Below, one piece after another: positions 1 to 64,000 of a stretch of 64,000 nt of DNA (positions within the stretch are counted from its first letter, which is position 1; each line of letters opens with the position of its first letter). The translations under genes and the position numbers were made by a program. This DNA is from Parasphingorhabdus sp. SCSIO 66989. GTDB taxonomy: Bacteria; Pseudomonadota; Alphaproteobacteria; Sphingomonadales; Sphingomonadaceae. Under the pieces are notes generated by a model, which was not told the DNA's origin, ran no database searches, and saw only the letters and a program-made list of their open reading frames with translations. Location: the NCBI RefSeq assembly GCF_032852305.1, contig NZ_CP136594.1, forward strand, positions 62,001 through 126,000. The letters are read 5' to 3'.

Positions 1-693
1 GCGCAAGCCGGGCTCGGCAGCCAGCATGGTGTCAATCGCTGCGCCTGTCACGGGAACAAGGACCGCATCACAGGCGGTTGCGGCTTCCGTGATGCCGGAA
101 TTGATCACCCCATCCACGACGATATAAGCATCTATGTTACGGTCACAAAGATCCATGACCGCATTGCCAATTCTGCCGGGCTGTTCCGATATTGATGTCT
201 GGGTCCAGCCTTTGGCGGCAAAAATGGCATCTGTTATTGCTGCCGCGTCGGAGCCTTCGCCCCCAAGCGCGACCTTCTTGCCCTTCAGATCATCAAAAGT
301 CGCAATGCCCGCATTGGGGTGCGCCACAACAAACATCACCTGTTCGTGCAGCCGCATAACGAAGCGAAGGTTATTGGCTGGCCCGGCTGAGGCGAAAGGG
401 CCAGTTCCTGACCAGGCTTTGCCGACAAGATATTCATTGGTGATAGCGAAATCCATCTCTCCATCGAGGAGCGTCTGGAGATTGTACCCGCCGCCAGCTG
501 TGGCTTCGACAGACACTCGCAGCCCCAACGCGCGAGCCTGTCGAGCTGCGACACGCGCAATCGCACCTCCAGCCGGATAGCTGACGCCCGTAACGTGTCC
601 GGTTCCAATAGTGGCGAATCGTAAATCTTGTGCGAGGGCGGATGCTCCAATGAGAAGGCCGCAAGCAACCAACATAGCCAATCTCTTGAACAT
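1..693 (-). CDS. TAXI-family TRAP transporter solute-binding protein (C-terminus beyond window)
   Basis: Periplasmic substrate-binding subunit of a TRAP transporter of the TAXI type. From the ATG at 693, which follows a GGAGG ribosome site, the protein opens with a Sec signal peptide (about residues 1-22, ending ALA-Q). Mature residues 28-43 carry the TAXI signature TIGTGHVTGVSYPAGG, followed by the usual GGGYNL and the ATFDDLKGKKVALG segment. The frame stays open to base 1, so 231 residues are visible of a usual ~320; the end, and presumably the membrane subunits, lie to the left. The ligand cannot be read from sequence; studied TAXI proteins bind glutamate-like or other organic acids. Confidence 0.9.
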   Translation of the reverse strand, partial: MFKRLAMLVACGLLIGASALAQDLRFATIGTGHVTGVSYPAGGAIARVAARQARALGLRVSVEATAGGGYNLQTLLDGEMDFAITNEYLVGKAWSGTGPFASAGPANNLRFVMRLHEQVMFVVAHPNAGIATFDDLKGKKVALGGEGSDAAAITDAIFAAKGWTQTSISEQPGRIGNAVMDLCDRNIDAYIVVDGVINSGITEAATACDAVLVPVTGAAIDTMLAAEPGLR

Positions 694-793
694 CGACTCC
701 TCCATTTTGGATATATATTCATCAGTAATGGGCCTAACGCAACCGCAAAGCTGGCATAAGTTTGAGCGATGCATGCATTGCGCAAACGGACCT

Positions 794-810
794 AATGATA
801 ACCATTTGCA
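794..810. promoter_or_regulatory. Fur-like iron box upstream of feoAB
   Basis: The 17 bases AATGATAACCATTTGCA read on the other strand as TGCAAATGGTTATCATT. This closely resembles the alphaproteobacterial Fur consensus (TGCAAATGATAATCATT type). It lies 72 bases before the feoA start, a position expected for iron repression of a ferrous-iron uptake operon. The match was made by eye. Confidence 0.5.
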
Positions 811-882
811 ATAACGCGGGAGACAGCCTAGAGCGAGGTAAGCGCAGCATTGGGCTGTGCGTTCCAATCAACAGCGTGCCGC

Positions 883-1142
883 ATGTTCCTCGACCAGCTT
901 TCCCCCGGCCACAGTGCCGAGATCACCGATATTGCATGGGACCAGCTTTCCGATGATGAAGGCCGCCGGTTGCGGGCGCTCGGCATCTATGAGGGGCAGC
1001 GGGTCGCTGTACGGCATCGCGGGGTGTTTTTCGGGCGCGACCCGATCGCACTGGACATTGGTCGCACCACTATTGCGATCCGACGGATGCACGCCAGACT
1101 GATCGGTGTTGCCGAGGCGACGAGTGCTGAGGAGACAGGCCA

Positions 1143-1146
<4 letters not shown>
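883..1146 (+). CDS. feoA: ferrous iron transport protein A
   Basis: Small cytosolic SH3-like protein that works with FeoB in Fe(II) import. The 87 residues show the FeoA pattern: an N-terminal LSPGHSAEI, a central LRALGIYEGQRVAV segment and a C-terminal IALDIGRTTIAIRRMHA strand. A TTG at 850 would add 11 residues without family resemblance, so I take the ATG at 883. The stop overlaps the feoB start by four bases (ATGA), which indicates translational coupling. No feoC-like gene follows. Confidence 0.9.
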
Positions 1147-3005
<1,859 letters not shown>

Positions 3006-3053
3006 TTTGCTAGACAATGCCCCGAGCAAACACAGAATCTAAAGGGCATTTCC

Positions 3054-3584
3054 ATGGCAGGATCGGTCAACAAGGTCATTCTTATCGGCAACCTCGGCGC
3101 AGACCCGGAAGTGCGCAGTTTTCAGAATGGCGGGCGCGTCTGCAATTTGCGCATCGCCACCACCGATAGCTGGAAGGATCGCAACACTGGCGAGCGCCAG
3201 GAGCGCACCGAATGGCACAGCGTTGCCATTTTTCAGGAAGGCCTTGTAGGCGTAGCCGAGCGCTATCTCAAAAAAGGCTCCAAGGTCTATATTGAAGGCG
3301 CCCTGCGCACCCGCAAATGGCAGGACCAGTCAGGCAATGACCGCTACACCACCGAGGTTGTGCTGCAAGGCTATGGCGGCAACCTCACCATGCTCGACAG
3401 CCCCGGAGGCGGCCAGCGCGGCGGTGGCGGCAATTATGGTGGCGGTAATGATTATGGCTCAGCCGGTGGTTCCGGCGGCGGATCAAGCTGGGGCCAGACT
3501 TCGGGTGGTTCTTCTGGTGGCGGCTCCGGCAGCGGAGGCCCTGCTGGCGGCTATGACGATCTCGACGACGAAGTGCCGTTTTAA
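3054..3584 (+). CDS. ssb: single-stranded DNA-binding protein
   Basis: SSB binds and protects single-stranded DNA in replication, repair and recombination. Residues 1-115 form the OB fold ([17 protein letters not shown] near the start, [25 protein letters not shown]). A long Gly/Ser-rich linker follows and ends in the acidic tip DLDDEVPF, which is the protein-interaction tail. The length of 176 residues is normal. It stands alone 48 bases after feoB. Confidence 0.96.
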
Positions 3585-3654
3585 CCCATAGGTCCTAGGG
3601 TAATACCTCATGATGTGGCATCGACACAAGCTTCTACGACCCTAAGCTTGGCCC

Positions 3655-5028
3655 GTGAAACCAGAGACTTCACAAAAATCACATCAACAAAGCGGGACGC
3701 TCTCTACACCCGCCATGCTTGGCTATTGCGGCGGCAATCTTGGCAAGAATATTCTCGCCGGGTCGCTGGGGTTGTTTCAGCTATACTTTATGACCGATAT
3801 ATTGGGGCTGGCCCCGGCGCTAGCCGGGGTTCTGGTGTTGCTGGCGCTGCTCTGGGATGCGCTGCTCGATCCGCTTGTCGGTCTGTGGTCCGACAGGGTC
3901 TATAATCGTTTTGGCAAATATGGCGCGTTCATTCTGTTGGGAGCGCCGCTCGCCAGTGCCAGCTTTTTGCTGTTCTTCTTCCTGCCCTTTCTCTTTGGTT
4001 CAGATGGTGCAGGTTTCTGGCTCGTGCTGGCGGCACTGCTGCTGTTTCGCAGCTGCTATACCATTTTGGATCTGCCGCATAATGCGCTGATTGCCCGCAT
4101 ATCGCCCGATAGCCGTGAGCGCGGGAAGATTGCGGTAACGCGGTTTTTCTTCAGCTCTTTGAGCATGTTGATGATCAGCGGCGCATCGTTTCTGATCTTT
4201 TCGGATCAGGCAGGCTCAGGCGAGGCCTGGCTGTTTGCTCAGGCGGCACTGGTGGCGGCAGGCATCTCGCTGGCGGTGATGTGGCTGTCATGGCTGTCGG
4301 TTGCACGGCGCGATCGTGCAGGGCCGCGACAAACACGCCGCGAGTCATTCTCCTGGCAGGCGCATCTGGCCGCATTGCAATTGGGTGATGTGCGCCTGTT
4401 GCTGGCGGCAGGGATGCTCGGCGCTTTCGGGCCACCGACTTTCATGCGCATGCTGCCCTATATGAATGTCTATGTCTTTGCTGACGACCGTGCTGTTTCC
4501 ACCGGGCTGCTCGCCATCGTCCTTGGTCAACTGGTGTCGGCACCGGTCTGGGCCTGGCTGTCGCATCGGTGGAACAAGGCCACCACCATGATTGCGGCGC
4601 ACGGCCTGTTGATCCTGGCGATGCTGGCGTTTCTTGTGACGGTAGAGACCGTCGGCCCCATATTCTGGGCGCTGACCTTTGTCATGGGTATTGCCTATTG
4701 CGGTATGTTCTCGATTGTCTGGGGCATGGGCGCAGATGTGATTGATCTGATCGAACTGCGCACCGGGGTGCGGTTGGAGGCGATCCTGATCGGCCTGCTG
4801 GTGCTGGTTATGAAGGCGGGAGAGGGGCTAAGCGGTGCCGCTATTGGCATGGGGCTTGATCTGGCAGGCTTTAGCGGTAACAGCATCAGCGATCAGGGAC
4901 GCAGCGCGATCATCTGGCTTGCCTGCCTGATCCCGATCGTTGCGGCCAGCGGGGCCATGCTGTGTCTCTTTCGCTATTCGCTCAGCCATGCCGAACATGC
5001 GCGCATTCGTGCGGCGCTTCCAGGCTAG
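3655..5028 (+). CDS. MFS transporter of the GPH (glycoside-pentoside-hexuronide) cation symporter type
   Basis: Integral membrane symporter with about 12 helices. The N-terminal LGYCGGNLGKNI and the loop ALLWDALLDPLVGLWSDR match the MFS_2/GPH family (the family of melibiose carrier MelB), which usually moves sugars or glycosides with Na+ or H+. I keep the GTG at 3655; an internal ATG at 3715 (MLGYCGG) sits right at the first conserved segment and could be the true start. It converges on the YdcF-like gene with a 3-base gap and lies near a TonB receptor and a ROK regulator, a setting typical of carbohydrate use. The substrate is unknown. Confidence 0.82.
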   Translation: MKPETSQKSHQQSGTLSTPAMLGYCGGNLGKNILAGSLGLFQLYFMTDILGLAPALAGVLVLLALLWDALLDPLVGLWSDRVYNRFGKYGAFILLGAPLASASFLLFFFLPFLFGSDGAGFWLVLAALLLFRSCYTILDLPHNALIARISPDSRERGKIAVTRFFFSSLSMLMISGASFLIFSDQAGSGEAWLFAQAALVAAGISLAVMWLSWLSVARRDRAGPRQTRRESFSWQAHLAALQLGDVRLLLAAGMLGAFGPPTFMRMLPYMNVYVFADDRAVSTGLLAIVLGQLVSAPVWAWLSHRWNKATTMIAAHGLLILAMLAFLVTVETVGPIFWALTFVMGIAYCGMFSIVWGMGADVIDLIELRTGVRLEAILIGLLVLVMKAGEGLSGAAIGMGLDLAGFSGNSISDQGRSAIIWLACLIPIVAASGAMLCLFRYSLSHAEHARIRAALPG

Positions 5029-5031
5029 ACG

Positions 5032-6336
5032 CTATGGATCCAGCGGGTCGCGGGCATCTCTATGAGTGCTGAGCGGGTTGATGCGGAAGCTGTAATCATA
5101 GGGTGATATCCGTTCAACGAATTCGCGCGGAACATAGCCCAGCTCCTCGATACAGCGGCGGCGGAACTCTTCACTTTGGGCGTAGCGGCTATGGCCGGTA
5201 CTGGTAGAAACCAGCGCCAATTTATCCGTGGGCACGCCATAGCGCAGCATCAGCCGTGCGGCATTGCGAAAGTTGGTGGTGGTATGGCGGGCATAGGGCT
5301 CCATTATGATCGCGGCCTCTGGCACAGCATAGCGTTGCATCAGCACGCGTTTCATCTCCAGCGCCTCATTGATCGGGGTGCGCGCCGGATGGACATTGCC
5401 GCCCGATACAATCAGCAGCGGCGCCAGGCCGGAATGATAGAGCCGCGCGGCATGGGCGAGGCGTATTTTGCCAAAGCTGCCAACGCGCTGCCCCGGCGCA
5501 TCGGGGCCATCGCCCAGCACCAAAATGGCGCTGTAACGAAAGACAGACCAGTCAATCGCCGCCACGGCATTTTGGGCAGCACGGTTGTGATGGCTATGCA
5601 GATCGGGGAAGTATCCGGCATTTTCACGCATATTGACATGCAGCAAATGCAGCGCCGTGCGATAGCCGGGGTCATCAGCCAGGGTGGTTGCATCACCGCG
5701 TGTATGCCGAAGCCAGCCGAGTAACTCGACGGTGAGCTTGGCGAAATCCTCTGATTGCGGATCAAAGGATATCGCATCAATCCGGGGATAGCGTGGTTCT
5801 TCGCCGAGGCCATAAATGGCTATGATATGGTTCTGCGCCGCCACCAGGTCGCGCCAAGCCTGATCGAGCAGCGCGCCATCATCAAGTGCGGCATGTCGGG
5901 CAAATTCACCGCTGGCCCGCATATTTTTGGCAAGCAATGGCAGTGCCGACGATGCATCCAGCGCGGTGCGCAGAACAGAACCGGCCTCCTCAGTCTCATC
6001 GGCTGTCCATTGCAGAGCGCGATATGTGCAGGCCGTATCCGTCCCGCAGCGCTCTACCTCATGGTCTATGCGCCGCACCCGCTCCGCCAGCACCGAGCGC
6101 AGCAGCACATTGTCTGCCAGCATCGGCGCCAGATCTTTGCTGGCAAGCCGGTGCGCCAACGGGAAGACCCGTGAGGCGACCAGCTTCGGATCAGCAAGTG
6201 GCTGCGCAGCAAGATGCGCCTCTGCACTTGCTTGCTCTGCCAGAGCGTGGCCGGGCACGGCACTGCTGCCCAACAGAAGTAGCGCGGCCATTGCTGGTCC
6301 CGCGATTGATGCGATACGTCTCTTGCCTAAATCCAT
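5032..6336 (-). CDS. YdcF/ElyC-like DUF218 domain protein, exported
   Basis: The C-terminal half holds a DUF218 domain: SAILVLGDGPD, the LYHSGLAPLLIVSGG strand-loop, an acidic NEALEMKRVL helix, and EPYARHTTTNFRNA followed by ALVSTSTGHSRYAQ. DUF218 proteins (SanA, ElyC, YdcF) act at the cell envelope, but their chemistry is poorly defined. The N-terminus is a signal peptide (about residues 1-33, ending HALA). The 434 residues include a ~190-residue helical extension not seen in the short members. It is codirectional with the TonB receptor upstream (80-base gap), so the two may share a transcript. Confidence 0.75.
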   Translation of the reverse strand: MDLGKRRIASIAGPAMAALLLLGSSAVPGHALAEQASAEAHLAAQPLADPKLVASRVFPLAHRLASKDLAPMLADNVLLRSVLAERVRRIDHEVERCGTDTACTYRALQWTADETEEAGSVLRTALDASSALPLLAKNMRASGEFARHAALDDGALLDQAWRDLVAAQNHIIAIYGLGEEPRYPRIDAISFDPQSEDFAKLTVELLGWLRHTRGDATTLADDPGYRTALHLLHVNMRENAGYFPDLHSHHNRAAQNAVAAIDWSVFRYSAILVLGDGPDAPGQRVGSFGKIRLAHAARLYHSGLAPLLIVSGGNVHPARTPINEALEMKRVLMQRYAVPEAAIIMEPYARHTTTNFRNAARLMLRYGVPTDKLALVSTSTGHSRYAQSEEFRRRCIEELGYVPREFVERISPYDYSFRINPLSTHRDARDPLDP

Positions 6337-6415
6337 GCCAAACCTTTGCGCCCTATCCCCATTGGCCGGGCGGTGTCTGGCTGGGGATAGCCAGACGCCG
6401 CCCGTATTCCTCGCC

Positions 6416-9028
6416 TCAATAGCGGAAGGTCAGCCCCAGATGGAACTGGCGGCCGATAATCGTTTCGCCAAAGAGCAGATCGAAATTCTCTCCGGTCCAT
6501 TGGCGCCGACGCGAGTTGGTGAGGTTTCGCCCTTCCAGTGAAACGAGGAAATTGTCGGTAATATAGTAGCGCAGAGATGCATCGATCTGCTCAAAGCCAT
6601 CATCGGTGCGGTTGGCGCGGATAAGGAAATCATCGGTATAGTTATAGACGACACGGGCCTCGAAATCACCGGTATTGTAGAACAAAGAGGCGTTGGCGAT
6701 CAGATCAGCCTGCCTTATCCGCCGGTCAAGCGTGGTGCCGTCCAGAAAGGTGGTCTCGCCATCTAGGAAGGTGACATTGCCGGAAAAGCCAAGCCCCTGT
6801 AGCACCGGCGGCAGAAAAGGCATGGTGCCGACATAGGCCTGCAGTTCGAGACCCTGCACCATTGAGTTGGACGCATTGGTGTTCTGGGCAAAGATCACCG
6901 GCTCACCATCCAGCTCCCCCTCGGTTTCGGTGAAGAAGATGTCGCCATCGATCTCCTTGCGGAAGATCGCCGCTGACAACAGGCCCTCGCCATTGTTGAA
7001 ATAATATTCGAGCGAGAGATCGAAATTGTCCGAGATACGCGGTTGCAAGTCGGGGTTGCCGCGGCGGATGCGGCGGATGCCCTCATCGGTCTCCTCTGCC
7101 GGCGTATCAATAGTAGTAACCGCCAGATCATTCGGATTGGGCCGCCCCAGAGTGCGGCTATAGGCACCGCGCAGGAAGAGATTATTCGCCAACTCCCATT
7201 TGACGTTTATTGAGGGCAGGAAATTGTCAAACGAGCCGCTCACCGCCTGGACCTCAGCCTGGGCGCCAGCGCGGAAATCGGTATGCTCATAGCGCACGCC
7301 CGCAATGATATCGAGATTGTCGGTGCGGTAGGTCACCATGCCATAGGCGCCGATAATATCTTCCTCATAGTTGAAATCGGGCGTTGTCGAACGCCGATCA
7401 TCACGCGGTATATTGAGCGAGTCAAAGAACGCGTTCACCGCCTGACCATCATAGAAAAGGAAAGCATCGGGCGAATAATCCGAAGTAAAATTGTCATTGG
7501 CGAGCAGCGGAGCCAGAGAGGTGTTGGCCGAGAGTTCGTTGAACTCGTCTGCCGAGAAACGAAATTCCTCATTGTCGCGCACACGTTCAAGATTACGATA
7601 GGCAATACCCGTCTTGAAGCCAAAGCCGCGATCACCGGCGAGATTATTATAGCCGATGTTCATCAACGCATTGAGCACCTGCTCATCCGTGTTGAGATCA
7701 CGCTGGCGGATAAACGACAGCGCATAGTTTTCCGGATCGCGGAAATAGGACGGATCATTGAAGGTTGAGCGTGTCGGCACCGTGGTCGAGGCGTCGATAT
7801 CCACCCCGAGCTCCGGCACGAATGGTGTGCGGAACACCAGCGCCGGGGTGTCATGGTCAAAATTCTGCTCGGCCCAGCCAATATCGGCATCAAAATTGAC
7901 CCGGTCGCCGATCAGCGCCTCAAAATGGCCCTGCACGCCAAAACCCTGGGTGCGGATTGGGAAGTCATCAAAGTTGAGCTCCATCCGGCCATTGGCAAGC
8001 TGCGCCTGATCAGGGCCGGTTTCGATCAGATCATTGGCGGAGAAGCGCAGATTGTTGCGATATCGAACCTCATTTTCCTGTTGGCGATAAAAATAACCGC
8101 CAACCGAGGCATAGACATCATTCTTGCTATATTCGAACTTGCCATTGCCGCCATAGCGCTCCTGATTGTTGGAGGTCAGCGAGGAATCAAAGCGGGTCGG
8201 CGGTGTGACATTGTCAAACCGGTTTTCAATGCCGCCTACAGTAAACAACCGGTCCTGTTCGCGCGGCCGCTGGCCATAAAGGCCTGTAAGGACAATGCCG
8301 AATTCATCCTCTGCGCCGAAACGCTGCGAAAAGGTGCTTTCGAGACGGAAGGCCTGCTCCTGCTCATCTGAATCCTCTGCAATATCATTGGCGGTAAAAT
8401 AGCTGCCGGTGACTCGCGCTACCAGAAAGGTTGGATCATCTGAGTCAAAGGCCGAGCGAGTGACAACATCGACATAGCCGCCGATCGAACTGCCATCCAT
8501 ATCGGGTGTGAAGGTCTTGTAGACATCCAGCCGCTTGACCGCTGTTGACGGGAAGAACTCGATATTCACATTGCGCCCGCCACCGCCAAAGGAGCCGGAC
8601 GATGGTACGCCAATGCCATCAAAGGTGACATAGTTGAGATTGGCGTCGATGCCACGCACATTGACGAAACGGCCTTCATCCTCGTCAAATTCGGCGGCAA
8701 CACCGGGAATCCGGCGCAGCGCGTCGGCGACATTGAAATCGGGCACCGCCGCGATCTCATCCTGTGACAAGGAATCGGACACGACGTCGCGTTCGACCTT
8801 TTTATTAAGCTCTTCCCGACCCCTTGCGCGGGTGCCGGTGACCACGATGGTTTCGCCCTGAATGATGCCTTCCTCGCCAGAAGCATCCTCAGCCGTTTCG
8901 TTCTGCTCAATATTGTCTTCGGCGTTTTCGCTATCGCCATTGTCTGCGGCCTGTGCGGGGACGGCCATAGTCCATGCCATCGCGATCAGACTGCCACCCA
9001 GTATTCGGTAGAAATGCTGCTTTCTCAT
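6416..9028 (-). CDS. TonB-dependent receptor (Caulobacter/Xanthomonas carbohydrate-type subfamily)
   Basis: Outer-membrane active transporter of 870 residues. It has a signal peptide (AVPAQA), an acidic linker, a TonB box-like ETIVVTGTR and a plug domain (VADALRRIPGV, VNVRGIDANLNYVTFDGI, IGGYVDVVTRS). A long beta-barrel ends in the terminal Phe/Tyr strand HLGLTFRY. The layout matches the large TonB receptors of Caulobacter and sphingomonads that import oligosaccharides. I chose the ATG at 9028 because GGGGGA lies four bases upstream; an upstream ATG at 9043 lacks this. The ROK regulator and an inverted repeat directly upstream suggest sugar-responsive control. Confidence 0.9.
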   Translation of the reverse strand: MRKQHFYRILGGSLIAMAWTMAVPAQAADNGDSENAEDNIEQNETAEDASGEEGIIQGETIVVTGTRARGREELNKKVERDVVSDSLSQDEIAAVPDFNVADALRRIPGVAAEFDEDEGRFVNVRGIDANLNYVTFDGIGVPSSGSFGGGGRNVNIEFFPSTAVKRLDVYKTFTPDMDGSSIGGYVDVVTRSAFDSDDPTFLVARVTGSYFTANDIAEDSDEQEQAFRLESTFSQRFGAEDEFGIVLTGLYGQRPREQDRLFTVGGIENRFDNVTPPTRFDSSLTSNNQERYGGNGKFEYSKNDVYASVGGYFYRQQENEVRYRNNLRFSANDLIETGPDQAQLANGRMELNFDDFPIRTQGFGVQGHFEALIGDRVNFDADIGWAEQNFDHDTPALVFRTPFVPELGVDIDASTTVPTRSTFNDPSYFRDPENYALSFIRQRDLNTDEQVLNALMNIGYNNLAGDRGFGFKTGIAYRNLERVRDNEEFRFSADEFNELSANTSLAPLLANDNFTSDYSPDAFLFYDGQAVNAFFDSLNIPRDDRRSTTPDFNYEEDIIGAYGMVTYRTDNLDIIAGVRYEHTDFRAGAQAEVQAVSGSFDNFLPSINVKWELANNLFLRGAYSRTLGRPNPNDLAVTTIDTPAEETDEGIRRIRRGNPDLQPRISDNFDLSLEYYFNNGEGLLSAAIFRKEIDGDIFFTETEGELDGEPVIFAQNTNASNSMVQGLELQAYVGTMPFLPPVLQGLGFSGNVTFLDGETTFLDGTTLDRRIRQADLIANASLFYNTGDFEARVVYNYTDDFLIRANRTDDGFEQIDASLRYYITDNFLVSLEGRNLTNSRRRQWTGENFDLLFGETIIGRQFHLGLTFRY

Positions 9029-9098
9029 AATTTCCCCCATCACTGCGCCATGGCAGAAACCCCGGCGCTTCTCTCAGGCAGGGAAAATAGAGATTCGT

Positions 9099-9125
9099 TA
9101 TTAAACTTAAGTGACAAGTTTAATA
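9099..9125. promoter_or_regulatory. inverted repeat upstream of the TonB receptor, candidate operator
   Basis: The perfect 10-base arms TATTAAACTT and AAGTTTAATA are separated by 7 bases. The repeat lies between the end of the ROK gene and the start of the TonB receptor gene, in an AT-rich stretch about 70 bases before the receptor start. Size and position fit a regulator-binding site; the adjacent ROK protein is the obvious candidate. There is no T-run after it in the ROK direction, so it is less likely to be a terminator. Confidence 0.5.
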
Positions 9126-9128
9126 TTA

Positions 9129-10241
9129 TTATTCGAGCTGCCCCGAAAACTCATGCAGCGGTAGATAGGCCGCTCCCATGGCGGTAACCGCGCTGCCCAG
9201 GGATGATGCGTGCAATTTTGGCGCGGGACGCTCTGAAAAGCTGCCAAACAGGCTCGGCGCGTCCATGGCCGACACCAAAGCCTCGAGCAGCTCGGTCGGC
9301 AGCGCGCCCGACAGATGGATACTGTCAGGGTCAAACCAGGACCAGGCCGATTCCACGAGCTCTGCCAGTTGTGGCCCTGCCCGCTCTGCCCATTGTGCGC
9401 CCATTGCCGCCTGATCGCTATCGCCCCAGTTCATTGTCTCCAGCGAGGGCAGCTCCAGCCCCCGCTCGGCCATAAAGCCAAGCAGATCAGTGCCTGACGG
9501 CCGCGCCTTATCGAGCGGGAAAAACGCGCCTATCTCTCCGGCATTGCCATGGCCGCCGCGAAACGGTCGTCCCTCCAACACCAATCCGCCGCCAATGCCA
9601 TAGTTGATCAGCAGCGTAATCAGGCAGCGGGTCTCGCTCGGCGCATGATAATACTCCGCCAAGGCCGCCGCGGTGGCATCATTCTCCATAAAACAGGGCA
9701 GGTTCAAAGCTTCTGAGAAATAGGCAGTAAGGTTGATATCGCGCCATGAGGCATGCTCATCGACAAGCCGCATATGCTCATGATCGGCAAAGAAATACCC
9801 CGGTACCGCGAATCCCAGACCCAAGATCCGATCAGCGTCAAACAGCCGCACCTTGCGCGAAATCTGATCGATATGCTCCTGCACCAGCATCGCCACTGAC
9901 TCCGGTCCATTGCTGGGCATATCGGCAATGTGATCATCCACCAGCGCGCCGGTAAAATCCACGGCAACAATGCGAATACGCCCCGGCGACATCGCCACAC
10001 CAAAGCTCAGCGCACCACCGGGCTCAAGCTTCAGCGGAAGCGCAGGCTGCCCCCGGCCGCCCCGAATACGTTCCCCCTCACCGATAAGCCCGGCAAGCAA
10101 GAGGTCACGCGTCAACTGGGTAATCGGCCCGGAGCCCAATCCTGAAATCTTGCCTAAAGCCGCGCGGGTCACCGGCTGATGCTGACGGATTAGCCGCAAC
10201 ACACGGCGATGCGATTCATTGAGTTTAAGCGAGAGAGCCAT
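9129..10241 (-). CDS. ROK-family transcriptional regulator
   Basis: Residues 1-60 form a winged helix (HRRVLRLIRQHQPVTRAALGKISG), followed by a ROK actin-like fold with ENDATAAALAEY (keeping the catalytic-type Asp) and HGNAGEIGAF. The glycine-rich ATP loop of ROK kinases is degenerate (GVAMSPGRIRI in place of a GGT-type loop), and the CxCGxxGC zinc motif is absent. I therefore infer a sugar-sensing repressor or activator (NagC/Mlc/XylR type) without kinase activity. It sits just upstream of a TonB receptor on the same strand and is flanked by inverted repeats on both sides. Confidence 0.85.
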   Translation of the reverse strand: MALSLKLNESHRRVLRLIRQHQPVTRAALGKISGLGSGPITQLTRDLLLAGLIGEGERIRGGRGQPALPLKLEPGGALSFGVAMSPGRIRIVAVDFTGALVDDHIADMPSNGPESVAMLVQEHIDQISRKVRLFDADRILGLGFAVPGYFFADHEHMRLVDEHASWRDINLTAYFSEALNLPCFMENDATAAALAEYYHAPSETRCLITLLINYGIGGGLVLEGRPFRGGHGNAGEIGAFFPLDKARPSGTDLLGFMAERGLELPSLETMNWGDSDQAAMGAQWAERAGPQLAELVESAWSWFDPDSIHLSGALPTELLEALVSAMDAPSLFGSFSERPAPKLHASSLGSAVTAMGAAYLPLHEFSGQLE

Positions 10242-10245
10242 GCAT

Positions 10246-10277
10246 CCTTGAAGCCAATATGTGATTATACTTCAAGG
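10246..10277. promoter_or_regulatory. inverted repeat just upstream of the ROK gene, candidate autoregulatory operator
   Basis: Arms CCTTGAAG and CTTCAAGG are separated by 16 bases and begin five bases before the ROK start codon. The core ACTTCAAG resembles the AACTTAAG core of the repeat at 9099-9125, which suggests (inference) one regulator for both sites. Confidence 0.45.
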
Positions 10278-10375
10278 TTAATTTTAAAATATGGATATTG
10301 CTCGGCTGCCTGTTGGTATGCTTTGGTGTTGGAGAAAGGTACTCAGGTTACAAATTTTGTAATGCACAACTCCAC

Positions 10376-13015
10376 TCAAAGAGCGCGGCGATACGCTTCT
10401 GAGACCGCGTCTTTGCGATTTTCAACTTCGAGTTTCGCAAAGATATTCTTGAGGTGATGCTTCACCGTTTCTGGTGACACGCCAAGATTGCGAGCGATCA
10501 GCTTTGTCGGTTGTCCTTTTGCCAATTCCGCCAGCACATCGCTTTCCCTTGGCGTGAGGAGCTTGGCAAGCTTTGCGGAATGCATGGACTCATCCCATAA
10601 GCTCAGAATTGTCGTGAGATGCGCATCGTTCGCATCATCAATATGGGCTGTCCGCATCCCCTCAAGAACAGGTGCGAGATTAAGCGATAGATCGAAATAG
10701 GGCCTGACTATTCCCGCATTGTGATGGACTGCCAGCGATCTTTCCAGACACAAGCGCGCCGCCTCTTCGTCTCCCATCTGTGTATAGGCTCCAGCCATTG
10801 CGATTCGCGCGAGCTCGGCGGTTAAGACCCGCCCCATTTGTTCGGCGCGCCGACAGATTTCTTGTCCAAGCACGAGCAATTCTTGCGGTTCCTCTCTTGA
10901 CAAGTGCAGGTTTGATGACGACCGCAGAAAAGCCTCTACAAATATCCAGTTCCAATGGGCGTGCTGTCGCTCTGCCTTCCATGCGCCCACCAGATCACAC
11001 GTCTCATAATGTGCCGCCGCCGCATCGACTTCCCTGCCGCGAACAAGGAGTTCAACGCGCAGCGCATCCAGTGTCGGCAGCATATTGTTGAGCCCATAGA
11101 GTGATCGCTGTTTTATTGTGCGATCCAGATGCTCGATCGCCCGCGGGATAGAGTCCTGCTGGGCAATACAGCGAGTCTTGGTAACATCTCGTGCCTCAAT
11201 CAACTCCATAAAAGTCGCTTCACGCACTTCTGGCACCGCTCTTATATTGGCTTGCGCGTCGTTCAGCCTATCCTGCTCATAAAACATCTTTGCCAGGAAG
11301 CTATTGCCGACGCGTATCAACAGCTCTTCACGGCCGACAAAGCCATCCCAATGGTGCGCGAGATTCTCGCTAAAATACCATGCGGCCCGGTCGAACTCGC
11401 CAGATTGAAAGGCAATCATCCCCAAATGTGGGGAAATGGAAGGCAATTGCGATGAGAAGGCAAGGCGATCACAAACCTCCTCATATTCTGTAACTGTCTT
11501 CTGCGCCTCAATGATCGAACCATGCCGCGCTTCAAGAAAGAATTTGAATGCCAGGAAAAGGCCGAGAATTCTTGGCTCGTCTTCCGATCTGCGGCGAACC
11601 AGCACTTCAATTGCGGGCATGCGTTCCTCAAGAAAGGCATGGATAGGTTCGCAAGCGTCAATCAGCATCGCGCGGCCCAGCTCGACAAGTAACGCCAACT
11701 CCTTGCTATTCAGAAGCAGGTCCTGCGGCTGCTGGTCCAGCAACTGTTGGAAGCGAGGATAGAGATGCTGCGCACCCAATCCGTCTCCCAATGTTATCGC
11801 ACGCAATATCTGCGTACCACTTAATGCAACGCGACCGTCGATGAGAGGCCGTGGCATCTGGCTGAGGAACGACCAGACCTTGGCCGGTCCGTGGCTTAAA
11901 ATGGCCAAGGGTCCGCCAATCTCCTCAAATATCTCAGCGGCAAATTCGGGGTTATGGGCTTCCATCGCATGCTCAATGGCGCGAAAGATATCGCCGCGAT
12001 CGGTGAAATAGCGAGAAGCACGGAGATGAAGCTCTGCTACTGCGCTTGATCCCTTGCGCATCAATGCCTGTTGAAGATACCCCTGCATCACCGGGTGAAG
12101 CTTGAGTGTCAGCACGGGCTCGGTCTGCGAGCTGATGAGCGGGTCAAGCAGGGTAAGTGCCATCAGGGTCGCCTCAGCGCGATCCGTTCCCGTGAGCGCT
12201 TCAGCTATACCTGCATCAATATAATCAATGATCGAGCAATCGATCAGCAAGTCGGCCTGTTCCTTAGGCAGCGTCCCGACGACCTCTTCTGCAAGAAAAC
12301 CAAATAGTTCTGAATGTGGCCGCAGCAGATTCTCGACAAGGTGCGCATTGCCGCCTGGCTGGCTGGCCTTGATGCGAGCAAGCTGCAGCATCATCGGCCA
12401 CCCCTCGGACACCTCCAAAACACGCGTTATCGTTGCATTGTCGCAGGTATCTCCAAGCAATTCGCGTGTTTCCGTATCCGAAAGCGCCAACGCCGCAGCA
12501 TCAATGGCCGTGGCTGTTTCATCGAGAAGAAACCGCGCCAACCGTGCTTCATCAAAATGGCGCGAAGCGAGCAAAACGCGATGCCCATCGGGCAGCAATG
12601 TGACCAACAACTCGATAACAGAATAGGCCTCTTCGCCTGCAATGCGCTCGAAATCATCAATGACCAGCACCGACGGCTCGGATTTGTTCTCTAAGGTCGC
12701 GATGATCGCTGAAATCGTTGGCCGACATTCGGCAAATGCCGTGTCTGAACGTGCCAGAGCCAGCCGCAAAGACTGGACAAAGTTCTCCGCTTCGGAATCG
12801 GAGTTCTCACAGGTCAGCCATGCCAGTGTTGCACCTTGATACTCAAATCTGGCACCGATCTGGCCTAACAGCGTGCTTTTGCCAAAGCCGCCCGGCGCCA
12901 GCAAAATTGTGAGCGGATAATCTGTTCCTGAGACTATGCGATTAACCAGAGCTTGTCTGAGCACCTGATTGCGCAGCACTTTGGGCGGACGATATTTGCG
13001 CTCTTCCACTTTCAT
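10376..13015 (-). CDS. MalT-like LuxR-family ATP-dependent transcriptional regulator
   Basis: Large STAND-type activator of 879 residues. Residues 40-48 are a Walker A loop (APGGFGKST), a Walker B-like VLVIDDFE follows near 125, and a long helical repeat region fills the middle. Residues 820-879 are a LuxR helix-turn-helix (LTPRESDVLAEL ... KLIARNLGVSPETVKHHL). MalT-type proteins bind ATP and an inducer, oligomerise and activate nearby operons. I take the ATG at 13015, since the family start KYRPPK follows at once and GGGGGA lies upstream; a frame opening at 13123 adds 36 unlike residues. It is divergent from the TonB/amidohydrolase/HyuA/DUF917 operon and is its likely activator. Confidence 0.88.
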   Translation of the reverse strand: MKVEERKYRPPKVLRNQVLRQALVNRIVSGTDYPLTILLAPGGFGKSTLLGQIGARFEYQGATLAWLTCENSDSEAENFVQSLRLALARSDTAFAECRPTISAIIATLENKSEPSVLVIDDFERIAGEEAYSVIELLVTLLPDGHRVLLASRHFDEARLARFLLDETATAIDAAALALSDTETRELLGDTCDNATITRVLEVSEGWPMMLQLARIKASQPGGNAHLVENLLRPHSELFGFLAEEVVGTLPKEQADLLIDCSIIDYIDAGIAEALTGTDRAEATLMALTLLDPLISSQTEPVLTLKLHPVMQGYLQQALMRKGSSAVAELHLRASRYFTDRGDIFRAIEHAMEAHNPEFAAEIFEEIGGPLAILSHGPAKVWSFLSQMPRPLIDGRVALSGTQILRAITLGDGLGAQHLYPRFQQLLDQQPQDLLLNSKELALLVELGRAMLIDACEPIHAFLEERMPAIEVLVRRRSEDEPRILGLFLAFKFFLEARHGSIIEAQKTVTEYEEVCDRLAFSSQLPSISPHLGMIAFQSGEFDRAAWYFSENLAHHWDGFVGREELLIRVGNSFLAKMFYEQDRLNDAQANIRAVPEVREATFMELIEARDVTKTRCIAQQDSIPRAIEHLDRTIKQRSLYGLNNMLPTLDALRVELLVRGREVDAAAAHYETCDLVGAWKAERQHAHWNWIFVEAFLRSSSNLHLSREEPQELLVLGQEICRRAEQMGRVLTAELARIAMAGAYTQMGDEEAARLCLERSLAVHHNAGIVRPYFDLSLNLAPVLEGMRTAHIDDANDAHLTTILSLWDESMHSAKLAKLLTPRESDVLAELAKGQPTKLIARNLGVSPETVKHHLKNIFAKLEVENRKDAVSEAYRRAL

Positions 13016-13022
13016 CTGTGCG

Positions 13023-13052
13023 CATCCCCCAAGGTTCTCGGCACATCCCCCA
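13023..13052. promoter_or_regulatory. two direct CATCCCCCA repeats, MalT-box-like, in the divergent regulator/TonB intergenic region
   Basis: CATCCCCCA occurs at 13023-13031 and again at 13044-13052, exactly 21 bases (two helical turns) apart. On the minus strand these read TGGGGGATG, close to the MalT box GGGGATGAGG of enteric bacteria. The copy nearest the regulator also serves as its Shine-Dalgarno region, which would couple binding and autoregulation. The rest of 13016-13291 holds no gene; the receptor ribosome site is GGGAGGG near 13277. Confidence 0.4.
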
Positions 13053-13291
13053 CCTGCATTATTGCGCAAGATGCGATCATGCGACGACAAAGACAAGTAG
13101 GGGAAAGAAGATGGGACCAGCATGGTTGTTTAAGGCGGAAGTTCACCGTCATTTTGGACCAAACATCCCATTTTGTGTGACCCGTGCGTCGCCGCTGATC
13201 ACTACTGAGGCAATAGCCTCAAAATCTTATGCTGCGACCGGGTCAGGCTCCAAAGAGCCGAATTGAATTGATCAAGGGAGGGATCAAAATC

Positions 13292-15430
13292 ATGAGAAAC
13301 TCTAAATTGCTTTCAGCTTGCAGTGTGTTCGCACTGATTGCCTATCCGGGCCATGCATTCGCTCAGAGCAGCGAGCCTGCGGAACAAGAAGCGGAACAGG
13401 AGGCCGAAGACACGCAATACGGCAATACGATTATTGTCACAGCGCAGCGGCGTGAGGAGAATCTTCAGGAAGTTCCTGCGCAGATCACTGCCTTTACCGC
13501 GGACATGATCGAAGACGCCAGCATCAGGTCGACGCAGGATTTTGTTAATCTCACACCCAACATGTCGCTCGACAGTTCAGACACCTATAACAACACCTTT
13601 GTGGTGGTGCGCGGTGTAACCCAGATCAACAATGCCGATGCACCGGTTGCGATCGTCATCGATGGCGTGCCGCAGAATGATCAGAAGCAGTTCAACATGA
13701 ATCTGTTTGATGTTGAGCGGATCGAGGTGCTCAAAGGGCCTCAAGGCGCGCTTTATGGCCGTAATGCCATTGGCGGCGCGGTCAACATCGTGACGCGTGA
13801 GCCGACCGACTATCTCTCTGGCTTCGCCATGGCGAGCTATGGCCGAGGCGATGCGGTCAATCTGTCGGCGGGCATTTCCGGGCCTCTGGGCACCGACAAT
13901 ATCAAATTCCGCCTCTCCGGTGTCTATGTCACCGATAATGGCCGGATCAACAACACTTTCGCCAATGAGAACGTGGATTTTGTCGACCACGATTATACCA
14001 TCCGCGGTCGGATCACGGCCGATGCTGCTGATTGGCTCGAACTTGATCTGAGAGGATCTTACCGTGACTTCGATGCTGGAAGCCAGTTCGACTCCGTCGT
14101 GTTCAGCGGCGATGCGAATGATTTTGTTAATCCGCAAAACAATCTGATTGGCTTCACAACCGGCGAGCAATGGGACCTCACATTCAAAGCCGATGCGGAT
14201 TTGGGCTTTGCAACCCTGACCAGCATCACCGGTTATAATGACGTATCCGAGGTTAATCGTGGCGATCTCGACTTCCGCAACCCGGTCGACAGTCCCGGTG
14301 GTTTTCTTGGCCTGGGCATCCAGGTCGGGCAAGGCCAGGATCGCTTTGTCGAACTGTTCAGCCAGGAATTGCGCTTCACTTCACCCGATGATCAACCTGT
14401 GCGCTGGATTGCCGGGGTCTATTATCTCAATACCCAAAGAGCGTTGCGCACACGGGGTTTCGTTGACCTTGATGGAACGTTCGAACAGATCGATAATCCA
14501 GCGCTTTTGCTGATCGATCGACAGGAAGCGAACGAGTTCGACTCATACGCCGTATTTGGTCAGCTTGACGTTGACTTGACGGACTCGCTCACCCTGTCGG
14601 CTGGCCTGCGCTATGACCGGGATGATCGTGAACAAACTGATCTTGCAACCAATAATGTGCGCTCCGCCTCCTATGATTCAGTGCAGCCAAAGGTCACTCT
14701 GACGTATAATTTTGACGACGAAAAACTGCTCTATGCCACGTATGCGACCGGCTTCCGCTCCGGCGGTTTCAACGCTCCGGGCGTCGCTTTGGATAGCTTT
14801 GAGGATGAAACACTCGAAAATTTTGAGGTTGGCTTCAAAACCACGCTGGCTAACGGGAAGCTGCGCTTTAACGGTGCGGCCTATCTCTCAAATGTCAATG
14901 ATTTCCAGTTCTTCTTTGTTGAGGCAGCAACGGCCTCGCAGATTATCTCCAACATCGACAGGGTGCGGTTGTTCGGTTTTGAACTTGAGGCCCAGTATTT
15001 CCCGCGTAGCGACTTACAGTTTTTCGCCGCTTTGGGCAGCACCGACAGCGATATCAGGGAAATCACTGTCTTTCCCGGAAATGAAGGTAATCGCACACCG
15101 AAGACCACGCGCTATACCGTCAATATGGGGGCGCAATACACGCCAGAATTGAGCGATGATCTCGATGGCTTCTTCCGCATCGACTATGAGCATCGCGGTG
15201 ATCGTTTCTGGCAAGTTGATAATGTAGACGTGCAAGAGCCGCTTAATTTGCTCAATTTCAGGCTCGGGATCGAGAATGACACCTTCGGTGTCTATTTCTG
15301 GGGCAAGAACATCACAGGAGAGAGATTCTTCACCGACTTCAATCCGCGCGAATTCTCCGGGCTTGATATTGATATCGGCTTCCGGGGACAGCCCGCAACA
15401 TATGGCGTAGAAGCCCGCTTCAACTTCTAG
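13292..15430 (+). CDS. TonB-dependent receptor of the hydantoinase-type operon
   Basis: Outer-membrane transporter of 712 residues. The signal peptide covers residues 1-24 (ending AFA-Q), followed by a Glu-rich linker, TonB-box-like NTIIVTAQRREE and a plug domain (IRSTQDFVNLTPNM, VVRGVTQINNADAPVAIVID, VEVLKGPQGALYGRNAIGGA-type sequence). The barrel ends in YGVEARFNF. It belongs to the smaller sphingomonad subfamily with the RREENLQEVP start. I chose the ATG at 13292, which has GGGAGGG upstream. It is the first gene of an operon with an amidohydrolase 13 bases downstream, so it probably imports that pathway's substrate. Confidence 0.9.
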   Translation: MRNSKLLSACSVFALIAYPGHAFAQSSEPAEQEAEQEAEDTQYGNTIIVTAQRREENLQEVPAQITAFTADMIEDASIRSTQDFVNLTPNMSLDSSDTYNNTFVVVRGVTQINNADAPVAIVIDGVPQNDQKQFNMNLFDVERIEVLKGPQGALYGRNAIGGAVNIVTREPTDYLSGFAMASYGRGDAVNLSAGISGPLGTDNIKFRLSGVYVTDNGRINNTFANENVDFVDHDYTIRGRITADAADWLELDLRGSYRDFDAGSQFDSVVFSGDANDFVNPQNNLIGFTTGEQWDLTFKADADLGFATLTSITGYNDVSEVNRGDLDFRNPVDSPGGFLGLGIQVGQGQDRFVELFSQELRFTSPDDQPVRWIAGVYYLNTQRALRTRGFVDLDGTFEQIDNPALLLIDRQEANEFDSYAVFGQLDVDLTDSLTLSAGLRYDRDDREQTDLATNNVRSASYDSVQPKVTLTYNFDDEKLLYATYATGFRSGGFNAPGVALDSFEDETLENFEVGFKTTLANGKLRFNGAAYLSNVNDFQFFFVEAATASQIISNIDRVRLFGFELEAQYFPRSDLQFFAALGSTDSDIREITVFPGNEGNRTPKTTRYTVNMGAQYTPELSDDLDGFFRIDYEHRGDRFWQVDNVDVQEPLNLLNFRLGIENDTFGVYFWGKNITGERFFTDFNPREFSGLDIDIGFRGQPATYGVEARFNF

Positions 15431-15443
15431 GTCGGGGCAGACC

Positions 15444-16679
15444 ATGTCATTCGCTCTCACAAACTTTCGCCTGTTTGATGGCGAGAACCTTCTGGACGGC
15501 TTGCATCGGGCGGTTGTGGTTGAAGGCGATCGCATTGCTGACATCTATGACAGCGTGGAGGCGCTGTCGCCCGAGGTTGAGCGCATCGACCTGAACGGCT
15601 CCACCTTGATGCCGGGCCTGATTGATGCGCATTTTCATTGCAACAGCCCTTCGCTCGATGTCGGGTCGATCGACCATTTGCATCCCTCGCATCTGGCCCA
15701 ATTTGCGCGCGAACATCTTGAATCCATGCTCAATCGTGGCTTCACCACAGTGCGAGACGCGGGCGGGGCGGATTACGGCTTGGTCAAATCCATCGAGGAA
15801 GGCCTTATCAGCGGGCCACGGCTGTTCATTGCCGGCCGTGCTATCTCGCAAACAGGCGGGCATGGCGATTTGCGCGCAGCGCATGCATTTGAGCCTTGTG
15901 GGTGCGGCTATAAGGGTGTGCTCGCAATGGTCGTCGACGGCGAAGATGCCATGCGCGCCGCCGTGCGCAATGAACTGCGCAAGGGCGCGCATCAGATCAA
16001 ATTATTTGTTTCCGGCGGCGTGCTTTCGCCGACCGATCCCATCTGGATGGACCAGTTTACCGATGTCGAGATCAAAGCAGCGGTTGAAGAAGCGGAACGC
16101 TGGCGCACCTATGTCATGGCGCATTCGCATACTGCTGAGGCATCAACCCGATGCTCGGTCAATGGCGTGCGCTCAATTGAGCATGGTACTTTGATCGACG
16201 CTGAGGCGGCAAAAATCATTGCTGATCATCAGACATATGTTGTCCCGACAATCTCGGTCATGCAATCGCTGGGCGAAGAGGTCAAAACCCTGCCACAGGC
16301 GGCGATGGATAAGCTGGACCGACTCCTCGATGAAGCAGGTGAAGCGATTGCCCATTGTCACAAGGCGGGGGTCAAGCTTGGCCTGGGAACCGACCTTTTC
16401 GGGGAATTGCACGGACGCGAGCTGAACGAGTTTACCGCGCGGGCGCAAATTGACGGCGCGCTTAACGCCTTGCGCTCGGCAACCAGTGTCAATGCCGAAG
16501 TCATGGACATGAAGGGCCAAATCGGGGTGATCCAAAAAGGCGCATTCGCAGACATGATCGCCATAGACGGAAACCCGATTGAGAATATTGGCCTGTTCGA
16601 CGATCCGGACAACACGATCAGAATGATCATGCGCGGCGGAAAGACCATACGAAACACATTGGACTGCGGAGTAGCCTGA
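15444..16679 (+). CDS. metal-dependent amidohydrolase (imidazolonepropionase/Xaa-Pro dipeptidase-like)
   Basis: Cytosolic TIM-barrel amidohydrolase with no signal peptide. The metal ligands are visible: HxH at residues 63 and 65 (DAHFHCN), a candidate carbamylated Lys 186 (HQIKLFVSGG), His 227 or 229 (AHSHT), His 247 (EHGTL) and Asp 317 (LGTD). The C-terminal GVIQKGAFADMIAIDGNP is typical of the cyclic-imide and peptidase amidohydrolases. Members cleave C-N bonds in rings or peptides; the exact substrate is not readable. It lies between a TonB receptor and a HyuA-type gene (1-base gap), so a hydrolytic step in the same pathway is likely. Confidence 0.85.
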   Translation: MSFALTNFRLFDGENLLDGLHRAVVVEGDRIADIYDSVEALSPEVERIDLNGSTLMPGLIDAHFHCNSPSLDVGSIDHLHPSHLAQFAREHLESMLNRGFTTVRDAGGADYGLVKSIEEGLISGPRLFIAGRAISQTGGHGDLRAAHAFEPCGCGYKGVLAMVVDGEDAMRAAVRNELRKGAHQIKLFVSGGVLSPTDPIWMDQFTDVEIKAAVEEAERWRTYVMAHSHTAEASTRCSVNGVRSIEHGTLIDAEAAKIIADHQTYVVPTISVMQSLGEEVKTLPQAAMDKLDRLLDEAGEAIAHCHKAGVKLGLGTDLFGELHGRELNEFTARAQIDGALNALRSATSVNAEVMDMKGQIGVIQKGAFADMIAIDGNPIENIGLFDDPDNTIRMIMRGGKTIRNTLDCGVA

Positions 16680-16680
16680 A

Positions 16681-18261
16681 ATGACCAAAGCCTCGAACGG
16701 ACGCTCTTCAGCGTCAAAACTCCGACTGGGCATTGATGTCGGCGGAACGAACACCGATGCGGTTCTGATGGACGGTGATAATGTCGTCGGCGCGGTCAAG
16801 CGCGCGACATCTGAAGACATTGCACAAGGCGTGATCGACGCGGTCACCGCCTTGCTAGACGAGACGAGCTCGTCTCCGTCCGAGGTGTCTCGGGTGATGA
16901 TCGGGACGACGCAATTTGTGAACGCCTTTTTGCAGCGGCGCAATCTGGCCCGCACCGCCGTTTTGCGCGCGGCTTTGCCAAAAACAGACGGGGTTCCGCC
17001 CAAGGTGTGCTGGCCCGAGGATCTGCTGGCGAAGATCGGCCATAATGTGCACATGGTCGAGGGCGGCGCTTTCTACACCGGCAAGGATTATCGCACGCTG
17101 GATACAGATGCGGTCGCCAGAATTGCAGCGCAACTGGTGGAAGACGGCGTTGAGTCTCTGGCAATTTCCAGCGTCTTCGCCCCGATACGGCCCGATCTTG
17201 AAGAGGCGATTGCAGATATAGTGGCTGACATCGCCCCCGGCATAGCGATCACAAAGTCTGCCGATCTCGGCGGTGTGGGGCTGGTAGATCGAGAGAATGC
17301 GGCCATCATCAATGCAAGTCTGGTGCCTTTCGCGCATCAGGTGGTCGCTTCGATGCAAGGCGCATTTCGTGACATGGGGTTCGCGGTCAGTCCCTTGTAC
17401 AGCCAGAATGACGGTACGTTGATTACCGGAGAGCGCGCCGAGGCCTTTCCGATCCTGACATGCGCGGCGGGACCGACCAACTCGATCCGCGGTGCCGGTT
17501 TCCTGACCGGCTCGCAAGATGCCGTCGTTGTCGATATTGGCGGCACCACCACGGATATCGGGTTTCTCACCAAGGGGTTTCCTCGGGAAACTTCCAGTGC
17601 AAATTACATTGGCGGCGTCCGCACCAACTTCCGCATGCCGGACATATTGTCGATCGCGCTGGGCGGTGGATCGCATGTGAAGACCGATGGCGACAACATC
17701 TCGATTGGCCCTGAATCTGTTGGCTTCCGCTTGACAGAAGAAGCGATGATCTTTGGTGGAACGGCCACCACGGCGACGGATATTGCGGTCGGCTCGGGCC
17801 TTGCCAGCTTGGGCGATGTCACCAAGGTCCAGTCTCTGCCGGATGATCTATTGAAGCAAGCGGTCGGCATGATGCAGCACATGGTTGAAGATGCCATCGA
17901 CCAGATGCGTTCGAGTGCGAAGCCTATAGACGTGATTTTGGTTGGTGGCGGTTCCATCCTGATTGGCAATGATTTGCGCGGCGCGGCGCGGCTGTTGCGG
18001 CCGGAACATGCAGGCGTTGCCAATGCCGTGGGCGCTGCCATTGCGCAGGTCAGCGGGCGGATCGACAAGCTCTATGACTATGGCGAGGCTGGCCGCGAAG
18101 CAGCGCTTGAGCGTGCGAAGAGCGATGCGATTGCCAACGCAGTCTCCGCAGGCGCGACAGAGAATACAGTCGAAATAGTCGATATCGAAGAACTGCCGAT
18201 GACGCATATGCAAAGTTCGGCAGTGCAAGTGCGCGTCAATGCGGTTGGCGAACTGAGCTGA
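16681..18261 (+). CDS. hydantoinase/oxoprolinase family protein, HyuA-type (stand-alone)
   Basis: ATPase of the acetate-kinase/Hsp70-like fold used in ATP-dependent opening of hydantoin or 5-oxoproline rings. Phosphate-1 loop IDVGGTNTD is near residues 18-26, phosphate-2 DIGGTTTDIG near 284, and a third glycine motif VILVGGGSIL near 418. At 526 residues it is shorter than classic HyuA (~690), and no HyuB partner follows; instead a DUF917 gene starts 16 bases later. This short HyuA next to DUF917 is a recurring arrangement (family knowledge). Its single-base gap from the amidohydrolase indicates one operon. Confidence 0.85.
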   Translation: MTKASNGRSSASKLRLGIDVGGTNTDAVLMDGDNVVGAVKRATSEDIAQGVIDAVTALLDETSSSPSEVSRVMIGTTQFVNAFLQRRNLARTAVLRAALPKTDGVPPKVCWPEDLLAKIGHNVHMVEGGAFYTGKDYRTLDTDAVARIAAQLVEDGVESLAISSVFAPIRPDLEEAIADIVADIAPGIAITKSADLGGVGLVDRENAAIINASLVPFAHQVVASMQGAFRDMGFAVSPLYSQNDGTLITGERAEAFPILTCAAGPTNSIRGAGFLTGSQDAVVVDIGGTTTDIGFLTKGFPRETSSANYIGGVRTNFRMPDILSIALGGGSHVKTDGDNISIGPESVGFRLTEEAMIFGGTATTATDIAVGSGLASLGDVTKVQSLPDDLLKQAVGMMQHMVEDAIDQMRSSAKPIDVILVGGGSILIGNDLRGAARLLRPEHAGVANAVGAAIAQVSGRIDKLYDYGEAGREAALERAKSDAIANAVSAGATENTVEIVDIEELPMTHMQSSAVQVRVNAVGELS

Positions 18262-18277
18262 GGCGGGAGACAGGGCG

Positions 18278-19378
18278 ATGAGCATTATCCAAAACCAGAA
18301 TGACATCCGCGATATGGCACGCGGCGCGGTTTTCCTGGGCGCAGGCGGCGGGGGTGACCCGCAAATTGGGGAGCTTTTTCTGCACAATCAATTGGCGCAG
18401 GGACGCAAGCCAAATATCGTTTCGGCAGAGACACTTGATGATGACGCCTTTGTCGTCTCAATCGCCGGGGTTGGCGCTCCTACGGTTCTGGTCGAATATC
18501 TTGTGAGCGAAGCCCATTTGCTCGACCTGCTTGAGAAAGCCGAGGCATTTTATGGCCGCAAGGTTGATGCCCTGATTTCCGCAGAAATCGGTGGCGCAAA
18601 TTCGATGTTCCCGCTGGCACTCAGCGCGTCCACGGGATTGCCCGTTATTGACGCCGATGGAATGGGCCGCGCATTTCCGCATCTCGAAATGACAACATTC
18701 AGCGTCTATGGCTCCAAGGCAACGCCCGCAATCGTTACCGATGAATTGGGCAATAAGGTCACGCTCGATTTGCTGACAGATCGTCTGGCTGAGGAAACCC
18801 TGAGGCCAGTCGTGGCAGCCCTTGGCGCCATGGTCTTTTCAGCGATCTATCCGATGACGGCGAAATTCGTAAAGGCAAACGCCGTACATGGTTCGATAAC
18901 GCACAGCCTCGCTATCGGCAGATGTATCCGCGAAGGCCGCGACAAGAGCGAAGATGTCTTCGAAACGCTGCTGCAATATCTCAATCAACCCGATGAAGAT
19001 CGTCACGCCAAAATTCTGTTTGATGGCAAGATTGTCGATGTTTCGCACGAAACACGTGACGGATGGCATTGGGGCAAGGCGGTCTTGCGACCGCTCGATA
19101 ACGGTCCGGACGAATTCGAGATCGAGATTCAGAATGAATTTATCATCGCGCGCAAAAACGGCGAGCCAGCAGCAGTGGTCCCCGAGCTTATCATCGTCCT
19201 TGACCGCGAAACAGGTGAACCGATGACCGCAGAGATGCTGCGTTACGGTTTGCGTGTGAAGGTCGTCGGATATAGCTCTGCTGAAATCATGCGCCGCCCT
19301 GAATGTTTGGAGGTCTGGGGACCAAAGGCATTTGGCCTCGACATGGACTTTATGCCCATTTCCGAATGCGTGGCCTGA
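18278..19378 (+). CDS. DUF917 (S-methyl-thiohydantoin desulfurase-like) protein
   Basis: Cytosolic protein of 366 residues with the DUF917 hallmarks: RGAVFLGAGGGGDP near the N-terminus, SAEIGGANSMFPL, and the acidic motif LPVIDADGMGRAFPHLEM. A beta-rich C-terminal domain contains a PELIIVLDRETGEPM segment. The Pfam families are named for S-methyl-thiohydantoin desulfurase, and members nearly always sit beside hydantoinase-type genes, as here. I infer action on a hydantoin-like ring, perhaps a 2-thio or S-methyl form. It is the last gene of the operon; about 125 bases with no recognisable feature follow. Confidence 0.85.
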   Translation: MSIIQNQNDIRDMARGAVFLGAGGGGDPQIGELFLHNQLAQGRKPNIVSAETLDDDAFVVSIAGVGAPTVLVEYLVSEAHLLDLLEKAEAFYGRKVDALISAEIGGANSMFPLALSASTGLPVIDADGMGRAFPHLEMTTFSVYGSKATPAIVTDELGNKVTLDLLTDRLAEETLRPVVAALGAMVFSAIYPMTAKFVKANAVHGSITHSLAIGRCIREGRDKSEDVFETLLQYLNQPDEDRHAKILFDGKIVDVSHETRDGWHWGKAVLRPLDNGPDEFEIEIQNEFIIARKNGEPAAVVPELIIVLDRETGEPMTAEMLRYGLRVKVVGYSSAEIMRRPECLEVWGPKAFGLDMDFMPISECVA

Positions 19379-19504
19379 TTCCCTGTTGCTAGTGTGGCTG
19401 TTGCATGAGCTTCGAGTTTGTTAGGTGGCAGGGTCCCGGCACCGTGCGCTTACTATAGCTTGAATTCTGTTAAGCAGCTCTTCGGTGAATAATTGCCTTG
19501 CTTA

Positions 19505-20041
19505 TCAGTCCTTTTTCAGCGCACCCAGCGCGGCGAATGGGCTTTCCTTCTCTTCACCCTCGCGCAAAATGCCTTTCCGGCTGATCGCCGCATCAGCATT
19601 AGGTCCGCGCGGATAAGGGTCTAGCGCCAGTGCCAGCGTCTGCGCCACAGCCTCGCCGATATCAAAACGGCCATTGTCCATTGGCATAAGGTCGATATCA
19701 TCCTGCTCGACCAGTATCTCGGCTTCATCGCTGTCATCTGCCAGCGTCTCTTCGGCGACAAAGTGGAGTTGAAATGGCTGGTTAATATGGCTGGCAAAAT
19801 CCTCCAGCGTGATAACACAGCTTTGGACAATATCGGCCCTAAGTGTGCCGGTGACATGCACATCCTCGCCCTGGCGTTCATAGGAACAGTCTGCCGACAG
19901 CGTATTGATGCGCACGAGGCCAAAGCGCGCAGCTAATGCGGCGCATTCTGCTTCGCTTGCGGTAATGCTCGCAGGCGCCTGTTCCAACTGTGCGGCAAAA
20001 GCCAAACGCGACAGTTCTGCTAGGTGCGTATCACCACTCAT
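19505..20041 (-). CDS. YceD family (DUF177) protein linked to 23S rRNA/ribosome biogenesis
   Basis: Acidic 178-residue protein matching the DUF177/YceD family: a central VQSCVITLEDFASHI followed by F-x-L-x-F (FQLHFVAEE), then IDLMPMDNGRFDIGEAVAQTLALALDPYPRGP. YceD affects large-subunit rRNA accumulation in bacteria and plastids. In most bacteria it precedes rpmF; here it follows the cytochrome bc1 chaperone gene, overlapping it by four bases, as is common in sphingomonads. The annotation is family-level. Confidence 0.85.
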   Translation of the reverse strand: MSGDTHLAELSRLAFAAQLEQAPASITASEAECAALAARFGLVRINTLSADCSYERQGEDVHVTGTLRADIVQSCVITLEDFASHINQPFQLHFVAEETLADDSDEAEILVEQDDIDLMPMDNGRFDIGEAVAQTLALALDPYPRGPNADAAISRKGILREGEEKESPFAALGALKKD

Positions 20042-20571
20042 AGAATCTCTCCCGCCAGCACGGTATCAATGCCGCGTCCAACCAGACCGGCATGCACGGC
20101 AATCATCCCGTCACACGCATAGCCAAGCGCCTCCTCGCTGACCTCGGTCTGATAGACATTGCGGCGCAGCACATCTTCGAGCGCAGCGCGGCGCGCATCA
20201 TGATCTTCCAGCGCGAATGCCTCGCGCAAGCCGCCCAGACGGCCGCCCAAAATGCTCATCATTTTGCCGACACGCTTGCCGACAACTACATCGCCCACGC
20301 CTTCCTGACGCAATTGCCCGTCCATATCATCAACGAACAGCTCGGTCAGTGCCACCCCTGCCTCGGCCTTGTCCGGAGCGTCCTCCAGCCGCAACAGCAC
20401 CAGCGATAACAGGGTAACCAGAAGATTGAACCGCCCCTCCACATCATCAGCGACTCCGCCATCGAGATACCAGTGCGGCTGTCTGCCCAGTGTAATCACC
20501 GAGTTATAGAGCGGCACCATCGCATCTTTGCGATCTGGACCACGGGAAAACAGGCGCGAGAAAATAGACAT
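20038..20571 (-). CDS. ubiquinol-cytochrome c chaperone family protein
   Basis: Helical 177-residue protein matching the CBP3/UQCC1 domain that assists cytochrome bc1 assembly. LYNSVITLGRQPHWYLDGG begins the domain, DDVEGRFNLLVTLLSLVLLRL follows, then ALTELFVDDMDGQLRQEGVGD. These segments are nearly invariant in alphaproteobacterial members. Its stop codon overlaps the yceD start by four bases, so the two are translated together. It diverges from bamE with a 144-base shared promoter region. Confidence 0.9.
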   Translation of the reverse strand: MSIFSRLFSRGPDRKDAMVPLYNSVITLGRQPHWYLDGGVADDVEGRFNLLVTLLSLVLLRLEDAPDKAEAGVALTELFVDDMDGQLRQEGVGDVVVGKRVGKMMSILGGRLGGLREAFALEDHDARRAALEDVLRRNVYQTEVSEEALGYACDGMIAVHAGLVGRGIDTVLAGEIL

Positions 20572-20715
20572 GGCGGAAAATTCACTTCTGGTTCAGCGAG
20601 GGATTGAGAAAAGTCTTGCGGCAAATATATTGCTATTTGCCGCGCCAGATGCAATGCGCGATGGCGTTGGCAGCTTATGCCATACACAAGGTAAGACAGG
20701 CACGAACAGAAAGCC

Positions 20716-21201
20716 ATGACTATCAAGGCGAACTCCATCCTTATCGCCAGTGCTATCGCACTCATGCTGTTGAGCGGTTGCACCCGGCTGCGGGCCCATC
20801 GTGGCTATGTTGTAGATCCGGTGCTCACCACTTCGGTTTCGCCCGGCATTGATGACAAGCGCTCTGTTGAAGATATGCTGGGCCGCCCGACTTTTGTTGG
20901 ACAGTTTAATGAGAGCGAATGGTTCTATGTCTCGCGAAATACCAAACAGCTCGCCTTTTCTCGTCCAAAGCCTGAGCGCCAAACGGTGCTGCGCGTGCGT
21001 TTTGATGAGCGCGGTCAGGTCGTGGATGTTGCCGAAACCGGTGTAGAACTGGCCGTCAATCTCTCCCCCGATGGCGATGCCACCCCGACACTCGGCCGTG
21101 AACGTGGCTTTTTTGAAGACCTGTTCGGCAATATTGGTGCCGTTGGCGCGGGCGGCCCCGGCGGCCCTGGTGGTCCGGTTGGTCCCGGCGGCGGGCCTTA
21201 A
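20716..21201 (+). CDS. bamE: outer-membrane assembly lipoprotein BamE (SmpA/OmlA)
   Basis: Lipoprotein subunit of the BAM complex that inserts outer-membrane proteins. The signal sequence ends in the lipobox LLSGC, Cys near residue 22. The BamE core shows SVSPGIDDKRSVEDMLGRPT and EWFYVSRNTKQLAF, then VLRVRFDERGQV. The C-terminus is a Gly/Pro-rich tail with GGPGGPGGP repeats that the E. coli protein lacks. It is divergent from the bc1 chaperone gene and converges on the CorC-like gene with a 7-base gap. Confidence 0.92.
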   Translation: MTIKANSILIASAIALMLLSGCTRLRAHRGYVVDPVLTTSVSPGIDDKRSVEDMLGRPTFVGQFNESEWFYVSRNTKQLAFSRPKPERQTVLRVRFDERGQVVDVAETGVELAVNLSPDGDATPTLGRERGFFEDLFGNIGAVGAGGPGGPGGPVGPGGGP

Positions 21202-21208
21202 CCTTAGT

Positions 21209-22531
21209 CTAATCCGACTCTACAGCTTCTTTGGCATCGGCGACCTGCCGAGCGATCAGCTTGTCGATCTTGCGACCATCCATATCGACAATTTCAAAGC
21301 GCCAGCCCTGATCCTCAAACTGCTCGCCCTCCTCTGGAAGATGGCGCAATATCGCAAGCGCATATCCCGCCACTGTTGCGAAATCACGTGTCTCGTCAAA
21401 TCTGAGACCAATGCGTTCCGCCAAAGCATCTGCGGGTAGCGCGCCGGAAATCAGCAGCGAGCCATCATCACGTTCCAAGATCGCGGGCAGGTCGCCATCT
21501 TCCTGATCCGAAACAAAGTTCCCCGCCAGCGCGGACAAAAGATCAGCAGGGGTTACGATCCCGTCAAAATGGCCATATTCATCATGCACCATCGCCATGG
21601 CAACATCGGCCTGTTGCAAAACGCCAATGGCATCCATGGCATCGACTTGATCGGGGATGATGGCTGAAGGGCGCATCAAGGCGCGAATATCGGGTTGCTC
21701 ATTTTGGACAAGGCTGCGCAGCAGCTCACGCACTTTCACGACGCCGATAATCTCATCGATCGTGCCCTCGGCGACTGGCCAGAGGCTATGCTGAGAGCGC
21801 TCAAGCAAAGCGGAAATCGCATCGCTATCGGCATCGACATCGATCCAGTCAACCTCGGTGCGTGGCGTCATCACCTCTCGTACAGGGCGGTCGGCCAGTC
21901 GCACCACGCCGGAGATAATCGCCCGCTCCTGCTCTTCGATCACGCCCGATTTTGTCGCTTCGGCAAACACCATTTGCAGCTCTTCGGCGGTAACCAGATC
22001 ATCGGCGGTGCGGCGCAGGCCGAGCAGGCGAAAGATCATCGCGCTGGTCATATCCAGCACCCAGACCAGAGGCGCGGCGATACGCGCCAACAGGTCCATG
22101 GGTATGGCCATCACCACCGCAATCCGCTCTGCCGAGCGCAGCGCGATCTGCTTCGGCACCAGTTCACCAATCACAAGCGAGGCATAGGTGGTGAAGCCGA
22201 TCACCAGCGCAAAGCCAAGCGTCTGCGCCAGATCAGCAGGAACGCCCAGCGGCTCCAAACGTGCCGCCACCGGACCGCCCAGACTGGCGCCGGAATAAGC
22301 GCCTGCGATGATACCGATCAGGGTAATGCCGACCTGGACGGTAGAGAGAAAGCGCCCCGGATTGGCGGCCAGCTCAATCGCCTTGGCCGCTCCGCTATTG
22401 CCCTTTTCCGCAAGCGCCGCCAGCCGCGCGGTGCGCGCCGACACAATCGCCAGTTCGGACATGGCGAAGACCCCGTTCACCAGCACGAGAACGAGAATGA
22501 TGATGAGATCAAACCAGGGAAATGGTGGCAT
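21209..22531 (-). CDS. hemolysin/CorC family membrane protein (DUF21-CBS-CorC_HlyC)
   Basis: 440-residue inner-membrane protein with an N-terminal DUF21/CNNM membrane domain (helices from about residue 10 to 170; VNGVFAMSELAIVSARTARL, FLSTVQVGITLIG, IGELVPKQIALR). Paired CBS domains follow (VREVMTPRTEVDWID, HDEYGHFDGIVTPADLL), then a C-terminal CorC_HlyC domain. Family members are implicated in Mg2+/Co2+ export or resistance; the hemolysin name is historical. I use the ATG at 22531 rather than 22579, because it follows an AGGGA-type ribosome site and begins at the first membrane helix. Confidence 0.9.
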   Translation of the reverse strand: MPPFPWFDLIIILVLVLVNGVFAMSELAIVSARTARLAALAEKGNSGAAKAIELAANPGRFLSTVQVGITLIGIIAGAYSGASLGGPVAARLEPLGVPADLAQTLGFALVIGFTTYASLVIGELVPKQIALRSAERIAVVMAIPMDLLARIAAPLVWVLDMTSAMIFRLLGLRRTADDLVTAEELQMVFAEATKSGVIEEQERAIISGVVRLADRPVREVMTPRTEVDWIDVDADSDAISALLERSQHSLWPVAEGTIDEIIGVVKVRELLRSLVQNEQPDIRALMRPSAIIPDQVDAMDAIGVLQQADVAMAMVHDEYGHFDGIVTPADLLSALAGNFVSDQEDGDLPAILERDDGSLLISGALPADALAERIGLRFDETRDFATVAGYALAILRHLPEEGEQFEDQGWRFEIVDMDGRKIDKLIARQVADAKEAVESD

Positions 22532-22627
22532 TATGCTTTCCCTATTGAGGAAAACGCCGAAAAGCACAAGCGCCCGCATGTAACCTCTAGTCTAGCGCCA
22601 ATGCGACTATACCAAGCTTCTCAGCCC

Positions 22628-23881
22628 TTATACGGCGACACCCTGCAACAAACGCGGCAAATTGCCGCTTTCACCGCGCGCTTCTGCGGCAAGCCAGTTG
22701 CGCAGCGGTTCGACCGCGCCCACCGCCTCCATGCCGGTACGGCGCAGACCAGCGAGCGGTTCGGGCAATGCGAAAATCCGCATAAGGCTGTCAGTGACCG
22801 ACGCCATCAGCGTGACATCGCCTGCACGCCAGTCGCTATAGCGTTGCAGCATATCACTATTGCCGCATTCCAGCCCCATGCGCACCGCCTCGGCCATGAT
22901 CTCGGCGAAACAGGCGACATCGCGCAGGCCAAGGTTAAAGCCCTGCCCGGCAATCGGATGCAGGGCATGGGCCGTATCGCCGATCAGCACTGTGCGTCCG
23001 CGGACAGGATTGGTAACATTGTGAAAGGTGAGCGGGAAGCGACCGCGATCACCGGCAAGCTGCACATCGCCGGTGATATCGCCAATATGGCGCGCCAGCT
23101 CAGCACAAAAACCGCGTGGTCCCAATGCCATCAAGCCATCCGCCTGCTCCGAAGGCATCGACCAGACGAGAGAGCTGCGATGCGGCGGCAGATCAGAGCC
23201 ATCAGACACATCACCCAGCGGCAATAGCGCCACCGGGCCTCCGGGGAGAAAATGCTGAAATGCGACGCCATCATGGCCATGCGCATGCGCCAAAGTCGCG
23301 ACAATGGCATGATGGTCATAGCCCCATTCGGTCGCCGAGAAGCCGCCCGATTTCAGACTTTGCGAATGCCTGCCTTCGGCGACCACCTGTACATCGGCGG
23401 TCAGCTCTGTCCCATCATCCAGTGTGAGCGTCACGCCTGAATCATGCTCTTCGCGCGCAACGCAGCTTTTGCCGAAATAGCAGCTTATCGCAGACTCTTT
23501 GGCAATCTGGGCAAGCAAAGCTGCTATCAGGGCCGTATTGGGCACCATGTAGCCCATGACATCGCCTTGCTCGGCATCGAAGCGCAGCGGTTTCGCGCCC
23601 TGCTTTTCGCGCACCGCAATGGCGTTGATCGGAGAGGCAGCATCGCCCAGTTGTTCTGCAACACCGATAACATCAAACATTTCCCAACTTGAGCGGATAA
23701 TCGCGGTCGCGCGCTGATCATCTTGCTGGCTGACATGCGTTGCCGGATCGACCGGATCAATCAGATGCACGCTGAGGCCCGAGCGCGCCAGCGCCAGTGC
23801 CAGCGTCAAGCCGATCATTCCGGCTCCGGAAATGGCAATGTCGTAATGCAAGGGCGGCGCGGGCGAGTCCTGTTTGGTCAT
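22628..23881 (-). CDS. UbiH/COQ6-type FAD-dependent monooxygenase
   Basis: Flavoprotein hydroxylase of ubiquinone biosynthesis. The FAD dinucleotide motif ISGAGMIGLTLALALARSG begins at about residue 17. The UbiH/COQ6 signature GRTVLIGDTAHALHPIAGQGFNLGLRD appears in the C-terminal half. Length 417 is normal. Which ring position it hydroxylates cannot be decided, because alphaproteobacterial UbiL/UbiM/UbiH types differ by subtle features. I chose the ATG at 23881, just before the FAD domain. It is divergent from ftsK with about 180 bases between. Confidence 0.88.
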   Translation of the reverse strand: MTKQDSPAPPLHYDIAISGAGMIGLTLALALARSGLSVHLIDPVDPATHVSQQDDQRATAIIRSSWEMFDVIGVAEQLGDAASPINAIAVREKQGAKPLRFDAEQGDVMGYMVPNTALIAALLAQIAKESAISCYFGKSCVAREEHDSGVTLTLDDGTELTADVQVVAEGRHSQSLKSGGFSATEWGYDHHAIVATLAHAHGHDGVAFQHFLPGGPVALLPLGDVSDGSDLPPHRSSLVWSMPSEQADGLMALGPRGFCAELARHIGDITGDVQLAGDRGRFPLTFHNVTNPVRGRTVLIGDTAHALHPIAGQGFNLGLRDVACFAEIMAEAVRMGLECGNSDMLQRYSDWRAGDVTLMASVTDSLMRIFALPEPLAGLRRTGMEAVGAVEPLRNWLAAEARGESGNLPRLLQGVAV

Positions 23882-24061
23882 ATTGTGGTTTTTAGGGGAA
23901 CGGGACGCAGGTTGCAAAAGGCAAATTATGCCAATGTTCTATCGTAATAATACAGTTGCAAAGCTAGGTGAATCCACGAGTCGCTACCTATCTCAGACTT
24001 GACGGGGAGTCCTGAGTCTGCGCATAATTGGCATCTGAATAACGATTATGGACTGACAGCT

Positions 24062-26401
24062 ATGGCCAGCAGGGCAATTGCACAGAAAAACAGCGACTGG
24101 CGCGCGATTATGCGTCAGAGCCTTGGCCGCAGCCTTGAGCTGATCTTCGGCGCAACACTGTTTATCTTCGTCATCTTCTTCGCGCTGGCGCTGTTTAGCT
24201 ATAGCCTGACAGACCCTTCCCCCAGCACCGCAGCGGGCGGAAGCGTCAGCAACTGGATGGGCCGCCCCGGCGCATGGATTGCCGAACGTGCGCTGAGCTT
24301 TTTCGGTCCCGCCTCAGTGCTGTTTCTGCCCTTTGCTTTCGTCACCGGGCGGCAGCTGTGGCGCAATGATGAAAAGCGCAATGGCTGGCGCTCTCTGGCG
24401 CTGATGACCGCTGGCACGGCCTTTATCGCCGCCGCTATTGGTCTGGCCTTCCCCGGCACAGCAGGCGATTTGCCAGCCGGATGGGGCGGCCTAAGCGGCC
24501 TTACCGCCACTATCACGGGGGACGCGATAACATCACGCCTGCCGGAAGCAGCGCAACCATGGCTGGGTATCGCGGTGACCGCATTGCTCGGCCTTGTCGG
24601 CGCGGTGAGCGTTTGGCGCGCTATTCCGGTTGACCGCAATGTGCTGCGCCTGCCCAGCTTCACCCTACCGCGCCTCGCCCTGCCATGGGGTGGCAAGAGT
24701 GAGGACAATGAAGAAGAAGGTAATGCGCCGTTTATCGCCGATCCAGAGACCGACAAAGCTCCGGCAAAACCCGCCAAGCCTCGGCCCTCTGTCGAGCCCG
24801 ACAACCGCCCGCCACCGGAGATCAGCGAACCCTCATTGCCACCAAAACAGGCCCAGCTTGGTCCGACCAGCCGTCAGGGCGACTTTTTTGGCGATTATGA
24901 TCTTCCCGAGCTTGATCTGCTCGATCAGGCTGAACATGCCGAAGGGCCGCGTCTCGACAAGGTAGCGCTGGAACGCAATGCACGCTTGCTCGAAAGCGTG
25001 CTCGCCGATTTCCGGGTGCAGGGTGAAATCAAGGCGGTCCGGCCCGGACCGGTGGTCACCATGTATGAGCTGGAACCCGCCCCCGGCACCAAGGCCAGCC
25101 GCGTGATCCAGCTGGCCGATGATATTGCCCGCAATATGTCCGCCATCTCGGCGCGCATCGCGGTCATCCCCGGGCGCAATGTCATCGGCATCGAACTGCC
25201 CAACAAGAAACGCGATATGGTGGTGCTGCACGAGATGCTGGCGAGCCATCACTTTGCCGAGCATAAGGGCCAGCTGCCAATCATTCTCGGCAAGAATATC
25301 AGCGGTGACCCGGTAATTGCCGATCTTGCTCCCATGCCGCACCTGCTGGTTGCGGGCACCACCGGATCGGGTAAATCGGTGGGGCTGAACTGCATGATCC
25401 TGTCGCTGCTCTATCGGCTTACCCCCGATCAGTGCCGCCTGATCATGATCGACCCGAAAATGCTCGAACTATCGAGCTATGATGATATTCCGCACCTGCT
25501 TTCACCCGTCGTCACCGAACCGGCCAAAGCGGTGCGCGCGCTCAAATGGGCGGTGGAGCAGATGGAAGAGCGCTATCGCATGATGTCCTCGATCTCGGTG
25601 CGTAACCTCGCCAATTTCAACGAAAAGGTGAAGGCCGCCAAGGCCAAGGGCAAGCCGCTCGGCCGCCGGGTACAGACCGGCTTTGATCCGGAAAGCGGTC
25701 AGCCGCTTTATGAGGAAGAGCAGCTCGATTTCGAGCCGCTGCCGCAGATTGTCGTTATCGTCGATGAGCTCGCTGACCTGATGATGACCGCAGGCAAGGA
25801 AGTCGAATTTCTGATCCAGCGTCTGGCGCAAAAGGCACGTGCGGCGGGCATCCATCTGATCATGGCGACGCAGCGACCCTCGGTCGATGTTATCACCGGC
25901 GTGATCAAGGCGAACCTGCCGACGCGGATCAGCTTCCATGTCACCTCCAAGATCGACAGCCGCACCATCCTGGGCGAACAGGGCGCGGAGCAGCTGCTCG
26001 GCAAGGGTGATATGCTCTATATGCCCGGCGGCAAGGGCCTGACCCGTGTGCACGGGCCGTTTGTCTCCGACGATGAAGTCCGCCGCGTCGCCGATCACTG
26101 GCGCGCACAGGGCCAGCCCGATTATGTCCAGTCGGTCACCGAGGAACCGGAAGATGGTGGCTTCGCCCTTGAAGGCGCATCACTCGACGATAATCCCGAA
26201 GCCGAGCGCTATCGCAAGGCGTGCCAGATTGTGTTTGAAAGCCAGAAAGCCTCGGTCAGCTGGCTGCAGCGCCAGTTGCGCGTTGGCTATAATACCGCAG
26301 CGCGCCTGATCGAACAGATGGAAGAAGAGGGCCTTGTCAGTCCCCCAAACCATGTAGGCCGTCGTGAAGTCTTCCGAGACCGCGACGGTAACCCGATTTA
26401 G
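24062..26401 (+). CDS. ftsK: DNA translocase FtsK
   Basis: Septal membrane-anchored motor that pumps DNA and aids dimer resolution. The ATG at 24062 gives 779 residues: four N-terminal membrane helices (to about 180), a Pro/Glu-rich linker, then the motor. The motor has Walker A GTTGSGKSVGLN near residue 431, Walker B-like IVVIVDELADLMM, and the conserved RPSVDVITGVIKANLPTRISF. The C-terminal gamma winged helix (SVSWLQRQLRVGYNTAARLI) recognises the polar DNA sequences. The frame opens 63 bases earlier, but that part does not look like FtsK. Confidence 0.96.
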   Translation: MASRAIAQKNSDWRAIMRQSLGRSLELIFGATLFIFVIFFALALFSYSLTDPSPSTAAGGSVSNWMGRPGAWIAERALSFFGPASVLFLPFAFVTGRQLWRNDEKRNGWRSLALMTAGTAFIAAAIGLAFPGTAGDLPAGWGGLSGLTATITGDAITSRLPEAAQPWLGIAVTALLGLVGAVSVWRAIPVDRNVLRLPSFTLPRLALPWGGKSEDNEEEGNAPFIADPETDKAPAKPAKPRPSVEPDNRPPPEISEPSLPPKQAQLGPTSRQGDFFGDYDLPELDLLDQAEHAEGPRLDKVALERNARLLESVLADFRVQGEIKAVRPGPVVTMYELEPAPGTKASRVIQLADDIARNMSAISARIAVIPGRNVIGIELPNKKRDMVVLHEMLASHHFAEHKGQLPIILGKNISGDPVIADLAPMPHLLVAGTTGSGKSVGLNCMILSLLYRLTPDQCRLIMIDPKMLELSSYDDIPHLLSPVVTEPAKAVRALKWAVEQMEERYRMMSSISVRNLANFNEKVKAAKAKGKPLGRRVQTGFDPESGQPLYEEEQLDFEPLPQIVVIVDELADLMMTAGKEVEFLIQRLAQKARAAGIHLIMATQRPSVDVITGVIKANLPTRISFHVTSKIDSRTILGEQGAEQLLGKGDMLYMPGGKGLTRVHGPFVSDDEVRRVADHWRAQGQPDYVQSVTEEPEDGGFALEGASLDDNPEAERYRKACQIVFESQKASVSWLQRQLRVGYNTAARLIEQMEEEGLVSPPNHVGRREVFRDRDGNPI

Positions 26402-26442
26402 GGCGGTATCGAGCATTGCACGGTTAATAAGGAGGTTAGGCA

Positions 26443-28503
26443 GTGATTGGTAAGTTCTTACCGGCAGGCCTGTTCAGTATTCTCCTTGCTGCATGTGCAA
26501 CCCTTGAACCAGCGCCGCCCAATGCTGGTGTTAGCAATGGGACACTGGAATCAAATCCTGGCCCAAAGTTGGCGCAGTTCAAATCCGAACGACAGTTCAA
26601 CCGATACATAAGGAAATTGGCTCGTGCGCAGAAGCGCTATTCGGAGAATTATGAATATGATGAACAGGTCATAGTTGTCACGGCCCAAAAGCTATCACCA
26701 CCACCACCGAGCCCAGCCGTTGAGAGTGACGGCACATTCGACCCTGATAATCCCGAAATAACTAACAATCAGATGATTGGAGTCGATGAAGGCGGTATCG
26801 TGAAACAGATCGGCCGCTATCTAGTTACACTGCAAGATGGTCGTGTATTCTCAATCGACCTGGGCAAAAGTCAGGGCGAACCCCTGATGCTAACAGATCG
26901 TATCAATGTCTATCGCAACAAGGAAGTTGCTGCGAGTTGGTATGACGAAATGCTGGTTCGTGGAAACAGGATATTGGTGACTGCCTATAATTATCGGGAG
27001 GAGGCCACCGAAATCACTGTGATCGCTATGAATCGGGAGGGCAAATTATCGCGCGAAGGCCGCTTCCTGATCAGTTCGAATGACTATTACAGTACCGATA
27101 ATTATGCGACCCGCCTGGTTGGCGACAAGCTGGTTTTCTATACGCCTCATGCGCTGCGCGCTGATCCGCGGACGGGCTATAGATGGCCTACACTCAGGCG
27201 AGCCTTGAGTGATTCTGAAGAAGCCCTTTCACAGAACATGTTTGGCGCGACACAGATCTACCAGTCTTTCGATAAGGATATTCTCTTTCCAACACTGCAC
27301 AGCATTTCGATATGTCCGCTGAAAGGTATGGATTTAGCCTGCCAGACGACGGCATTTATCGGTGGTGCGATGCAGGAGTTTTACGTCTCGCCTGAAAATG
27401 CTTTCCTCTGGATAGATGCGCCTGACGATCGCCCATGGGGAATCGACTATGATTTGCGACGACGCATGTCATGTCGCGGCGATCAGCGGGAACATGATGG
27501 CGATGACAATGAAAGTGCTCTGTTATATCGCTTGTCAATCACCTCAGGAGAGATCGGCGTAGTCGGTCTGGACGGCGTGCCAGCTAACCAGTTCTCTTTT
27601 GACAGCCGCGATGATCGTTTTCGCGCCCTGCTCAACCGGAAACGGCGCGGCTGCCTGACGGAAGAAGAGTATGATCGTGACCGCAATCTGAGCTTGCTTG
27701 ATATCCCGTTGAGCGTTTTTGATGAGCGCGTCCATCAGACAGCAGAAAAAGCGTATATCTCCTTGCCATCAAAGGGAGACGGTCGGCTCAAAAACCGTTT
27801 TGTAGGAGACTGGCTGCTCTACAGCGCTTCAGATGAATATTGGTCGCTATATGATGATCCGGACTATCCTGATGATTATACCGGAGATGAAAGCGAACCA
27901 CCTTCAGAGAAACCTCAACAAGACATCGTGTTCGCAACGCCGCTACGGCAACCTATGGCGACCAAGCAGCTTTTGTTACCACATAATGCACTGAGAATCG
28001 AACGTGCGGGTCGCGGTGCCGTCGTCACGGGCTATCGAGACGGTCGGGGTCTGTCGTTAAGCATGATCGCTTTGGAGAATAGCCCGTCTGTCGAAGCCAC
28101 AACCACGCTTTATGGTAGAGTAGAGACAGAACGTCGCAGCCATGCCTTTGGTGCATGGATCAAACCGGATGGCAGTGGGGTAATCGGCATTCCTACGAGT
28201 CAACGGATATGGCGCGCTGGTCGCGGCTGGTCGGATAGCGAAGATTCAGATCTCAGTTTTGTAAGGATCGGAAACGACAGTGCCATGTCCTCAGCTGGAG
28301 AACTGGCAGTCTCCAGTATCGATACAGCTAACGGCTATAAATGCCAGGTTTCCTGTATTGATTGGTATGGTAATGCACGGCCCATCTTCACCTATGGGCG
28401 TATTTTTGCGTTGATGGGTACAGAATTAGTGGAGGGCGCAATGCAGGATGGCAAGATAGTCACACTTGGAAGGGTCGATCTAACCGGTGAGACAGTTCAT
28501 TAG
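26443..28503 (+). CDS. beta-propeller domain lipoprotein (Beta_propel family)
   Basis: 686-residue secreted lipoprotein starting at GTG 26443 after an AGGAGGTTAG ribosome site. The signal peptide ends in the lipobox LLAAC. The segment NQMIGVDEGGIVKQIGRYL is the diagnostic start of the Beta_propel (PF09826-type) domain, normally GVDEaDivKtdG; the usual second Asp is Gly here. WYDEMLVRGNRILVTAY and later propeller blades follow. The function of the family is unknown. By eye its base composition and codon use are richer in A/T than its neighbour ftsK, which may reflect transfer or relaxed selection. It stands alone between ftsK and a convergent SDR operon. Confidence 0.75.
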   Translation: MIGKFLPAGLFSILLAACATLEPAPPNAGVSNGTLESNPGPKLAQFKSERQFNRYIRKLARAQKRYSENYEYDEQVIVVTAQKLSPPPPSPAVESDGTFDPDNPEITNNQMIGVDEGGIVKQIGRYLVTLQDGRVFSIDLGKSQGEPLMLTDRINVYRNKEVAASWYDEMLVRGNRILVTAYNYREEATEITVIAMNREGKLSREGRFLISSNDYYSTDNYATRLVGDKLVFYTPHALRADPRTGYRWPTLRRALSDSEEALSQNMFGATQIYQSFDKDILFPTLHSISICPLKGMDLACQTTAFIGGAMQEFYVSPENAFLWIDAPDDRPWGIDYDLRRRMSCRGDQREHDGDDNESALLYRLSITSGEIGVVGLDGVPANQFSFDSRDDRFRALLNRKRRGCLTEEEYDRDRNLSLLDIPLSVFDERVHQTAEKAYISLPSKGDGRLKNRFVGDWLLYSASDEYWSLYDDPDYPDDYTGDESEPPSEKPQQDIVFATPLRQPMATKQLLLPHNALRIERAGRGAVVTGYRDGRGLSLSMIALENSPSVEATTTLYGRVETERRSHAFGAWIKPDGSGVIGIPTSQRIWRAGRGWSDSEDSDLSFVRIGNDSAMSSAGELAVSSIDTANGYKCQVSCIDWYGNARPIFTYGRIFALMGTELVEGAMQDGKIVTLGRVDLTGETVH

Positions 28504-28536
28504 AAAGAGCAGTGACGATCACTGATACCAGCCCGC

Positions 28537-29262
28537 TCACCACCGTTCTTTGAACGGACGCAACTCCACCTCGTGCGACCAGGCCGAGCGGTGTTGCTTA
28601 TGGGTGGTCCAGAAAGCATCGGCGATGGCGGCGGGTGAAAGCGCGCCGTCTTCGCCCATCTGATCGAGATAATCGGGATAATTATCGCGCACCCGATCGC
28701 CATCGATCACGCCGTCGATGATGAAATGTGCGACATGAATGCCCTGCGGCCCATATTCGCGCGCGAGTGACTGGAGCAGATTGCGCAGCCCGGCTTTGGC
28801 CGAGGCGAAATGCGCGAAATTGGGCTTCCCGCGCAATGAGCCGGAGGCACCCGTAAAGAACATGCTGCCATGCCCCTGCTCCTTGAGCAGCGGCACCGCA
28901 CGTTGCGCGGTGAGAAAGGCGCCAAAACAGCAGACGCGCCAGAAATTCTCAAACTGCTTGGCCGTCAGCTGCTCAAACGGGATGATGGCATTATTGCCGG
29001 CATTATACAGCACAGCGGCAATCTCGCCGCGTTCTGCCCCATGCGCGAAGAGCGCGTCCTGATCCGCTTCACTGGTGACATCGACGCGCATCGCTTCGAT
29101 GGAGCCACCTTTTGCTGCAATCGCATCCGCCGTGGCCTGCACTGTGTCCAGTGTGCGCCCGGTAAAGAGCACATGATGCCCCTCATCAGCAAAACGCTGC
29201 GCCAGCGCGCCGCCGACGCCATTGAGCGAGCCGCCGCCAAGAATGATGACCGTGCCGCTCAT
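28537..29262 (-). CDS. short-chain dehydrogenase/reductase (SDR)
   Basis: NAD(P)-dependent Rossmann oxidoreductase of 241 residues. The cofactor loop is GGGSLNGVGGALAQRF near residues 9-24. NAG is present (YNAGNNAIIPF), and a Ser is near the active site (FFTGASGSLRGKPNF). The usual catalytic YxxxK is replaced by a segment reading FAHFASAKAG, in which Phe stands at the Tyr position. This is known from some SDR subgroups but makes classic catalysis uncertain. Its start overlaps the stop of the tautomerase gene by four bases, and it is the last gene of a three-gene unit divergent from an HxlR regulator. Confidence 0.85.
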   Translation of the reverse strand: MSGTVIILGGGSLNGVGGALAQRFADEGHHVLFTGRTLDTVQATADAIAAKGGSIEAMRVDVTSEADQDALFAHGAERGEIAAVLYNAGNNAIIPFEQLTAKQFENFWRVCCFGAFLTAQRAVPLLKEQGHGSMFFTGASGSLRGKPNFAHFASAKAGLRNLLQSLAREYGPQGIHVAHFIIDGVIDGDRVRDNYPDYLDQMGEDGALSPAAIADAFWTTHKQHRSAWSHEVELRPFKERW

Positions 29263-29672
29263 TGTGCGGCCTCCGCTTTCAGCTTCGCCTCATGCGCCTC
29301 CAGCCATGCGGCCTCCTCGCCCGGCTCGGGAAGCAGATCGCCGCCTTCCATAACCCAATGGGCCGGGACATCCTGTGTCGACATGGTGATATTCTCCAGC
29401 GCGATGCCGCTGTGCCGCGCCACCGATTGGCGCATCTGTTTAACAATCTCTTCTTTGGTCGCATCATCGCGCCCGGCGCGGATATTGCCGTGCAGATGCA
29501 CTGTGGCATTGCCCAGCGGCGGCATAGGCGCATCCTCGAAGAAGAACGCATGCACAAAGGTCGGCGGCGCGTCTGTCTGTTCGCAATGGATATCGGTGAT
29601 GTCCTTGGCGATCTTTGCCTTGGCAGCCTCGGGAATGACGCCCGCATGGGCATTGCAGAGATAAAGCGGCAT
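29259..29672 (-). CDS. tautomerase-superfamily protein (cis-CaaD-like)
   Basis: 137-residue protein beginning MPLYLCNA, so that removal of Met exposes the catalytic Pro1 of the tautomerase superfamily. The double-length layout, with IPEAAKAKIAKDITDIH, FVHAFFFEDAP and a C-terminal ENITMSTQDVPAHWVMEGG, resembles the cis-3-chloroacrylic acid dehalogenase/Tautomerase_3 group. Actual substrates are unpredictable, as members catalyse tautomerisation, hydration or decarboxylation. It is translationally coupled to the SDR gene and lies 21 bases after the smaller tautomerase-like gene. Confidence 0.75.
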   Translation of the reverse strand: MPLYLCNAHAGVIPEAAKAKIAKDITDIHCEQTDAPPTFVHAFFFEDAPMPPLGNATVHLHGNIRAGRDDATKEEIVKQMRQSVARHSGIALENITMSTQDVPAHWVMEGGDLLPEPGEEAAWLEAHEAKLKAEAAQ

Positions 29673-29693
29673 GGTCTTCTCCTTTACCCGGGC

Positions 29694-30011
29694 TTATTGC
29701 GCCGGGTCGTTGATGCTGGCGACAATCTCGTTGATCGAACAGGCGGTTTTTTCCATCCACAGGTCACATATGTGCTGCAGCATCGCGATCCGCTCAGGCT
29801 GGGCCAGTGCCTGTGGTGACTGGATGCTGACCAGCGAGCTGGTCGACGGCTTGGCCTCGGTAAAGCCGTTACCGGGTTTGACCTCGATCCAGTTGATCAT
29901 CGCCTCGCCATCCAGCTCCGATTGCGTCAACGCACCGAGCTCCTCACGCAATGTGGCGGCGATATCCGCGCCAATCTGCCCCTGCTGCACAAAGCATGTA
30001 ATCGGTATCAT
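29694..30011 (-). CDS. small tautomerase-like protein lacking an N-terminal Pro1
   Basis: 105-residue protein starting MIPITCFVQQGQIG, with GGAG seven bases before the ATG at 30011. Its pattern (short strand, helix IAATLREELGALT, then INWIEVKPGNGFTEAKPS) resembles tautomerase-fold proteins, and it sits beside a clear tautomerase. However, Pro is residue 3, and Met-Ile is a poor substrate for methionine aminopeptidase, so no N-terminal Pro would be exposed. It may be a non-catalytic relative or do other chemistry. It is the first gene of the unit, about 50 bases from the HxlR operator. The family call is weak. Confidence 0.5.
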   Translation of the reverse strand: MIPITCFVQQGQIGADIAATLREELGALTQSELDGEAMINWIEVKPGNGFTEAKPSTSSLVSIQSPQALAQPERIAMLQHICDLWMEKTACSINEIVASINDPAQ

Positions 30012-30061
30012 CGGGCATCTCCTCTTGGCCGAGCGACTCTGTCTGTAGGGCTTGCACGATA

Positions 30062-30092
30062 ATAAAGTGGTCCTATAATGCAACCACTTTAT
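30062..30092. promoter_or_regulatory. perfect inverted repeat with an internal -10 box, HxlR operator/promoter
   Basis: Arms ATAAAGTGGT and ACCACTTTAT (10 bases, perfect) flank 11 bases that contain TATAAT at 30074-30079. On the plus strand a TTGCAC at 30052-30057 sits 16 bases upstream, which makes a near-consensus promoter for the HxlR gene at 30108. A dimer on this palindrome would cover the -10 element, so negative autoregulation plus control of the divergent operon is the simple reading. Confidence 0.65.
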
Positions 30093-30107
30093 CGATGAGA
30101 AAGCGTC

Positions 30108-30548
30108 ATGCAGCCAAAATCCTTTGCCGATATGCAATGCTCCATCGCCCGCACTCTGGAGATGATCGGACCTTGGTGGTCATTCCTGATTATCCGCGAT
30201 GCCTTTATGGGCGTGCGCCGTTTCCGCGATTTTGAGCGGTCATTGGGGATCGCCAAAAATACGCTGACCAAAAGGCTGAACCAGCTTGTCGATGCCGGGC
30301 TGCTGCAAAAAGCCCCCGCCAGCGATGGCAGCAAATATGCCGAATATCAGCTGACGCAAAAAGGCCGCGAGCTATTCCCGGTGATCCTGTCGCTGACCCA
30401 ATGGGGTGACAAATGGGCCGAGCATGAGGATGGCCGGACCTTTATGATTATCGACAAGCGCAATGGCGAGGAGATTGTCAGGCAAGAGGTACATGATGCG
30501 GAAGGCAGGCTGGTGCCATCCAGCGCTATCGGCGTGCGGCGGGCATGA
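30108..30548 (+). CDS. HxlR-family winged-helix transcriptional regulator
   Basis: 146-residue MarR-like regulator. Near residues 8-25 the CSIARTLEMIGPWWSFLIIR segment holds the single family Cys and the typical IGxxW-[ST] motif. FRDFERSLGIAKNTLTKRLNQLVDAGLL is the DNA-reading wing-helix, and YQLTQKGRELFPVI follows. HxlR proteins usually control a divergent oxidoreductase gene in response to reactive electrophiles or aldehydes. Here the divergent unit is an SDR with two tautomerase-fold proteins, consistent with that pattern. The start at 30108 is 16 bases from the operator. Confidence 0.9.
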   Translation: MQPKSFADMQCSIARTLEMIGPWWSFLIIRDAFMGVRRFRDFERSLGIAKNTLTKRLNQLVDAGLLQKAPASDGSKYAEYQLTQKGRELFPVILSLTQWGDKWAEHEDGRTFMIIDKRNGEEIVRQEVHDAEGRLVPSSAIGVRRA

Positions 30549-30583
30549 GAAGGTCGGTGTAGAATAAGCGGACCGTATAACCG

Positions 30584-31006
30584 CTATCGAGTATCACCGT
30601 AGAATCTGTTTTGGATATCTTTCACTGCTTGCCTGCCTTCATCGACTAGCTGAGTTTCGGCAATTCTCTCCGGCGTCAATGCATCGAGGAATTTTGTTGA
30701 GACCCTGTCTTTGGGGTTGTTCCAAATATCAAAAAAGATCTCATCCAGCTCAGCCTCTGAGAGATTGAAATTTCGCTTCAACCAGTGACGATTGCCATAC
30801 TCGCTACCGCCTCGTTCTTGGCTGTCTTTAATGCGATTACGGCAATACTCTTCCTGAAACTCTGGAGTAGAAAGCCAGAGTGACTTGGCACCTAGTGATG
30901 ACAGAGAGAATCGGTCTTTGATTTCGGCAGCCATTTCAGAAGAGTAACGCTCTCCCTTATCAAGCTTGGCTCTAATATAGTCATAGGGACCGATCATGTC
31001 ACTCAT
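30584..31006 (-). CDS. hypothetical protein, unknown family
   Basis: 140 residues from the ATG at 31006 (MSDMIGPYDYIR); a TTG nine bases earlier is possible. I do not recognise the family. It is charged and probably all-helical, with YSSEMAAEIKDRFSLSSLG, a repeated aromatic-acidic pattern (NFNLSEAELDEIFFDIW) and no signal peptide or membrane helix. It is visibly richer in A/T than the genes on both sides. It lies on the minus strand 34 bases downstream of divK and could be its passenger, or a recent insertion between the HxlR block and divK. Confidence 0.55.
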   Translation of the reverse strand: MSDMIGPYDYIRAKLDKGERYSSEMAAEIKDRFSLSSLGAKSLWLSTPEFQEEYCRNRIKDSQERGGSEYGNRHWLKRNFNLSEAELDEIFFDIWNNPKDRVSTKFLDALTPERIAETQLVDEGRQAVKDIQNRFYGDTR

Positions 31007-31040
31007 AGCGTCCAACTCTGGCTTGCTCTTTGACCCCGCT

Positions 31041-31412
31041 TCATACCAACCCGTTCACTGCCTCCATAAACGGGCCGATGCTTACCGGCTTTGAAATATA
31101 CCCCTCTGCCCCGGCGGCGCGGATGCGGGCTTCGTCGCCGGTGCCAGCATAGGCGGTGACGGCGAGGATCGGGATGGCGCGCAGGTCCTTGTCGGCCTTG
31201 ATCTGCTCGATCAGTTCCAGACCGCTAATATGCGGCAACTGGATATCCATGATGATCAGGCCGGGGACAAATTCGCCTGCCTTCTCGACCACATCGCGGC
31301 CATCGGCAACCGGCTCCACCGCATAGCCATGGGCGCGCAGCACATCGCAGAATAATTTGCGATTAAGGTCATTATCCTCAACCACCAGCACCCTTTTTGC
31401 CACGTCGGCCAT
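31041..31412 (-). CDS. divK: single-domain response regulator DivK
   Basis: 123-residue stand-alone receiver domain: acidic pocket VVEDND near residues 10-15, phospho-acceptor Asp in LIIMDIQLPHISG near 55, Thr in AVTAYAG and Lys in YISKPVS. Sequence and length match DivK, the cell-fate regulator of alphaproteobacteria that acts with PleC/DivJ and DivL/CckA upstream of CtrA. The divergent DUF3572 gene is the usual neighbour of divK. I use the ATG at 31412 (MADVAKRVLVV). pleD, often downstream, is not present here. Confidence 0.9.
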   Translation of the reverse strand: MADVAKRVLVVEDNDLNRKLFCDVLRAHGYAVEPVADGRDVVEKAGEFVPGLIIMDIQLPHISGLELIEQIKADKDLRAIPILAVTAYAGTGDEARIRAAGAEGYISKPVSIGPFMEAVNGLV

Positions 31413-31456
31413 CCTTTCTCTTGTCCCCACCGCCTGCCACTGCCATTTAAGCAGTC

Positions 31457-31726
31457 ATGGTGCAACAACGCGATGACACAGACGCCGAAACACAGGCGTT
31501 GCAGGTGCTGGCCTGGGCGCTGGGCAATGACAATCGGCGGGATCGGTTGTTGGCGATGACCGGCATGACGCCCGATGATCTGCGCGCCCGCGCCGGATCG
31601 CGCGAGGTGCTGGGCGCGGTGATGGGCTGGCTCGCCAACCATGAGCCGGATCTTTTGGCCGCGTCAGAGGATTTACAGATACGGCCGGAGCAACTGGCCG
31701 CCACTTATCAGGAGCTGAGCCGATGA
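31457..31726 (+). CDS. DUF3572 family protein
   Basis: 89-residue alpha-helical protein with the DUF3572 pattern: AETQALQVLAWALGN and RLLAMTGMTPDDLRARAG, then VLGAVMGWLANHEPDLLAA. Function unknown. It is conserved next to divK in alphaproteobacteria, and here it diverges from divK with a 44-base gap. Its stop overlaps the HAD gene start by four bases, so both are probably cotranslated. Confidence 0.85.
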   Translation: MVQQRDDTDAETQALQVLAWALGNDNRRDRLLAMTGMTPDDLRARAGSREVLGAVMGWLANHEPDLLAASEDLQIRPEQLAATYQELSR

Positions 31727-32376
31727 GCAGGCCATTATTGATTACCGATTGCGACGAGGTGCTGCTGCATATGGTGGTGCCGTTTCGCCAATGGGTGGAT
31801 GAGGAGCATGGCGTCAATTTTGACCTGAGCGGCGGCGATTTTTCGACCGCGCTGACCGATCAGAAGACCGGCGATGTCCTGAAACCGGAGAAAATCTGGG
31901 CGCTGCTCGGTGGCTTTTTCGACACCGAGATGCACCGCCAGACGCCGATTGACGGCGCGGTGGAAGGACTGGCCGCGATCAACGAAGTCGCCGATATCGT
32001 CATCCTTACCAATTTGATGGACCATCGCCGCGACCATCGCGCCGAACAGCTGGCAAAATTTGGCATCGACTATCCGGTCTATACCAATCAGGGGCCCAAG
32101 GGCGGCGCGCTGAAAACCATTCTCGACGAGCATCAGCCGGGATCAGCGCTGTTTATCGACGATCTGCCGCAGCATCATGACTCGGTGGGCGAAGTCGCGC
32201 CACATGTCTGGCGGTTGCATATGGTGGGCGAGCCGGAAGTCGCGCCGCATATTGATTGCGCCGAAACCAAAGGCCATGCGCATGTCCGCATCGACCTTTG
32301 GAGCGAGGCGCAGCACTGGATTATTGACCGGCTGACCAGCGGTGCGGATGCGCCCGCGATTGCGAAGGCGGCTTAG
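31723..32376 (+). CDS. HAD-superfamily hydrolase-like protein
   Basis: 217 residues. HAD motif I is TDCDEVLL near residues 8-15 (the DxD nucleophile pair), motif II Thr is in VILTNL, the motif III Lys is in GPKGGALK, and motif IV is FIDDLPQH. All four catalytic elements are therefore present, which indicates phosphatase-like chemistry on an unknown small substrate. It is coupled to the DUF3572 gene by an ATGA overlap. Confidence 0.82.
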   Translation: MSRPLLITDCDEVLLHMVVPFRQWVDEEHGVNFDLSGGDFSTALTDQKTGDVLKPEKIWALLGGFFDTEMHRQTPIDGAVEGLAAINEVADIVILTNLMDHRRDHRAEQLAKFGIDYPVYTNQGPKGGALKTILDEHQPGSALFIDDLPQHHDSVGEVAPHVWRLHMVGEPEVAPHIDCAETKGHAHVRIDLWSEAQHWIIDRLTSGADAPAIAKAA

Positions 32377-32410
32377 GCACCATTGTGATATGAACTGCCA
32401 TATCCCCCAA

Positions 32411-32490
32411 CGTCATTCCCGCGAAGGCGGGAATCCAGAGCCGCAAGCATTGTGCCCCGTTGTTCTGGACCCCCGCTTTCGCGGGGGTGA
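32411..32490. repeat. paired REP-like hairpins
   Basis: Two GC-rich stem-loops lie in the 155-base gap between the HAD and ridA-like genes: ATTCCCGC/GCGGGAAT (32415-32434) and ACCCCCGC/GCGGGGGT (32469-32488). They are joined by the complementary bases CCAG and CTGG. This head-to-head GTCATTCCCGC...CCAG form is a widespread dispersed repeat of proteobacterial intergenic DNA and could also stabilise or end the upstream transcript. Confidence 0.7.
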
Positions 32491-32531
32491 CAGTAAGATT
32501 TGATACATTAGGATTGCACAGAAAGACCCTT

Positions 32532-32996
32532 ATGACCGACACGATTGACGCCCGTCTTGCCGAACTTGGCATCACACTGCCCACGCCGGCCGCGCCGGTA
32601 GCGAGCTATAAGCCTGCGGTTTTGCACAATGGCATACTCACTATCTCCGGGCAGCTCCCGTTTATCGATGGCGAGCTGGCGACGGGCAAGCTAGGCGCGG
32701 ATGTATCGCTGGAACAGGGGCAGGCCGCAGCGCGCGCTTGCGGGATGATGATTTTGGCGCAGGCCAAGGCGGCGCTCGGTTCGCTCGACCGGGTGACACA
32801 GGTGGTCAAGCTGGGCGGTTTTGTCGCCAGCGTGCCCGATTTTCATGACCAGCCGAAGGTGGTCAATGGCGCTTCCGATCTGATGGAAGAAGCATTCGGC
32901 GAACTCGGCCGCCATGCGCGCAGCGCGGTAGGTGTACCGGTGCTGCCGCTCAATGCCGCAGTTGAAGTCGATGCGATACTGGCGGTGAAGGACTAG
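32532..32996 (+). CDS. RidA/YjgF-family protein
   Basis: 154-residue cytosolic protein of the RidA family, whose best-studied members hydrolyse reactive enamine/imine intermediates. HNGILTISGQLPF is the first strand pair, ARACGMMILAQAKAALGSLDRVTQVVKLGGFV the central helix and strand, and GRHARSAVGVPVLPLNAAVEVDAI the C-terminal part containing the family's key Arg and Glu. It belongs to the longer YjgF-like subgroup. The ATG at 32532 is the natural start; an earlier frame runs through the REP repeat. It is followed 11 bases later by the FemAB-like gene. Confidence 0.88.
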   Translation: MTDTIDARLAELGITLPTPAAPVASYKPAVLHNGILTISGQLPFIDGELATGKLGADVSLEQGQAAARACGMMILAQAKAALGSLDRVTQVVKLGGFVASVPDFHDQPKVVNGASDLMEEAFGELGRHARSAVGVPVLPLNAAVEVDAILAVKD

Positions 32997-33007
32997 CCTT
33001 AACCTCA

Positions 33008-34180
33008 ATGGCCCATGGCGACCCGACAACTCAGGATGATGGCCCGGCCATAGCGGCGCGTATCGAGAAAGGCGTCAGCAAGATTGATGCCGCGGAATGG
33101 GATGCGTTGAATATCGCCAGCGGTGACAACCCGTTCACCAGCCACGCCTTTCTCTCGGCGCTGGAGGATTCGGGCAGCGTCGGCAAAGGCACGGGCTGGC
33201 AATCGGCGCCGATCACCATCCGCGATGACAATGACAGGCTGGTCGGCGCGATGCCCGCCTATCTCAAAGGCCACAGCCAGGGCGAATATGTCTTCGACCA
33301 TAGCTGGGCTCATGCCTATGAAAATGCCGGTGGCCGCTATTATCCCAAGCTGCAGATTTCCGCGCCCTTCACCCCGGCAACCGGGCCGCGTCTGCTGGTG
33401 CTGGAGGAGCAATGGAAAACGCCACTGATCCTTGCCGCACAGCAACTGACTGAGCAAAATGGTCTGTCATCGGCCCATGCGACCTTTTTGACCGAGAGCG
33501 ACCGACAGGACTTTGGCGATCTTGGCTGGTTGTTGCGCAGCGATACTCAGTTTCATTGGGCTAATCAGGGTTTCGACGATTTTGACGGCTTTCTTGCCAC
33601 GCTTTCATCACGCAAGCGCAAGACCATCCGCAAGGAACGGCGCACCGCTCAGAGCGATGTCGAGATTGTTCATCTGTCCGGCGATAATCTCACCGAAGCG
33701 CATTGGGATGCGTTCTGGGTCTTTTATCAGGATACCGGCGCACGCAAATATGGCATGCCCTATCTGACCCGCGAAGCGTTCAGCCTGTTTGGCGAGCGGA
33801 TGGCCGACCGGATCGTGCTGGTGCTCGCCTATCTCCACGGTGAACCGGTGGCCGGCGCGCTCAACTTTGCCGGGCCGGATACACTTTATGGCCGCTATTG
33901 GGGCTGCACCCGCGACATTAACTGCCTGCATTTTGAGCTGTGCTATTATCAGGCCATCGATATCGCCATTGCCCGCGGCCTTAGCCAAGTCGAGGCAGGC
34001 GCACAGGGTGGCCACAAGCTGGCGCGTGGCTATGCCCCGGTGACGACATGGTCAGCGCATTATATCCCTGACCTAGGTTTCCGCCGCGCCATCGCCGATT
34101 TCCTCGAGCGCGAGCGCGAGGCAGTGGCGCATGATCAGGAATTTCTCGCCGAGATGACGCCGTTTAAAAAGGGTGGATAG
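33008..34180 (+). CDS. FemAB-like/GNAT N-acyltransferase-type protein
   Basis: 390-residue cytosolic protein of the peptidogalycan-biosynthesis/FemAB-like family (PF04339 type). Diagnostic segments are NPFTSHAFLSALEDSG, YVFDHSWAHAYENAGGRYYPKLQ, LSSRKRKTIRKERR and GRYWGC...CLHFELCYYQ, then VEAGAQGGHKLARGY. Two GNAT folds are expected. Members are often annotated as GNAT transferases; the acceptor is unknown. It probably forms one transcript with the RidA-like gene. It converges on the Sel1 gene, with adjacent stops. Confidence 0.85.
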   Translation: MAHGDPTTQDDGPAIAARIEKGVSKIDAAEWDALNIASGDNPFTSHAFLSALEDSGSVGKGTGWQSAPITIRDDNDRLVGAMPAYLKGHSQGEYVFDHSWAHAYENAGGRYYPKLQISAPFTPATGPRLLVLEEQWKTPLILAAQQLTEQNGLSSAHATFLTESDRQDFGDLGWLLRSDTQFHWANQGFDDFDGFLATLSSRKRKTIRKERRTAQSDVEIVHLSGDNLTEAHWDAFWVFYQDTGARKYGMPYLTREAFSLFGERMADRIVLVLAYLHGEPVAGALNFAGPDTLYGRYWGCTRDINCLHFELCYYQAIDIAIARGLSQVEAGAQGGHKLARGYAPVTTWSAHYIPDLGFRRAIADFLEREREAVAHDQEFLAEMTPFKKGG

Positions 34181-34477
34181 TCAAGCCGCGCGACGGCTAT
34201 GCTCGGCAATCCAGGCGCGGGCTTCGCGCTGGGCTTCAGCGATTTCGCGTGCGGTCATTTCCTCGGCGATTTCCGCGCGACAGGTAGCGCTTTCAACATG
34301 GCCTGATACGGCGGCGAGGTTGAACCATTTATGCGCCTCGATCAGATCAATGTCATTGCCTTCGCTGCCGGTAGAGAACGCCACGCCGAGGTCAAAATAA
34401 GCAGCCGGATCACCGGTTGCAGCTTCCGCCAATTTGCTCTCGATCAGAAAACGTGCGCTCTTGATACTGTTAGCCAT
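34181..34477 (-). CDS. small Sel1-like repeat protein
   Basis: 98 residues with one recognisable Sel1/TPR-like unit: AAYFDLGVAFSTG then DLIEAHKWFNLAAVSGH, the typical A-x-x-L-G ... A-x-x-W-x-x-x-A-A pattern. A charged helical C-terminus follows. It has no signal peptide. Such short proteins are common in sphingomonads; the role is presumably protein-protein contact. The 164 bases upstream (34478-34641) hold no gene, are A/T-rich, and include a TTAACCAT sequence on the minus strand that resembles a CtrA half-site. Confidence 0.7.
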   Translation of the reverse strand: MANSIKSARFLIESKLAEAATGDPAAYFDLGVAFSTGSEGNDIDLIEAHKWFNLAAVSGHVESATCRAEIAEEMTAREIAEAQREARAWIAEHSRRAA

Positions 34478-34641
34478 TGTCTGGCCCCCTTTACTGTCTT
34501 TCTTAGTAACGACAGGGGCAAGTTCGGCTTAACTGATAAAAATATGGTTAACGCAAATGGCGTTTCCGTTAATCAACTATCCAAATCGGTAGAAATCGGA
34601 AATATTTTACATTTCTTGCGGCGATTCCGGATTTTAGCCGC

Positions 34642-35502
34642 TCACGGTACCATGAGCGGCCAATTGTCGATAAGCCGTGTCTTGCCCAGCCTTGCGGCAA
34701 CCAACAATCGCGCGGCAATCGGGCCATTTTCGATCTTTTCGCCCATTATCGGCGCCAGCGTATCGGCGTTGCGGATTTCGGCATAGTCTATCGGGTCAAA
34801 GTCGGCTTCGGACAGTCTGCGGATCAAAAGCTGCAAAGCTACCGCGATCTCACATCCGGCTTCGATGGCTGCTATCGCTTCGCGGATCGCATTGGGCAAT
34901 GTGGTCGCGCGCTGGCGCTCATCCGGTGTCAGATACGCATTGCGTGAAGAAAGGGCGAGACCGTCATCATCGCGCACAGTCGAAACGCCTACAATCTGCG
35001 GCGTCATATCCAAATCACGCACCATGCGGCGGATGATTGCCAGTTGCTGATAGTCCTTCTCACCGAACAGCGCGATATCGGGACCTATCTGGTTCAGCAG
35101 CTTGCACACCACCGTCGCGACACCATCGAAATGCCCGGGACGCGAACCACCGCACAGCCCCAGGCTGATATCGGGCACGCGGATAACGGTTTCAAAACCA
35201 TCAGGGTACATCGCCTCAGCCGTTGGCGCCCAGAGCAAGTCAACGCCTGCCTCCTTGAGCAGCGCGCTGTCTTCTGCCAGCTGGCGCGGATAAGCGTCGA
35301 GATCCTCATTCGGACCGAATTGCGTCGGATTGACAAAGATCGACACAGCAACGCGATCCGCCTGTTGCTTCGCTGCCTCAACCAGCGCCATATGCCCGGC
35401 ATGCAGCGCGCCCATAGTCGGCACCAGCGCCAAAGAAGCGCCATCCGCCCGCATCGCCGTCAGCGCATTTTTTAGTGAGTCATGGTCATGAACAGTTTGC
35501 AC
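34642..35502 (-). CDS. panC: pantothenate synthetase (pantoate--beta-alanine ligase)
   Basis: Cytosolic enzyme joining pantoate and beta-alanine with ATP to make pantothenate. Signatures are LVPTMGALHAGHMALV (the HIGH-like motif), VSIFVNPTQFGPNEDLDAYPR, FGEKDYQQL, and the KMSKS-like LALSSRNAYLT. The GTG at 35502 gives 286 residues, the normal size, and the expected VQTVHDHDSL start; the open frame extends 270 bases further without resemblance. It is divergent from mipZ with a 166-base gap. panB is not in the window. Confidence 0.94.
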   Translation of the reverse strand: MQTVHDHDSLKNALTAMRADGASLALVPTMGALHAGHMALVEAAKQQADRVAVSIFVNPTQFGPNEDLDAYPRQLAEDSALLKEAGVDLLWAPTAEAMYPDGFETVIRVPDISLGLCGGSRPGHFDGVATVVCKLLNQIGPDIALFGEKDYQQLAIIRRMVRDLDMTPQIVGVSTVRDDDGLALSSRNAYLTPDERQRATTLPNAIREAIAAIEAGCEIAVALQLLIRRLSEADFDPIDYAEIRNADTLAPIMGEKIENGPIAARLLVAARLGKTRLIDNWPLMVP

Positions 35503-35668
35503 CGGAATGGGCCCTTCTGTATGTGCAGGCGCGAACCGGTCAGGCCTGCGTTCTTGGTATCTGGACTCTCTTGATTGACGGTCCATATCCATGCGCATAT
35601 CGGCACACTTGCCGGGGGGCAATGCAGGAATGATAAGTGGCCGCAAAGGCCATGAACAGGGGCCAGGA

Positions 35669-36490
35669 ATGACGGCAATGCATGAAACAGGCGACAGGGG
35701 CACGCACCGTATTGTCTTTGCCAATGAGAAAGGCGGCACCGGAAAATCAACCACCGCTGTGCATGTCGCCATAGCCCTTGCCTATCGCGGCATGAAAGTC
35801 GGCATCATTGACCTCGACCCGCGCCAACGTACCAGCTTTCGCTATATGGAGAACCGCACCGCGACCACTATTCGCCGCGGCATTTCTTTGCCCATGGCGC
35901 AATTCAAGGTGTTTGAGCAGGATACCATCGCCCGGCTCGACCAGATGATCGCGCAGGAAGAGAGGAGCCTCGACTTTCTGATCTTCGATACACCTGGACG
36001 CGATGACAAATTTGCACGCTATGTCGCAACGTCAGCAGATACACTGGTGACGCCATTGAATGACAGCTTTGTCGATTTCGATCTGATCGGGCAGGTTGAT
36101 CCCGATACATTCAAGGTCAAGCGTATCAGTTTTTATGCCGAGCTGATCTGGGAAGCGCGCAAAGCCCGCGCCAAAAATGCGGGCAAGGAAATGGACTGGG
36201 TGCTGCTGCGTAACCGTACCCAGCATATCGAGGCGCGCAATATGCGTCGTATCAACCGGGCCTTGCATGAGCTGTCCAAACGGGTGGGCTTTCGCATCAT
36301 TCCCGGGCTGAGTGAGCGGGTCATCTATCGCGAGCTGTTCCCCTCAGGATTGACCCTGCTCGATAAAGGCCATTTGGGCGATCTTGGCACCAGCCATATT
36401 GTCGCGCGCCAGGAACTGCGTGAACTGGTTGCAGCATTGAACTTGCCAGGCTTGGAACAACCGGCAAAAGCCCAAGCAAGCCTGTTTTAG
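35669..36490 (+). CDS. mipZ: division-plane positioning ATPase MipZ
   Basis: 273-residue ParA-type P-loop ATPase. The deviant Walker A NEKGGTGKST lies near residues 18-27. IGIIDLDPRQRTSFRYMENR-like sequence follows, then LIFDTPGRDD (Walker B region). MipZ forms gradients from the ParB-bound origin and inhibits FtsZ away from midcell. The sequence DWVLLRNRTQHIEARNMRRI and GLSERVIYRELFPSGLTL is typical of MipZ rather than ParA. ATG 35669 follows a CAGGGGCCAGGA ribosome region; ATG 35678 is possible. Confidence 0.95.
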   Translation: MTAMHETGDRGTHRIVFANEKGGTGKSTTAVHVAIALAYRGMKVGIIDLDPRQRTSFRYMENRTATTIRRGISLPMAQFKVFEQDTIARLDQMIAQEERSLDFLIFDTPGRDDKFARYVATSADTLVTPLNDSFVDFDLIGQVDPDTFKVKRISFYAELIWEARKARAKNAGKEMDWVLLRNRTQHIEARNMRRINRALHELSKRVGFRIIPGLSERVIYRELFPSGLTLLDKGHLGDLGTSHIVARQELRELVAALNLPGLEQPAKAQASLF

Positions 36491-36658
36491 GTTATCCTGC
36501 CAAAGCATGCCGAATGACTGGACCAGATTTTGCACCTTTCCATAGCGGCTGCACAATATCTTGACTATGCTGTCTCCAAGAGCGCAAAGACAGGGCAGAT
36601 TCTTGTTCTGTCTGGCCCTTATCGAGATTACTTCCCCCATCCAATGAAAGGACATTTG

Positions 36659-37246
36659 ATGACAAACCTGAGAGATACCGCACGCATTTCGCTGGTCGCG
36701 ATAGCCGCCATGGGACTGGCTGCTTGCCAGCCAGGCGCGGAACAGGGTGCTGAGACTGCAGAAGGTGCAAAAAGCTGCATCACCGAGGAAGAGGTGGTGA
36801 ACGCCCAGAAAGCATGGGGTGACGGCATTGTCGCGATCGGCAAGACCTTCACCGAGGAAGGCGATTACACCACCGCCGCCACCGATCATATCAACAAATT
36901 CTATGGCTATGATCTGGACGGCGTGGTGCTGTTCAAACCAACTCTGGCTGCCGATGAACAGTTCCGTGGCTCGTTCGACGGCGCGCTTTCCTATTTTGTC
37001 GGCGGCAATGAAACCTTCAAGGAAGATAAAGGCTTTGCGCTGACCCCATGGACAGCAGTGCGCTGGGAGAATGCCGGCATCACCAATTCCAGCTGCGACA
37101 TGGCCGTTGCCATGGGCAATTATTGGTTCACCCCGGCCGAGGGTGACGAGATCAAGGTCGAATATACCATCGGCTATGTGAAGGATGATGAAGGCAATCT
37201 GCGCATGGTGGTGCACAAATCATCCCTGCCCTATGCTGGCAGCTAG
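36659..37246 (+). CDS. NTF2-like lipoprotein (often labelled phosphoribosyl-AMP cyclohydrolase in error)
   Basis: 195-residue lipoprotein with signal and lipobox MGLAAC (Cys near residue 22), preceded by AAAGGAC six bases before the ATG. The mature part begins CITEEEVVNAQKAWGDGIVAI and contains HINKFYGYDLDGVVLFKPT, ALSYFVGG and VRWENAGI, consistent with a SnoaL/NTF2-type cone fold. Similar proteins carry an unlikely cyclohydrolase name in some databases; nothing here supports histidine-pathway activity. It is monocistronic. Function unknown. Confidence 0.6.
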   Translation: MTNLRDTARISLVAIAAMGLAACQPGAEQGAETAEGAKSCITEEEVVNAQKAWGDGIVAIGKTFTEEGDYTTAATDHINKFYGYDLDGVVLFKPTLAADEQFRGSFDGALSYFVGGNETFKEDKGFALTPWTAVRWENAGITNSSCDMAVAMGNYWFTPAEGDEIKVEYTIGYVKDDEGNLRMVVHKSSLPYAGS

Positions 37247-37339
37247 TCGTTGAAATGGATATGATCCGGGACGCTTAACCAGTGCCCCGGATCAACGGCT
37301 CAACTTGCACGCCTTCCCTGTCCGCCCCATATTCAGCCC

Positions 37340-37816
37340 ATGCCGTTACTCTTCATCCTCGCCGCCGGATGTCTGTTCTGGCTTTGGTATTCAGGGCGGC
37401 TTGCCCGAATGCAACCGGGTGACTGGTTCGCGCTTACTGTCGCCATGCTTGGGACGCGCTTTCTGACAACCGGGCAACTGCCCGCGGCTGGCGCCATGCT
37501 GGTCGGCGCAATTGGTTGGGCGGTGTATCGATCTGCGTCAAAACCGACAGCTAAGGCTGAACAGCAAGGCGCACCAAAAGCGCCGCCTGAGCCACCCCAT
37601 CTCGCAGAACCCGGGATGACCATTGCTGAAGCCCGAATGCTGCTGGGAATCGATGAACGCGCGACTTCCGATATGATCCGTGCTGCCTATCGCCGTCGCA
37701 TGACACGTGCACATCCTGATGCTGGTGGCAGCGCAGAGCTTGCTATACGCCTCGGAACAGCACGCAATATCTTGCTGGAAAATCGCACAGAAAAAACCGA
37801 CTGGCCTATTGGATAA
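37340..37816 (+). CDS. membrane-anchored J-domain (DnaJ-like) protein
   Basis: 158 residues: an N-terminal membrane helix (MPLLFILAAGCLFWLWY), a second hydrophobic stretch near 45-65, a Pro/Ala linker, then a C-terminal J domain (TIAEARMLLGIDERATSDMI ... YRRRMTRAHPDAGGS) with the HPD tripeptide that stimulates Hsp70 ATPase. The layout resembles DjlA/TIM14-type co-chaperones at the inner membrane. It is followed by the phosphohexomutase gene after 63 bases. Confidence 0.85.
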   Translation: MPLLFILAAGCLFWLWYSGRLARMQPGDWFALTVAMLGTRFLTTGQLPAAGAMLVGAIGWAVYRSASKPTAKAEQQGAPKAPPEPPHLAEPGMTIAEARMLLGIDERATSDMIRAAYRRRMTRAHPDAGGSAELAIRLGTARNILLENRTEKTDWPIG

Positions 37817-37879
37817 AGGCGCTATAAGGCGGGCGGCGAAAGTTAAAAATGTGTAAACCTATAAAGAGGGTAGTATCTC

Positions 37880-39310
37880 ATGGCCACCGCTCCGCTATAC
37901 GAAACGCACACATTCCATCCCACCTCTTTACGTGAATATGATATTCGCGGGATCATCGGTGAGACGCTGGGCGAGGATGATGCCTATGCGATCGGGCGTG
38001 GCTTCGGGACTCTGGTGCTGCGAGAGGCAGAGGATGGCAATCGCACCGTTGTAATCGGCTATGATGGCCGAACCAGCTCCCCTGCGCTTGCCGAAGCACT
38101 GGCGCGCGGGCTGAACGATAGCGGGCTTGATGTAATCAATATCGGCCTCGGTCCAACGCCAATGCTCTATTATGCCGAGGCGGTTATCGAAGAAGCCGCC
38201 GGTGGAATACAGATTACCGGCAGCCACAACCCGGCCAATTATAACGGCTTCAAAATGGTGTTTCAGGGCCGCCCCTTTTTCGGCGCGGATATTCAGCGCT
38301 TGGGCCAGATGGCCGCTGCTGGCGATTGGGAAGCAGGCATGGGTAGCGTGTTCACCCGCGATATCATGGACTCATATGTCGAGCGGCTGCTTCAGGGTTT
38401 TGACGCCAGCCGCACCGATTTTGCGCGGATTCGGATTGGCTGGGATGCGGGCAATGGCGCCGCCGGACCAATTGTCGAGCGTTTGGTAAAACAACTTCCT
38501 GGCGAACATCATTGCCTTTTTACTGACGTGGATGGTGCGTTTCCGAACCATCACCCTGATCCGACCGAGGAAGCCAATCTTGAAGACCTTAAGGCACTGG
38601 TGGCCGAGAAGCAGCTCGATTTCGGCGTGGCTTTTGATGGCGATGGCGACCGTATCGGCGCGATTGACGGCGAAGGCCGGGTGATCTGGGGCGATCAGCT
38701 GCTCGCCATCTTCGCTGAACCGGTGCTGAAAGATGTGCCCGGCGCGACCATCATCGCCGACGTCAAAGCCAGTCAGGCGCTTTATGACCGGGTGGCAGAG
38801 CTCGGCGGTGAGCCGCTGATGTGGAAGACCGGGCACAGCCTGATCAAATCGAAGATGAAGGAAACCGGATCACCATTAGCGGGCGAGATGAGCGGCCATG
38901 TCTTCTTCGCGCATGACTATTATGGCTTTGACGATGCGCTCTACGCCGCGATCCGCCTGATCCGCGCCGCCAGCGATCTCGGCAAAAGCGTCACCACCTT
39001 GCGCGGCGAAATGCCCGAGATGATCAACACCCCCGAAATGCGCTTTCAGGTCGATGAGAGCCGCAAATTCGCGGTGATTGACGAAGTACTGCAGCGACTC
39101 AAGGCCGATGGCGCGAACGTCAACGCCACCGACGGCGCGCGGGTCAACACCGATGACGGCTGGTGGCTGCTGCGCGCGTCCAATACGCAGGATGTGCTGG
39201 TAGCTCGCGCAGAGGCCGGGTCAGAAGCGGGACTTGAACGGCTGATGGCGCAGATCGACGAACAGCTGGCGTTGTCCGGATTGGAGCGCGGCGAGAGCGT
39301 GGGGCATTAG
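37880..39310 (+). CDS. phosphoglucomutase/phosphomannomutase
   Basis: Cytosolic alpha-D-phosphohexomutase of 476 residues linking hexose-6-phosphates and hexose-1-phosphates for polysaccharide and LPS sugars. The active-site phosphoserine is in [16 protein letters not shown], the metal loop in [11 protein letters not shown], the sugar loop in GEMSGHVFF, and the phosphate loop in [12 protein letters not shown]. It is closest in pattern to the PgmG/AlgC/ManB group of sphingomonads that accepts both glucose and mannose phosphates. Its stop overlaps the end of the tiny opposing antitoxin-like gene. Confidence 0.92.
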
Positions 39311-39462
39311 GGTCTTGTTGAGGTAGTGCAAAGACTTTCAGTCCATTGCTTCATCTCCTCATACGAAACAAATTCGCCGCTTAGCTCATAAGCCTCATAG
39401 CGAGCGCGCATGAGCGCTTTCTCGGCCTCAACCGGCTCCTTTCTATCGGAATACTCCGCCAT
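39307..39462 (-). CDS. orphan antitoxin-like small protein (51 aa)
   Basis: A short open frame from ATG 39462 to TAA 39307 encodes 51 residues, including [18 protein letters not shown] and [14 protein letters not shown]. This ends like the C-terminal half of type II antitoxins paired with ParE/RelE toxins (a Val-Ser/Pro-His-x-x-Val-x-x-Trp-Leu-x-Ser-Leu/Trp pattern). No toxin gene follows: the downstream DNA is the end of the phosphohexomutase gene on the other strand. It lies 42 bases after xthA on the same strand and overlaps the opposing stop codon. It is either a relic or a short regulator. Confidence 0.45.
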
Positions 39463-39504
39463 GGCCCCCTTTCATGCGATAGTGGATGAAACCATCATAC
39501 AGGC

Positions 39505-40299
39505 CTAACCCCGCAATTCCACCCAGGTCGGCGCATGGTCGCTGGCTTTTTCCCGGCCGCGATGGTCTTTGTCGACGCCGACCGCCTTGAGCCGGTCCGC
39601 CGCCTGGGGCGAGAGCAGCAGATGGTCGATGCGGAAGCCATGGTCGCGCTGCCAGGCACCGCGTTGATAGTCCCAATAGGTCCAGATCTGGCCATCGGGG
39701 TGCCAATTGCCGATCGGATCGGTCCAGCCGTCGTTTAGCAAGCGCTGATAGGCGCCGCGGCTTTCTGGTTGCATCAGCGCATCCGATGCCATGGCAGGGG
39801 GTGACCAGACATCATTGTCACGCGGAATGACATTGTAATCGCCCGCGAGTATCGCCGGGACTTCTTCGGCCCAAATCTGGCGCGCACGGGCACGCAGCCG
39901 TTCCATCCAGCGTAGCTTGTAATCAAATTTAGGCCCCGGCTGCGGATTGCCATTAGGAAGGTAAATGCACGCCACCCGCAAGGATTGCTCTGCATCACCG
40001 ATAGTGACATCCGCTTCCAGATAACGCGATTGTTCATCCTCCGGCTCGCCATCCAGCCCGCGTTTGGTTTCCACCGGCTGCGCACCGCGTGCCAATATCG
40101 CGACACCGTTAAACGATTTCTGCCCATGCCAGATCGCGCCATAGCCAGCTTTCTCAAACGCATCGGCGGGGAAGCCCTCATCCTGGCTTTTGATCTCCTG
40201 CAGACAAGCAATGTCGGGCCGGGTTTCCTCCAGCCATTCGAGCAGCCGCGGCAGGCGCGCCTTGATACCGTTAATATTGAAGCTGGCGATTTTGGTCAT
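39505..40299 (-). CDS. xthA: exodeoxyribonuclease III
   Basis: 264-residue AP endonuclease/3'-exonuclease of base excision repair. Endonuclease/exonuclease/phosphatase-fold motifs are all present: IASFNINGIKARLP at the start, CLQEIKSQD (metal Glu), IYLPNGNPQPG, ILAGDYNVIPRDNDVW and the terminal SDHAPTWVEL with the Asp-His pair. Length is normal. It is separated from erpA by 136 bases that hold a dispersed repeat. Confidence 0.94.
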   Translation of the reverse strand: MTKIASFNINGIKARLPRLLEWLEETRPDIACLQEIKSQDEGFPADAFEKAGYGAIWHGQKSFNGVAILARGAQPVETKRGLDGEPEDEQSRYLEADVTIGDAEQSLRVACIYLPNGNPQPGPKFDYKLRWMERLRARARQIWAEEVPAILAGDYNVIPRDNDVWSPPAMASDALMQPESRGAYQRLLNDGWTDPIGNWHPDGQIWTYWDYQRGAWQRDHGFRIDHLLLSPQAADRLKAVGVDKDHRGREKASDHAPTWVELRG

Positions 40300-40354
40300 G
40301 GGTGAGGTGTAGCGGGTTGATAGGCTCGGGAAAACCGAAAAGCGTTGGGGCCCT

Positions 40355-40427
40355 CCCCGCTGCGACTAAGCGCCTTCGCTTCGCTCAGTCGCCAAGTCTC
40401 ACTGCCCCTCCCTAAATGGGAGGGGAG
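40355..40427. repeat. dispersed GC-rich repeat, copy 1
   Basis: CCCCGCTGCGACTA, a variable stretch rich in CTTCGCTTCGCTC, then AAGTCTCACTGCCCCTCCC and an inverted GGGAGGGGAG. The same ordered pieces recur at 51971-52037. It lies between xthA and erpA; no gene is seen in 40300-40435. Confidence 0.7.
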
Positions 40428-40435
40428 AATTGCTG

Positions 40436-40777
40436 TTAAACCGAAAAGCTGGTGCCGCAGCCACAGCCTGAGGCGGCATTGGGGTTCGTCACCTGAAAGG
40501 ATGCGCCACCCAGCGATTCAACAAAGTCGACCGCAGAACCGCGAAGCAGATCCAAGCTGATAGAATCCACCACCAGCTTGACGCCATCACGCTCGGTTAC
40601 ATGGTCATCGCTTTCTATGCTCTCGGCCAAGCCAAAGCGATATTGAAAACCGGAACAGCCACCACCTTCTACCGACAGGCGCAGGGCAGCGTCCTTGCCC
40701 AATTTGGTGGCAATCGCTGCTACGCGCTTTGCCGCCGCGGGCAGCAGATCAACTTCAATTGTGGCTGTTTCAGTCAT
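40436..40777 (-). CDS. erpA: iron-sulfur cluster insertion protein ErpA (HesB/IscA family)
   Basis: 113-residue A-type Fe-S carrier. The three ligand cysteines are visible: one in SVEGGGCSGFQYRF and two in the C-terminal SGCGCGTSF. LVVDSISLDLLRGSAVDFV is also typical. These proteins deliver [4Fe-4S] or [2Fe-2S] clusters to target enzymes. I use the ATG at 40777 (MTETATIEVDL), the natural family start. ErpA versus another HesB-type member rests on overall pattern. Confidence 0.88.
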   Translation of the reverse strand: MTETATIEVDLLPAAAKRVAAIATKLGKDAALRLSVEGGGCSGFQYRFGLAESIESDDHVTERDGVKLVVDSISLDLLRGSAVDFVESLGGASFQVTNPNAASGCGCGTSFSV

Positions 40778-40847
40778 GCTTGTAATATAATATCTTACCG
40801 CTCTCCGCTCAAGAGCGGTTTGCATTTAGCATGATACAGAAAAGCTA

Positions 40848-41246
40848 TCAGGCCGATTTAAGCGTGGCAAAGCCCTCAAAAATCTCGCGCGTTGCCTGTC
40901 GTGCGCCCTGCAATATATCCAGCATAAGCCCGCGACTGGCGCGTCCTTCAGCATCGGGAGTCAGCCGCCCGGCCATGGTCCAGTCCGGAAATTCACGCAG
41001 ACCGACCGCCTCATCGCGGATTTTGACGATGCCATCATGCCGGCTATCGGCAATGATACGTTCCAGACAGGTCTCAATCGCCTCTTCCGGGCCTTCAATA
41101 AGCTGCAGGAAATTGACGCCGTTATAGGCGAGGCAACCGGTGATATCATGCTTACTGTTATACGCACGGCATTGCTGGATCAGCGCATCCAGCGCCGGTT
41201 TATCGAATATGCTCGTTGCAGAACTGATATAGATTACTGAACGCAT
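40848..41246 (-). CDS. single-domain BLUF blue-light photoreceptor
   Basis: 132-residue flavin-binding BLUF protein. Key residues are present: Tyr6 (IYIS), Asn30 (RAYNSKHDITG), Gln48 (NFLQLIEG), Trp89 and Met91 (FPDWTMAG). Blue light rearranges the Tyr-Gln-flavin hydrogen bonds and alters contacts with a partner. No output domain is fused, so it must act through another protein, as PixD, BlrB and similar short BLUFs do. ATG 41246 has GAGG six bases upstream; an in-frame GTG at 41258 is less likely. No obvious partner gene is adjacent. Confidence 0.92.
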   Translation of the reverse strand: MRSVIYISSATSIFDKPALDALIQQCRAYNSKHDITGCLAYNGVNFLQLIEGPEEAIETCLERIIADSRHDGIVKIRDEAVGLREFPDWTMAGRLTPDAEGRASRGLMLDILQGARQATREIFEGFATLKSA

Positions 41247-41353
41247 AGCGTACCTCACCCCGCCAGAATTCTATAATAAGCGAATTTTTACACTATGTTC
41301 AAGCGGTTAGTTTCGCTTCTGAAATGCCAGGCTTGGCGCAATACAAACTATGC

Positions 41354-41992
41354 TCAGCTTTGCGCGGCCTGCGCCTTGGCGATCAGTTCACCATCAATCG
41401 CCTTGGCCGCCTTATAGGCTTCACGCGGGCGCATACGCTCGGCATAGGCAATGAAGCTATCCCGCTTCTCCATCGTGCCGAAGCTCATGCCCCAATCGAC
41501 CTGGCTGCCGAGATAGACATCGGCCATGGTAAAGCGTGCGCCACAGACATAGTCCCGGCTGGAGAGGAAGCCGTCAAGAACATCCATGACCATCTCGAAA
41601 TTGCCATAGCCCGCCATCCGGGTTTGTTCATCTGAAGGGGCAAAGCCCATGGACTTGTTGGTGATCGCGGTTTCCAATGGGCCCGATGCGTAAAAGAGCC
41701 AACGATAATAGTCCGCACGCTCGCTATCATCCTGCGGTGCGAGGCCAGAATCGGGGAAACGCTCGGCCAGATAGGCGCAGATGGCCGCGCATTCGGTAAT
41801 CACCTTACCATCATCGGCTATAGCGGGCAGCTTGCCCATTGGGTTGATGGCGAGATAGGCCTCGCTTTTGATGCTATTTTCGTCCGAGGGGTCATAGCTC
41901 ATCAGATGCTGCTGATATTCCGCGCCAGCTTCATGCAGCGCCCAACGGGCAATCTGCCCGCGTGACATCGGATTGGTATAAAAGTCGAGCAT
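41354..41992 (-). CDS. glutathione S-transferase family protein
   Basis: 212 residues: thioredoxin-like N-domain (MLDFYTNPMSRGQIARWALHE, then NPMGKLPAIADDGKVITECAAICAYLAERFP, which holds the cis-Pro and the Glu/Ser-like glutathione contacts) and a helical C-domain (FTMADVYLGSQVDWGM). It is a cytosolic detoxification or reductive enzyme of undefined substrate; the beta-type bacterial class is most likely. It is codirectional with clpA upstream and the BLUF gene downstream but separated from both by about 80-110 bases. Confidence 0.9.
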   Translation of the reverse strand: MLDFYTNPMSRGQIARWALHEAGAEYQQHLMSYDPSDENSIKSEAYLAINPMGKLPAIADDGKVITECAAICAYLAERFPDSGLAPQDDSERADYYRWLFYASGPLETAITNKSMGFAPSDEQTRMAGYGNFEMVMDVLDGFLSSRDYVCGARFTMADVYLGSQVDWGMSFGTMEKRDSFIAYAERMRPREAYKAAKAIDGELIAKAQAAQS

Positions 41993-42074
41993 CGGGTGAT
42001 CCCTTCAATGGCAATAGAGATGGTACGACAGCCTGTTTACTGGTCGCCCATCCCTATACCCATTGCGGTGAGGA

Positions 42075-44405
42075 TCAATCCTCTTTCTTTTTCGCCGGAG
42101 ACTTTTTCTGCGGCTTTTTGCGCGAGGCTTTGGGCGGTGCCGGCATAATCTCAAAGGCCAGCTTGCCGTCCTTCATATGCACCGACACCTCGCCGCCTTG
42201 CGCCAGCTTGCCGAACAGCAATTCCTCGGCCAGCGGCTCCTTAATCTTCTCCTGAATGAGACGACCCATGGGACGGGCACCGAAGAGCTTGTCATAGCCC
42301 TTCTCCGCCATGTAATCGCGCGCATCCTGATCAAGGCGGATATGCACATTCTGGTCGGCCAGTTGCAGCTCCAGTTGCAGGATGAACTTGTCGACCACGC
42401 GGCTGACGACTTCGGGTGAAAGATAGGTGAATGGCACCACCGCATCGAGACGGTTGCGGAATTCCGGGGTGAACATCTTCTTCACCGCATCTTCCTGCGC
42501 GTCTTCGCGGCTGACATTGCCGAAACCGATGCTTTCGCGCGCCATGTCACTGGCCCCGGCATTGGTGGTCATGATCAGCACCACATTGCGGAAATCGACG
42601 GTCTTGCCGTGATGGTCGGTGAGCTTGCCATTATCCATCACCTGCAACAGCACATTGAACAGATCGGGATGCGCTTTCTCAATCTCGTCGAGCAGCAGCA
42701 CACAATGCGGCTGTTGATCAACGGCATCGGTCAGAAGGCCGCCCTGATCATAACCGACATAGCCCGGAGGCGCACCGATCAGGCGGGAGACGCTGTGGCG
42801 CTCCATATATTCGCTCATATCGAAGCGCTTCAGCGGAATGCCCATGATGCTCGCCAGCTGACGCGCCACCTCGGTCTTGCCGACACCGGTAGGGCCGGAG
42901 AACAAATAGTTGCCAATCGGCTTTTCCGGTTCGCGCAGACCTGCCCGCGACAGCTTGATCGCGCTGGCCAGTTTCTCAATCGCCAGATCCTGACCGAAGA
43001 CCACCTGCTTCAGGTCACGCTCAAGATGCTCCAACTGCTTGCGGTCGTCTTTGGAGACCGATTTGGGCGGGATGCGCGCCATGGTCGAGATAACCGCCTC
43101 AATCTCGCGTGCGGTGATGGTCTTGCGGCGACGGGATGGCGGCACCAGCATCTGCATCGCGCCAACCTCGTCAATCACATCAATCGCCTTATCGGGCAAT
43201 TTGCGATCATTGATATAGCGTGCCGACAGTTCGACCGCGGTTTTCAGCGCATCGGGGGTGTAGCGCACCTTGTGATGCTCCTCGAACGCGCTGCGCAGGC
43301 CTTTGAGGATTTTGACCGTATCCTCAATGCTCGGCTCATTGACATCAATCTTCTGGAACCGACGCAGCAAAGCGCGATCCTTTTCAAAGTGATTCCGGAA
43401 TTCCTTGTAAGTGGTCGAGCCGATACAACGGATCGTGCCACCCGACAGCGCAGGCTTGAGCAGGTTTGAGGCATCCATCGCACCGCCCGAAGTCGCGCCA
43501 GCACCAATCACCGTATGAATCTCGTCAATGAAGAGGATCGCATGCGGCATTTTTTCGAGCTCTGAAACCACCTGTTTCAGCCGCTCCTCAAAGTCGCCGC
43601 GATAGCGTGTACCCGCCAGCAATGCGCCCATATCGAGCGAATAGATCACCGCTTCGGACAGCACATCAGGAACATCGCCCTCGACAATCTTGCGCGCCAG
43701 ACCTTCAGCAATGGCGGTTTTGCCAACGCCGGGATCACCAACATAGAGCGGATTATTCTTTGAACGACGGCAGAGAATCTGCACCGTGCGGTCGACTTCC
43801 GGCCCGCGTCCGATCAGCGGATCGACCTTGCCGGCTTCTGCCTTGGCGTTGAGGTTGACGGTAAACTGGTCGAGTGCGCTTTCTTTCTTCTGCTTGCCCT
43901 CGGCCTTGCCGCCTTCTTCTTCCTGATCATCACTGCCTTCCGGCGTGCGCGAATCGACCGGCTGGCCGCCCTTGCCAATGCCGTGGCTGATATAGCTGAC
44001 GGCATCAAGGCGGCTCATATCCTGTTGCTGCAGGAAATACACAGCATAGGATTCACGTTCGGAGAACAGCGCGACCAACACATTGGCTCCGGTAACGACA
44101 TCCTTGCCCGAAGACTGGACATGCAGGATCGCGCGCTGGACAACCCGCTGGAACACCGATGTCGGCGCCGGATCAATCTTTTCCTCGATCCGCAACGAAT
44201 CCAGCTCATTATCAAGATAATGCACCAGCGTATCGCTAAGCTCGCCGAGATCGACGCCACAGGCCTGCATGACCTGCGAGGCTTCCGGGTCATCGATCAG
44301 CGCCAGCAGCAGATGCTCCAGCGTGGCATATTCATGCCGCCGCTCGGACGCATGGTGCAGTGCCTGGTGGATGGTTTTTTCAAGGGATTCCGCAAATGAC
44401 GGCAT
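42075..44405 (-). CDS. clpA: ATP-dependent Clp protease ATP-binding subunit ClpA
   Basis: 776-residue AAA+ unfoldase that feeds substrates to ClpP. Residues 1-145 are the Clp N domain (SLEKTIHQALHHASERRHEYATLEHLLLALI). AAA-1 has GDPGVGKTA near 223 and FIDEIHTVIGAGATSGG. AAA-2 has GPTGVGKTE near 502 and LLLDEIEKAHPDLFN. The ClpP-docking loop reads ESIGFGN, IGF in place of IGL. The tail is Lys-rich. clpS, often next to clpA, is not adjacent. A perfect hairpin lies 21 bases before the start. Confidence 0.96.
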   Translation of the reverse strand: MPSFAESLEKTIHQALHHASERRHEYATLEHLLLALIDDPEASQVMQACGVDLGELSDTLVHYLDNELDSLRIEEKIDPAPTSVFQRVVQRAILHVQSSGKDVVTGANVLVALFSERESYAVYFLQQQDMSRLDAVSYISHGIGKGGQPVDSRTPEGSDDQEEEGGKAEGKQKKESALDQFTVNLNAKAEAGKVDPLIGRGPEVDRTVQILCRRSKNNPLYVGDPGVGKTAIAEGLARKIVEGDVPDVLSEAVIYSLDMGALLAGTRYRGDFEERLKQVVSELEKMPHAILFIDEIHTVIGAGATSGGAMDASNLLKPALSGGTIRCIGSTTYKEFRNHFEKDRALLRRFQKIDVNEPSIEDTVKILKGLRSAFEEHHKVRYTPDALKTAVELSARYINDRKLPDKAIDVIDEVGAMQMLVPPSRRRKTITAREIEAVISTMARIPPKSVSKDDRKQLEHLERDLKQVVFGQDLAIEKLASAIKLSRAGLREPEKPIGNYLFSGPTGVGKTEVARQLASIMGIPLKRFDMSEYMERHSVSRLIGAPPGYVGYDQGGLLTDAVDQQPHCVLLLDEIEKAHPDLFNVLLQVMDNGKLTDHHGKTVDFRNVVLIMTTNAGASDMARESIGFGNVSREDAQEDAVKKMFTPEFRNRLDAVVPFTYLSPEVVSRVVDKFILQLELQLADQNVHIRLDQDARDYMAEKGYDKLFGARPMGRLIQEKIKEPLAEELLFGKLAQGGEVSVHMKDGKLAFEIMPAPPKASRKKPQKKSPAKKKED

Positions 44406-44425
44406 GCTTTGTTACCTTTTTACCC

Positions 44426-44448
44426 GATAATCTGAAAACCAGATTATC
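44426..44448 (-). promoter_or_regulatory. perfect 9-bp palindrome immediately upstream of clpA
   Basis: GATAATCTG and CAGATTATC are separated by five bases. The repeat begins 21 bases before the clpA start codon, just ahead of its AAAAAGG ribosome site. It could be a repressor operator or, if transcribed, a hairpin that influences translation. No T-run makes it a terminator. The rest of 44406-44565 shows nothing else. Confidence 0.45.
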
Positions 44449-44565
44449 ATATTCCAACCCGATATAGGAATGCACTCGGCCATTTTCATCGCCTGCTGTG
44501 CATAGTCCCATATTTTTTCACATCTACCGCTGCGCAATTGAACAGGCGCAAAGGCAGATGGATTA

Positions 44566-44763
44566 TCATTTCTTGAACAGCGCCTCGGCGCTGGCTCTGT
44601 GGTCCGAAGCCTTGGCTTTGTGCGCCTTACACCGGGCAATTTCGGCTTCCAACACCGCAATCCGGCTGTCCAGCTCTTCAAGCGATAGCGGATCAAGGTC
44701 CTCGCGAACCAGCGCTTCCAGGGGCTGATCTTTGCGTCGCGGAAGATTCTCGTCCAAGTCCAT
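44566..44763 (-). CDS. DUF1192 family small protein
   Basis: 65 residues from ATG 44763. The DUF1192 core is LSLEELDSRIAVLEAEIARCKAH, a short coiled-coil-like helix after an acidic leader MDLDENLPRRK. The family is confined mainly to alphaproteobacteria, and its function is unknown. It is divergent from the quinone oxidoreductase gene, a conserved arrangement in sphingomonads as far as I recall. Confidence 0.82.
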   Translation of the reverse strand: MDLDENLPRRKDQPLEALVREDLDPLSLEELDSRIAVLEAEIARCKAHKAKASDHRASAEALFKK

Positions 44764-44846
44764 ACGGTACAATGTTGACCTCATAGGACGGACTGTCAAT
44801 AAGCTGACTATCGAAATTCCATTTCCTTTGTTAAAGAGGGCAAAAT

Positions 44847-44854
44847 GGGGGGGG
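44847..44854 (+). promoter_or_regulatory. poly-G tract acting as ribosome-binding site
   Basis: Eight consecutive G residues end six bases before the ATG at 44861 and are the only Shine-Dalgarno-like sequence there. A homopolymer of this length is prone to slippage, which would change the spacing to the start codon. Confidence 0.5.
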
Positions 44855-44860
44855 TTAAAC

Positions 44861-45865
44861 ATGGCAGTACTGCCAGAGATGATGCGTGCAATTGATATGG
44901 ACGCACCGGGCGATGCATCGGTGCTGACTGTGCGTGAGAAACCGGTGCCACAGCCGGGGGCTGGGGAAGTGCTGATCCGGGTCTCAGCCGCCGGGGTCAA
45001 TCGTCCGGATATTGTTCAACGCATGGGGCTGTATCCTCCGCCACCTGGAGCGCCTTCAACCCCCGGCCTGGAGGTTGCAGGGGAGATTGTTGCTATTGGC
45101 GAAGGTGTCAATGATGCCCTGCTGGGGCAGAATATGTGCGCTTTGGTCGGCGGTGGTGGTTATGCTGACTATTGTATCGCGAAGCATGATCATTGCCTGC
45201 CGATACCCGCATCGCTGACCATGGAAGAGGCGGCTGCCCTCCCCGAAACGCTGTTTACCGTATGGCATAATGTGTTTGAGCGTGCCTATGCCCGCGATGG
45301 CGAGACGATGTTGGTCCATGGCGGTACGAGCGGCATCGGCACCATGGCCATCATGCTCGGCAAGATGTTCGAGATGACTGTCTATGTCACCTGTGGCAGC
45401 GATGAAAAGTGCGCCAAGGCCGAGGAGCTGGGCGCTGCCGCTGCGATCAATTACAAGACAACGGATTTTGTGGCCGAGATTGACCGGCTGACCGATGGCA
45501 AAGGCGTACATATCGTGCTCGACATGGTCGCTGGGGATTATGTGCCGCGCAATATGGCCTGCCTCGCCGAAGGTGGCCGCCATGTAACCATCGCGGTCCA
45601 AGGAGGACTCAAAGCCAATATTTCCATGGTCGATATCATGCGCAAGCGACTGACCCTGACCGGCTCAACCCTGCGGCCGCGCACTGATGCATTCAAGGGA
45701 CTGCTGGCGGACGAGATTGCGCGCAATGTCATGCCATTGGTCGCAGAACGCGCCGTGGTACCGATTATCGACAGCCGCTTCCCGCTTGAAGATGCGGGCA
45801 AAGCGCAGACCTATATGGAAAGCGGCGCGCATTTCGGCAAAATCGTCCTGCTGACGGGACAATAA
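44861..45865 (+). CDS. NAD(P)H-quinone oxidoreductase (PIG3/zeta-crystallin-like MDR)
   Basis: 334-residue zinc-free medium-chain reductase. The N-domain shows GEVLIRVSAAGVNRPDIVQRMGLYPPPPGAP, which is characteristic of the PIG3/TP53I3 quinone reductase group. The NADPH motif is VHGGTSGIGTMAIML, with LGAAAAINYKT after it. It lacks catalytic zinc Cys/His ligands. The likely role is one- or two-electron reduction of quinones. The start is ATG 44861, right after the poly-G tract; the frame continues upstream only through the divergent promoter. Confidence 0.9.
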   Translation: MAVLPEMMRAIDMDAPGDASVLTVREKPVPQPGAGEVLIRVSAAGVNRPDIVQRMGLYPPPPGAPSTPGLEVAGEIVAIGEGVNDALLGQNMCALVGGGGYADYCIAKHDHCLPIPASLTMEEAAALPETLFTVWHNVFERAYARDGETMLVHGGTSGIGTMAIMLGKMFEMTVYVTCGSDEKCAKAEELGAAAAINYKTTDFVAEIDRLTDGKGVHIVLDMVAGDYVPRNMACLAEGGRHVTIAVQGGLKANISMVDIMRKRLTLTGSTLRPRTDAFKGLLADEIARNVMPLVAERAVVPIIDSRFPLEDAGKAQTYMESGAHFGKIVLLTGQ

Positions 45866-45891
45866 AGGTATTTCATCGCTCCGTCGCACCA

Positions 45892-45941
45892 CTGTCACGA
45901 AACCGGCATCAATTTTCGGCCTGATGTCATAAAAGTTTCAC
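45892..45941 (+). promoter_or_regulatory. two Pho-box-like sequences upstream of the plcP-agt pair
   Basis: The PhoB site is two 7-base CTGTCAT repeats separated by four bases. CTGTCAC-GAAA-CCGGCAT (45892-45909) and ATGTCAT-AAAA-GTTTCAC (45924-45941) follow this spacing with about 10-11 of 14 matches each. A further half-site, TTGTCAC, is at 45958. They lie 77-126 bases before the plcP start. Matches were made by eye; a matrix scan would be needed. Confidence 0.5.
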
Positions 45942-46017
45942 TGAACCATGATTCCGTTTGTCACAGTTTCGGGGCTATGCCGCCCTGAAGCGCAACAGGT
46001 TCAGAGGAGAGCCTTCC

Positions 46018-46962
46018 ATGGTATCGCCAGCCGATCTTCTGCCGTCCAATATCCGCTCGCTCGCTGATTCCGAGGTGAGCGACAGCGGCAACATTACTGA
46101 TTTCCCGCTCAATATCCCGGCTCCTGTTATCAAGGAACCGGAAGGCGGTGAACGGCGGCAATATCGCACCATCTGGATTTCCGATATTCACCTTGGCACC
46201 AAGGGCTGCAATGCCGAGATGCTGATCGACTTTCTCGACAATGTCGACAGCGAGACCATGTATCTGGTCGGCGACATTATCGATGGCTGGCGGCTGAAGA
46301 AGAAATTCTACTGGCCCTCGACCCATAGCGACGTGGTCTGGCGGGTTATGAAGCGCGCCAAGCGCGGCACGCGGATCGTCTATATCCCCGGCAATCATGA
46401 TGAAATGATCCGGCCATTCTCGGGCATGAAGTTCGGTGATGTCGAGATTGAGCGCGCTGCGGTGCATGAAACCGCTGATGGCCGCAAATTGCTGGTGCTG
46501 CATGGCGATGAATTTGACACCATTATGTTGGCGCATCGCTGGCTCGCCTTTGTCGGTGACGCGCTGTATCACTTTATGATGGGTCTCAATCGCTGGGTCA
46601 ATTGGGGCCGTCAGAAGTTGGGCCTGCCCTATTGGTCGCTCTCCAAAACGGCCAAGCACAAGGTGAAAAACGCGGTCGAGTTTATATCCCGCTACGAGGA
46701 ACTTGTCGCGCGTGCCGCCAAACAGCGCGGCGTTGACGGGGTCGTCTGCGGCCATATCCATACGGCAGAAATCCGCGAAATTGACGGTGTCGAATATTAT
46801 AATGACGGCGATTGGGTCGAAGGCTGCAACGCGTTGGTCGAGAATTTCGACGGCAGCATGGAAATCCTGCACTGGGCTGATATCATGAATGCCCGAAAGA
46901 AAGCACAGAGGAAGAAGGCTGGCGCTGACGCCCCGAAAGATGGGGCACCTTTGGCAGCCTGA
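46018..46962 (+). CDS. plcP: LpxH-like metallophosphoesterase, probable phospholipase C PlcP
   Basis: 314-residue cytosolic calcineurin-like phosphoesterase. The metal motifs are complete: SDIHLG near 55, GDIIDGW near 85, GNHDE near 124, HGDEFD near 161 and GHIHTA near 244. Databases usually call such proteins UDP-2,3-diacylglucosamine diphosphatase (LpxH). In alphaproteobacteria, lipid A synthesis normally uses LpxI, and the LpxH-like protein PlcP instead cleaves membrane phospholipids to diacylglycerol during phosphate starvation. A glycosyltransferase 21 bases downstream and Pho-like boxes upstream support PlcP. ATG 46018 follows AGAGGAGAG. Confidence 0.7.
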   Translation: MVSPADLLPSNIRSLADSEVSDSGNITDFPLNIPAPVIKEPEGGERRQYRTIWISDIHLGTKGCNAEMLIDFLDNVDSETMYLVGDIIDGWRLKKKFYWPSTHSDVVWRVMKRAKRGTRIVYIPGNHDEMIRPFSGMKFGDVEIERAAVHETADGRKLLVLHGDEFDTIMLAHRWLAFVGDALYHFMMGLNRWVNWGRQKLGLPYWSLSKTAKHKVKNAVEFISRYEELVARAAKQRGVDGVVCGHIHTAEIREIDGVEYYNDGDWVEGCNALVENFDGSMEILHWADIMNARKKAQRKKAGADAPKDGAPLAA

Positions 46963-46983
46963 CACTATTTGGAGGGCAAGCGG

Positions 46984-48012
46984 ATGCGGATCGCACTTAT
47001 TACCGATGCCTGGGCACCCCAGATGAATGGCGTGGTGCGGACATTGCAGGCGGTCACGGATCGTCTGGAAGCTGCAGGCCATGATATCTGTGTGATCTCG
47101 CCCGACCAATATCTCTCTGTCCCCTGCCCCAGCTATCCCGAAATCCGGCTGGCGTTGGCCAGCACCGCCTCGGTCAGCCGCAAGATCATGGATTTTGGCC
47201 CCGATGCGATCCACATCGCTACCGAAGGCCCTTTGGGACTGGCAGCGCGGCGCTATTGCCTGCGCGCTGGCCTGCCGTTCACGACAGCGTATCACACCCA
47301 ATTCCCCGATTATGTCGCACGACGGACCGGCATCTCGGCGGACTATATCTGGCCCTATATCCGCTGGTTCCATAGCCCGGCCGAACAGATCATGGTTGCC
47401 ACCCCGTCCATCCGATCACAATTGGCAGAAAATGGTCTGGAGCGGCTGACCCATTGGGGACGCGGCGTTGATCTTGCGTGTTTCGGTCCCGATGTACCGG
47501 CGGCCGAATTCTTTGCCGATCTGCCGCGCCCTATCCAGCTCTATGTCGGCCGGGTGGCAGTGGAGAAGAATATCGAGGCTTTCCTCGAAACCAATCACCC
47601 GGGCAGCAAGGTGGTCGTCGGAGCGGGCCCGGCGCTGGAAACGCTCAAGGCGGGATATCCAGAGGCCCATTTTGTTGGTGCCAAAAAAGGCCGTGACCTC
47701 GCCAGCTATTATGCCGGGGCCGATGTCTTCGTCTTCCCAAGCCGCACCGATACATTCGGGCTGGTGATGATCGAGGCTCTGGCCAGCGGCACCCCGGTTG
47801 CCGCCTATCCGGTGGCAGGCCCGCAGGACATTATCCGCGATGGCGTCGGTGTGCTCGATGAGGATCTGCAGAGTGCCATAGCGCAGGCTCTGTCCTGCGA
47901 CCGACAGGCCGCCGCACGCTATGGCCGCACCTTCAGTTGGGAAACCAGCGCTGAACAGTTTTTACGGTCTCTCGCGCCGCTGCATCGACCATCAACGGCA
48001 TGGGCTGCTTGA
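46984..48012 (+). CDS. agt: GT4-family glycosyltransferase, probable diacylglycerol glycosyltransferase Agt
   Basis: 342-residue GT-B enzyme. The N-domain begins MRIALITDAWAPQMNGVVRTL; TAYHTQFPDYVARRTG and VATPSIRSQLAENG follow. The C-domain has LYVGRVAVEKNIEAFL and the nucleotide-sugar motif TDTFGLVMIEALASGTPV near residue 254. It resembles the MgtA/Agt group. With PlcP it would convert released diacylglycerol into glycolipids that replace phospholipids. ATG 46984 has GGAGGG nine bases upstream. A strong terminator at 48073 closes the two-gene unit. The sugar donor cannot be read. Confidence 0.7.
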   Translation: MRIALITDAWAPQMNGVVRTLQAVTDRLEAAGHDICVISPDQYLSVPCPSYPEIRLALASTASVSRKIMDFGPDAIHIATEGPLGLAARRYCLRAGLPFTTAYHTQFPDYVARRTGISADYIWPYIRWFHSPAEQIMVATPSIRSQLAENGLERLTHWGRGVDLACFGPDVPAAEFFADLPRPIQLYVGRVAVEKNIEAFLETNHPGSKVVVGAGPALETLKAGYPEAHFVGAKKGRDLASYYAGADVFVFPSRTDTFGLVMIEALASGTPVAAYPVAGPQDIIRDGVGVLDEDLQSAIAQALSCDRQAAARYGRTFSWETSAEQFLRSLAPLHRPSTAWAA

Positions 48013-48072
48013 GTTGCAACGATAATCGCCCTTGTCGCATCAGCGATAATCGCCTATCATTAGTTTATCAGA

Positions 48073-48107
48073 GGCCGCTCCTGCATGGGGCGGCCCTTAT
48101 TGTTTTT
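48073..48107 (+). terminator. intrinsic terminator of the plcP-agt unit
   Basis: A nine-pair stem GGCCGCTCC/GGGGCGGCC (one G-T pair) with loop TGCAT is followed by CTTATTGTTTTT. It is 60 bases past the agt stop. Confidence 0.85.
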
Positions 48108-48170
48108 ACAATCCGCCGCTAATCAAATGAACCGAAAACCGGGCATAGCGGCGCACAGGAGTTACTAATC

Positions 48171-48875
48171 ATGGCACATCCGTTGATGCCGCACGCCACC
48201 GCATCCTGGTTGGTCGACAATACCGGCCTGACCTTTGAGCAGATCGCCGAATTTTGCGGCCTGCATATCCTCGAAGTACAGGCCATGGCTGATGATCTGG
48301 CGAGCACCAAATATACCGGCCGCGATCCGGTACAGGCGGGCGAGCTGACCATGGAAGAAATCGAAAAGGCGCAGGCTGACCCGGAATATAGCATGGTCAT
48401 CACCAAAGGCCCGGAGCAGAAGCACCGCACCAAGGGCCCGCGTTACACCCCGGTTTCCAAGCGACAGGACAAGCCCGATGGCATTGCCTGGCTGCTGCGT
48501 AACCACCCGGAAATTTCCGATGCACAGGTCGGCAAGCTGATCGGCACCACGCGCAACACCATCAACGCTATCCGCGATCGCACGCACTGGAATATCGCTA
48601 ATATTCAGCCCAAAGACCCGGTGACGCTGGGCCTGTGCAGCCAGCGTGAGCTCGATGCCGTCGTCGCCAAGGCCGCGAAGAAGGCTGGCCTGAGCGAAGA
48701 AGCGCCCGAGGACAACAAGCTGGGCGGTGATCGTGCTGCGCTGATCGAGGAATTGCAGGCCGAACGCGAAGCGGACAAGCTGGCGGCAGAAAAGGCCGCA
48801 CGCGAGGCGGAAGCTGAGGCCGCCGCGCAGGAGATGCTGGGCGGCGAAGCACCTTCGGGTGACCCGCTCGCCTGA
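48171..48875 (+). CDS. trcR: cell-cycle transcriptional regulator TrcR (DUF1013)
   Basis: 234 residues; the DUF1013 core occupies the first ~175: MPHATASWLVDNTGLTFEQIAEFCGLH, IAWLLRNHPEISDAQVGKLIGTTRNTINAI (a helix-turn-helix) and VTLGLCSQRELDAVVAKA. TrcR is an essential alphaproteobacterial factor that associates with RNA polymerase in cell-cycle control. The C-terminus is a Glu/Ala-rich coiled-coil extension (from about 185). ATG 48171 follows an ACAGGAG ribosome site. Confidence 0.9.
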   Translation: MAHPLMPHATASWLVDNTGLTFEQIAEFCGLHILEVQAMADDLASTKYTGRDPVQAGELTMEEIEKAQADPEYSMVITKGPEQKHRTKGPRYTPVSKRQDKPDGIAWLLRNHPEISDAQVGKLIGTTRNTINAIRDRTHWNIANIQPKDPVTLGLCSQRELDAVVAKAAKKAGLSEEAPEDNKLGGDRAALIEELQAEREADKLAAEKAAREAEAEAAAQEMLGGEAPSGDPLA

Positions 48876-48883
48876 GCGCGCAA

Positions 48884-50029
48884 TTGGCCCATAAAGCTCC
48901 AGCCTGGCCTAAAGCCGCGACACCCCCTGAGGTAACGCCTTCGGTGCTGGAGGCGTTGGCCGATCACGGGCTGGAACCCAATCAGCACAAAGGCCTGCAT
49001 TATCCGCTCGGCAATCACGCCCCGGAATATGGCACGCTGTTTCCGCTGCTGCCTGATATTGGCTGGACGCGGCTGCCGGTTCCCGGTTCGCTCAACCATA
49101 TCAATATCTGGCTGCTGGCCGATCGTGATGATGAGGGCGATGGAATTGCGATTGTCGATACCGGCCTCAACATTCCCGCCTCGCGCGAAGCATGGGAAAC
49201 ACTGCTCGCGGGCGATTTGCAGGGTAAACGCATAACCCGCGTTATCTGCACCCATTTCCACCCAGATCATGTCGGTTGTGCCGGGTGGCTGTGCGAGACG
49301 CAGGGTGTGCGGCTTTGGATGAATCGCACCGAATGGCTGATGGCGCGGATGCTCACTGCCGATATTCGCGAGGCACCGCCGGAAGCCGCGATAACCCAGA
49401 TGCGCTATGCCGGTTGGGATGAAGAGCGGCTGGACAAGATGCGCAGCCGTGGCTGGGGCAATTTTGCCAAGGCGGTTTCGCCGCTACCGGTAACCCATGT
49501 GCGGCTGGAGGATGAGCAGGTGATTACGGTCGGTGGCCGCAATTGGCGCATCCTTACTGGCGGCGGGCATACACCGGAGCATTGCTGTCTGGTCGATGAG
49601 GAGAATGGCGTGGTCATTGCCGGTGACCAGATATTGCCGCGCATCACCTCCAATGTTTCCGTATCGGTCAGCGAACCATTGGCTGATCCGCTTGGCGAAT
49701 GGCTGGAAAGTATCGCCAAATTCCGAGCCCGCCTGAGCGAAGATATGCTCGTCCTTCCTGCCCATGGCTTCCCTTTTACCGGCGTGTTTGAGCGGCTCGA
49801 TGTGCTGGCAGGTGGCCATCATAATCAGCTTGAGGCTCTGGAGCATGCGCTTGGCCAAAAACCGATGCGCGCTGTCGATACCTTTGGCCTGCTGTTTGCA
49901 CGCAAGATTGACGACAGCGTCTATGGCCTCGCCACCGGAGAAGCGATGGCGCATTTGCGGCATCTCGAAGTCACCGGACGCGCCATCGTCGAGAACCGCG
50001 ATGGTGTTGGCTGGTTCAGCGCTGGCTGA
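48884..50029 (+). CDS. MBL-fold metallo-hydrolase
   Basis: 381-residue metallo-beta-lactamase-fold hydrolase. The metal motif THFHPDH is intact, with the Asp in IVDTGLN upstream, TGGGHTPEHCCLV and AGDQILP following, and a helical C-terminal cap. It resembles the LACTB2/RNase-Z-like MBL group acting on esters or thioesters; the substrate is unknown. The only upstream start I see is TTG 48884 (MAHKAPAWP), 8 bases after trcR, so it is probably cotranscribed with trcR. An in-frame GTG about 50 bases further is an alternative. Confidence 0.85.
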   Translation: MAHKAPAWPKAATPPEVTPSVLEALADHGLEPNQHKGLHYPLGNHAPEYGTLFPLLPDIGWTRLPVPGSLNHINIWLLADRDDEGDGIAIVDTGLNIPASREAWETLLAGDLQGKRITRVICTHFHPDHVGCAGWLCETQGVRLWMNRTEWLMARMLTADIREAPPEAAITQMRYAGWDEERLDKMRSRGWGNFAKAVSPLPVTHVRLEDEQVITVGGRNWRILTGGGHTPEHCCLVDEENGVVIAGDQILPRITSNVSVSVSEPLADPLGEWLESIAKFRARLSEDMLVLPAHGFPFTGVFERLDVLAGGHHNQLEALEHALGQKPMRAVDTFGLLFARKIDDSVYGLATGEAMAHLRHLEVTGRAIVENRDGVGWFSAG

Positions 50030-50171
50030 CGTTACCTCCGCTTACAAACTTGCGCTTTATCGCAAGCTGCCATAGAGCGGCGCTATAGCGGTTGGGTCAC
50101 GCTTTCCCCGCATTTTGCGCGTTGCCTTGCTATGATGCAACTTGACATGCCTTAGCGATGAAAGCCTGAAA

Positions 50172-51878
50172 ATGACCGATAGCGCCATGCTTGCCCCCGA
50201 ACATGACGACGCCCCGCCAATCTGGACAACGCATTATAATCATCCGACCCAATGGGACCAGTTTTTCGCGCCGATGAGCATGCCCGACATGTTCTTCCGC
50301 TCTGCCGGACGCAAGGGCGAGGCGCCGCTGATCGATTTTATGGGTCGCAAATACAGCTATGCCGAAACCGCATCAGGCGTCTGCCGCGTTGCCAAGGGCC
50401 TGCAAGATATGGGGCTGGGCAAGGGCGATCGTATCGGGCTTTTCTTGCCCAATGTGCCGCATTATGTCGCCGCCTATTATGGCGCCATGGCGGCGGGATG
50501 CACCGTGGTCAATTTCTCGCCGCTCTACACCGTTGATGAGCTGACGCATCAGGTTGAGGATAGCGGCACGCAGGTGCTGTTCACCCTGTCTGCTGCGGCG
50601 TTGCTGCCTACGGCGCTGGAAGTGCTGGAAAAATCCAGCCTTGAGCGGCTGATTGTCGGCTCGGTTGCGGGTGCACTGCCCGGCGGCAAATCACTCTTCT
50701 ATCGTCTGTTCAAGGGCAAGGAGACGGTCAAAAAACCCGATGATGAGCGCATCACCAGTTTCTCGACACTGATCGATAATGATGGCGCGTTTCACCGCGC
50801 CTCCATTCGCCCGGATCAGGATATTGCCCTGCTGCAATATACCGGCGGCACCACCGGCACGCCCAAGGGCGCGATGCTGACGCACCAGAATCTCACCGCC
50901 AATGCCCGCCAGGTGAACCGCATTGACCCGGATCATGATGCCGAAGACCGGATCCTGGGTGTGCTTCCCTTCTTCCATGTCTTCGCCAATACCTGCGTGC
51001 TCAACCGCACCGTTCTCAATGGCGGCGAGATGGTCATTCTGCCGCGCTTTGATGCGGTGCAGGCGCTCAAGGCGATTGACCGCACCAAGGTCACTGCGCT
51101 GCCCGGCGTGCCGACCATGTATCAGGCCTTGCTTGACAATCCGCGGATTGAGCAGACCAATTTCTCGCCGCTACGCGCCTGTATCTCGGGCGGCGCGCCG
51201 CTGCCTGCCGAAGTCAAAAAGAAGTTTGAGGCCAAGACCGGCGCCAAGGTGGTCGAAGGCTATGGCCTGACCGAGTCCAGCGGGGTGGTTTCGGCAAATC
51301 CTTATGAGGGCCTCAACAAATCAGGCACCATTGGACAGCCAGTGCCCGGCACTTTGGTGCGCCTTGTCGACAAGGAAGACCCGAACAAGGAAGTTCCCAA
51401 GGGCGAGCCGGGCGAGATCATCTTTTCCGGGCCGCAGGTAATGAAGGGCTATTGGAACCGGCCCGATGCCGATGAAGAGGTGTTTATCAACGGCTATCTG
51501 CGCACCGGCGATGTCGGCCAGATTGACGAGGATGGCTATATCCGCATCGTCGACCGCATCAAGGACATGATCGCGGTTGGTGGCTTCAAGGTCTTTCCCA
51601 GCGAGGTGGAGAAGGTTCTGTATCAGCATGACGCGGTGAAAGAGGCGCTGGTGATCGGGGTTGCTGACGAATATCGCGGTGAATCCCCCAAGGCGTTTGT
51701 GACACTAGAGGAAGGTAAAACCGAGGTGGCAGGCGACGCCATCATGCAATGGCTCAACCCGCAACTGGGCAAGCATGAACGGGTTGTCGATGTCGTTACC
51801 CGCGATGAATTGCCCAAAACACTCATCGGTAAACTTGACCGCAAAGCCCTGCGGGCCGAAGAGGCGGATGCCGTCTGA
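50172..51878 (+). CDS. fadD: long-chain fatty acid--CoA ligase
   Basis: 568-residue ANL-superfamily enzyme making acyl-CoA from fatty acid, ATP and CoA. The P-loop YTGGTTGTPKGAM is near residue 222, A4/A5 motif VEGYGLTESSGVV near 362, and YLRTGDVGQIDEDGYIRIVDRIKDMI near 450. The catalytic Lys is in LPKTLIGKLDRKALR at the end. The pattern fits FadD-type long-chain ligases. ATG 50172 (MTDSAML) is chosen; an earlier start at 50142 is possible. It is followed by a GC-rich repeat that separates it from the convergent OYE gene. Confidence 0.9.
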   Translation: MTDSAMLAPEHDDAPPIWTTHYNHPTQWDQFFAPMSMPDMFFRSAGRKGEAPLIDFMGRKYSYAETASGVCRVAKGLQDMGLGKGDRIGLFLPNVPHYVAAYYGAMAAGCTVVNFSPLYTVDELTHQVEDSGTQVLFTLSAAALLPTALEVLEKSSLERLIVGSVAGALPGGKSLFYRLFKGKETVKKPDDERITSFSTLIDNDGAFHRASIRPDQDIALLQYTGGTTGTPKGAMLTHQNLTANARQVNRIDPDHDAEDRILGVLPFFHVFANTCVLNRTVLNGGEMVILPRFDAVQALKAIDRTKVTALPGVPTMYQALLDNPRIEQTNFSPLRACISGGAPLPAEVKKKFEAKTGAKVVEGYGLTESSGVVSANPYEGLNKSGTIGQPVPGTLVRLVDKEDPNKEVPKGEPGEIIFSGPQVMKGYWNRPDADEEVFINGYLRTGDVGQIDEDGYIRIVDRIKDMIAVGGFKVFPSEVEKVLYQHDAVKEALVIGVADEYRGESPKAFVTLEEGKTEVAGDAIMQWLNPQLGKHERVVDVVTRDELPKTLIGKLDRKALRAEEADAV

Positions 51879-51884
51879 TCAATT

Positions 51885-52037
51885 CCCCTCCCGTTTACGG
51901 GAGGGGTTAGGGGTGGGGCGATGCGCAGCATCGCTCGTGTCAGCGAACTTCTGAACGTACCGCATGCCCACCCCGCTGCGACTAGACCTCGCTTCGCTCG
52001 ATAAGTCTCACTGCCCCTCCCGGAAACGGGAGGGGAG
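51885..52037. repeat. dispersed GC-rich repeat, copy 2, with palindromic ends
   Basis: Both ends are inverted CCCCTCCCG/CGGGAGGGG hairpins (51885-51906 and 52014-52035). Between them lie GCGATGC-GCA-GCATCGC, CCCCGCTGCGACTA and AAGTCTCACTG, the last two shared with the copy at 40355-40427. It fills the gap between the convergent fadD and OYE genes and may act as a bidirectional terminator. Confidence 0.75.
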
Positions 52038-52047
52038 TAATGCCGTT

Positions 52048-53349
52048 TTACCCCCTGATCCGGTTTCGCTCTGCCATAAGTTGCTTGTTGCGGTCCTCGA
52101 CCATGCGAAACGCCTGGAATGGCGTCAGTGACGGGTCCATCGCGCCGGTTTCTGCAAGCGCATAGATCTGGCCGTAAAACCAGTATTGCACGGCAAAAGT
52201 ATCCACCGTCTTGATCAGCTGGAAGGCGCGCAGCCAGCTTAGCCAGGAGGGCAGCAATCGCAGTTCACCCTCGGGCGAAGGCAGGTGGTCAATGGTGCCT
52301 TCCAACAGCTGTTTCGGCGCATCGGGCATGACGCACATCGGGCGGCCCAGGCCGATCATATCCGCCGCTCCGCTTTCCAGTGCATAGTCCATCGCCACCC
52401 GGGTTCGAAAACCGCCGGTTACCATCAGCGGCACCGACACCGTCTCTTGCATTGCTTTGGCAAAATCGACGAAATAAGCCTCGCGCTTGGCGGTGGACGG
52501 CGCAACATTCTGCGGTTCTTCGGCTTCCACGCCTTCAACGCCCAGCAGCTTGGGCTGTTCATAGGTGCCGCCGGAAATCTCCAGCAGATCGACCCCGGCA
52601 TTGGCGAGCCATTGCGCCACCTGCAGGCTGTCCTCAAAGGCAAAGCCCCCGCGCTGAAAATCGGCGCTGTTCAGCTTGACCGCAATGGTGAACTCTTTGC
52701 CGACACTGGCGCGCACCTTGCCCACCGTTTCAAGCAATATGCGGGCACGATTTTCGAGCGAACCGCCATAATCATCGTCTCGGATATTGCTGCGTGGGCT
52801 GAGGAAAGAGGACAGCAAATAGCCATGCGCGGCATGAATTTGCACACCGGTGAAACCAGCTTCTTTGGTGACGGCGGCGGTGGCGGCAAATCCATCAACC
52901 ACATCGCCAATTTCTTCCAGCGTCAGTGCCTCTGGCGTGCCAAACTGGCCGCCGGGAAGACCCAGCTTCACCGCAGAGGGCGCTTTGGGATTGGGGTTGA
53001 CCAGCTTTGTCGTCTGGCGCCCGCTATGACTGAGCTGGGCCCAAAAGTGATTGCCATTGGCGGTCGCCGCTTTGGCCCAGCGGGTCAGCGCGGGCAAAGC
53101 ATCATCAATGCTCTTTCCAGCGATGATGACATTGCCGGGGCGTTCCAGATGGTCCGGATCAATCATGATATTGCCGCTGATCAACACGCCGGCACCGCCT
53201 TGTGACCAATGGCCATAAAGCTGTTCCAGCGCCTCTGTCGGGACACCATCGGGGCGGGCCAGACCTTCGGTCATCGCCGCCTTGGCGATGCGGTTGGGGA
53301 TTACGGCACCATTAGGAAGGGTGAGCGGACTATCTAGAGTTACCGCCAT
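52048..53349 (-). CDS. NADH:flavin oxidoreductase, Old Yellow Enzyme family
   Basis: 433-residue FMN TIM-barrel ene-reductase-like protein. It starts LDSPLTLPNGAVIPNRIAKAAMTEGLA, then FWAQLSHSGRQTTKLVNP (the H-x-G substrate and flavin region) and GVQIHAAHGYLLSSFLSPRSNIRDDDYGGS, a hallmark of the 2,4-dienoyl-CoA reductase/OYE barrel. MVTGGFRTR and IGLGRPM bind the FMN phosphate. The Cys cluster and FAD/NAD domains of full-length FadH are absent. ATG 53349 has AGAGGTG upstream. The gene start is separated by over 250 bases from the next gene, with no other feature I trust. Confidence 0.88.
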   Translation of the reverse strand: MAVTLDSPLTLPNGAVIPNRIAKAAMTEGLARPDGVPTEALEQLYGHWSQGGAGVLISGNIMIDPDHLERPGNVIIAGKSIDDALPALTRWAKAATANGNHFWAQLSHSGRQTTKLVNPNPKAPSAVKLGLPGGQFGTPEALTLEEIGDVVDGFAATAAVTKEAGFTGVQIHAAHGYLLSSFLSPRSNIRDDDYGGSLENRARILLETVGKVRASVGKEFTIAVKLNSADFQRGGFAFEDSLQVAQWLANAGVDLLEISGGTYEQPKLLGVEGVEAEEPQNVAPSTAKREAYFVDFAKAMQETVSVPLMVTGGFRTRVAMDYALESGAADMIGLGRPMCVMPDAPKQLLEGTIDHLPSPEGELRLLPSWLSWLRAFQLIKTVDTFAVQYWFYGQIYALAETGAMDPSLTPFQAFRMVEDRNKQLMAERNRIRG

Positions 53350-53612
53350 ATCATCACCTCTTGTTTCTGTCTTCATGATTGGCTGTGCTGGAGTGCACTG
53401 CAACCCGTCATGCACATTTTGTAAGGGAATCACAATTTTCTCGGTAAAGATTCTTGCTTTGGTGACGCTTTTGTGAAAGCTTGTTTCTTACAGACAGGGC
53501 CTTAACAGCCAAATCTGGTGCGCAAACCGGATAGAGAAGCTGCTATAGGTTTTGGTAATAACCGCCAAGCAGCACATCATGTGCGCATAATGGCGTTATC
53601 GGGGGAAGCGAC

Positions 53613-54017
53613 ATGGCCAAGGGCATCACCAGCGAACACTCTATCAATGCAGCGCAATCTGCCGATGGCGCGGTATCGGCGAAAGAAAGCTGGTCACATC
53701 GCATGAGCAACCATATTGCCTATGCCCTGCTGGTCTATACCGGTTTGCAAATCTTTGTTGTGATGGCGGAAATGAAGGGCGACTCGCATTCGATGCTGCC
53801 CTATCTCGGTCTGGTTATCCTGATCGCACTGGTTATTCCCGCCTGCCGCCGCTTTGAAAAACGCTGGGAACATGTCGATGCCAATACAGGCGAAGAACAG
53901 CAGAGCGAAGTCTCTTCGCTGTTCCTGCGTGATTGCACCGCGTTGTGGTTGTGCGCCATTGGTCTGCCGCTCGCCATTGCCGGACTATGGCATCTCGGCA
54001 CCATGGCCATAGGCTGA
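53613..54017 (+). CDS. hypothetical membrane protein
   Basis: 134 residues with a polar leader and three predicted membrane helices (about residues 34-52, 61-76 and 110-130): NHIAYALLVYTGLQIFVVM, LPYLGLVILIALVIPACRRFE and TALWLCAIGLPLAIAGLWH. A charged loop with EKRWEHVDANTGEEQQ lies between helices two and three. I do not recognise the family. It starts at ATG 53613 and precedes pmbA by about 110 bases on the same strand. Confidence 0.7.
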   Translation: MAKGITSEHSINAAQSADGAVSAKESWSHRMSNHIAYALLVYTGLQIFVVMAEMKGDSHSMLPYLGLVILIALVIPACRRFEKRWEHVDANTGEEQQSEVSSLFLRDCTALWLCAIGLPLAIAGLWHLGTMAIG

Positions 54018-54125
54018 CCTCAGCCCCTCCCGGAATAATTGCCGATCCTTGACTAATCCCCGCCAAACAAGGCTTTGCGCCGCGGATGAATTGACCTGAT
54101 CTGCGCGCCCGCTTATGGCGCAATC

Positions 54126-55481
54126 ATGCTGAATGAAGAACGGGCCCGAAAAGCCGCCGAACAGTGCGTCGACTATGCTTTGAAGCAGGGCGCGACTGCT
54201 GCCGATGCCGCGTGTGTCGCCGAAGAATCGACCGATGTGCAGGTGCGTCTGGGTGCTTTGGAAGATGTCCAGCGCAGCGAGAGCGCGGAACTGGGCCTCA
54301 GAGTCTTTGTCGGACAACAGGTCGCGAGTGTTTCAACCACGCGCTTCGATGATGAAACCCTGAAAGAACTCGCCGAACGTGTCGTCGATATGGCCAAGGC
54401 GGCGCCAGAAGACCCCTATGCCCGATTGGCACCGAAGGATCGGCTCTATACGCATGAACAGACAGCGGCGGCCCTCGATATCTGCGATGAGGCTGCCCAA
54501 TGGGATGCGACTTCGCTGCGCTCCATGGCCGAGGCGGCAGAAGATGCAGCACGCAGCATTGACGGCGTTACCAATTCCGAAGGTGGCTCGGTCCAGGCGG
54601 GTGGTGGCTTGATGGCGCTGGCCACCAGCGATGGATTCTCCGGCGGCTATCGCTCGACCGTATTTGCCATGTCGGCCAGCGTTCTCGCCGGAAGTGGCAG
54701 TGATATGCAACGCGACTATGCCTATCATATGGCGCGCCATCTGGACGATCTGGAAGATGCGGCAAGCATAGGCCGTCGCGCCGGGGCGCGTGCGGTGGCC
54801 CGGATGAACCCGGTAACTCTGCCCAGCGGACCGCGCCCGATTGTTTTTGATCCAAGGGTCGGCGGCAGTCTGATCGGCCATTTAACCGGCGCCATTACCG
54901 GTAGCGCCGTTGCCCGTAAGGCGAGCTTTCTTGCCGAAGACCGCGGCAAGCAGATATTCCCGGAAGCGATTTCGATCATCGAGGACCCACATCGCCACCG
55001 TGGCCTGCGTTCGCGTCTCTATGATGGCGAGGGTGTCACCGCGCAGCCGCACCGACTGATCGACAAGGGTGTTGTCGATAACTGGCTGCTCAATTGCTCG
55101 GCGGCGGCACAGCTGGAGATGGAGACTACCGGCCATGCAAGCCGCGGCAGCGGCGGCAGTCCCGGGATATCGGTAAGCAACATCCATTTGGAAGCAGGTG
55201 ATGTGACTCCGGAAGCACTGATGAGCGATATCCAGGAAGGCTTTTACGTCACCGAGCTCATCGGCATGGGCGTCAATGGCGTTACCGGCGATTATAGCCG
55301 CGGAGCAGGCGGTTTTGCGATCCGCAATGGCAAGCTTGCCGAGGCGGTGAGCGAAGTGACCATTGCCGGCAATCTGCGCGATATGTTTGCCGCCATAGTC
55401 GCCGCTGATGATCTGGAAATGCGGCGCGCCATCAATGTGCCGACGCTCCGTATCGATGGAATGACCGTTGCCGGGCATTGA
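54126..55481 (+). CDS. pmbA: TldD/PmbA family metalloprotease PmbA
   Basis: 451 residues. PmbA (TldE) partners with TldD in maturation and degradation of small peptides such as microcins and antitoxins. The sequence shows ALKQGATAADAACVAEESTDVQVRLG-like N-terminal strands, then VVFDPRVGGSLIGHLTGAI-type sequence, SRLYDGEGV, NWLLNCSAAAQLEMETTG, and the C-terminal ELIGMGVNGVTGDYSRGAGGF. PmbA lacks the HExxxH of TldD, as here. tldD is not in the window. The stop overlaps the next gene by 14 bases. Confidence 0.92.
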   Translation: MLNEERARKAAEQCVDYALKQGATAADAACVAEESTDVQVRLGALEDVQRSESAELGLRVFVGQQVASVSTTRFDDETLKELAERVVDMAKAAPEDPYARLAPKDRLYTHEQTAAALDICDEAAQWDATSLRSMAEAAEDAARSIDGVTNSEGGSVQAGGGLMALATSDGFSGGYRSTVFAMSASVLAGSGSDMQRDYAYHMARHLDDLEDAASIGRRAGARAVARMNPVTLPSGPRPIVFDPRVGGSLIGHLTGAITGSAVARKASFLAEDRGKQIFPEAISIIEDPHRHRGLRSRLYDGEGVTAQPHRLIDKGVVDNWLLNCSAAAQLEMETTGHASRGSGGSPGISVSNIHLEAGDVTPEALMSDIQEGFYVTELIGMGVNGVTGDYSRGAGGFAIRNGKLAEAVSEVTIAGNLRDMFAAIVAADDLEMRRAINVPTLRIDGMTVAGH

Positions 55482-56310
55482 TCGTGCATCTCTTGCGGAC
55501 GTTCTCAAACAGGCCGGTGCTTTGGCGATGCAGGGGTTTGATCCCGGCAGAACGGGATCAGGATGGGAAAAGGCCCCGAATCAGCCGGTGACCGAAAGCG
55601 ATATCGCGGTGGATCGTTTTTTGCGCGATGCGCTGGGCGATCTTGACCCGCATGCCGGCTGGCTTTCAGAGGAAAGCCATGCCCGGCCTGCAGAAGGGCG
55701 CGGCGCGGGTGTCTGGATAGTCGACCCGATTGACGGCACCCGCGACTTTATTCGTGGCCGCCCCGGATGGGCGCTGTCCGTCGCCTATTGCGTCGATGGC
55801 CAGCCGCAATTGGGGGCGCTTTATGCACCTGCACGCGCAGAGCTTTGGTTGGCAGAAGCGGGCAGTGGTGCCCAGCGTAACGGCAAAACCATTATCGCCA
55901 GCCGACAAGAGGCATTGATTGGGGCAAGGGTTCCCACGGCTCAGCTCGCCAAGGTTGATCGCGCATTGGTGGCGGTCGACAAACCCAACAGCATCGCGCT
56001 GCGCATGGCGATGGTGGCGGCGGACGAGGCCGATCTGGTAGCGACATTGCGCTGGGGGCATGCCTGGGATGTCGCGGCGGCTTTGTTGATTGCACAAGAA
56101 AGTGGTGCGCTATGCACCGATGCGCTGGGTAAGGCCATGGATTTCAAAGATAGCGATGCGCCGATTTTCGGGCTGTTATGTAGCGCCAAGGGTATTCACC
56201 AAGCGGCGCGGGCTCATCTCGAATCACGGGCGCAGACTGTCTTGGATAGTCATCCCCATGGTCTGTCGGCAGCAGCAATGCGCCGCCATGAGGATAGCGA
56301 TAGAGTTTGA
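55468..56310 (+). CDS. inositol-monophosphatase-family phosphatase, CysQ-like
   Basis: 280-residue Li+-sensitive Mg2+-dependent phosphatase. The metal sites are EES in GWLSEESHARP and WIVDPIDGTRDFIRG; the C-terminal metal Asp lies in WGHAWDVAAALLIAQESG. CysQ (3'-phosphoadenosine 5'-phosphate phosphatase) or IMPase are both possible; the family does not separate cleanly by motif. The only adequate start is TTG 55468 inside the end of pmbA, since later ATGs would remove the first helix. The unusual start and the 14-base overlap suggest translational coupling to pmbA. Confidence 0.82.
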   Translation: MPGIDRASLADVLKQAGALAMQGFDPGRTGSGWEKAPNQPVTESDIAVDRFLRDALGDLDPHAGWLSEESHARPAEGRGAGVWIVDPIDGTRDFIRGRPGWALSVAYCVDGQPQLGALYAPARAELWLAEAGSGAQRNGKTIIASRQEALIGARVPTAQLAKVDRALVAVDKPNSIALRMAMVAADEADLVATLRWGHAWDVAAALLIAQESGALCTDALGKAMDFKDSDAPIFGLLCSAKGIHQAARAHLESRAQTVLDSHPHGLSAAAMRRHEDSDRV

Positions 56311-56323
56311 ATAGGCAATCGCG

Positions 56324-56836
56324 TCAGCGGGCAGCGAGAGTATGAAGGCTATCTGCGCGGACGGCAGTGTTGGCCTCTTGCAAATCCTGCTCATCAATCC
56401 ACAGCAAGTCCGCCGGACCCAGTTTGCGGCCGTCATGGGCGTGAATCGCCACCTCGGCTATCGGCTTGCGGTCCCGTTCATCGCAAAGCACCGGATTGGA
56501 AGGAACGCCGGTGCTCCAGCGCTCACCCCATTGCCGCAGCGCAATCATCACCGGCAACAGCGCCATGCCCTTTTCGGTCAGACGATATTCAATCTTGCGG
56601 CGGTCATCAGCACAAGGCGCACGTTTCAAGATTCCCGCCTGGACCAGCTTGGTCAGTCGGTTCGAGAGAATGTTACGGGCTATGCCCAGCTCTTCGAGAA
56701 ACTCCTCAAAATGGTGCAAACCATTGAAAGAGCCGCGCAAGATCATAAATGACCAGCGCTCGCCCATGGCTTCCAGCGCTGCGGGGAGACCGCAATTGCC
56801 CGCCAATTCAGATAAGGGTTCGTGAAGCTTGCCCAT
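56324..56836 (-). CDS. HxlR-family transcriptional regulator (second)
   Basis: 170 residues from ATG 56836, which has a strong GGAGGTCTG ribosome site. ELAGNCGLPAALEAMGERWSFMILRGSFNG carries the family Cys and helix; FEEFLEELGIARNILSNRLTKLVQAGILKR is the DNA-reading part, and EYRLTEKGMALLPVMIAL the wing. It faces a small secreted CC_3452-type gene rather than an oxidoreductase. Two palindromes in the intergenic region are probable operators. It converges on the IMPase-like gene with a 13-base gap. Confidence 0.9.
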   Translation of the reverse strand: MGKLHEPLSELAGNCGLPAALEAMGERWSFMILRGSFNGLHHFEEFLEELGIARNILSNRLTKLVQAGILKRAPCADDRRKIEYRLTEKGMALLPVMIALRQWGERWSTGVPSNPVLCDERDRKPIAEVAIHAHDGRKLGPADLLWIDEQDLQEANTAVRADSLHTLAAR

Positions 56837-56892
56837 CAGACCTCCTAGCCTAGCGTAAAATCGTCTATAGCCAAAATATTTTTTCGACAATG

Positions 56893-56932
56893 TTTAAGTT
56901 TCTAGTTGCAACTTAAAACCTAATCCATTAGG
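56893..56932. promoter_or_regulatory. palindromes in the HxlR / CC_3452 intergenic region
   Basis: Nested and adjacent symmetric sequences: TTTAAGTT/AACTTAAA (56893-56917, 9-base spacer), the continuous palindrome AGTTGCAACT (56904-56913) and CCTAAT-CC-ATTAGG (56919-56932). They lie 57-96 bases before the HxlR start, which is the usual place for HxlR operators. Confidence 0.55.
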
Positions 56933-56977
56933 TAGTGATTCGCAACTGAAATTATCCGTCCCCGAAAGGAAACAAAC

Positions 56978-57298
56978 ATGTCCCGCATTTTGAACAGCGC
57001 TGCTACTGCTGCTATCGCCGCTACTGCGGCTGTTACCCTTTTCGCTTCTCCGGCTCAGGCTGGCAGCAAGGTGTATTATGAAGCCAAGCTCGCCGCTCCG
57101 GTTGAGAAGCAGACCGAAATCATCCGTGGCGTTGTATGGCGCTGCTCTGGCGACACCTGCCGCGCGCCGAAAACCACCAGCCGTCCGACCAATGTCTGCG
57201 CCCGTCTGGTCCGCAAAATGGGTGAAGTAACCGAATTCACCACCCGCGGCGAAGCCATGGCCGCAGAAGACATTGCCGATTGCAACGGCAAAGACTGA
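56978..57298 (+). CDS. CC_3452 family small secreted protein
   Basis: 106 residues with a Sec signal peptide (MSRILNSAATAAIAATAAVTLFASPAQA type, cut near residue 28). The mature domain has four Cys (VVWRCSGDTCRAP, VCARLV, IADCNG), likely two disulfides, and the family segment RPTNVCARLVRKMGEVTEF. The family is periplasmic and alphaproteobacterial, of unknown function. A good ribosome site (AAAGGAAAC) precedes it. Codon use is strongly biased toward common codons, suggesting high expression (inference). Confidence 0.85.
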   Translation: MSRILNSAATAAIAATAAVTLFASPAQAGSKVYYEAKLAAPVEKQTEIIRGVVWRCSGDTCRAPKTTSRPTNVCARLVRKMGEVTEFTTRGEAMAAEDIADCNGKD

Positions 57299-57314
57299 GT
57301 TACGCTATCTCCCA

Positions 57315-57433
57315 GCGATAATCGCGCCTTCTGAACAATAGCGCGATTGCCGCAATAGCCTCGCCCGCGCGGTGCTTCACATAATCGCCCATTCCCCCTC
57401 CGAGGCGTTATGTGCAACCCGCGCGGGCTTTTC
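57315..57433 (+). ncRNA. structured intergenic RNA candidate with a C-rich (anti-Shine-Dalgarno) loop
   Basis: Hairpin 1 pairs AATCGCGC (57320-57327) with GCGCGATT (57341-57348). Hairpin 2 is long: GCCCGCGCGG (57363-57372) with CCGCGCGGGC (57419-57428), then CACATAA/TTATGTG and CGCC/GGCG inside, leaving a loop CATTCCCCCTCCGA. TTTTC follows the stem. The layout (two hairpins, the last with U-run, and a CCUCC loop) resembles alphaproteobacterial sRNAs whose loops pair with ribosome sites. It could instead be only an elaborate terminator of the CC_3452 gene. Confidence 0.45.
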
Positions 57434-57472
57434 TATTGCAATTTCTCTCTAAAACCAGCGTAATGGCAGGCC

Positions 57473-59563
57473 ATGTTACGCCAGTACGAACTTGTAGAGC
57501 GGGTCAAAAGCTATGACCCGGAAGCCGATGAGGCACTACTGAATCGCGCCTATGTCTTTTCAGTCCAGCGCCATGGCTCGCAAAAGCGGGCCAGCGGTGA
57601 CCCCTATTTCAGCCATCCAATCGAGGTCGCTGGTCTGATGACCGACCTCAAACTTGGTGAGGAAACCATCGTCACCGCGCTGTTGCATGACACGGTTGAG
57701 GACACGCTGACCACGGTAGAGGAGATTGAAGACCTTTTTGGCCCCGAGATTGCCAATATGGTCGATGGCGTCACCAAGTTATCACGGATTGAGGCGCAAA
57801 CGGCGGACGAGCGCGCAGCAGAAAATCTGCGCAAGTTCCTGCTTGCCATGTCGAATGATCTGCGCGTGCTTTTGGTCAAGCTGGCCGACCGGCTGCACAA
57901 TATGCGTACGCTGCATTTCATCAAAAATGCCGACAAGCGCAAACGCATCGCACGCGAAACCATGGATATCTATGCGCCTCTGGCCGAGCGCGTAGGCATG
58001 TATGAATATATGCGCGAGATGCAGTTGCTCGCCTTTGAGCAGCTTGAGCCCAATGCCTATGCCACCATAGTCGAGCGGCTGGAGCAGATCAAACAGGATG
58101 GGACCGAACCGGTCGACCGGATCAGCGAATCACTGCAACAGGCATTGTCGGCAGAAGGCATAGAGGCCGAGGTCAGTGGCCGCGAAAAACACCCCTATTC
58201 CATTTGGCGCAAAATGGCGGAGCGTCAGGTCACTTTTGAACAGATGACCGACATCATTGCCTTTCGCGTCATCACCCAGAGTGAAGAAGATTGTTATCGC
58301 GCGCTCGGTATCATCCATCGCAAATGGAATATGATCCCCGGGCGCTTCAAAGACTATATCTCTACCCCCAAGCGCAATGGCTATCGATCGCTGCACACCG
58401 CGATCATCCATGGCCAGTCAATGCGGGTCGAGATTCAGATTCGCACCGAGGAAATGCACCGTGAGAGCGAATTCGGGCTCGCGGCGCATTGGGCCTATAA
58501 ACAAGGCGGGTCAGGGCCCGATGGGCAGGCGGGATGGATCCGCGATCTGCTCGACATTCTCGACAATGCCGACGATGCGGATGAGCTGCTCGAACATACC
58601 CGCATGGCGATGTATCAGGACCGTATCTTCGCCTTCACCCCCAAAGGCGCGCTGCACCAGCTGCCCCGCGGCGCGACGGTTGTCGATTTCGCCTATGCGG
58701 TGCACACCGATCTGGGTGATCAGGCCGTCGGCGCAAGGGTCAACGGCCGCACTGTGCCGCTGCGCACCCAGCTCGACAATGGCGATATTGTCGAAATCCT
58801 GAAATCCGAAGGACAGGAACCCCAGCCAGGCTGGCTCAACTTTGTCGTCACCGGCAAGGCGCGCGCCGCCATTCGCCGTTTCGTCCGGCACAAGGAGCGC
58901 GAGGAAATCGGTGCCATTGGCCGCATGCTCTATGACGAGATTTGTGAGCGGCTGCCGGGCAAGATCGGTAAAAAGGCGATGAAGGCGGCGATCAAGCGGC
59001 TCGATGTCGAGGATGAAGATGCGCTGATGCACGCCATCGGCACCAACAAGATATCCGATCGCGATCTGATGGAAGCCCTGGTTCCGGGCAGCACCGCCGA
59101 TCAGGATGAGCGTGATTGGACACAACAAGCGCGCGCCATTTCCATCCGCGGCCTGACTCCGGGCGTCGCCTATGAACTGGCGCAATGTTGCCATCCGGTG
59201 CCGGGTGACCGCATTGTCGGTCTGCGCAAGCCGGGTGAGCCGGTACAGGTGCACACGATTGATTGCATGAATCTGGTCAGCGGCGAGGATGCCGATTGGG
59301 TTGATCTCGCCTGGGATGCGCGGTCCATTGGTGCCACGGCGCGGCTGCGGCTGGTGCTGCACAATAAGCCAGGTACGCTCGCAGAAGTTACCGGCATTTT
59401 CAGCCACCACCATGCCAATATCATGAACCTGCGCATGGTGCAGCGTGATGAGCCATTTCACAGCTTTGAGGTCGATCTGGAGGTGCAGGATGTCCAACAT
59501 CTGATGCGGATTATCGCCGCGCTGCGCGCCTCAGATGCTTCGGTAGAGACCGAGCGGATTTAG
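57473..59563 (+). CDS. rsh: bifunctional (p)ppGpp synthetase/hydrolase Rsh (RelA/SpoT)
   Basis: 696-residue stringent-response enzyme. The hydrolase domain has an intact HDTVED (His72-Asp73 ... Glu76-Asp77). The synthetase domain has GRFKDYISTPKRNGYRSLH near 288; its R-x-K-D sequence is that of bifunctional enzymes rather than of RelA. A TGS domain (about 390-450) and a C-terminal ACT domain (about 620-690) follow. As in most alphaproteobacteria, this is probably the only long RelA/SpoT homologue. The stop overlaps the opposing GIN-domain gene by four bases. Confidence 0.95.
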   Translation: MLRQYELVERVKSYDPEADEALLNRAYVFSVQRHGSQKRASGDPYFSHPIEVAGLMTDLKLGEETIVTALLHDTVEDTLTTVEEIEDLFGPEIANMVDGVTKLSRIEAQTADERAAENLRKFLLAMSNDLRVLLVKLADRLHNMRTLHFIKNADKRKRIARETMDIYAPLAERVGMYEYMREMQLLAFEQLEPNAYATIVERLEQIKQDGTEPVDRISESLQQALSAEGIEAEVSGREKHPYSIWRKMAERQVTFEQMTDIIAFRVITQSEEDCYRALGIIHRKWNMIPGRFKDYISTPKRNGYRSLHTAIIHGQSMRVEIQIRTEEMHRESEFGLAAHWAYKQGGSGPDGQAGWIRDLLDILDNADDADELLEHTRMAMYQDRIFAFTPKGALHQLPRGATVVDFAYAVHTDLGDQAVGARVNGRTVPLRTQLDNGDIVEILKSEGQEPQPGWLNFVVTGKARAAIRRFVRHKEREEIGAIGRMLYDEICERLPGKIGKKAMKAAIKRLDVEDEDALMHAIGTNKISDRDLMEALVPGSTADQDERDWTQQARAISIRGLTPGVAYELAQCCHPVPGDRIVGLRKPGEPVQVHTIDCMNLVSGEDADWVDLAWDARSIGATARLRLVLHNKPGTLAEVTGIFSHHHANIMNLRMVQRDEPFHSFEVDLEVQDVQHLMRIIAALRASDASVETERI

Positions 59564-60306
59564 GGCTCTTCCTGCATTTCCTCCATCGCACCGGCATCAC
59601 ATAAAAGGCTGGTGCCAACCGTCTCGATATTCGAAACCTGCACCGCAGCGCAATCGGCGCCGCCGAATATCCGCACCTCGGCACCCTCGCTGATCACCCC
59701 ATTTATGCGTTTACGCGCATGGGCAATCACCTCGACCGGCCCCTGCACCACGATATCGGTTTCCTCGCTGAACATGTTTGCAGCATCGACCTGACCATAG
59801 CCGCCGACAATCAGATTATGCCGATCAGTGTCGCCAGCAATTTCCAGCGTGCCGGAACTGGTCATATTGGTGACCAGTGATTGCGCCTCAATCGCAGCAA
59901 TGCGTGCCGATCCGCCGCGGCCCATGATCACCTGCACATATTCGCCTGCCAGCCGTTCGACGGTCAACATACCGTCGCTCTGATAATCAATACTGTTCAG
60001 ACGCGGCACGGTTATGCTGAGTTGCGGTCGATCGCTGGTAAAACCAGTCCGCCCTTCAGCGCGCATGGAAATGGTCACAGCTCGGCTGCTGGTGCGAACC
60101 CGAATCCGGCTGAGCGCCCGGTTCTCACCTTCGGCAACAATCGCATGCGCCCGACCTTCGACAATCTCGACATCCATATCGCCGTCAATGCGCAGGGATG
60201 TGAAATTACCGGTGGTAAAGCGCCGCTCTGCCGCTTGCGCTTGCGTGACCAACCCTGCAGCCATGACCAGGAGTAGAAAAGGCGAGAATGCGCGGATGAT
60301 GAACAT
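59560..60306 (-). CDS. GIN-domain (DUF2807) secreted protein 1
   Basis: Exported protein of 248 residues with a signal peptide ending AQA-AERRF, no lipobox. The head GIN domain is a predicted beta-helix: FTSLRIDGDMDVEIVEGRAHAIV, LSITVPRLNSIDYQSDG and later turns. It lacks the regular AGSGD repeats of the next two proteins and ends with an acidic tail (EEMQEEP). ATG 60306 (MFIIRAF) is the best spaced start; 60312 and 60333 are alternatives. It is the third gene of a same-strand row of three GIN proteins. Function unknown. Confidence 0.75.
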   Translation of the reverse strand: MFIIRAFSPFLLLVMAAGLVTQAQAAERRFTTGNFTSLRIDGDMDVEIVEGRAHAIVAEGENRALSRIRVRTSSRAVTISMRAEGRTGFTSDRPQLSITVPRLNSIDYQSDGMLTVERLAGEYVQVIMGRGGSARIAAIEAQSLVTNMTSSGTLEIAGDTDRHNLIVGGYGQVDAANMFSEETDIVVQGPVEVIAHARKRINGVISEGAEVRIFGGADCAAVQVSNIETVGTSLLCDAGAMEEMQEEP

Positions 60307-60404
60307 AGGCATAGCCTGAAAAGAAGCCATCACGTCGCACAGGTCAAGCCCGGTCTTCGCTGTGCCCCATCATGTAACAATCTGCATGGTCGCCAGGCCG
60401 CACT

Positions 60405-61145
60405 CTAGCCGCAAGTCAGCTTGCCAGAACCTACACTGTCCGAAGTGCATTTGGCCTTGCCGCTGACGGTTATGCTGCCCGACCCGGCAATGCTGGCGTC
60501 AACCTCTCCATCAGAGGCGATTTCGACATCACCTGATCCAGCGACCGAAACTTCAACCGTGTCCGCCTTGAGCTTTGCCGCCTCGACGTCACCGGACCCG
60601 GCCATGGAGACTTCGAGCTGTTGTGCTTCACCCGCCAGTACCACATCTCCTGAACCCGCCAGATCAACCTCCAACCGCTCCAGCGCCACCTTGGCGACAC
60701 TGATTGCACCAGAACCGGCAAGATCAATCTCGCCGCTGTCGCCCACCATTTCGGCAACTTCACCATCGCCTGAGCCCGCGAGTGAAAAGCGCTTCAGCAC
60801 CGGCATGGTAACCTTGATGATCGCCTTGCCATCGCCCTTGCCCCATTGCATCACATTGTTACTACGACGGATTTTGAGCTCGCCGCCATCAACACGAATA
60901 CGCAATTTTTCAAGGGTCTCGGCATCGCCTTCGACAGTCCAGCTCGCAGTTTCGCCGGCGCTGACAATTACATCATCAGGGCCGGAAAGGGCAATGCTGT
61001 CAAACGCTTCCCCGGTCACGGTTTCACCGCCTGTAGGTGCTGCGGCATCATCATCGTCGCCAATGGTGAGGCTACAGGCAGACAAGCCGATAGCGGTACC
61101 TGCGACCATGGCTGCCTTGAAAAGCGTGAAAGGGACATTGCGCAT
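60405..61145 (-). CDS. GIN-domain (DUF2807) lipoprotein 2
   Basis: 246-residue lipoprotein: signal and lipobox IGLSAC, an acidic linker GDDDDAAAP, then a GIN domain beginning EAFDSIALSGPDDVIVSAGE. The motif LAGSGD/MAGSGD/VAGSGD recurs about every 17-20 residues, marking the turns of the predicted right-handed beta-helix. It ends with a Cys pair (KAKCTSDSVGSGKLTCG) that may close a disulfide. It lies 37 bases after the first GIN gene (61183-61944) and is 40-50 percent alike by eye, so a tandem duplication is probable. Confidence 0.85.
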   Translation of the reverse strand: MRNVPFTLFKAAMVAGTAIGLSACSLTIGDDDDAAAPTGGETVTGEAFDSIALSGPDDVIVSAGETASWTVEGDAETLEKLRIRVDGGELKIRRSNNVMQWGKGDGKAIIKVTMPVLKRFSLAGSGDGEVAEMVGDSGEIDLAGSGAISVAKVALERLEVDLAGSGDVVLAGEAQQLEVSMAGSGDVEAAKLKADTVEVSVAGSGDVEIASDGEVDASIAGSGSITVSGKAKCTSDSVGSGKLTCG

Positions 61146-61182
61146 TTTTATTACTCCAAATTCATTCGGCCGGACAAGTCAA

Positions 61183-61944
61183 TCAGCCACAGCGCACCGT
61201 GCCGGAGCCGCTGCGGTCAGAATTGCATATAGCATTGCCGCGCACAACGACGTCACCCGAACCAATAACACTGGCATCTACTTCACCATCAGAGGTAAAT
61301 TCCGCATCACCTGAACCCGCGACCGATACTGCGGCACGGCTAACACTGAGATCGGCACCGCGCAAATCACCTGATCCTGCCACCGACAGGTTCATCAGAC
61401 CAGCACCGCCTGACAGAATGGCCCTACCAGAACCGGCAATCTGAACATCAAGTTGCGAGACATTGACCTTGCCGACGGTGACCTTGCCGGAACCTGCAAT
61501 ATTGATCGCGGCACTCTCGCCAATCATTTCGGTAATCGTTGCGTCGCCGGAACCTGCGACCGAAAAGCCCGAGAGAACAGGCGCTGTGACAATAATATTC
61601 GCGGGATCATAACCGCCATTGCGGTAATAACGATTGCCGATGCGCCTGATCCTCAACGTGTCTCCATCAACCTCAATCCGCAGGTTGCGAACATCTTCGT
61701 TTTCTCCAGAAACCATCCAGGAGGGGGTGTCACCCCGCACAATGACAAGCTTGTCAGGGCCTTCCAAACTTACTCTATCAAATGCCGCAGTCGTTACAGT
61801 CTCGCCAATGACAGGCGCATAGCCATCGTCGCTTGCATAGCTGCGCACATCGTCATCATCGATGCTGATAACGCAGGCGCTTAGTGCAAGCGTGGATAAG
61901 GCACCAAAGGCCAGTGTGCCCAGAAAACGAAAAGAGGGATTCAT
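61183..61944 (-). CDS. GIN-domain (DUF2807) lipoprotein 3 (first gene of the row)
   Basis: 253-residue lipoprotein with lipobox LALSAC, acidic linker SIDDDDVRS, and a GIN domain from AAFDRVSLEGPDKLVIVRGD. VAGSGD and IAGSGK-type repeats mark the beta-helix turns. The C-terminus NAICNSDRSGSGTVRCG mirrors that of its neighbour. ATG 61944 has AGGAGCTATC upstream. It is the promoter-proximal member; the upstream region holds a large hairpin and two TGTGTAACA palindromes, hinting at specific regulation. Confidence 0.85.
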   Translation of the reverse strand: MNPSFRFLGTLAFGALSTLALSACVISIDDDDVRSYASDDGYAPVIGETVTTAAFDRVSLEGPDKLVIVRGDTPSWMVSGENEDVRNLRIEVDGDTLRIRRIGNRYYRNGGYDPANIIVTAPVLSGFSVAGSGDATITEMIGESAAINIAGSGKVTVGKVNVSQLDVQIAGSGRAILSGGAGLMNLSVAGSGDLRGADLSVSRAAVSVAGSGDAEFTSDGEVDASVIGSGDVVVRGNAICNSDRSGSGTVRCG

Positions 61945-61986
61945 GATAGCTCCTGTCAAACTGATAATACCATAGGCTGATGCCCA

Positions 61987-62083
61987 GGAGGCAAACCCTG
62001 TTGGACAGGCTTTGCCTCCAAATAATCGAACAGTTGCTACCCTGTGTTACACAGGTAATACAATGCGGCTTGTTACACAAGCC
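61987..62083 (-). promoter_or_regulatory. hairpin and two TGTGTAACA palindromes upstream of the GIN genes
   Basis: Two separate perfect inverted repeats share a core: CCTGTGT-T-ACACAGG (62041-62055) and GGCTTGT-TAC-ACAAGCC (62067-62083), centres 27 bases apart. Nearer the gene, GGAGGCAAA and TTTGCCTCC (61987-62019) enclose CCTGT/ACAGG pairs, a stem that could form in the leader RNA. No T-run follows, so it is not a simple terminator. Confidence 0.5.
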
Positions 62084-62097
62084 AGAAAGCGCAACGA

Positions 62098-62127
62098 AAA
62101 AGGGCGCTCCTGAAGGAACGCCCTTTT
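62098..62127 (-). terminator. intrinsic terminator of carD (near-bidirectional)
   Basis: On the minus strand AAAAGGGCG and CGCCCTTTTT form the outer stem with TCCT/AGGA inside and end in a T-run. It lies 34 bases past the carD stop and also carries T's in the plus direction. Confidence 0.85.
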
Positions 62128-62160
62128 GCATGGCTCAAGGCCTGATGGGTCAGCGCCCGA

Positions 62161-62694
62161 TCAGGATTCCTCGGCATTCTCATAATAGAGCGGCGCATAT
62201 TCGTTGAGGATCTCGAGGATCTTCTTCAATGCGGTCGGCTCATCGGTCTTTTCCATGGCCGCCAGTTCACGCGCCAGACGGCTTGAGGCCGCTTCAAAAA
62301 TCTGGCGTTCGGAATAGCTCTGCTCGGGCTGGTCATCAGCACGGAACAGATCGCGGGTCACTTCGGCAATCGATACCAGATCGCCCGAATTGATCTTCGC
62401 TTCATATTCCTGGGCCCGGCGCGACCACATGGTACGCTTCACCTTGGGCTTGCTTTTCAGCACATCGAGAGCCTCGCGCAGCGTCTTGTCCGAAGACAAT
62501 TTGCGCATACCGATGCTTTCCACCTTGTTGACAGGCACGCGGAGGGTCATCCGCTCCTTTTCAAAGCGCAGCACATAAAGATCGAGCTGCATCCCGGCGA
62601 TTTCTTCATTTTGAAGTTCAATTACGCGACCGACGCCGTGTTTCGGGTAAACGACATAGTCGCCTACATCAAAGGACAAAGCCTTGGCAGACAT
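62161..62694 (-). CDS. carD: CarD/CdnL-family RNA polymerase-binding transcription regulator
   Basis: 177 residues. The N-terminal RNA-polymerase-binding Tudor-like domain starts FDVGDYVVYPKHGVGRVIELQ; LDLYVLRFEKERMTLRVPVNKVESIGMRKL follows. The C-terminal helical domain (WSRRAQEYEAKINSGDLVSIAEVTRDL) contacts promoter DNA. CdnL/CarD stabilises open complexes at rRNA and other housekeeping promoters. The 219-base gap upstream contains the fdxA terminator and a GGGCGC/GCGCCC palindrome (62779-62799). Confidence 0.95.
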   Translation of the reverse strand: MSAKALSFDVGDYVVYPKHGVGRVIELQNEEIAGMQLDLYVLRFEKERMTLRVPVNKVESIGMRKLSSDKTLREALDVLKSKPKVKRTMWSRRAQEYEAKINSGDLVSIAEVTRDLFRADDQPEQSYSERQIFEAASSRLARELAAMEKTDEPTALKKILEILNEYAPLYYENAEES

Positions 62695-62816
62695 TCACTA
62701 ACCTTTCCTTGTCATAAGAGACTGGAATATGCAGTCAGGCGGAGTGTAGCAAAACAACCCCGCCAATTCACATATTCCGGGCGCCTATAAAATGCGCCCG
62801 CATTCCCATAGTCAGA

Positions 62817-62846
62817 AAAGCGCGCGGACACAGTTCCACGCGCTTT
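62817..62846 (-). terminator. intrinsic terminator of fdxA
   Basis: On the minus strand AAAGCGCG and CGCGCTTTT pair (with a GG/CC inner extension and one mismatch) and are followed by CTG after the T-run. It is about 70 bases past the fdxA stop. Confidence 0.75.
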
Positions 62847-62913
62847 CCTTAGGAGTTTAACAGATTCGTCACAAAAAAGCTAGTGCCTGCCGGAATCGCA
62901 GGATCAAGGCTTT

Positions 62914-63252
62914 TTAATCGCCCTCGCCAGGCTCTTCGGAGAAGAATTTCTCGAACTTGCCTTCAACACCTTTATACTCATCGGCATCGGGCGGAGAATC
63001 GCGTTTGACGGTGATATTCGGCCATTCCTCGGAATATTTGGTGTTGACCTCAAGCCATTTTTCCAGCCCGTCTTCAGTGTCCGGCAGGATCGCCTCAGCG
63101 GGGCATTCCGGTTCACACACGCCGCAATCAATGCACTCGCTGGGGTTGATCACCAGCATATTGTCGCCCTCATAGAAACAGTCGACAGGACAGACTTCGA
63201 CGCAGTCCATATATTTGCACTTGATACAGGCGTCGGTCACCACATAGGTCAT
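62914..63252 (-). CDS. fdxA: seven-iron ferredoxin FdxA
   Basis: 112-residue electron carrier with one [3Fe-4S] and one [4Fe-4S] cluster. The Cys pattern [19 protein letters not shown] (residues 8-26) and [17 protein letters not shown] (39-55) is the FdxA type, followed by the usual long C-terminal extension ([15 protein letters not shown]). It lies between the S4 RNA-binding gene and carD, a conserved order in sphingomonads. Confidence 0.96.
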
Positions 63253-63298
63253 CGAAAATCGGCTCCACTCGTCAGAATCGCGGATTTTCCTGCTATTG

Positions 63299-63652
63299 TC
63301 ACTTTACCGAAACGTCAACTACAGTTCCCGTTGGCTGCGATACATTTTCTCTATCAGCAGTGACCGCAACACCATCGGCATCCACCATATGGCTGTAATG
63401 TTGCGCCGCTTCGGTGGCTGATCCGCGCCGTTTGGGCAGGGCATTTATGCGTACCACCAGCACCCGGCCACGATGCATCAGCGTCAGCACATCGCCTACA
63501 CCCATTTGGTGGTGCCCTTTGACGATACGCTGTCCATTGCAGCGCAGCTTGCCCGATTGCGCCATGGTCTTGGCCAGCGAACGGCTGCGGGCAAAACGCA
63601 GATACCAGAGCAACAGATCGAGGCGCAGCGTCTGATCACGATGCGTATTCAA
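63299..63652 (-). CDS. S4-domain RNA-binding protein (HslR-like)
   Basis: 117 residues with an N-terminal S4 domain: [37 protein letters not shown] is its helix-turn and strand core, followed by VGDVLTL. Hsp15/HslR binds stalled 50S subunits carrying nascent chains; similar small S4 proteins are widespread. Its ATG overlaps the stop of the helicase gene by four bases, so it is cotranslated with it. The C-terminal 40 residues are polar and unconserved. Confidence 0.85.
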
Positions 63653-64000
63653 GAGAGCATATCCTTGAGCGCAGCAAAGGCGGGATGGCCGGTAGCGGGT
63701 TTTTCCTGTTTTTGGTTCTGTGGCTTTTGCCGTGGCTTGCCAGATTTGCCTGCCTTGTTCGGACTTTGCTTGTTGTGCACCTTAAAGCGCGGTTTGGATC
63801 GCAGGCCTTTCCAGTGCCAATATTGTGGTGGCGGTGCTTCCGGCGCTATTTCTTCCGACGCCTCGGCAATGCTCTCCTCTGCTTTATCCTCCGGTTCCGC
63901 CACGACCTCCACCTCGGGCGCAGTGGTCTTGCGGAAACCCGCCCCATGCAACAGCTTGTCAAAACTCGCCTGATTCAGCCCCATGGAACGGGCCAGCGCA
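63649..64000 (-). CDS. C-terminus of a helicase-related protein (continues beyond window)
   Basis: Only the last ~117 codons are visible: a short ALARSMGLNQASFDKLLHGAGF segment, then an acidic Glu/Ala stretch, YWHWKG and a Lys/Gln/Pro-rich basic tail (KAGKSGKPRQKPQNQKQ) ending FAALKDMLS. This is the end of the Ski2-like/DEAD-box helicase-related (MgpS-type) proteins that precede an S4 gene and fdxA in sphingomonads. The helicase motifs themselves are outside the window, so the call rests on tail pattern and gene order. An ATG at 63984 is internal. Confidence 0.65.
   Translation of the reverse strand, partial: ALARSMGLNQASFDKLLHGAGFRKTTAPEVEVVAEPEDKAEESIAEASEEIAPEAPPPQYWHWKGLRSKPRFKVHNKQSPNKAGKSGKPRQKPQNQKQEKPATGHPAFAALKDMLS

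Follow-up and report, generated by a model that had tools for sequence, protein, structure and literature searches.

The locus described here may be an inducible system for the uptake and ring opening of a small cyclic amide derived from amino acids, with a 2,5-diketopiperazine (cyclic dipeptide) as the most likely substrate, although this reading, which is built on sequence, is a tentative one. Because HyuB is absent from the host genome and HyuA stops short of CapA's C-terminal barrel, we propose that HyuA acts with DUF917, instead of HyuB, as the second subunit of an ATP-dependent cyclic amidase. The window, that is, the whole stretch of 64,000 nucleotides from a Sphingomonadales bacterium that was analysed, contains a five-gene set made up of a MalT-like STAND activator, a TonB receptor, an amidohydrolase, a 526-aa HyuA and DUF917:

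10376..13015, minus strand: MalT-like STAND-TPR-LuxR activator, divergent from the operon (ORF and Pfam)
13016..13291, no strand: divergent intergenic region with two copies of CATCCCCCA, at 13023 and 13044
13229..15430, plus strand: TonB-dependent outer-membrane receptor (ORF of 733 aa and Pfam; likely start at 13292)
15444..16679, plus strand: COG1228-type amidohydrolase, prolidase-like (Pfam Amidohydro_1; His229 replaces the carboxylate-binding Tyr)
16681..18261, plus strand: short HyuA, ASKHA-type ATPase subunit (526 aa; Hydant_A_N and Hydantoinase_A)
18278..19378, plus strand: DUF917 (S-Me-THD_N/_C), 366 aa, candidate HyuA partner replacing HyuB

The gaps between the four operon genes, which follow from the ORF coordinates, are 13, 1 and 16 bases, and the ORFs and Pfam matches bear out the gene order, these gaps and the opposing 879-aa MalT-like gene given in an earlier, sequence-only reading. 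The activator is 879 aa long from an inner ATG and 915 aa from the outermost start, and the receptor is 712 aa long from the start at 13292, which by eye has a signal peptide. In Pfam, the receptor exceeds the cut-offs for the plug (74.4 bits, cut-off 23.9) and the beta-barrel (127.2 bits, cut-off 27), and DUF917 those for PF06032 (176.1 bits) and PF20906 (190.6 bits; cut-off 27); in the activator, GerE is over its cut-off, and STAND and TPR_MalT are below theirs.

All five genes recur in six further genomes, in one of which the amidohydrolase is broken. The sequence-only reading had staked its case on the set being conserved together and on the receptor and regulator not being tied to another pathway, and the outcome was favourable, with one qualification for the regulator: it is linked to HyuA and DUF917 in other genomes, but its family is also found near related amidohydrolases without DUF917. 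Of the 30 short-HyuA copies examined in 11 genomes, 27 have DUF917 within 6 kb and 22 have it directly beside them; this count uses 30 of 34 matches, leaving out the four in G402, a genome outside the DUF917 search (in two of these, L229 and L230, DUF917 adjoins HyuA). Neighbourhoods were compared in two overlapping sets (for example, L044 and L092, the latter from Kordiimonas gwangyangensis), the counts of which are not summed: 40 whole-genome loci hand-picked from 85 DUF917 places, mostly the best-scoring and including five of the divergent type, and 80 named loci, which are the best 80 of at least 464 relatives. It should be noted that genes were called by a simple script that may miss or mis-join genes, and that neighbouring genes were assigned to families by their similarity to clusters, one to three members of each being checked in Pfam. 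The best 80 loci of at least 464 hold 77 adjacent same-strand HyuA-DUF917 pairs, distributed over 68 loci. In 63 of the pairs both genes are of normal length, and in 45 of these the two genes overlap or touch, the overlap being 4 bases in 28. Fusions of HyuA and DUF917 were sought in loci with very long ORFs and none was found in L094 and L119, where the long ORFs are out-of-frame upstream extensions.

HyuA has both phosphate loops, DVGGTNTD at D19 and DIGGTTTD at D285 (DxGGTxTD and DxGGT), which agrees with this part of the nucleotide loops reported earlier, and the conserved Lys, K40. Its model aligns with CapA (6yra) over 498 residues (Z 29.1), the alignment ending at CapA residue 612, and in this comparison HyuA stops before the C-terminal barrel of CapA (623-696). 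By sequence, the closest solved relative is the N-methylhydantoinase 7hk5. HyuA thus resembles the CapAB/N-methylhydantoinase/5-oxoprolinase family in its CapA-type fold, phosphate loops and conserved Lys (as described in an excerpt of PMC8453981), whereas it differs in its length of 526 aa without a C-terminal barrel, in the lack of HyuB/CapB in the genome, and in adjoining a DUF917 protein without conserved His or Cys. HyuB (PF02538), the subunit that in the HyuAB/CapAB family has the Asp-His-Asp-His metal site, is absent from the whole host genome; the earlier remark that the operon has no HyuB extends to the genome, and the option that HyuB is supplied elsewhere falls. As HyuB is nowhere in the genome, DUF917 is the likely partner of HyuA. 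HyuB is also rare in the neighbourhoods (3 of 35 loci; 2 of the best 80 of at least 464).

DUF917 has the fold of CV_3147 (2o3i; Z 39.1, 342 residues), the sole match standing out in the fold search; no match to CapB or HyuA stood out, an absence that proves nothing there, and profile comparison found no sequence relation between HyuA and DUF917. No His or Cys is common to more than half of the 30 DUF917 sequences compared, so that, if DUF917 does the job of HyuB, it does so differently. The residues conserved in DUF917 are E103, N108, D127, R131 and E287. Like the S-methyl thiohydantoin and thiohydantoin desulfurases, it contains both Pfam domains (PF06032 and PF20906) at full length and the CV_3147 fold, but it scores far below the desulfurase equivalogs NF058532 and NF058529 (102.2 of 450 and 98.5 of 440 bits). 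The thiohydantoin link of the sequence-only reading is accordingly one of family name only, and thiohydantoin or ergothioneine breakdown was rejected as the best reading because DUF917 misses both cut-offs; the literature, among the matches listed, held nothing usable on such breakdown.

On an axis separate from the substrate, it is a serious possibility, though one we hold in some doubt, that HyuA and DUF917 are enzymes for different reactions and that DUF917 is no replacement for HyuB but takes, for example, a thio- or imino-ring as its substrate, either ahead of HyuA or after it. This would fit the NCBIfam naming of DUF917 relatives as (S-methyl) thiohydantoin desulfurases, the two DUF917 genes that stand beside one HyuA in many loci, the lack of HyuB-like metal ligands in DUF917, and the divergent DUF917 proteins, which occur without HyuA in 5 of 5 loci (L067-L071; the window protein belongs to the HyuA-coupled group and not to this divergent one). 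However, the HyuA and DUF917 genes overlap in most pairs among the best 80 of at least 464 relatives, the host genome lacks HyuB, and DUF917 scores far below the desulfurase cut-offs.

The activator is the only full-length copy in the host genome. It resembles the MalT/STAND-LuxR activators in having a LuxR HTH over the cut-off, with the NTPase and MalT-like TPR below it, but differs from MalT itself (173.8 bits against a cut-off of 537 for NF003420). Across 52 genomes, 39 of the 75 MalT-like genes lie within 20 kb of DUF917, where about 2.4 are expected. Of the 27 genomes with HyuA-type DUF917, 22 have the activator, against 2 of the 20 that lack DUF917 and none of the 5 whose DUF917 is of the divergent type only; these counts are not controlled for kinship since the DUF917-negative genomes all come from the window's own family; likewise, the Fisher tests on neighbourhood linkage ignore kinship. 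It seems very improbable that the neighbourhood is a chance or loose accessory cluster without functional unity, as the set's absence here from two genus-mates and the frequency of TonB receptors in these bacteria might suggest: the partners are conserved across families, and the linkage counts for the activator and for HyuA-DUF917 largely contradict it.

The two copies of CATCCCCCA are a lead as possible activator sites and are not significant alone, since 18 of 100 shuffles reach two. MalT-box-like G-runs, a motif picked after inspection of the sequence, are weakly enriched in the core intergenic regions (30 seen against 19.9 in mononucleotide shuffles), whereas control regions show 30 against 42.3 shuffled. 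In L032 and L078, too, the activator gene is preceded by paired G-runs at a spacing of 21-22 bases. The intergenic regions of the window and L032 have no 9-mer in common, and promoter and terminator scans came out at or below chance.

The amidohydrolase, which by eye lacks a signal peptide, contains all six metal-site residues (H63, H65, K186, H227, H247 and D317), as its earlier description as metal-complete implied, and thereby combines Amidohydro_1 with the binuclear metal site of COG1228 prolidases. Its closest solved relatives are the prolidases Sgx9260b/c (3mkv, 3feq/3n2c; E 3.6e-86 and 2.6e-103), with which it has in common the metal ligands and an oxyanion-type His (His140). Unlike them, it has His229 where prolidases have a Tyr two residues past the strand-5 metal His, a position fixed by metal ligand H253 and Y255 in the prolidase of PMC10781821 (excerpt). 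According to excerpts of PMC10781821 and PMC10699109, this Tyr binds the alpha-carboxylate in prolidases. His229 is found in 9 of 9 HyuA-linked copies in alignment A4, from which the broken amidohydrolase of L036 was excluded. A plain dipeptide may therefore not be the substrate of this enzyme, which also scores well below the Xaa-Pro dipeptidase equivalog NF051886 (243.1 bits, cut-off 500). The amidohydrolase is found in 4 of 35 loci and in 3 of the best 80 of at least 464 relatives.

The five-gene set is missing from two genus-mates, which identifies positions 3585 to 19504 as an insertion. It is flanked by feoB and the next small gene on one side and on the other by a block of DUF177, ubiquinol-chaperone-like, SmpA-like, CorC-like, UbiH-like and FtsK-like genes (named by eye), and it also carries a sugar-type cassette:

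3585..19504, no strand: insertion of 15.9 kb, absent in two genus-mates, in which the flanks are contiguous
3655-5028: MFS_2, GPH-type MFS
5032-6336: DUF218
6416-9043: TonB-Xanth-Caul receptor
9129-10241: ROK regulator

This cassette speaks for an unlikely reading in which the substrate, linked with the cassette, is another lactam or cyclic imide (e.g., a lactam-form opine, a pyroglutamyl compound or a secondary metabolite) that may carry a sugar moiety. His229, which departs from dipeptide binding, also suits it, as does L033, where ROK and MFS_2 homologues adjoin the amidohydrolase, DUF917 and HyuA genes. However, the cassette genes are rarely matched by tblastn in 126 loci: MFS_2 has a match only in L033 and ROK in L033, L105 and L115, and no locus matches DUF218 or, at E 1e-20, the Xanth-Caul receptor. 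A looser protein search labelled MFS_2-like genes also in L063 and L066.

The operon's own TonB receptor has a 70% identical relative in L032 and falls below the siderophore receptor model TIGR01783 (172.9 bits, cut-off 223.5); TonB labels in other loci mark any receptor matching it and are an upper bound. The sequence-only reading had stated that no inner-membrane transporter is present. This stands for the operon itself, and a whole-genome search found no NCS1 carrier in the host, but the same insertion has the GPH-type MFS, and one PTR2 and two SBP_bac_5 genes lie elsewhere in the genome. In many relatives, the inner-membrane carrier often appears to be of the NCS1 or ABC kind: NCS1 carriers occur in 22 of 35 loci and in 30 of the best 80 of at least 464, and ABC components in 21 of those 80, a number that excludes cluster k3 (no Pfam family match) and rests in L146 on a single long ORF; both kinds occur together in one. 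SBP_bac_5/Opp-type ABC genes are found in 8 of these 80 loci, and 13 of the 21 ABC loci are not of this kind.

M19 dipeptidases, Opp-type ABC genes, racemases and a fused cyclodipeptide oxidase nearby make cyclic dipeptides our first guess for the substrate, with hydantoins a close second. M19-like genes occur in 5 of 35 loci and in 6 of the best 80 of at least 464 (two at 48-51% identity, four at 26-29%), and PF01177 racemases in 9 of 35 and 21 of 80. The fused AlbA-AlbB-like oxidase is found in that 80-locus set in L087 and L088 only, both with a long-type HyuA (HyuB is present in L088; L087 is cut by a contig end); L124 combines a short HyuA with an AlbA-like gene (35% identity) and lacks the AlbB half. 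The M19-like genes, Opp-type ABC, fused oxidase and prolidase-like amidohydrolase weigh for cyclic dipeptides; the long HyuA of the fused-oxidase loci, the largely non-Opp ABC loci, and NCS1 carriers and racemases that suit hydantoins equally weigh against them. These neighbourhoods recall the non-CDPS cyclodipeptide-oxidase clusters of PMC11055893, an excerpt of which reports that the surroundings of cyclodipeptide-oxidase-like genes are enriched in DUF917, PF01177 and dipeptide transporters, and makes no mention of a TonB receptor or STAND activator. L087 and L088, where a fused oxidase adjoins DUF917, add to the likeness, whereas the window set has no oxidase gene.

We rather doubt, but consider possible, that HyuA/DUF917 turns a 5-substituted hydantoin or related cyclic ureide into an N-carbamoyl amino acid by ring opening, and that the amidohydrolase then decarbamoylates this product. 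NCS1 permeases, the family of the hydantoin permease Mhp1, recur beside HyuA-DUF917, as do Asp/Glu/hydantoin racemases. The isochorismatase family includes N-carbamoylsarcosine amidohydrolase, and a gene of this family adjoins the set in L073 (Sphingomonas sp. Root720). The nearest solved HyuA by sequence is an N-methylhydantoinase, and the authors of PMC11055893, in the excerpt, favour hydantoins/allantoins and suggest hydantoinase activity for DUF917. However, the M19-like dipeptidases, SBP_bac_5/Opp ABC genes and fused oxidase of some relatives would be unexpected, and a single M20 gene (L035) is among the annotated neighbours.

Returning to the cyclic-dipeptide reading, we infer the following course. 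The TonB receptor would carry the compound across the outer membrane, and a carrier in the inner membrane (of the NCS1 or ABC kind in relatives) would bring it to the cytosol. HyuA would activate the ring amide with ATP, much as the caprolactamase subunit CapA does, and DUF917, which usually accompanies HyuA instead of HyuB, would finish the opening. The amidohydrolase would then cut either a side amide or the linear product. On sensing the compound or a derivative, the STAND activator would turn the operon on. HyuA-DUF917 coupling, the lack of HyuB, the CapA-like HyuA fold and activator linkage weigh for this explanation; His229, the few loci with the amidohydrolase, and DUF917 without conserved His or Cys weigh against it. 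Of the sequence-only reading as a whole, a conserved outer-membrane-to-cytosol set around a HyuA-type ATPase survives, without the thiohydantoin link or a HyuB supplied elsewhere.

Cyclic dipeptides are widespread natural products, and in 2013 the enzymes hydrolysing them remained unclear (PMC3852281, excerpt). More speculatively, and rather improbably on present evidence, HyuA-DUF917 would be a second architecture of ATP-dependent cyclic amidase, with a chemistry different from that of metal-bearing HyuB, which opens diketopiperazines in bacteria and archaea and is equipped in Proteobacteria with a dedicated TonB receptor and a cyclic-dipeptide-sensing STAND activator. With a widespread pair of an ATPase and a non-HyuB partner, and a receptor and sensor alongside, two questions become directly testable: the chemical one of how an activated ring amide would be opened without the metal site of HyuB, and the biological one of which bacteria live on cyclic dipeptide-type compounds.

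All five genes lie where the sequence-only reading had put them, as borne out by the ORF coordinates and concurring domain calls: a MalT-like STAND-LuxR activator gene (-; 879 aa, counted from an inner ATG), followed by genes for a TonB receptor, an amidohydrolase, a short HyuA (526 aa) and DUF917 (+). Residue checks showed both phosphate loops and the conserved Lys in HyuA, and six metal-site residues and an oxyanion-type His in the amidohydrolase. In the genus-mates G396 and G230, feoB and the small gene after it run directly into DUF177 and the block through ftsK, and this junction is split by 15.9 kb in the window (3585-19504). No HyuA match at E 1e-40 was found in either genus-mate, and G230 has a divergent DUF917 at another place in its genome. 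Since the set is absent from the junction and HyuA has no match in both genus-mates, the five-gene set is accessory. Gain of the block is the simplest reading of the insertion, the alternative being that the set was lost from both genus-mates. The same insertion also holds, to the left of the five genes:

3655-10241: sugar-type cassette with an MFS_2 symporter, DUF218, a TonB-Xanth-Caul receptor and a ROK regulator

ROK and MFS_2 homologues also adjoin amidohydrolase-DUF917-HyuA genes in the related locus L033. Two copies of CATCCCCCA, 21 bases apart, lie 5' of the activator gene (13023-13052), and G-run pairs 21-22 bases apart precede the activator gene in L032 and L078.

A DUF917 protein is present in 58 of 396 genomes of the order. 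The 40 loci fetched from these genomes, mostly the best-scoring of 85 DUF917 places, comprise 35 window-type and five divergent-type loci (27-30% identity). The window-type loci contain HyuA (34), a TonB receptor (29, an upper bound), the activator (25), an NCS1 permease (22), a PF01177 racemase (9), M19-like genes (5), the amidohydrolase (4) and HyuB (3); all eight are absent from the five divergent-type loci. In an overlapping set spanning bacteria and archaea, the best 80 of at least 464 relatives, the counts are HyuA 76, activator 33, NCS1 30, ABC components 21, racemase 21, TonB 19 (again an upper bound), M19-like 6, amidohydrolase 3 and HyuB 2; TonB and ABC never co-occur, and NCS1 and ABC do so once (counts that ignore kinship). 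Complete five-gene loci are L032, L035, L036 (amidohydrolase broken), L072, L101 and L229. The closest, L032, belongs to a different family (genome G073, of one genus with G049), with identities of 70% (TonB), 74% (DUF917), 62% (amidohydrolase), 58% (HyuA) and 41% (activator). In L036, an in-frame stop splits the amidohydrolase (8353-9606; 62% identity to the window copy) beside TonB-DUF917-HyuA. In L230, genes for TonB, amidohydrolase, HyuA and DUF917 follow one another as they do in the window, with no activator match found there, and L033 and L073 combine the amidohydrolase with HyuA and DUF917.

HyuA and DUF917 are same-strand neighbours in 68 of the best 80 loci (77 pairs), HyuA being first in 65 pairs and DUF917 in 12 (eight archaeal). 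Among 63 pairs in which HyuA and DUF917 are both of normal length, 45 overlap or abut, 28 of them by 4 bases. Across 11 genomes with 30 HyuA copies, DUF917 directly adjoins 22 copies and lies within 6 kb of five others; it is absent from that range in three, two of which are fragments at contig ends. Two pairs occur in each of L072, L086, L101, L103 and L104, those of L072 and L104 lying on opposite strands; the doubling suggests duplication for different substrates.

The predicted HyuA structure (pLDDT 89) aligns along 498 residues with the caprolactamase subunit CapA (Z 29.1, rmsd 3.6), and equally well with an acetophenone carboxylase subunit (Z 29.3). The match stops at CapA residue 612, so that the window HyuA ends before the C-terminal barrel of CapA (623-696). 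Since the CapB contacts reported in excerpts of PMC8453981, as is the barrel, are at helix 418-438 and loop 553-560, the missing part is not a described CapB contact. The DUF917 model (pLDDT 90) folds like 2o3i (Z 39.1), a protein whose function is unstated; invariant in 30 sequences are the glycine loop G23-G26, P28, E103, N108, D127, R131, N286 and E287. The HyuA-DUF917 adjacency, the absence of HyuB from the window's whole genome in a profile search, and the absence of a conserved His or Cys in DUF917 among these 30 sequences lead us to propose that DUF917 would take the place of HyuB, by other chemistry.

The best solved relatives of the amidohydrolase are the prolidases 3feq/3n2c and 3mkv. 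In the relative PmAcy, the metal ligand His253 and the carboxylate-binding Tyr255 lie two residues apart (excerpt of PMC10781821), whereas the window protein has His227 and His229 at the matching positions. His229 is shared by all nine aligned copies linked to HyuA/DUF917; four unlinked controls have one His and three Tyr. Judging from this replacement of the prolidase Tyr, the His229 clade probably does not bind a dipeptide carboxylate in the prolidase fashion, and the enzyme may act on some other amide of the pathway.

Caprolactamase needs ATP because its ring opening is uphill (excerpt of PMC8453981); which ring would be opened here is hinted at by neighbouring genes. A cyclic dipeptide is suggested by M19-like genes (Pfam-checked in L039; identity 48-51% in L080 and L091, 26-29% in the other four of the best 80 loci), by the presence of SBP_bac_5 and Opp-type permeases at 8 of these 80, by the enrichment of DUF917, PF01177 and dipeptide transporters that PMC11055893 reports around cyclodipeptide-oxidase-like genes, and by a nitroreductase-DUF6092 fusion in L087, the first half of which resembles albonoursin synthase (8uc3_A, E 6.1e-14, on a par with other nitroreductases, the best of them at 2.2e-14) and the second AlbB (8uc3_D, E 7.5e-4). 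Two such genes, ~80% identical, stand beside DUF917 in Chloroflexi MAGs:

L087, 11082-11969: fused AlbA-AlbB-like gene
L088, 2230-3006: fused AlbA-AlbB-like gene

However, HyuA is long in both loci. An AlbA-like first half occurs alone in L124 (9293-9961). A second nitroreductase type, k8, is found in 7 of the best 80 loci, including L103, L108 and L140; it has 324-402 aa and, as confirmed in L096, a nitroreductase domain at the C-terminus, its N-terminal 150 residues have no Pfam match, and its matches are nitroreductases, with no AlbA chain among the matches listed. A hydantoin is suggested instead by NCS1 permeases and PF01177 racemases near HyuA-DUF917 and by an isochorismatase gene in L073, and is preferred by the authors of PMC11055893. 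Two recombinant D-hydantoinases were inactive on nine diketopiperazines, the responsible enzymes being left open (excerpt of PMC3852281).

No account of the five-gene set was found in the open-access literature searched on DUF917, PF06032 or S-Me-THD, on hydantoinase with TonB, LuxR or NCS1, and on cyclic dipeptides or diketopiperazines with hydantoinase, nor among the best 20 of 473 matches for cyclodipeptide and TonB. HyuA, DUF917 and their clustering with racemases are already known; this analysis adds the TonB-STAND-NCS1 setting, the lack of HyuB and the clade with His229.

The activator has no second full-length copy in the window's genome. At E 1e-15 it has 75 matches in 52 genomes, 39 of them no more than 20 kb from DUF917 against ~2.4 expected, and is present in 22 of 27 genomes with HyuA-type DUF917, 2 of 20 without DUF917 and none of five with only the divergent type; it does not stand beside the set by chance. 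The L032 copy scores 760 bits, and the next best in these 52 genomes 333, less than half. The remaining 36 copies lie away from DUF917. MalT-like activators occur near prolidase-like amidohydrolases, off known DUF917 places, at G388:C1 747834-750395, G003:C3 306346-324003 and G046:C23 2743-13410. Because nine of 16 amidohydrolase matches with at least 42% identity are within 20 kb of an activator and only four are near DUF917, the activator family is broader than the DUF917 pathway, and it may govern several pathways.
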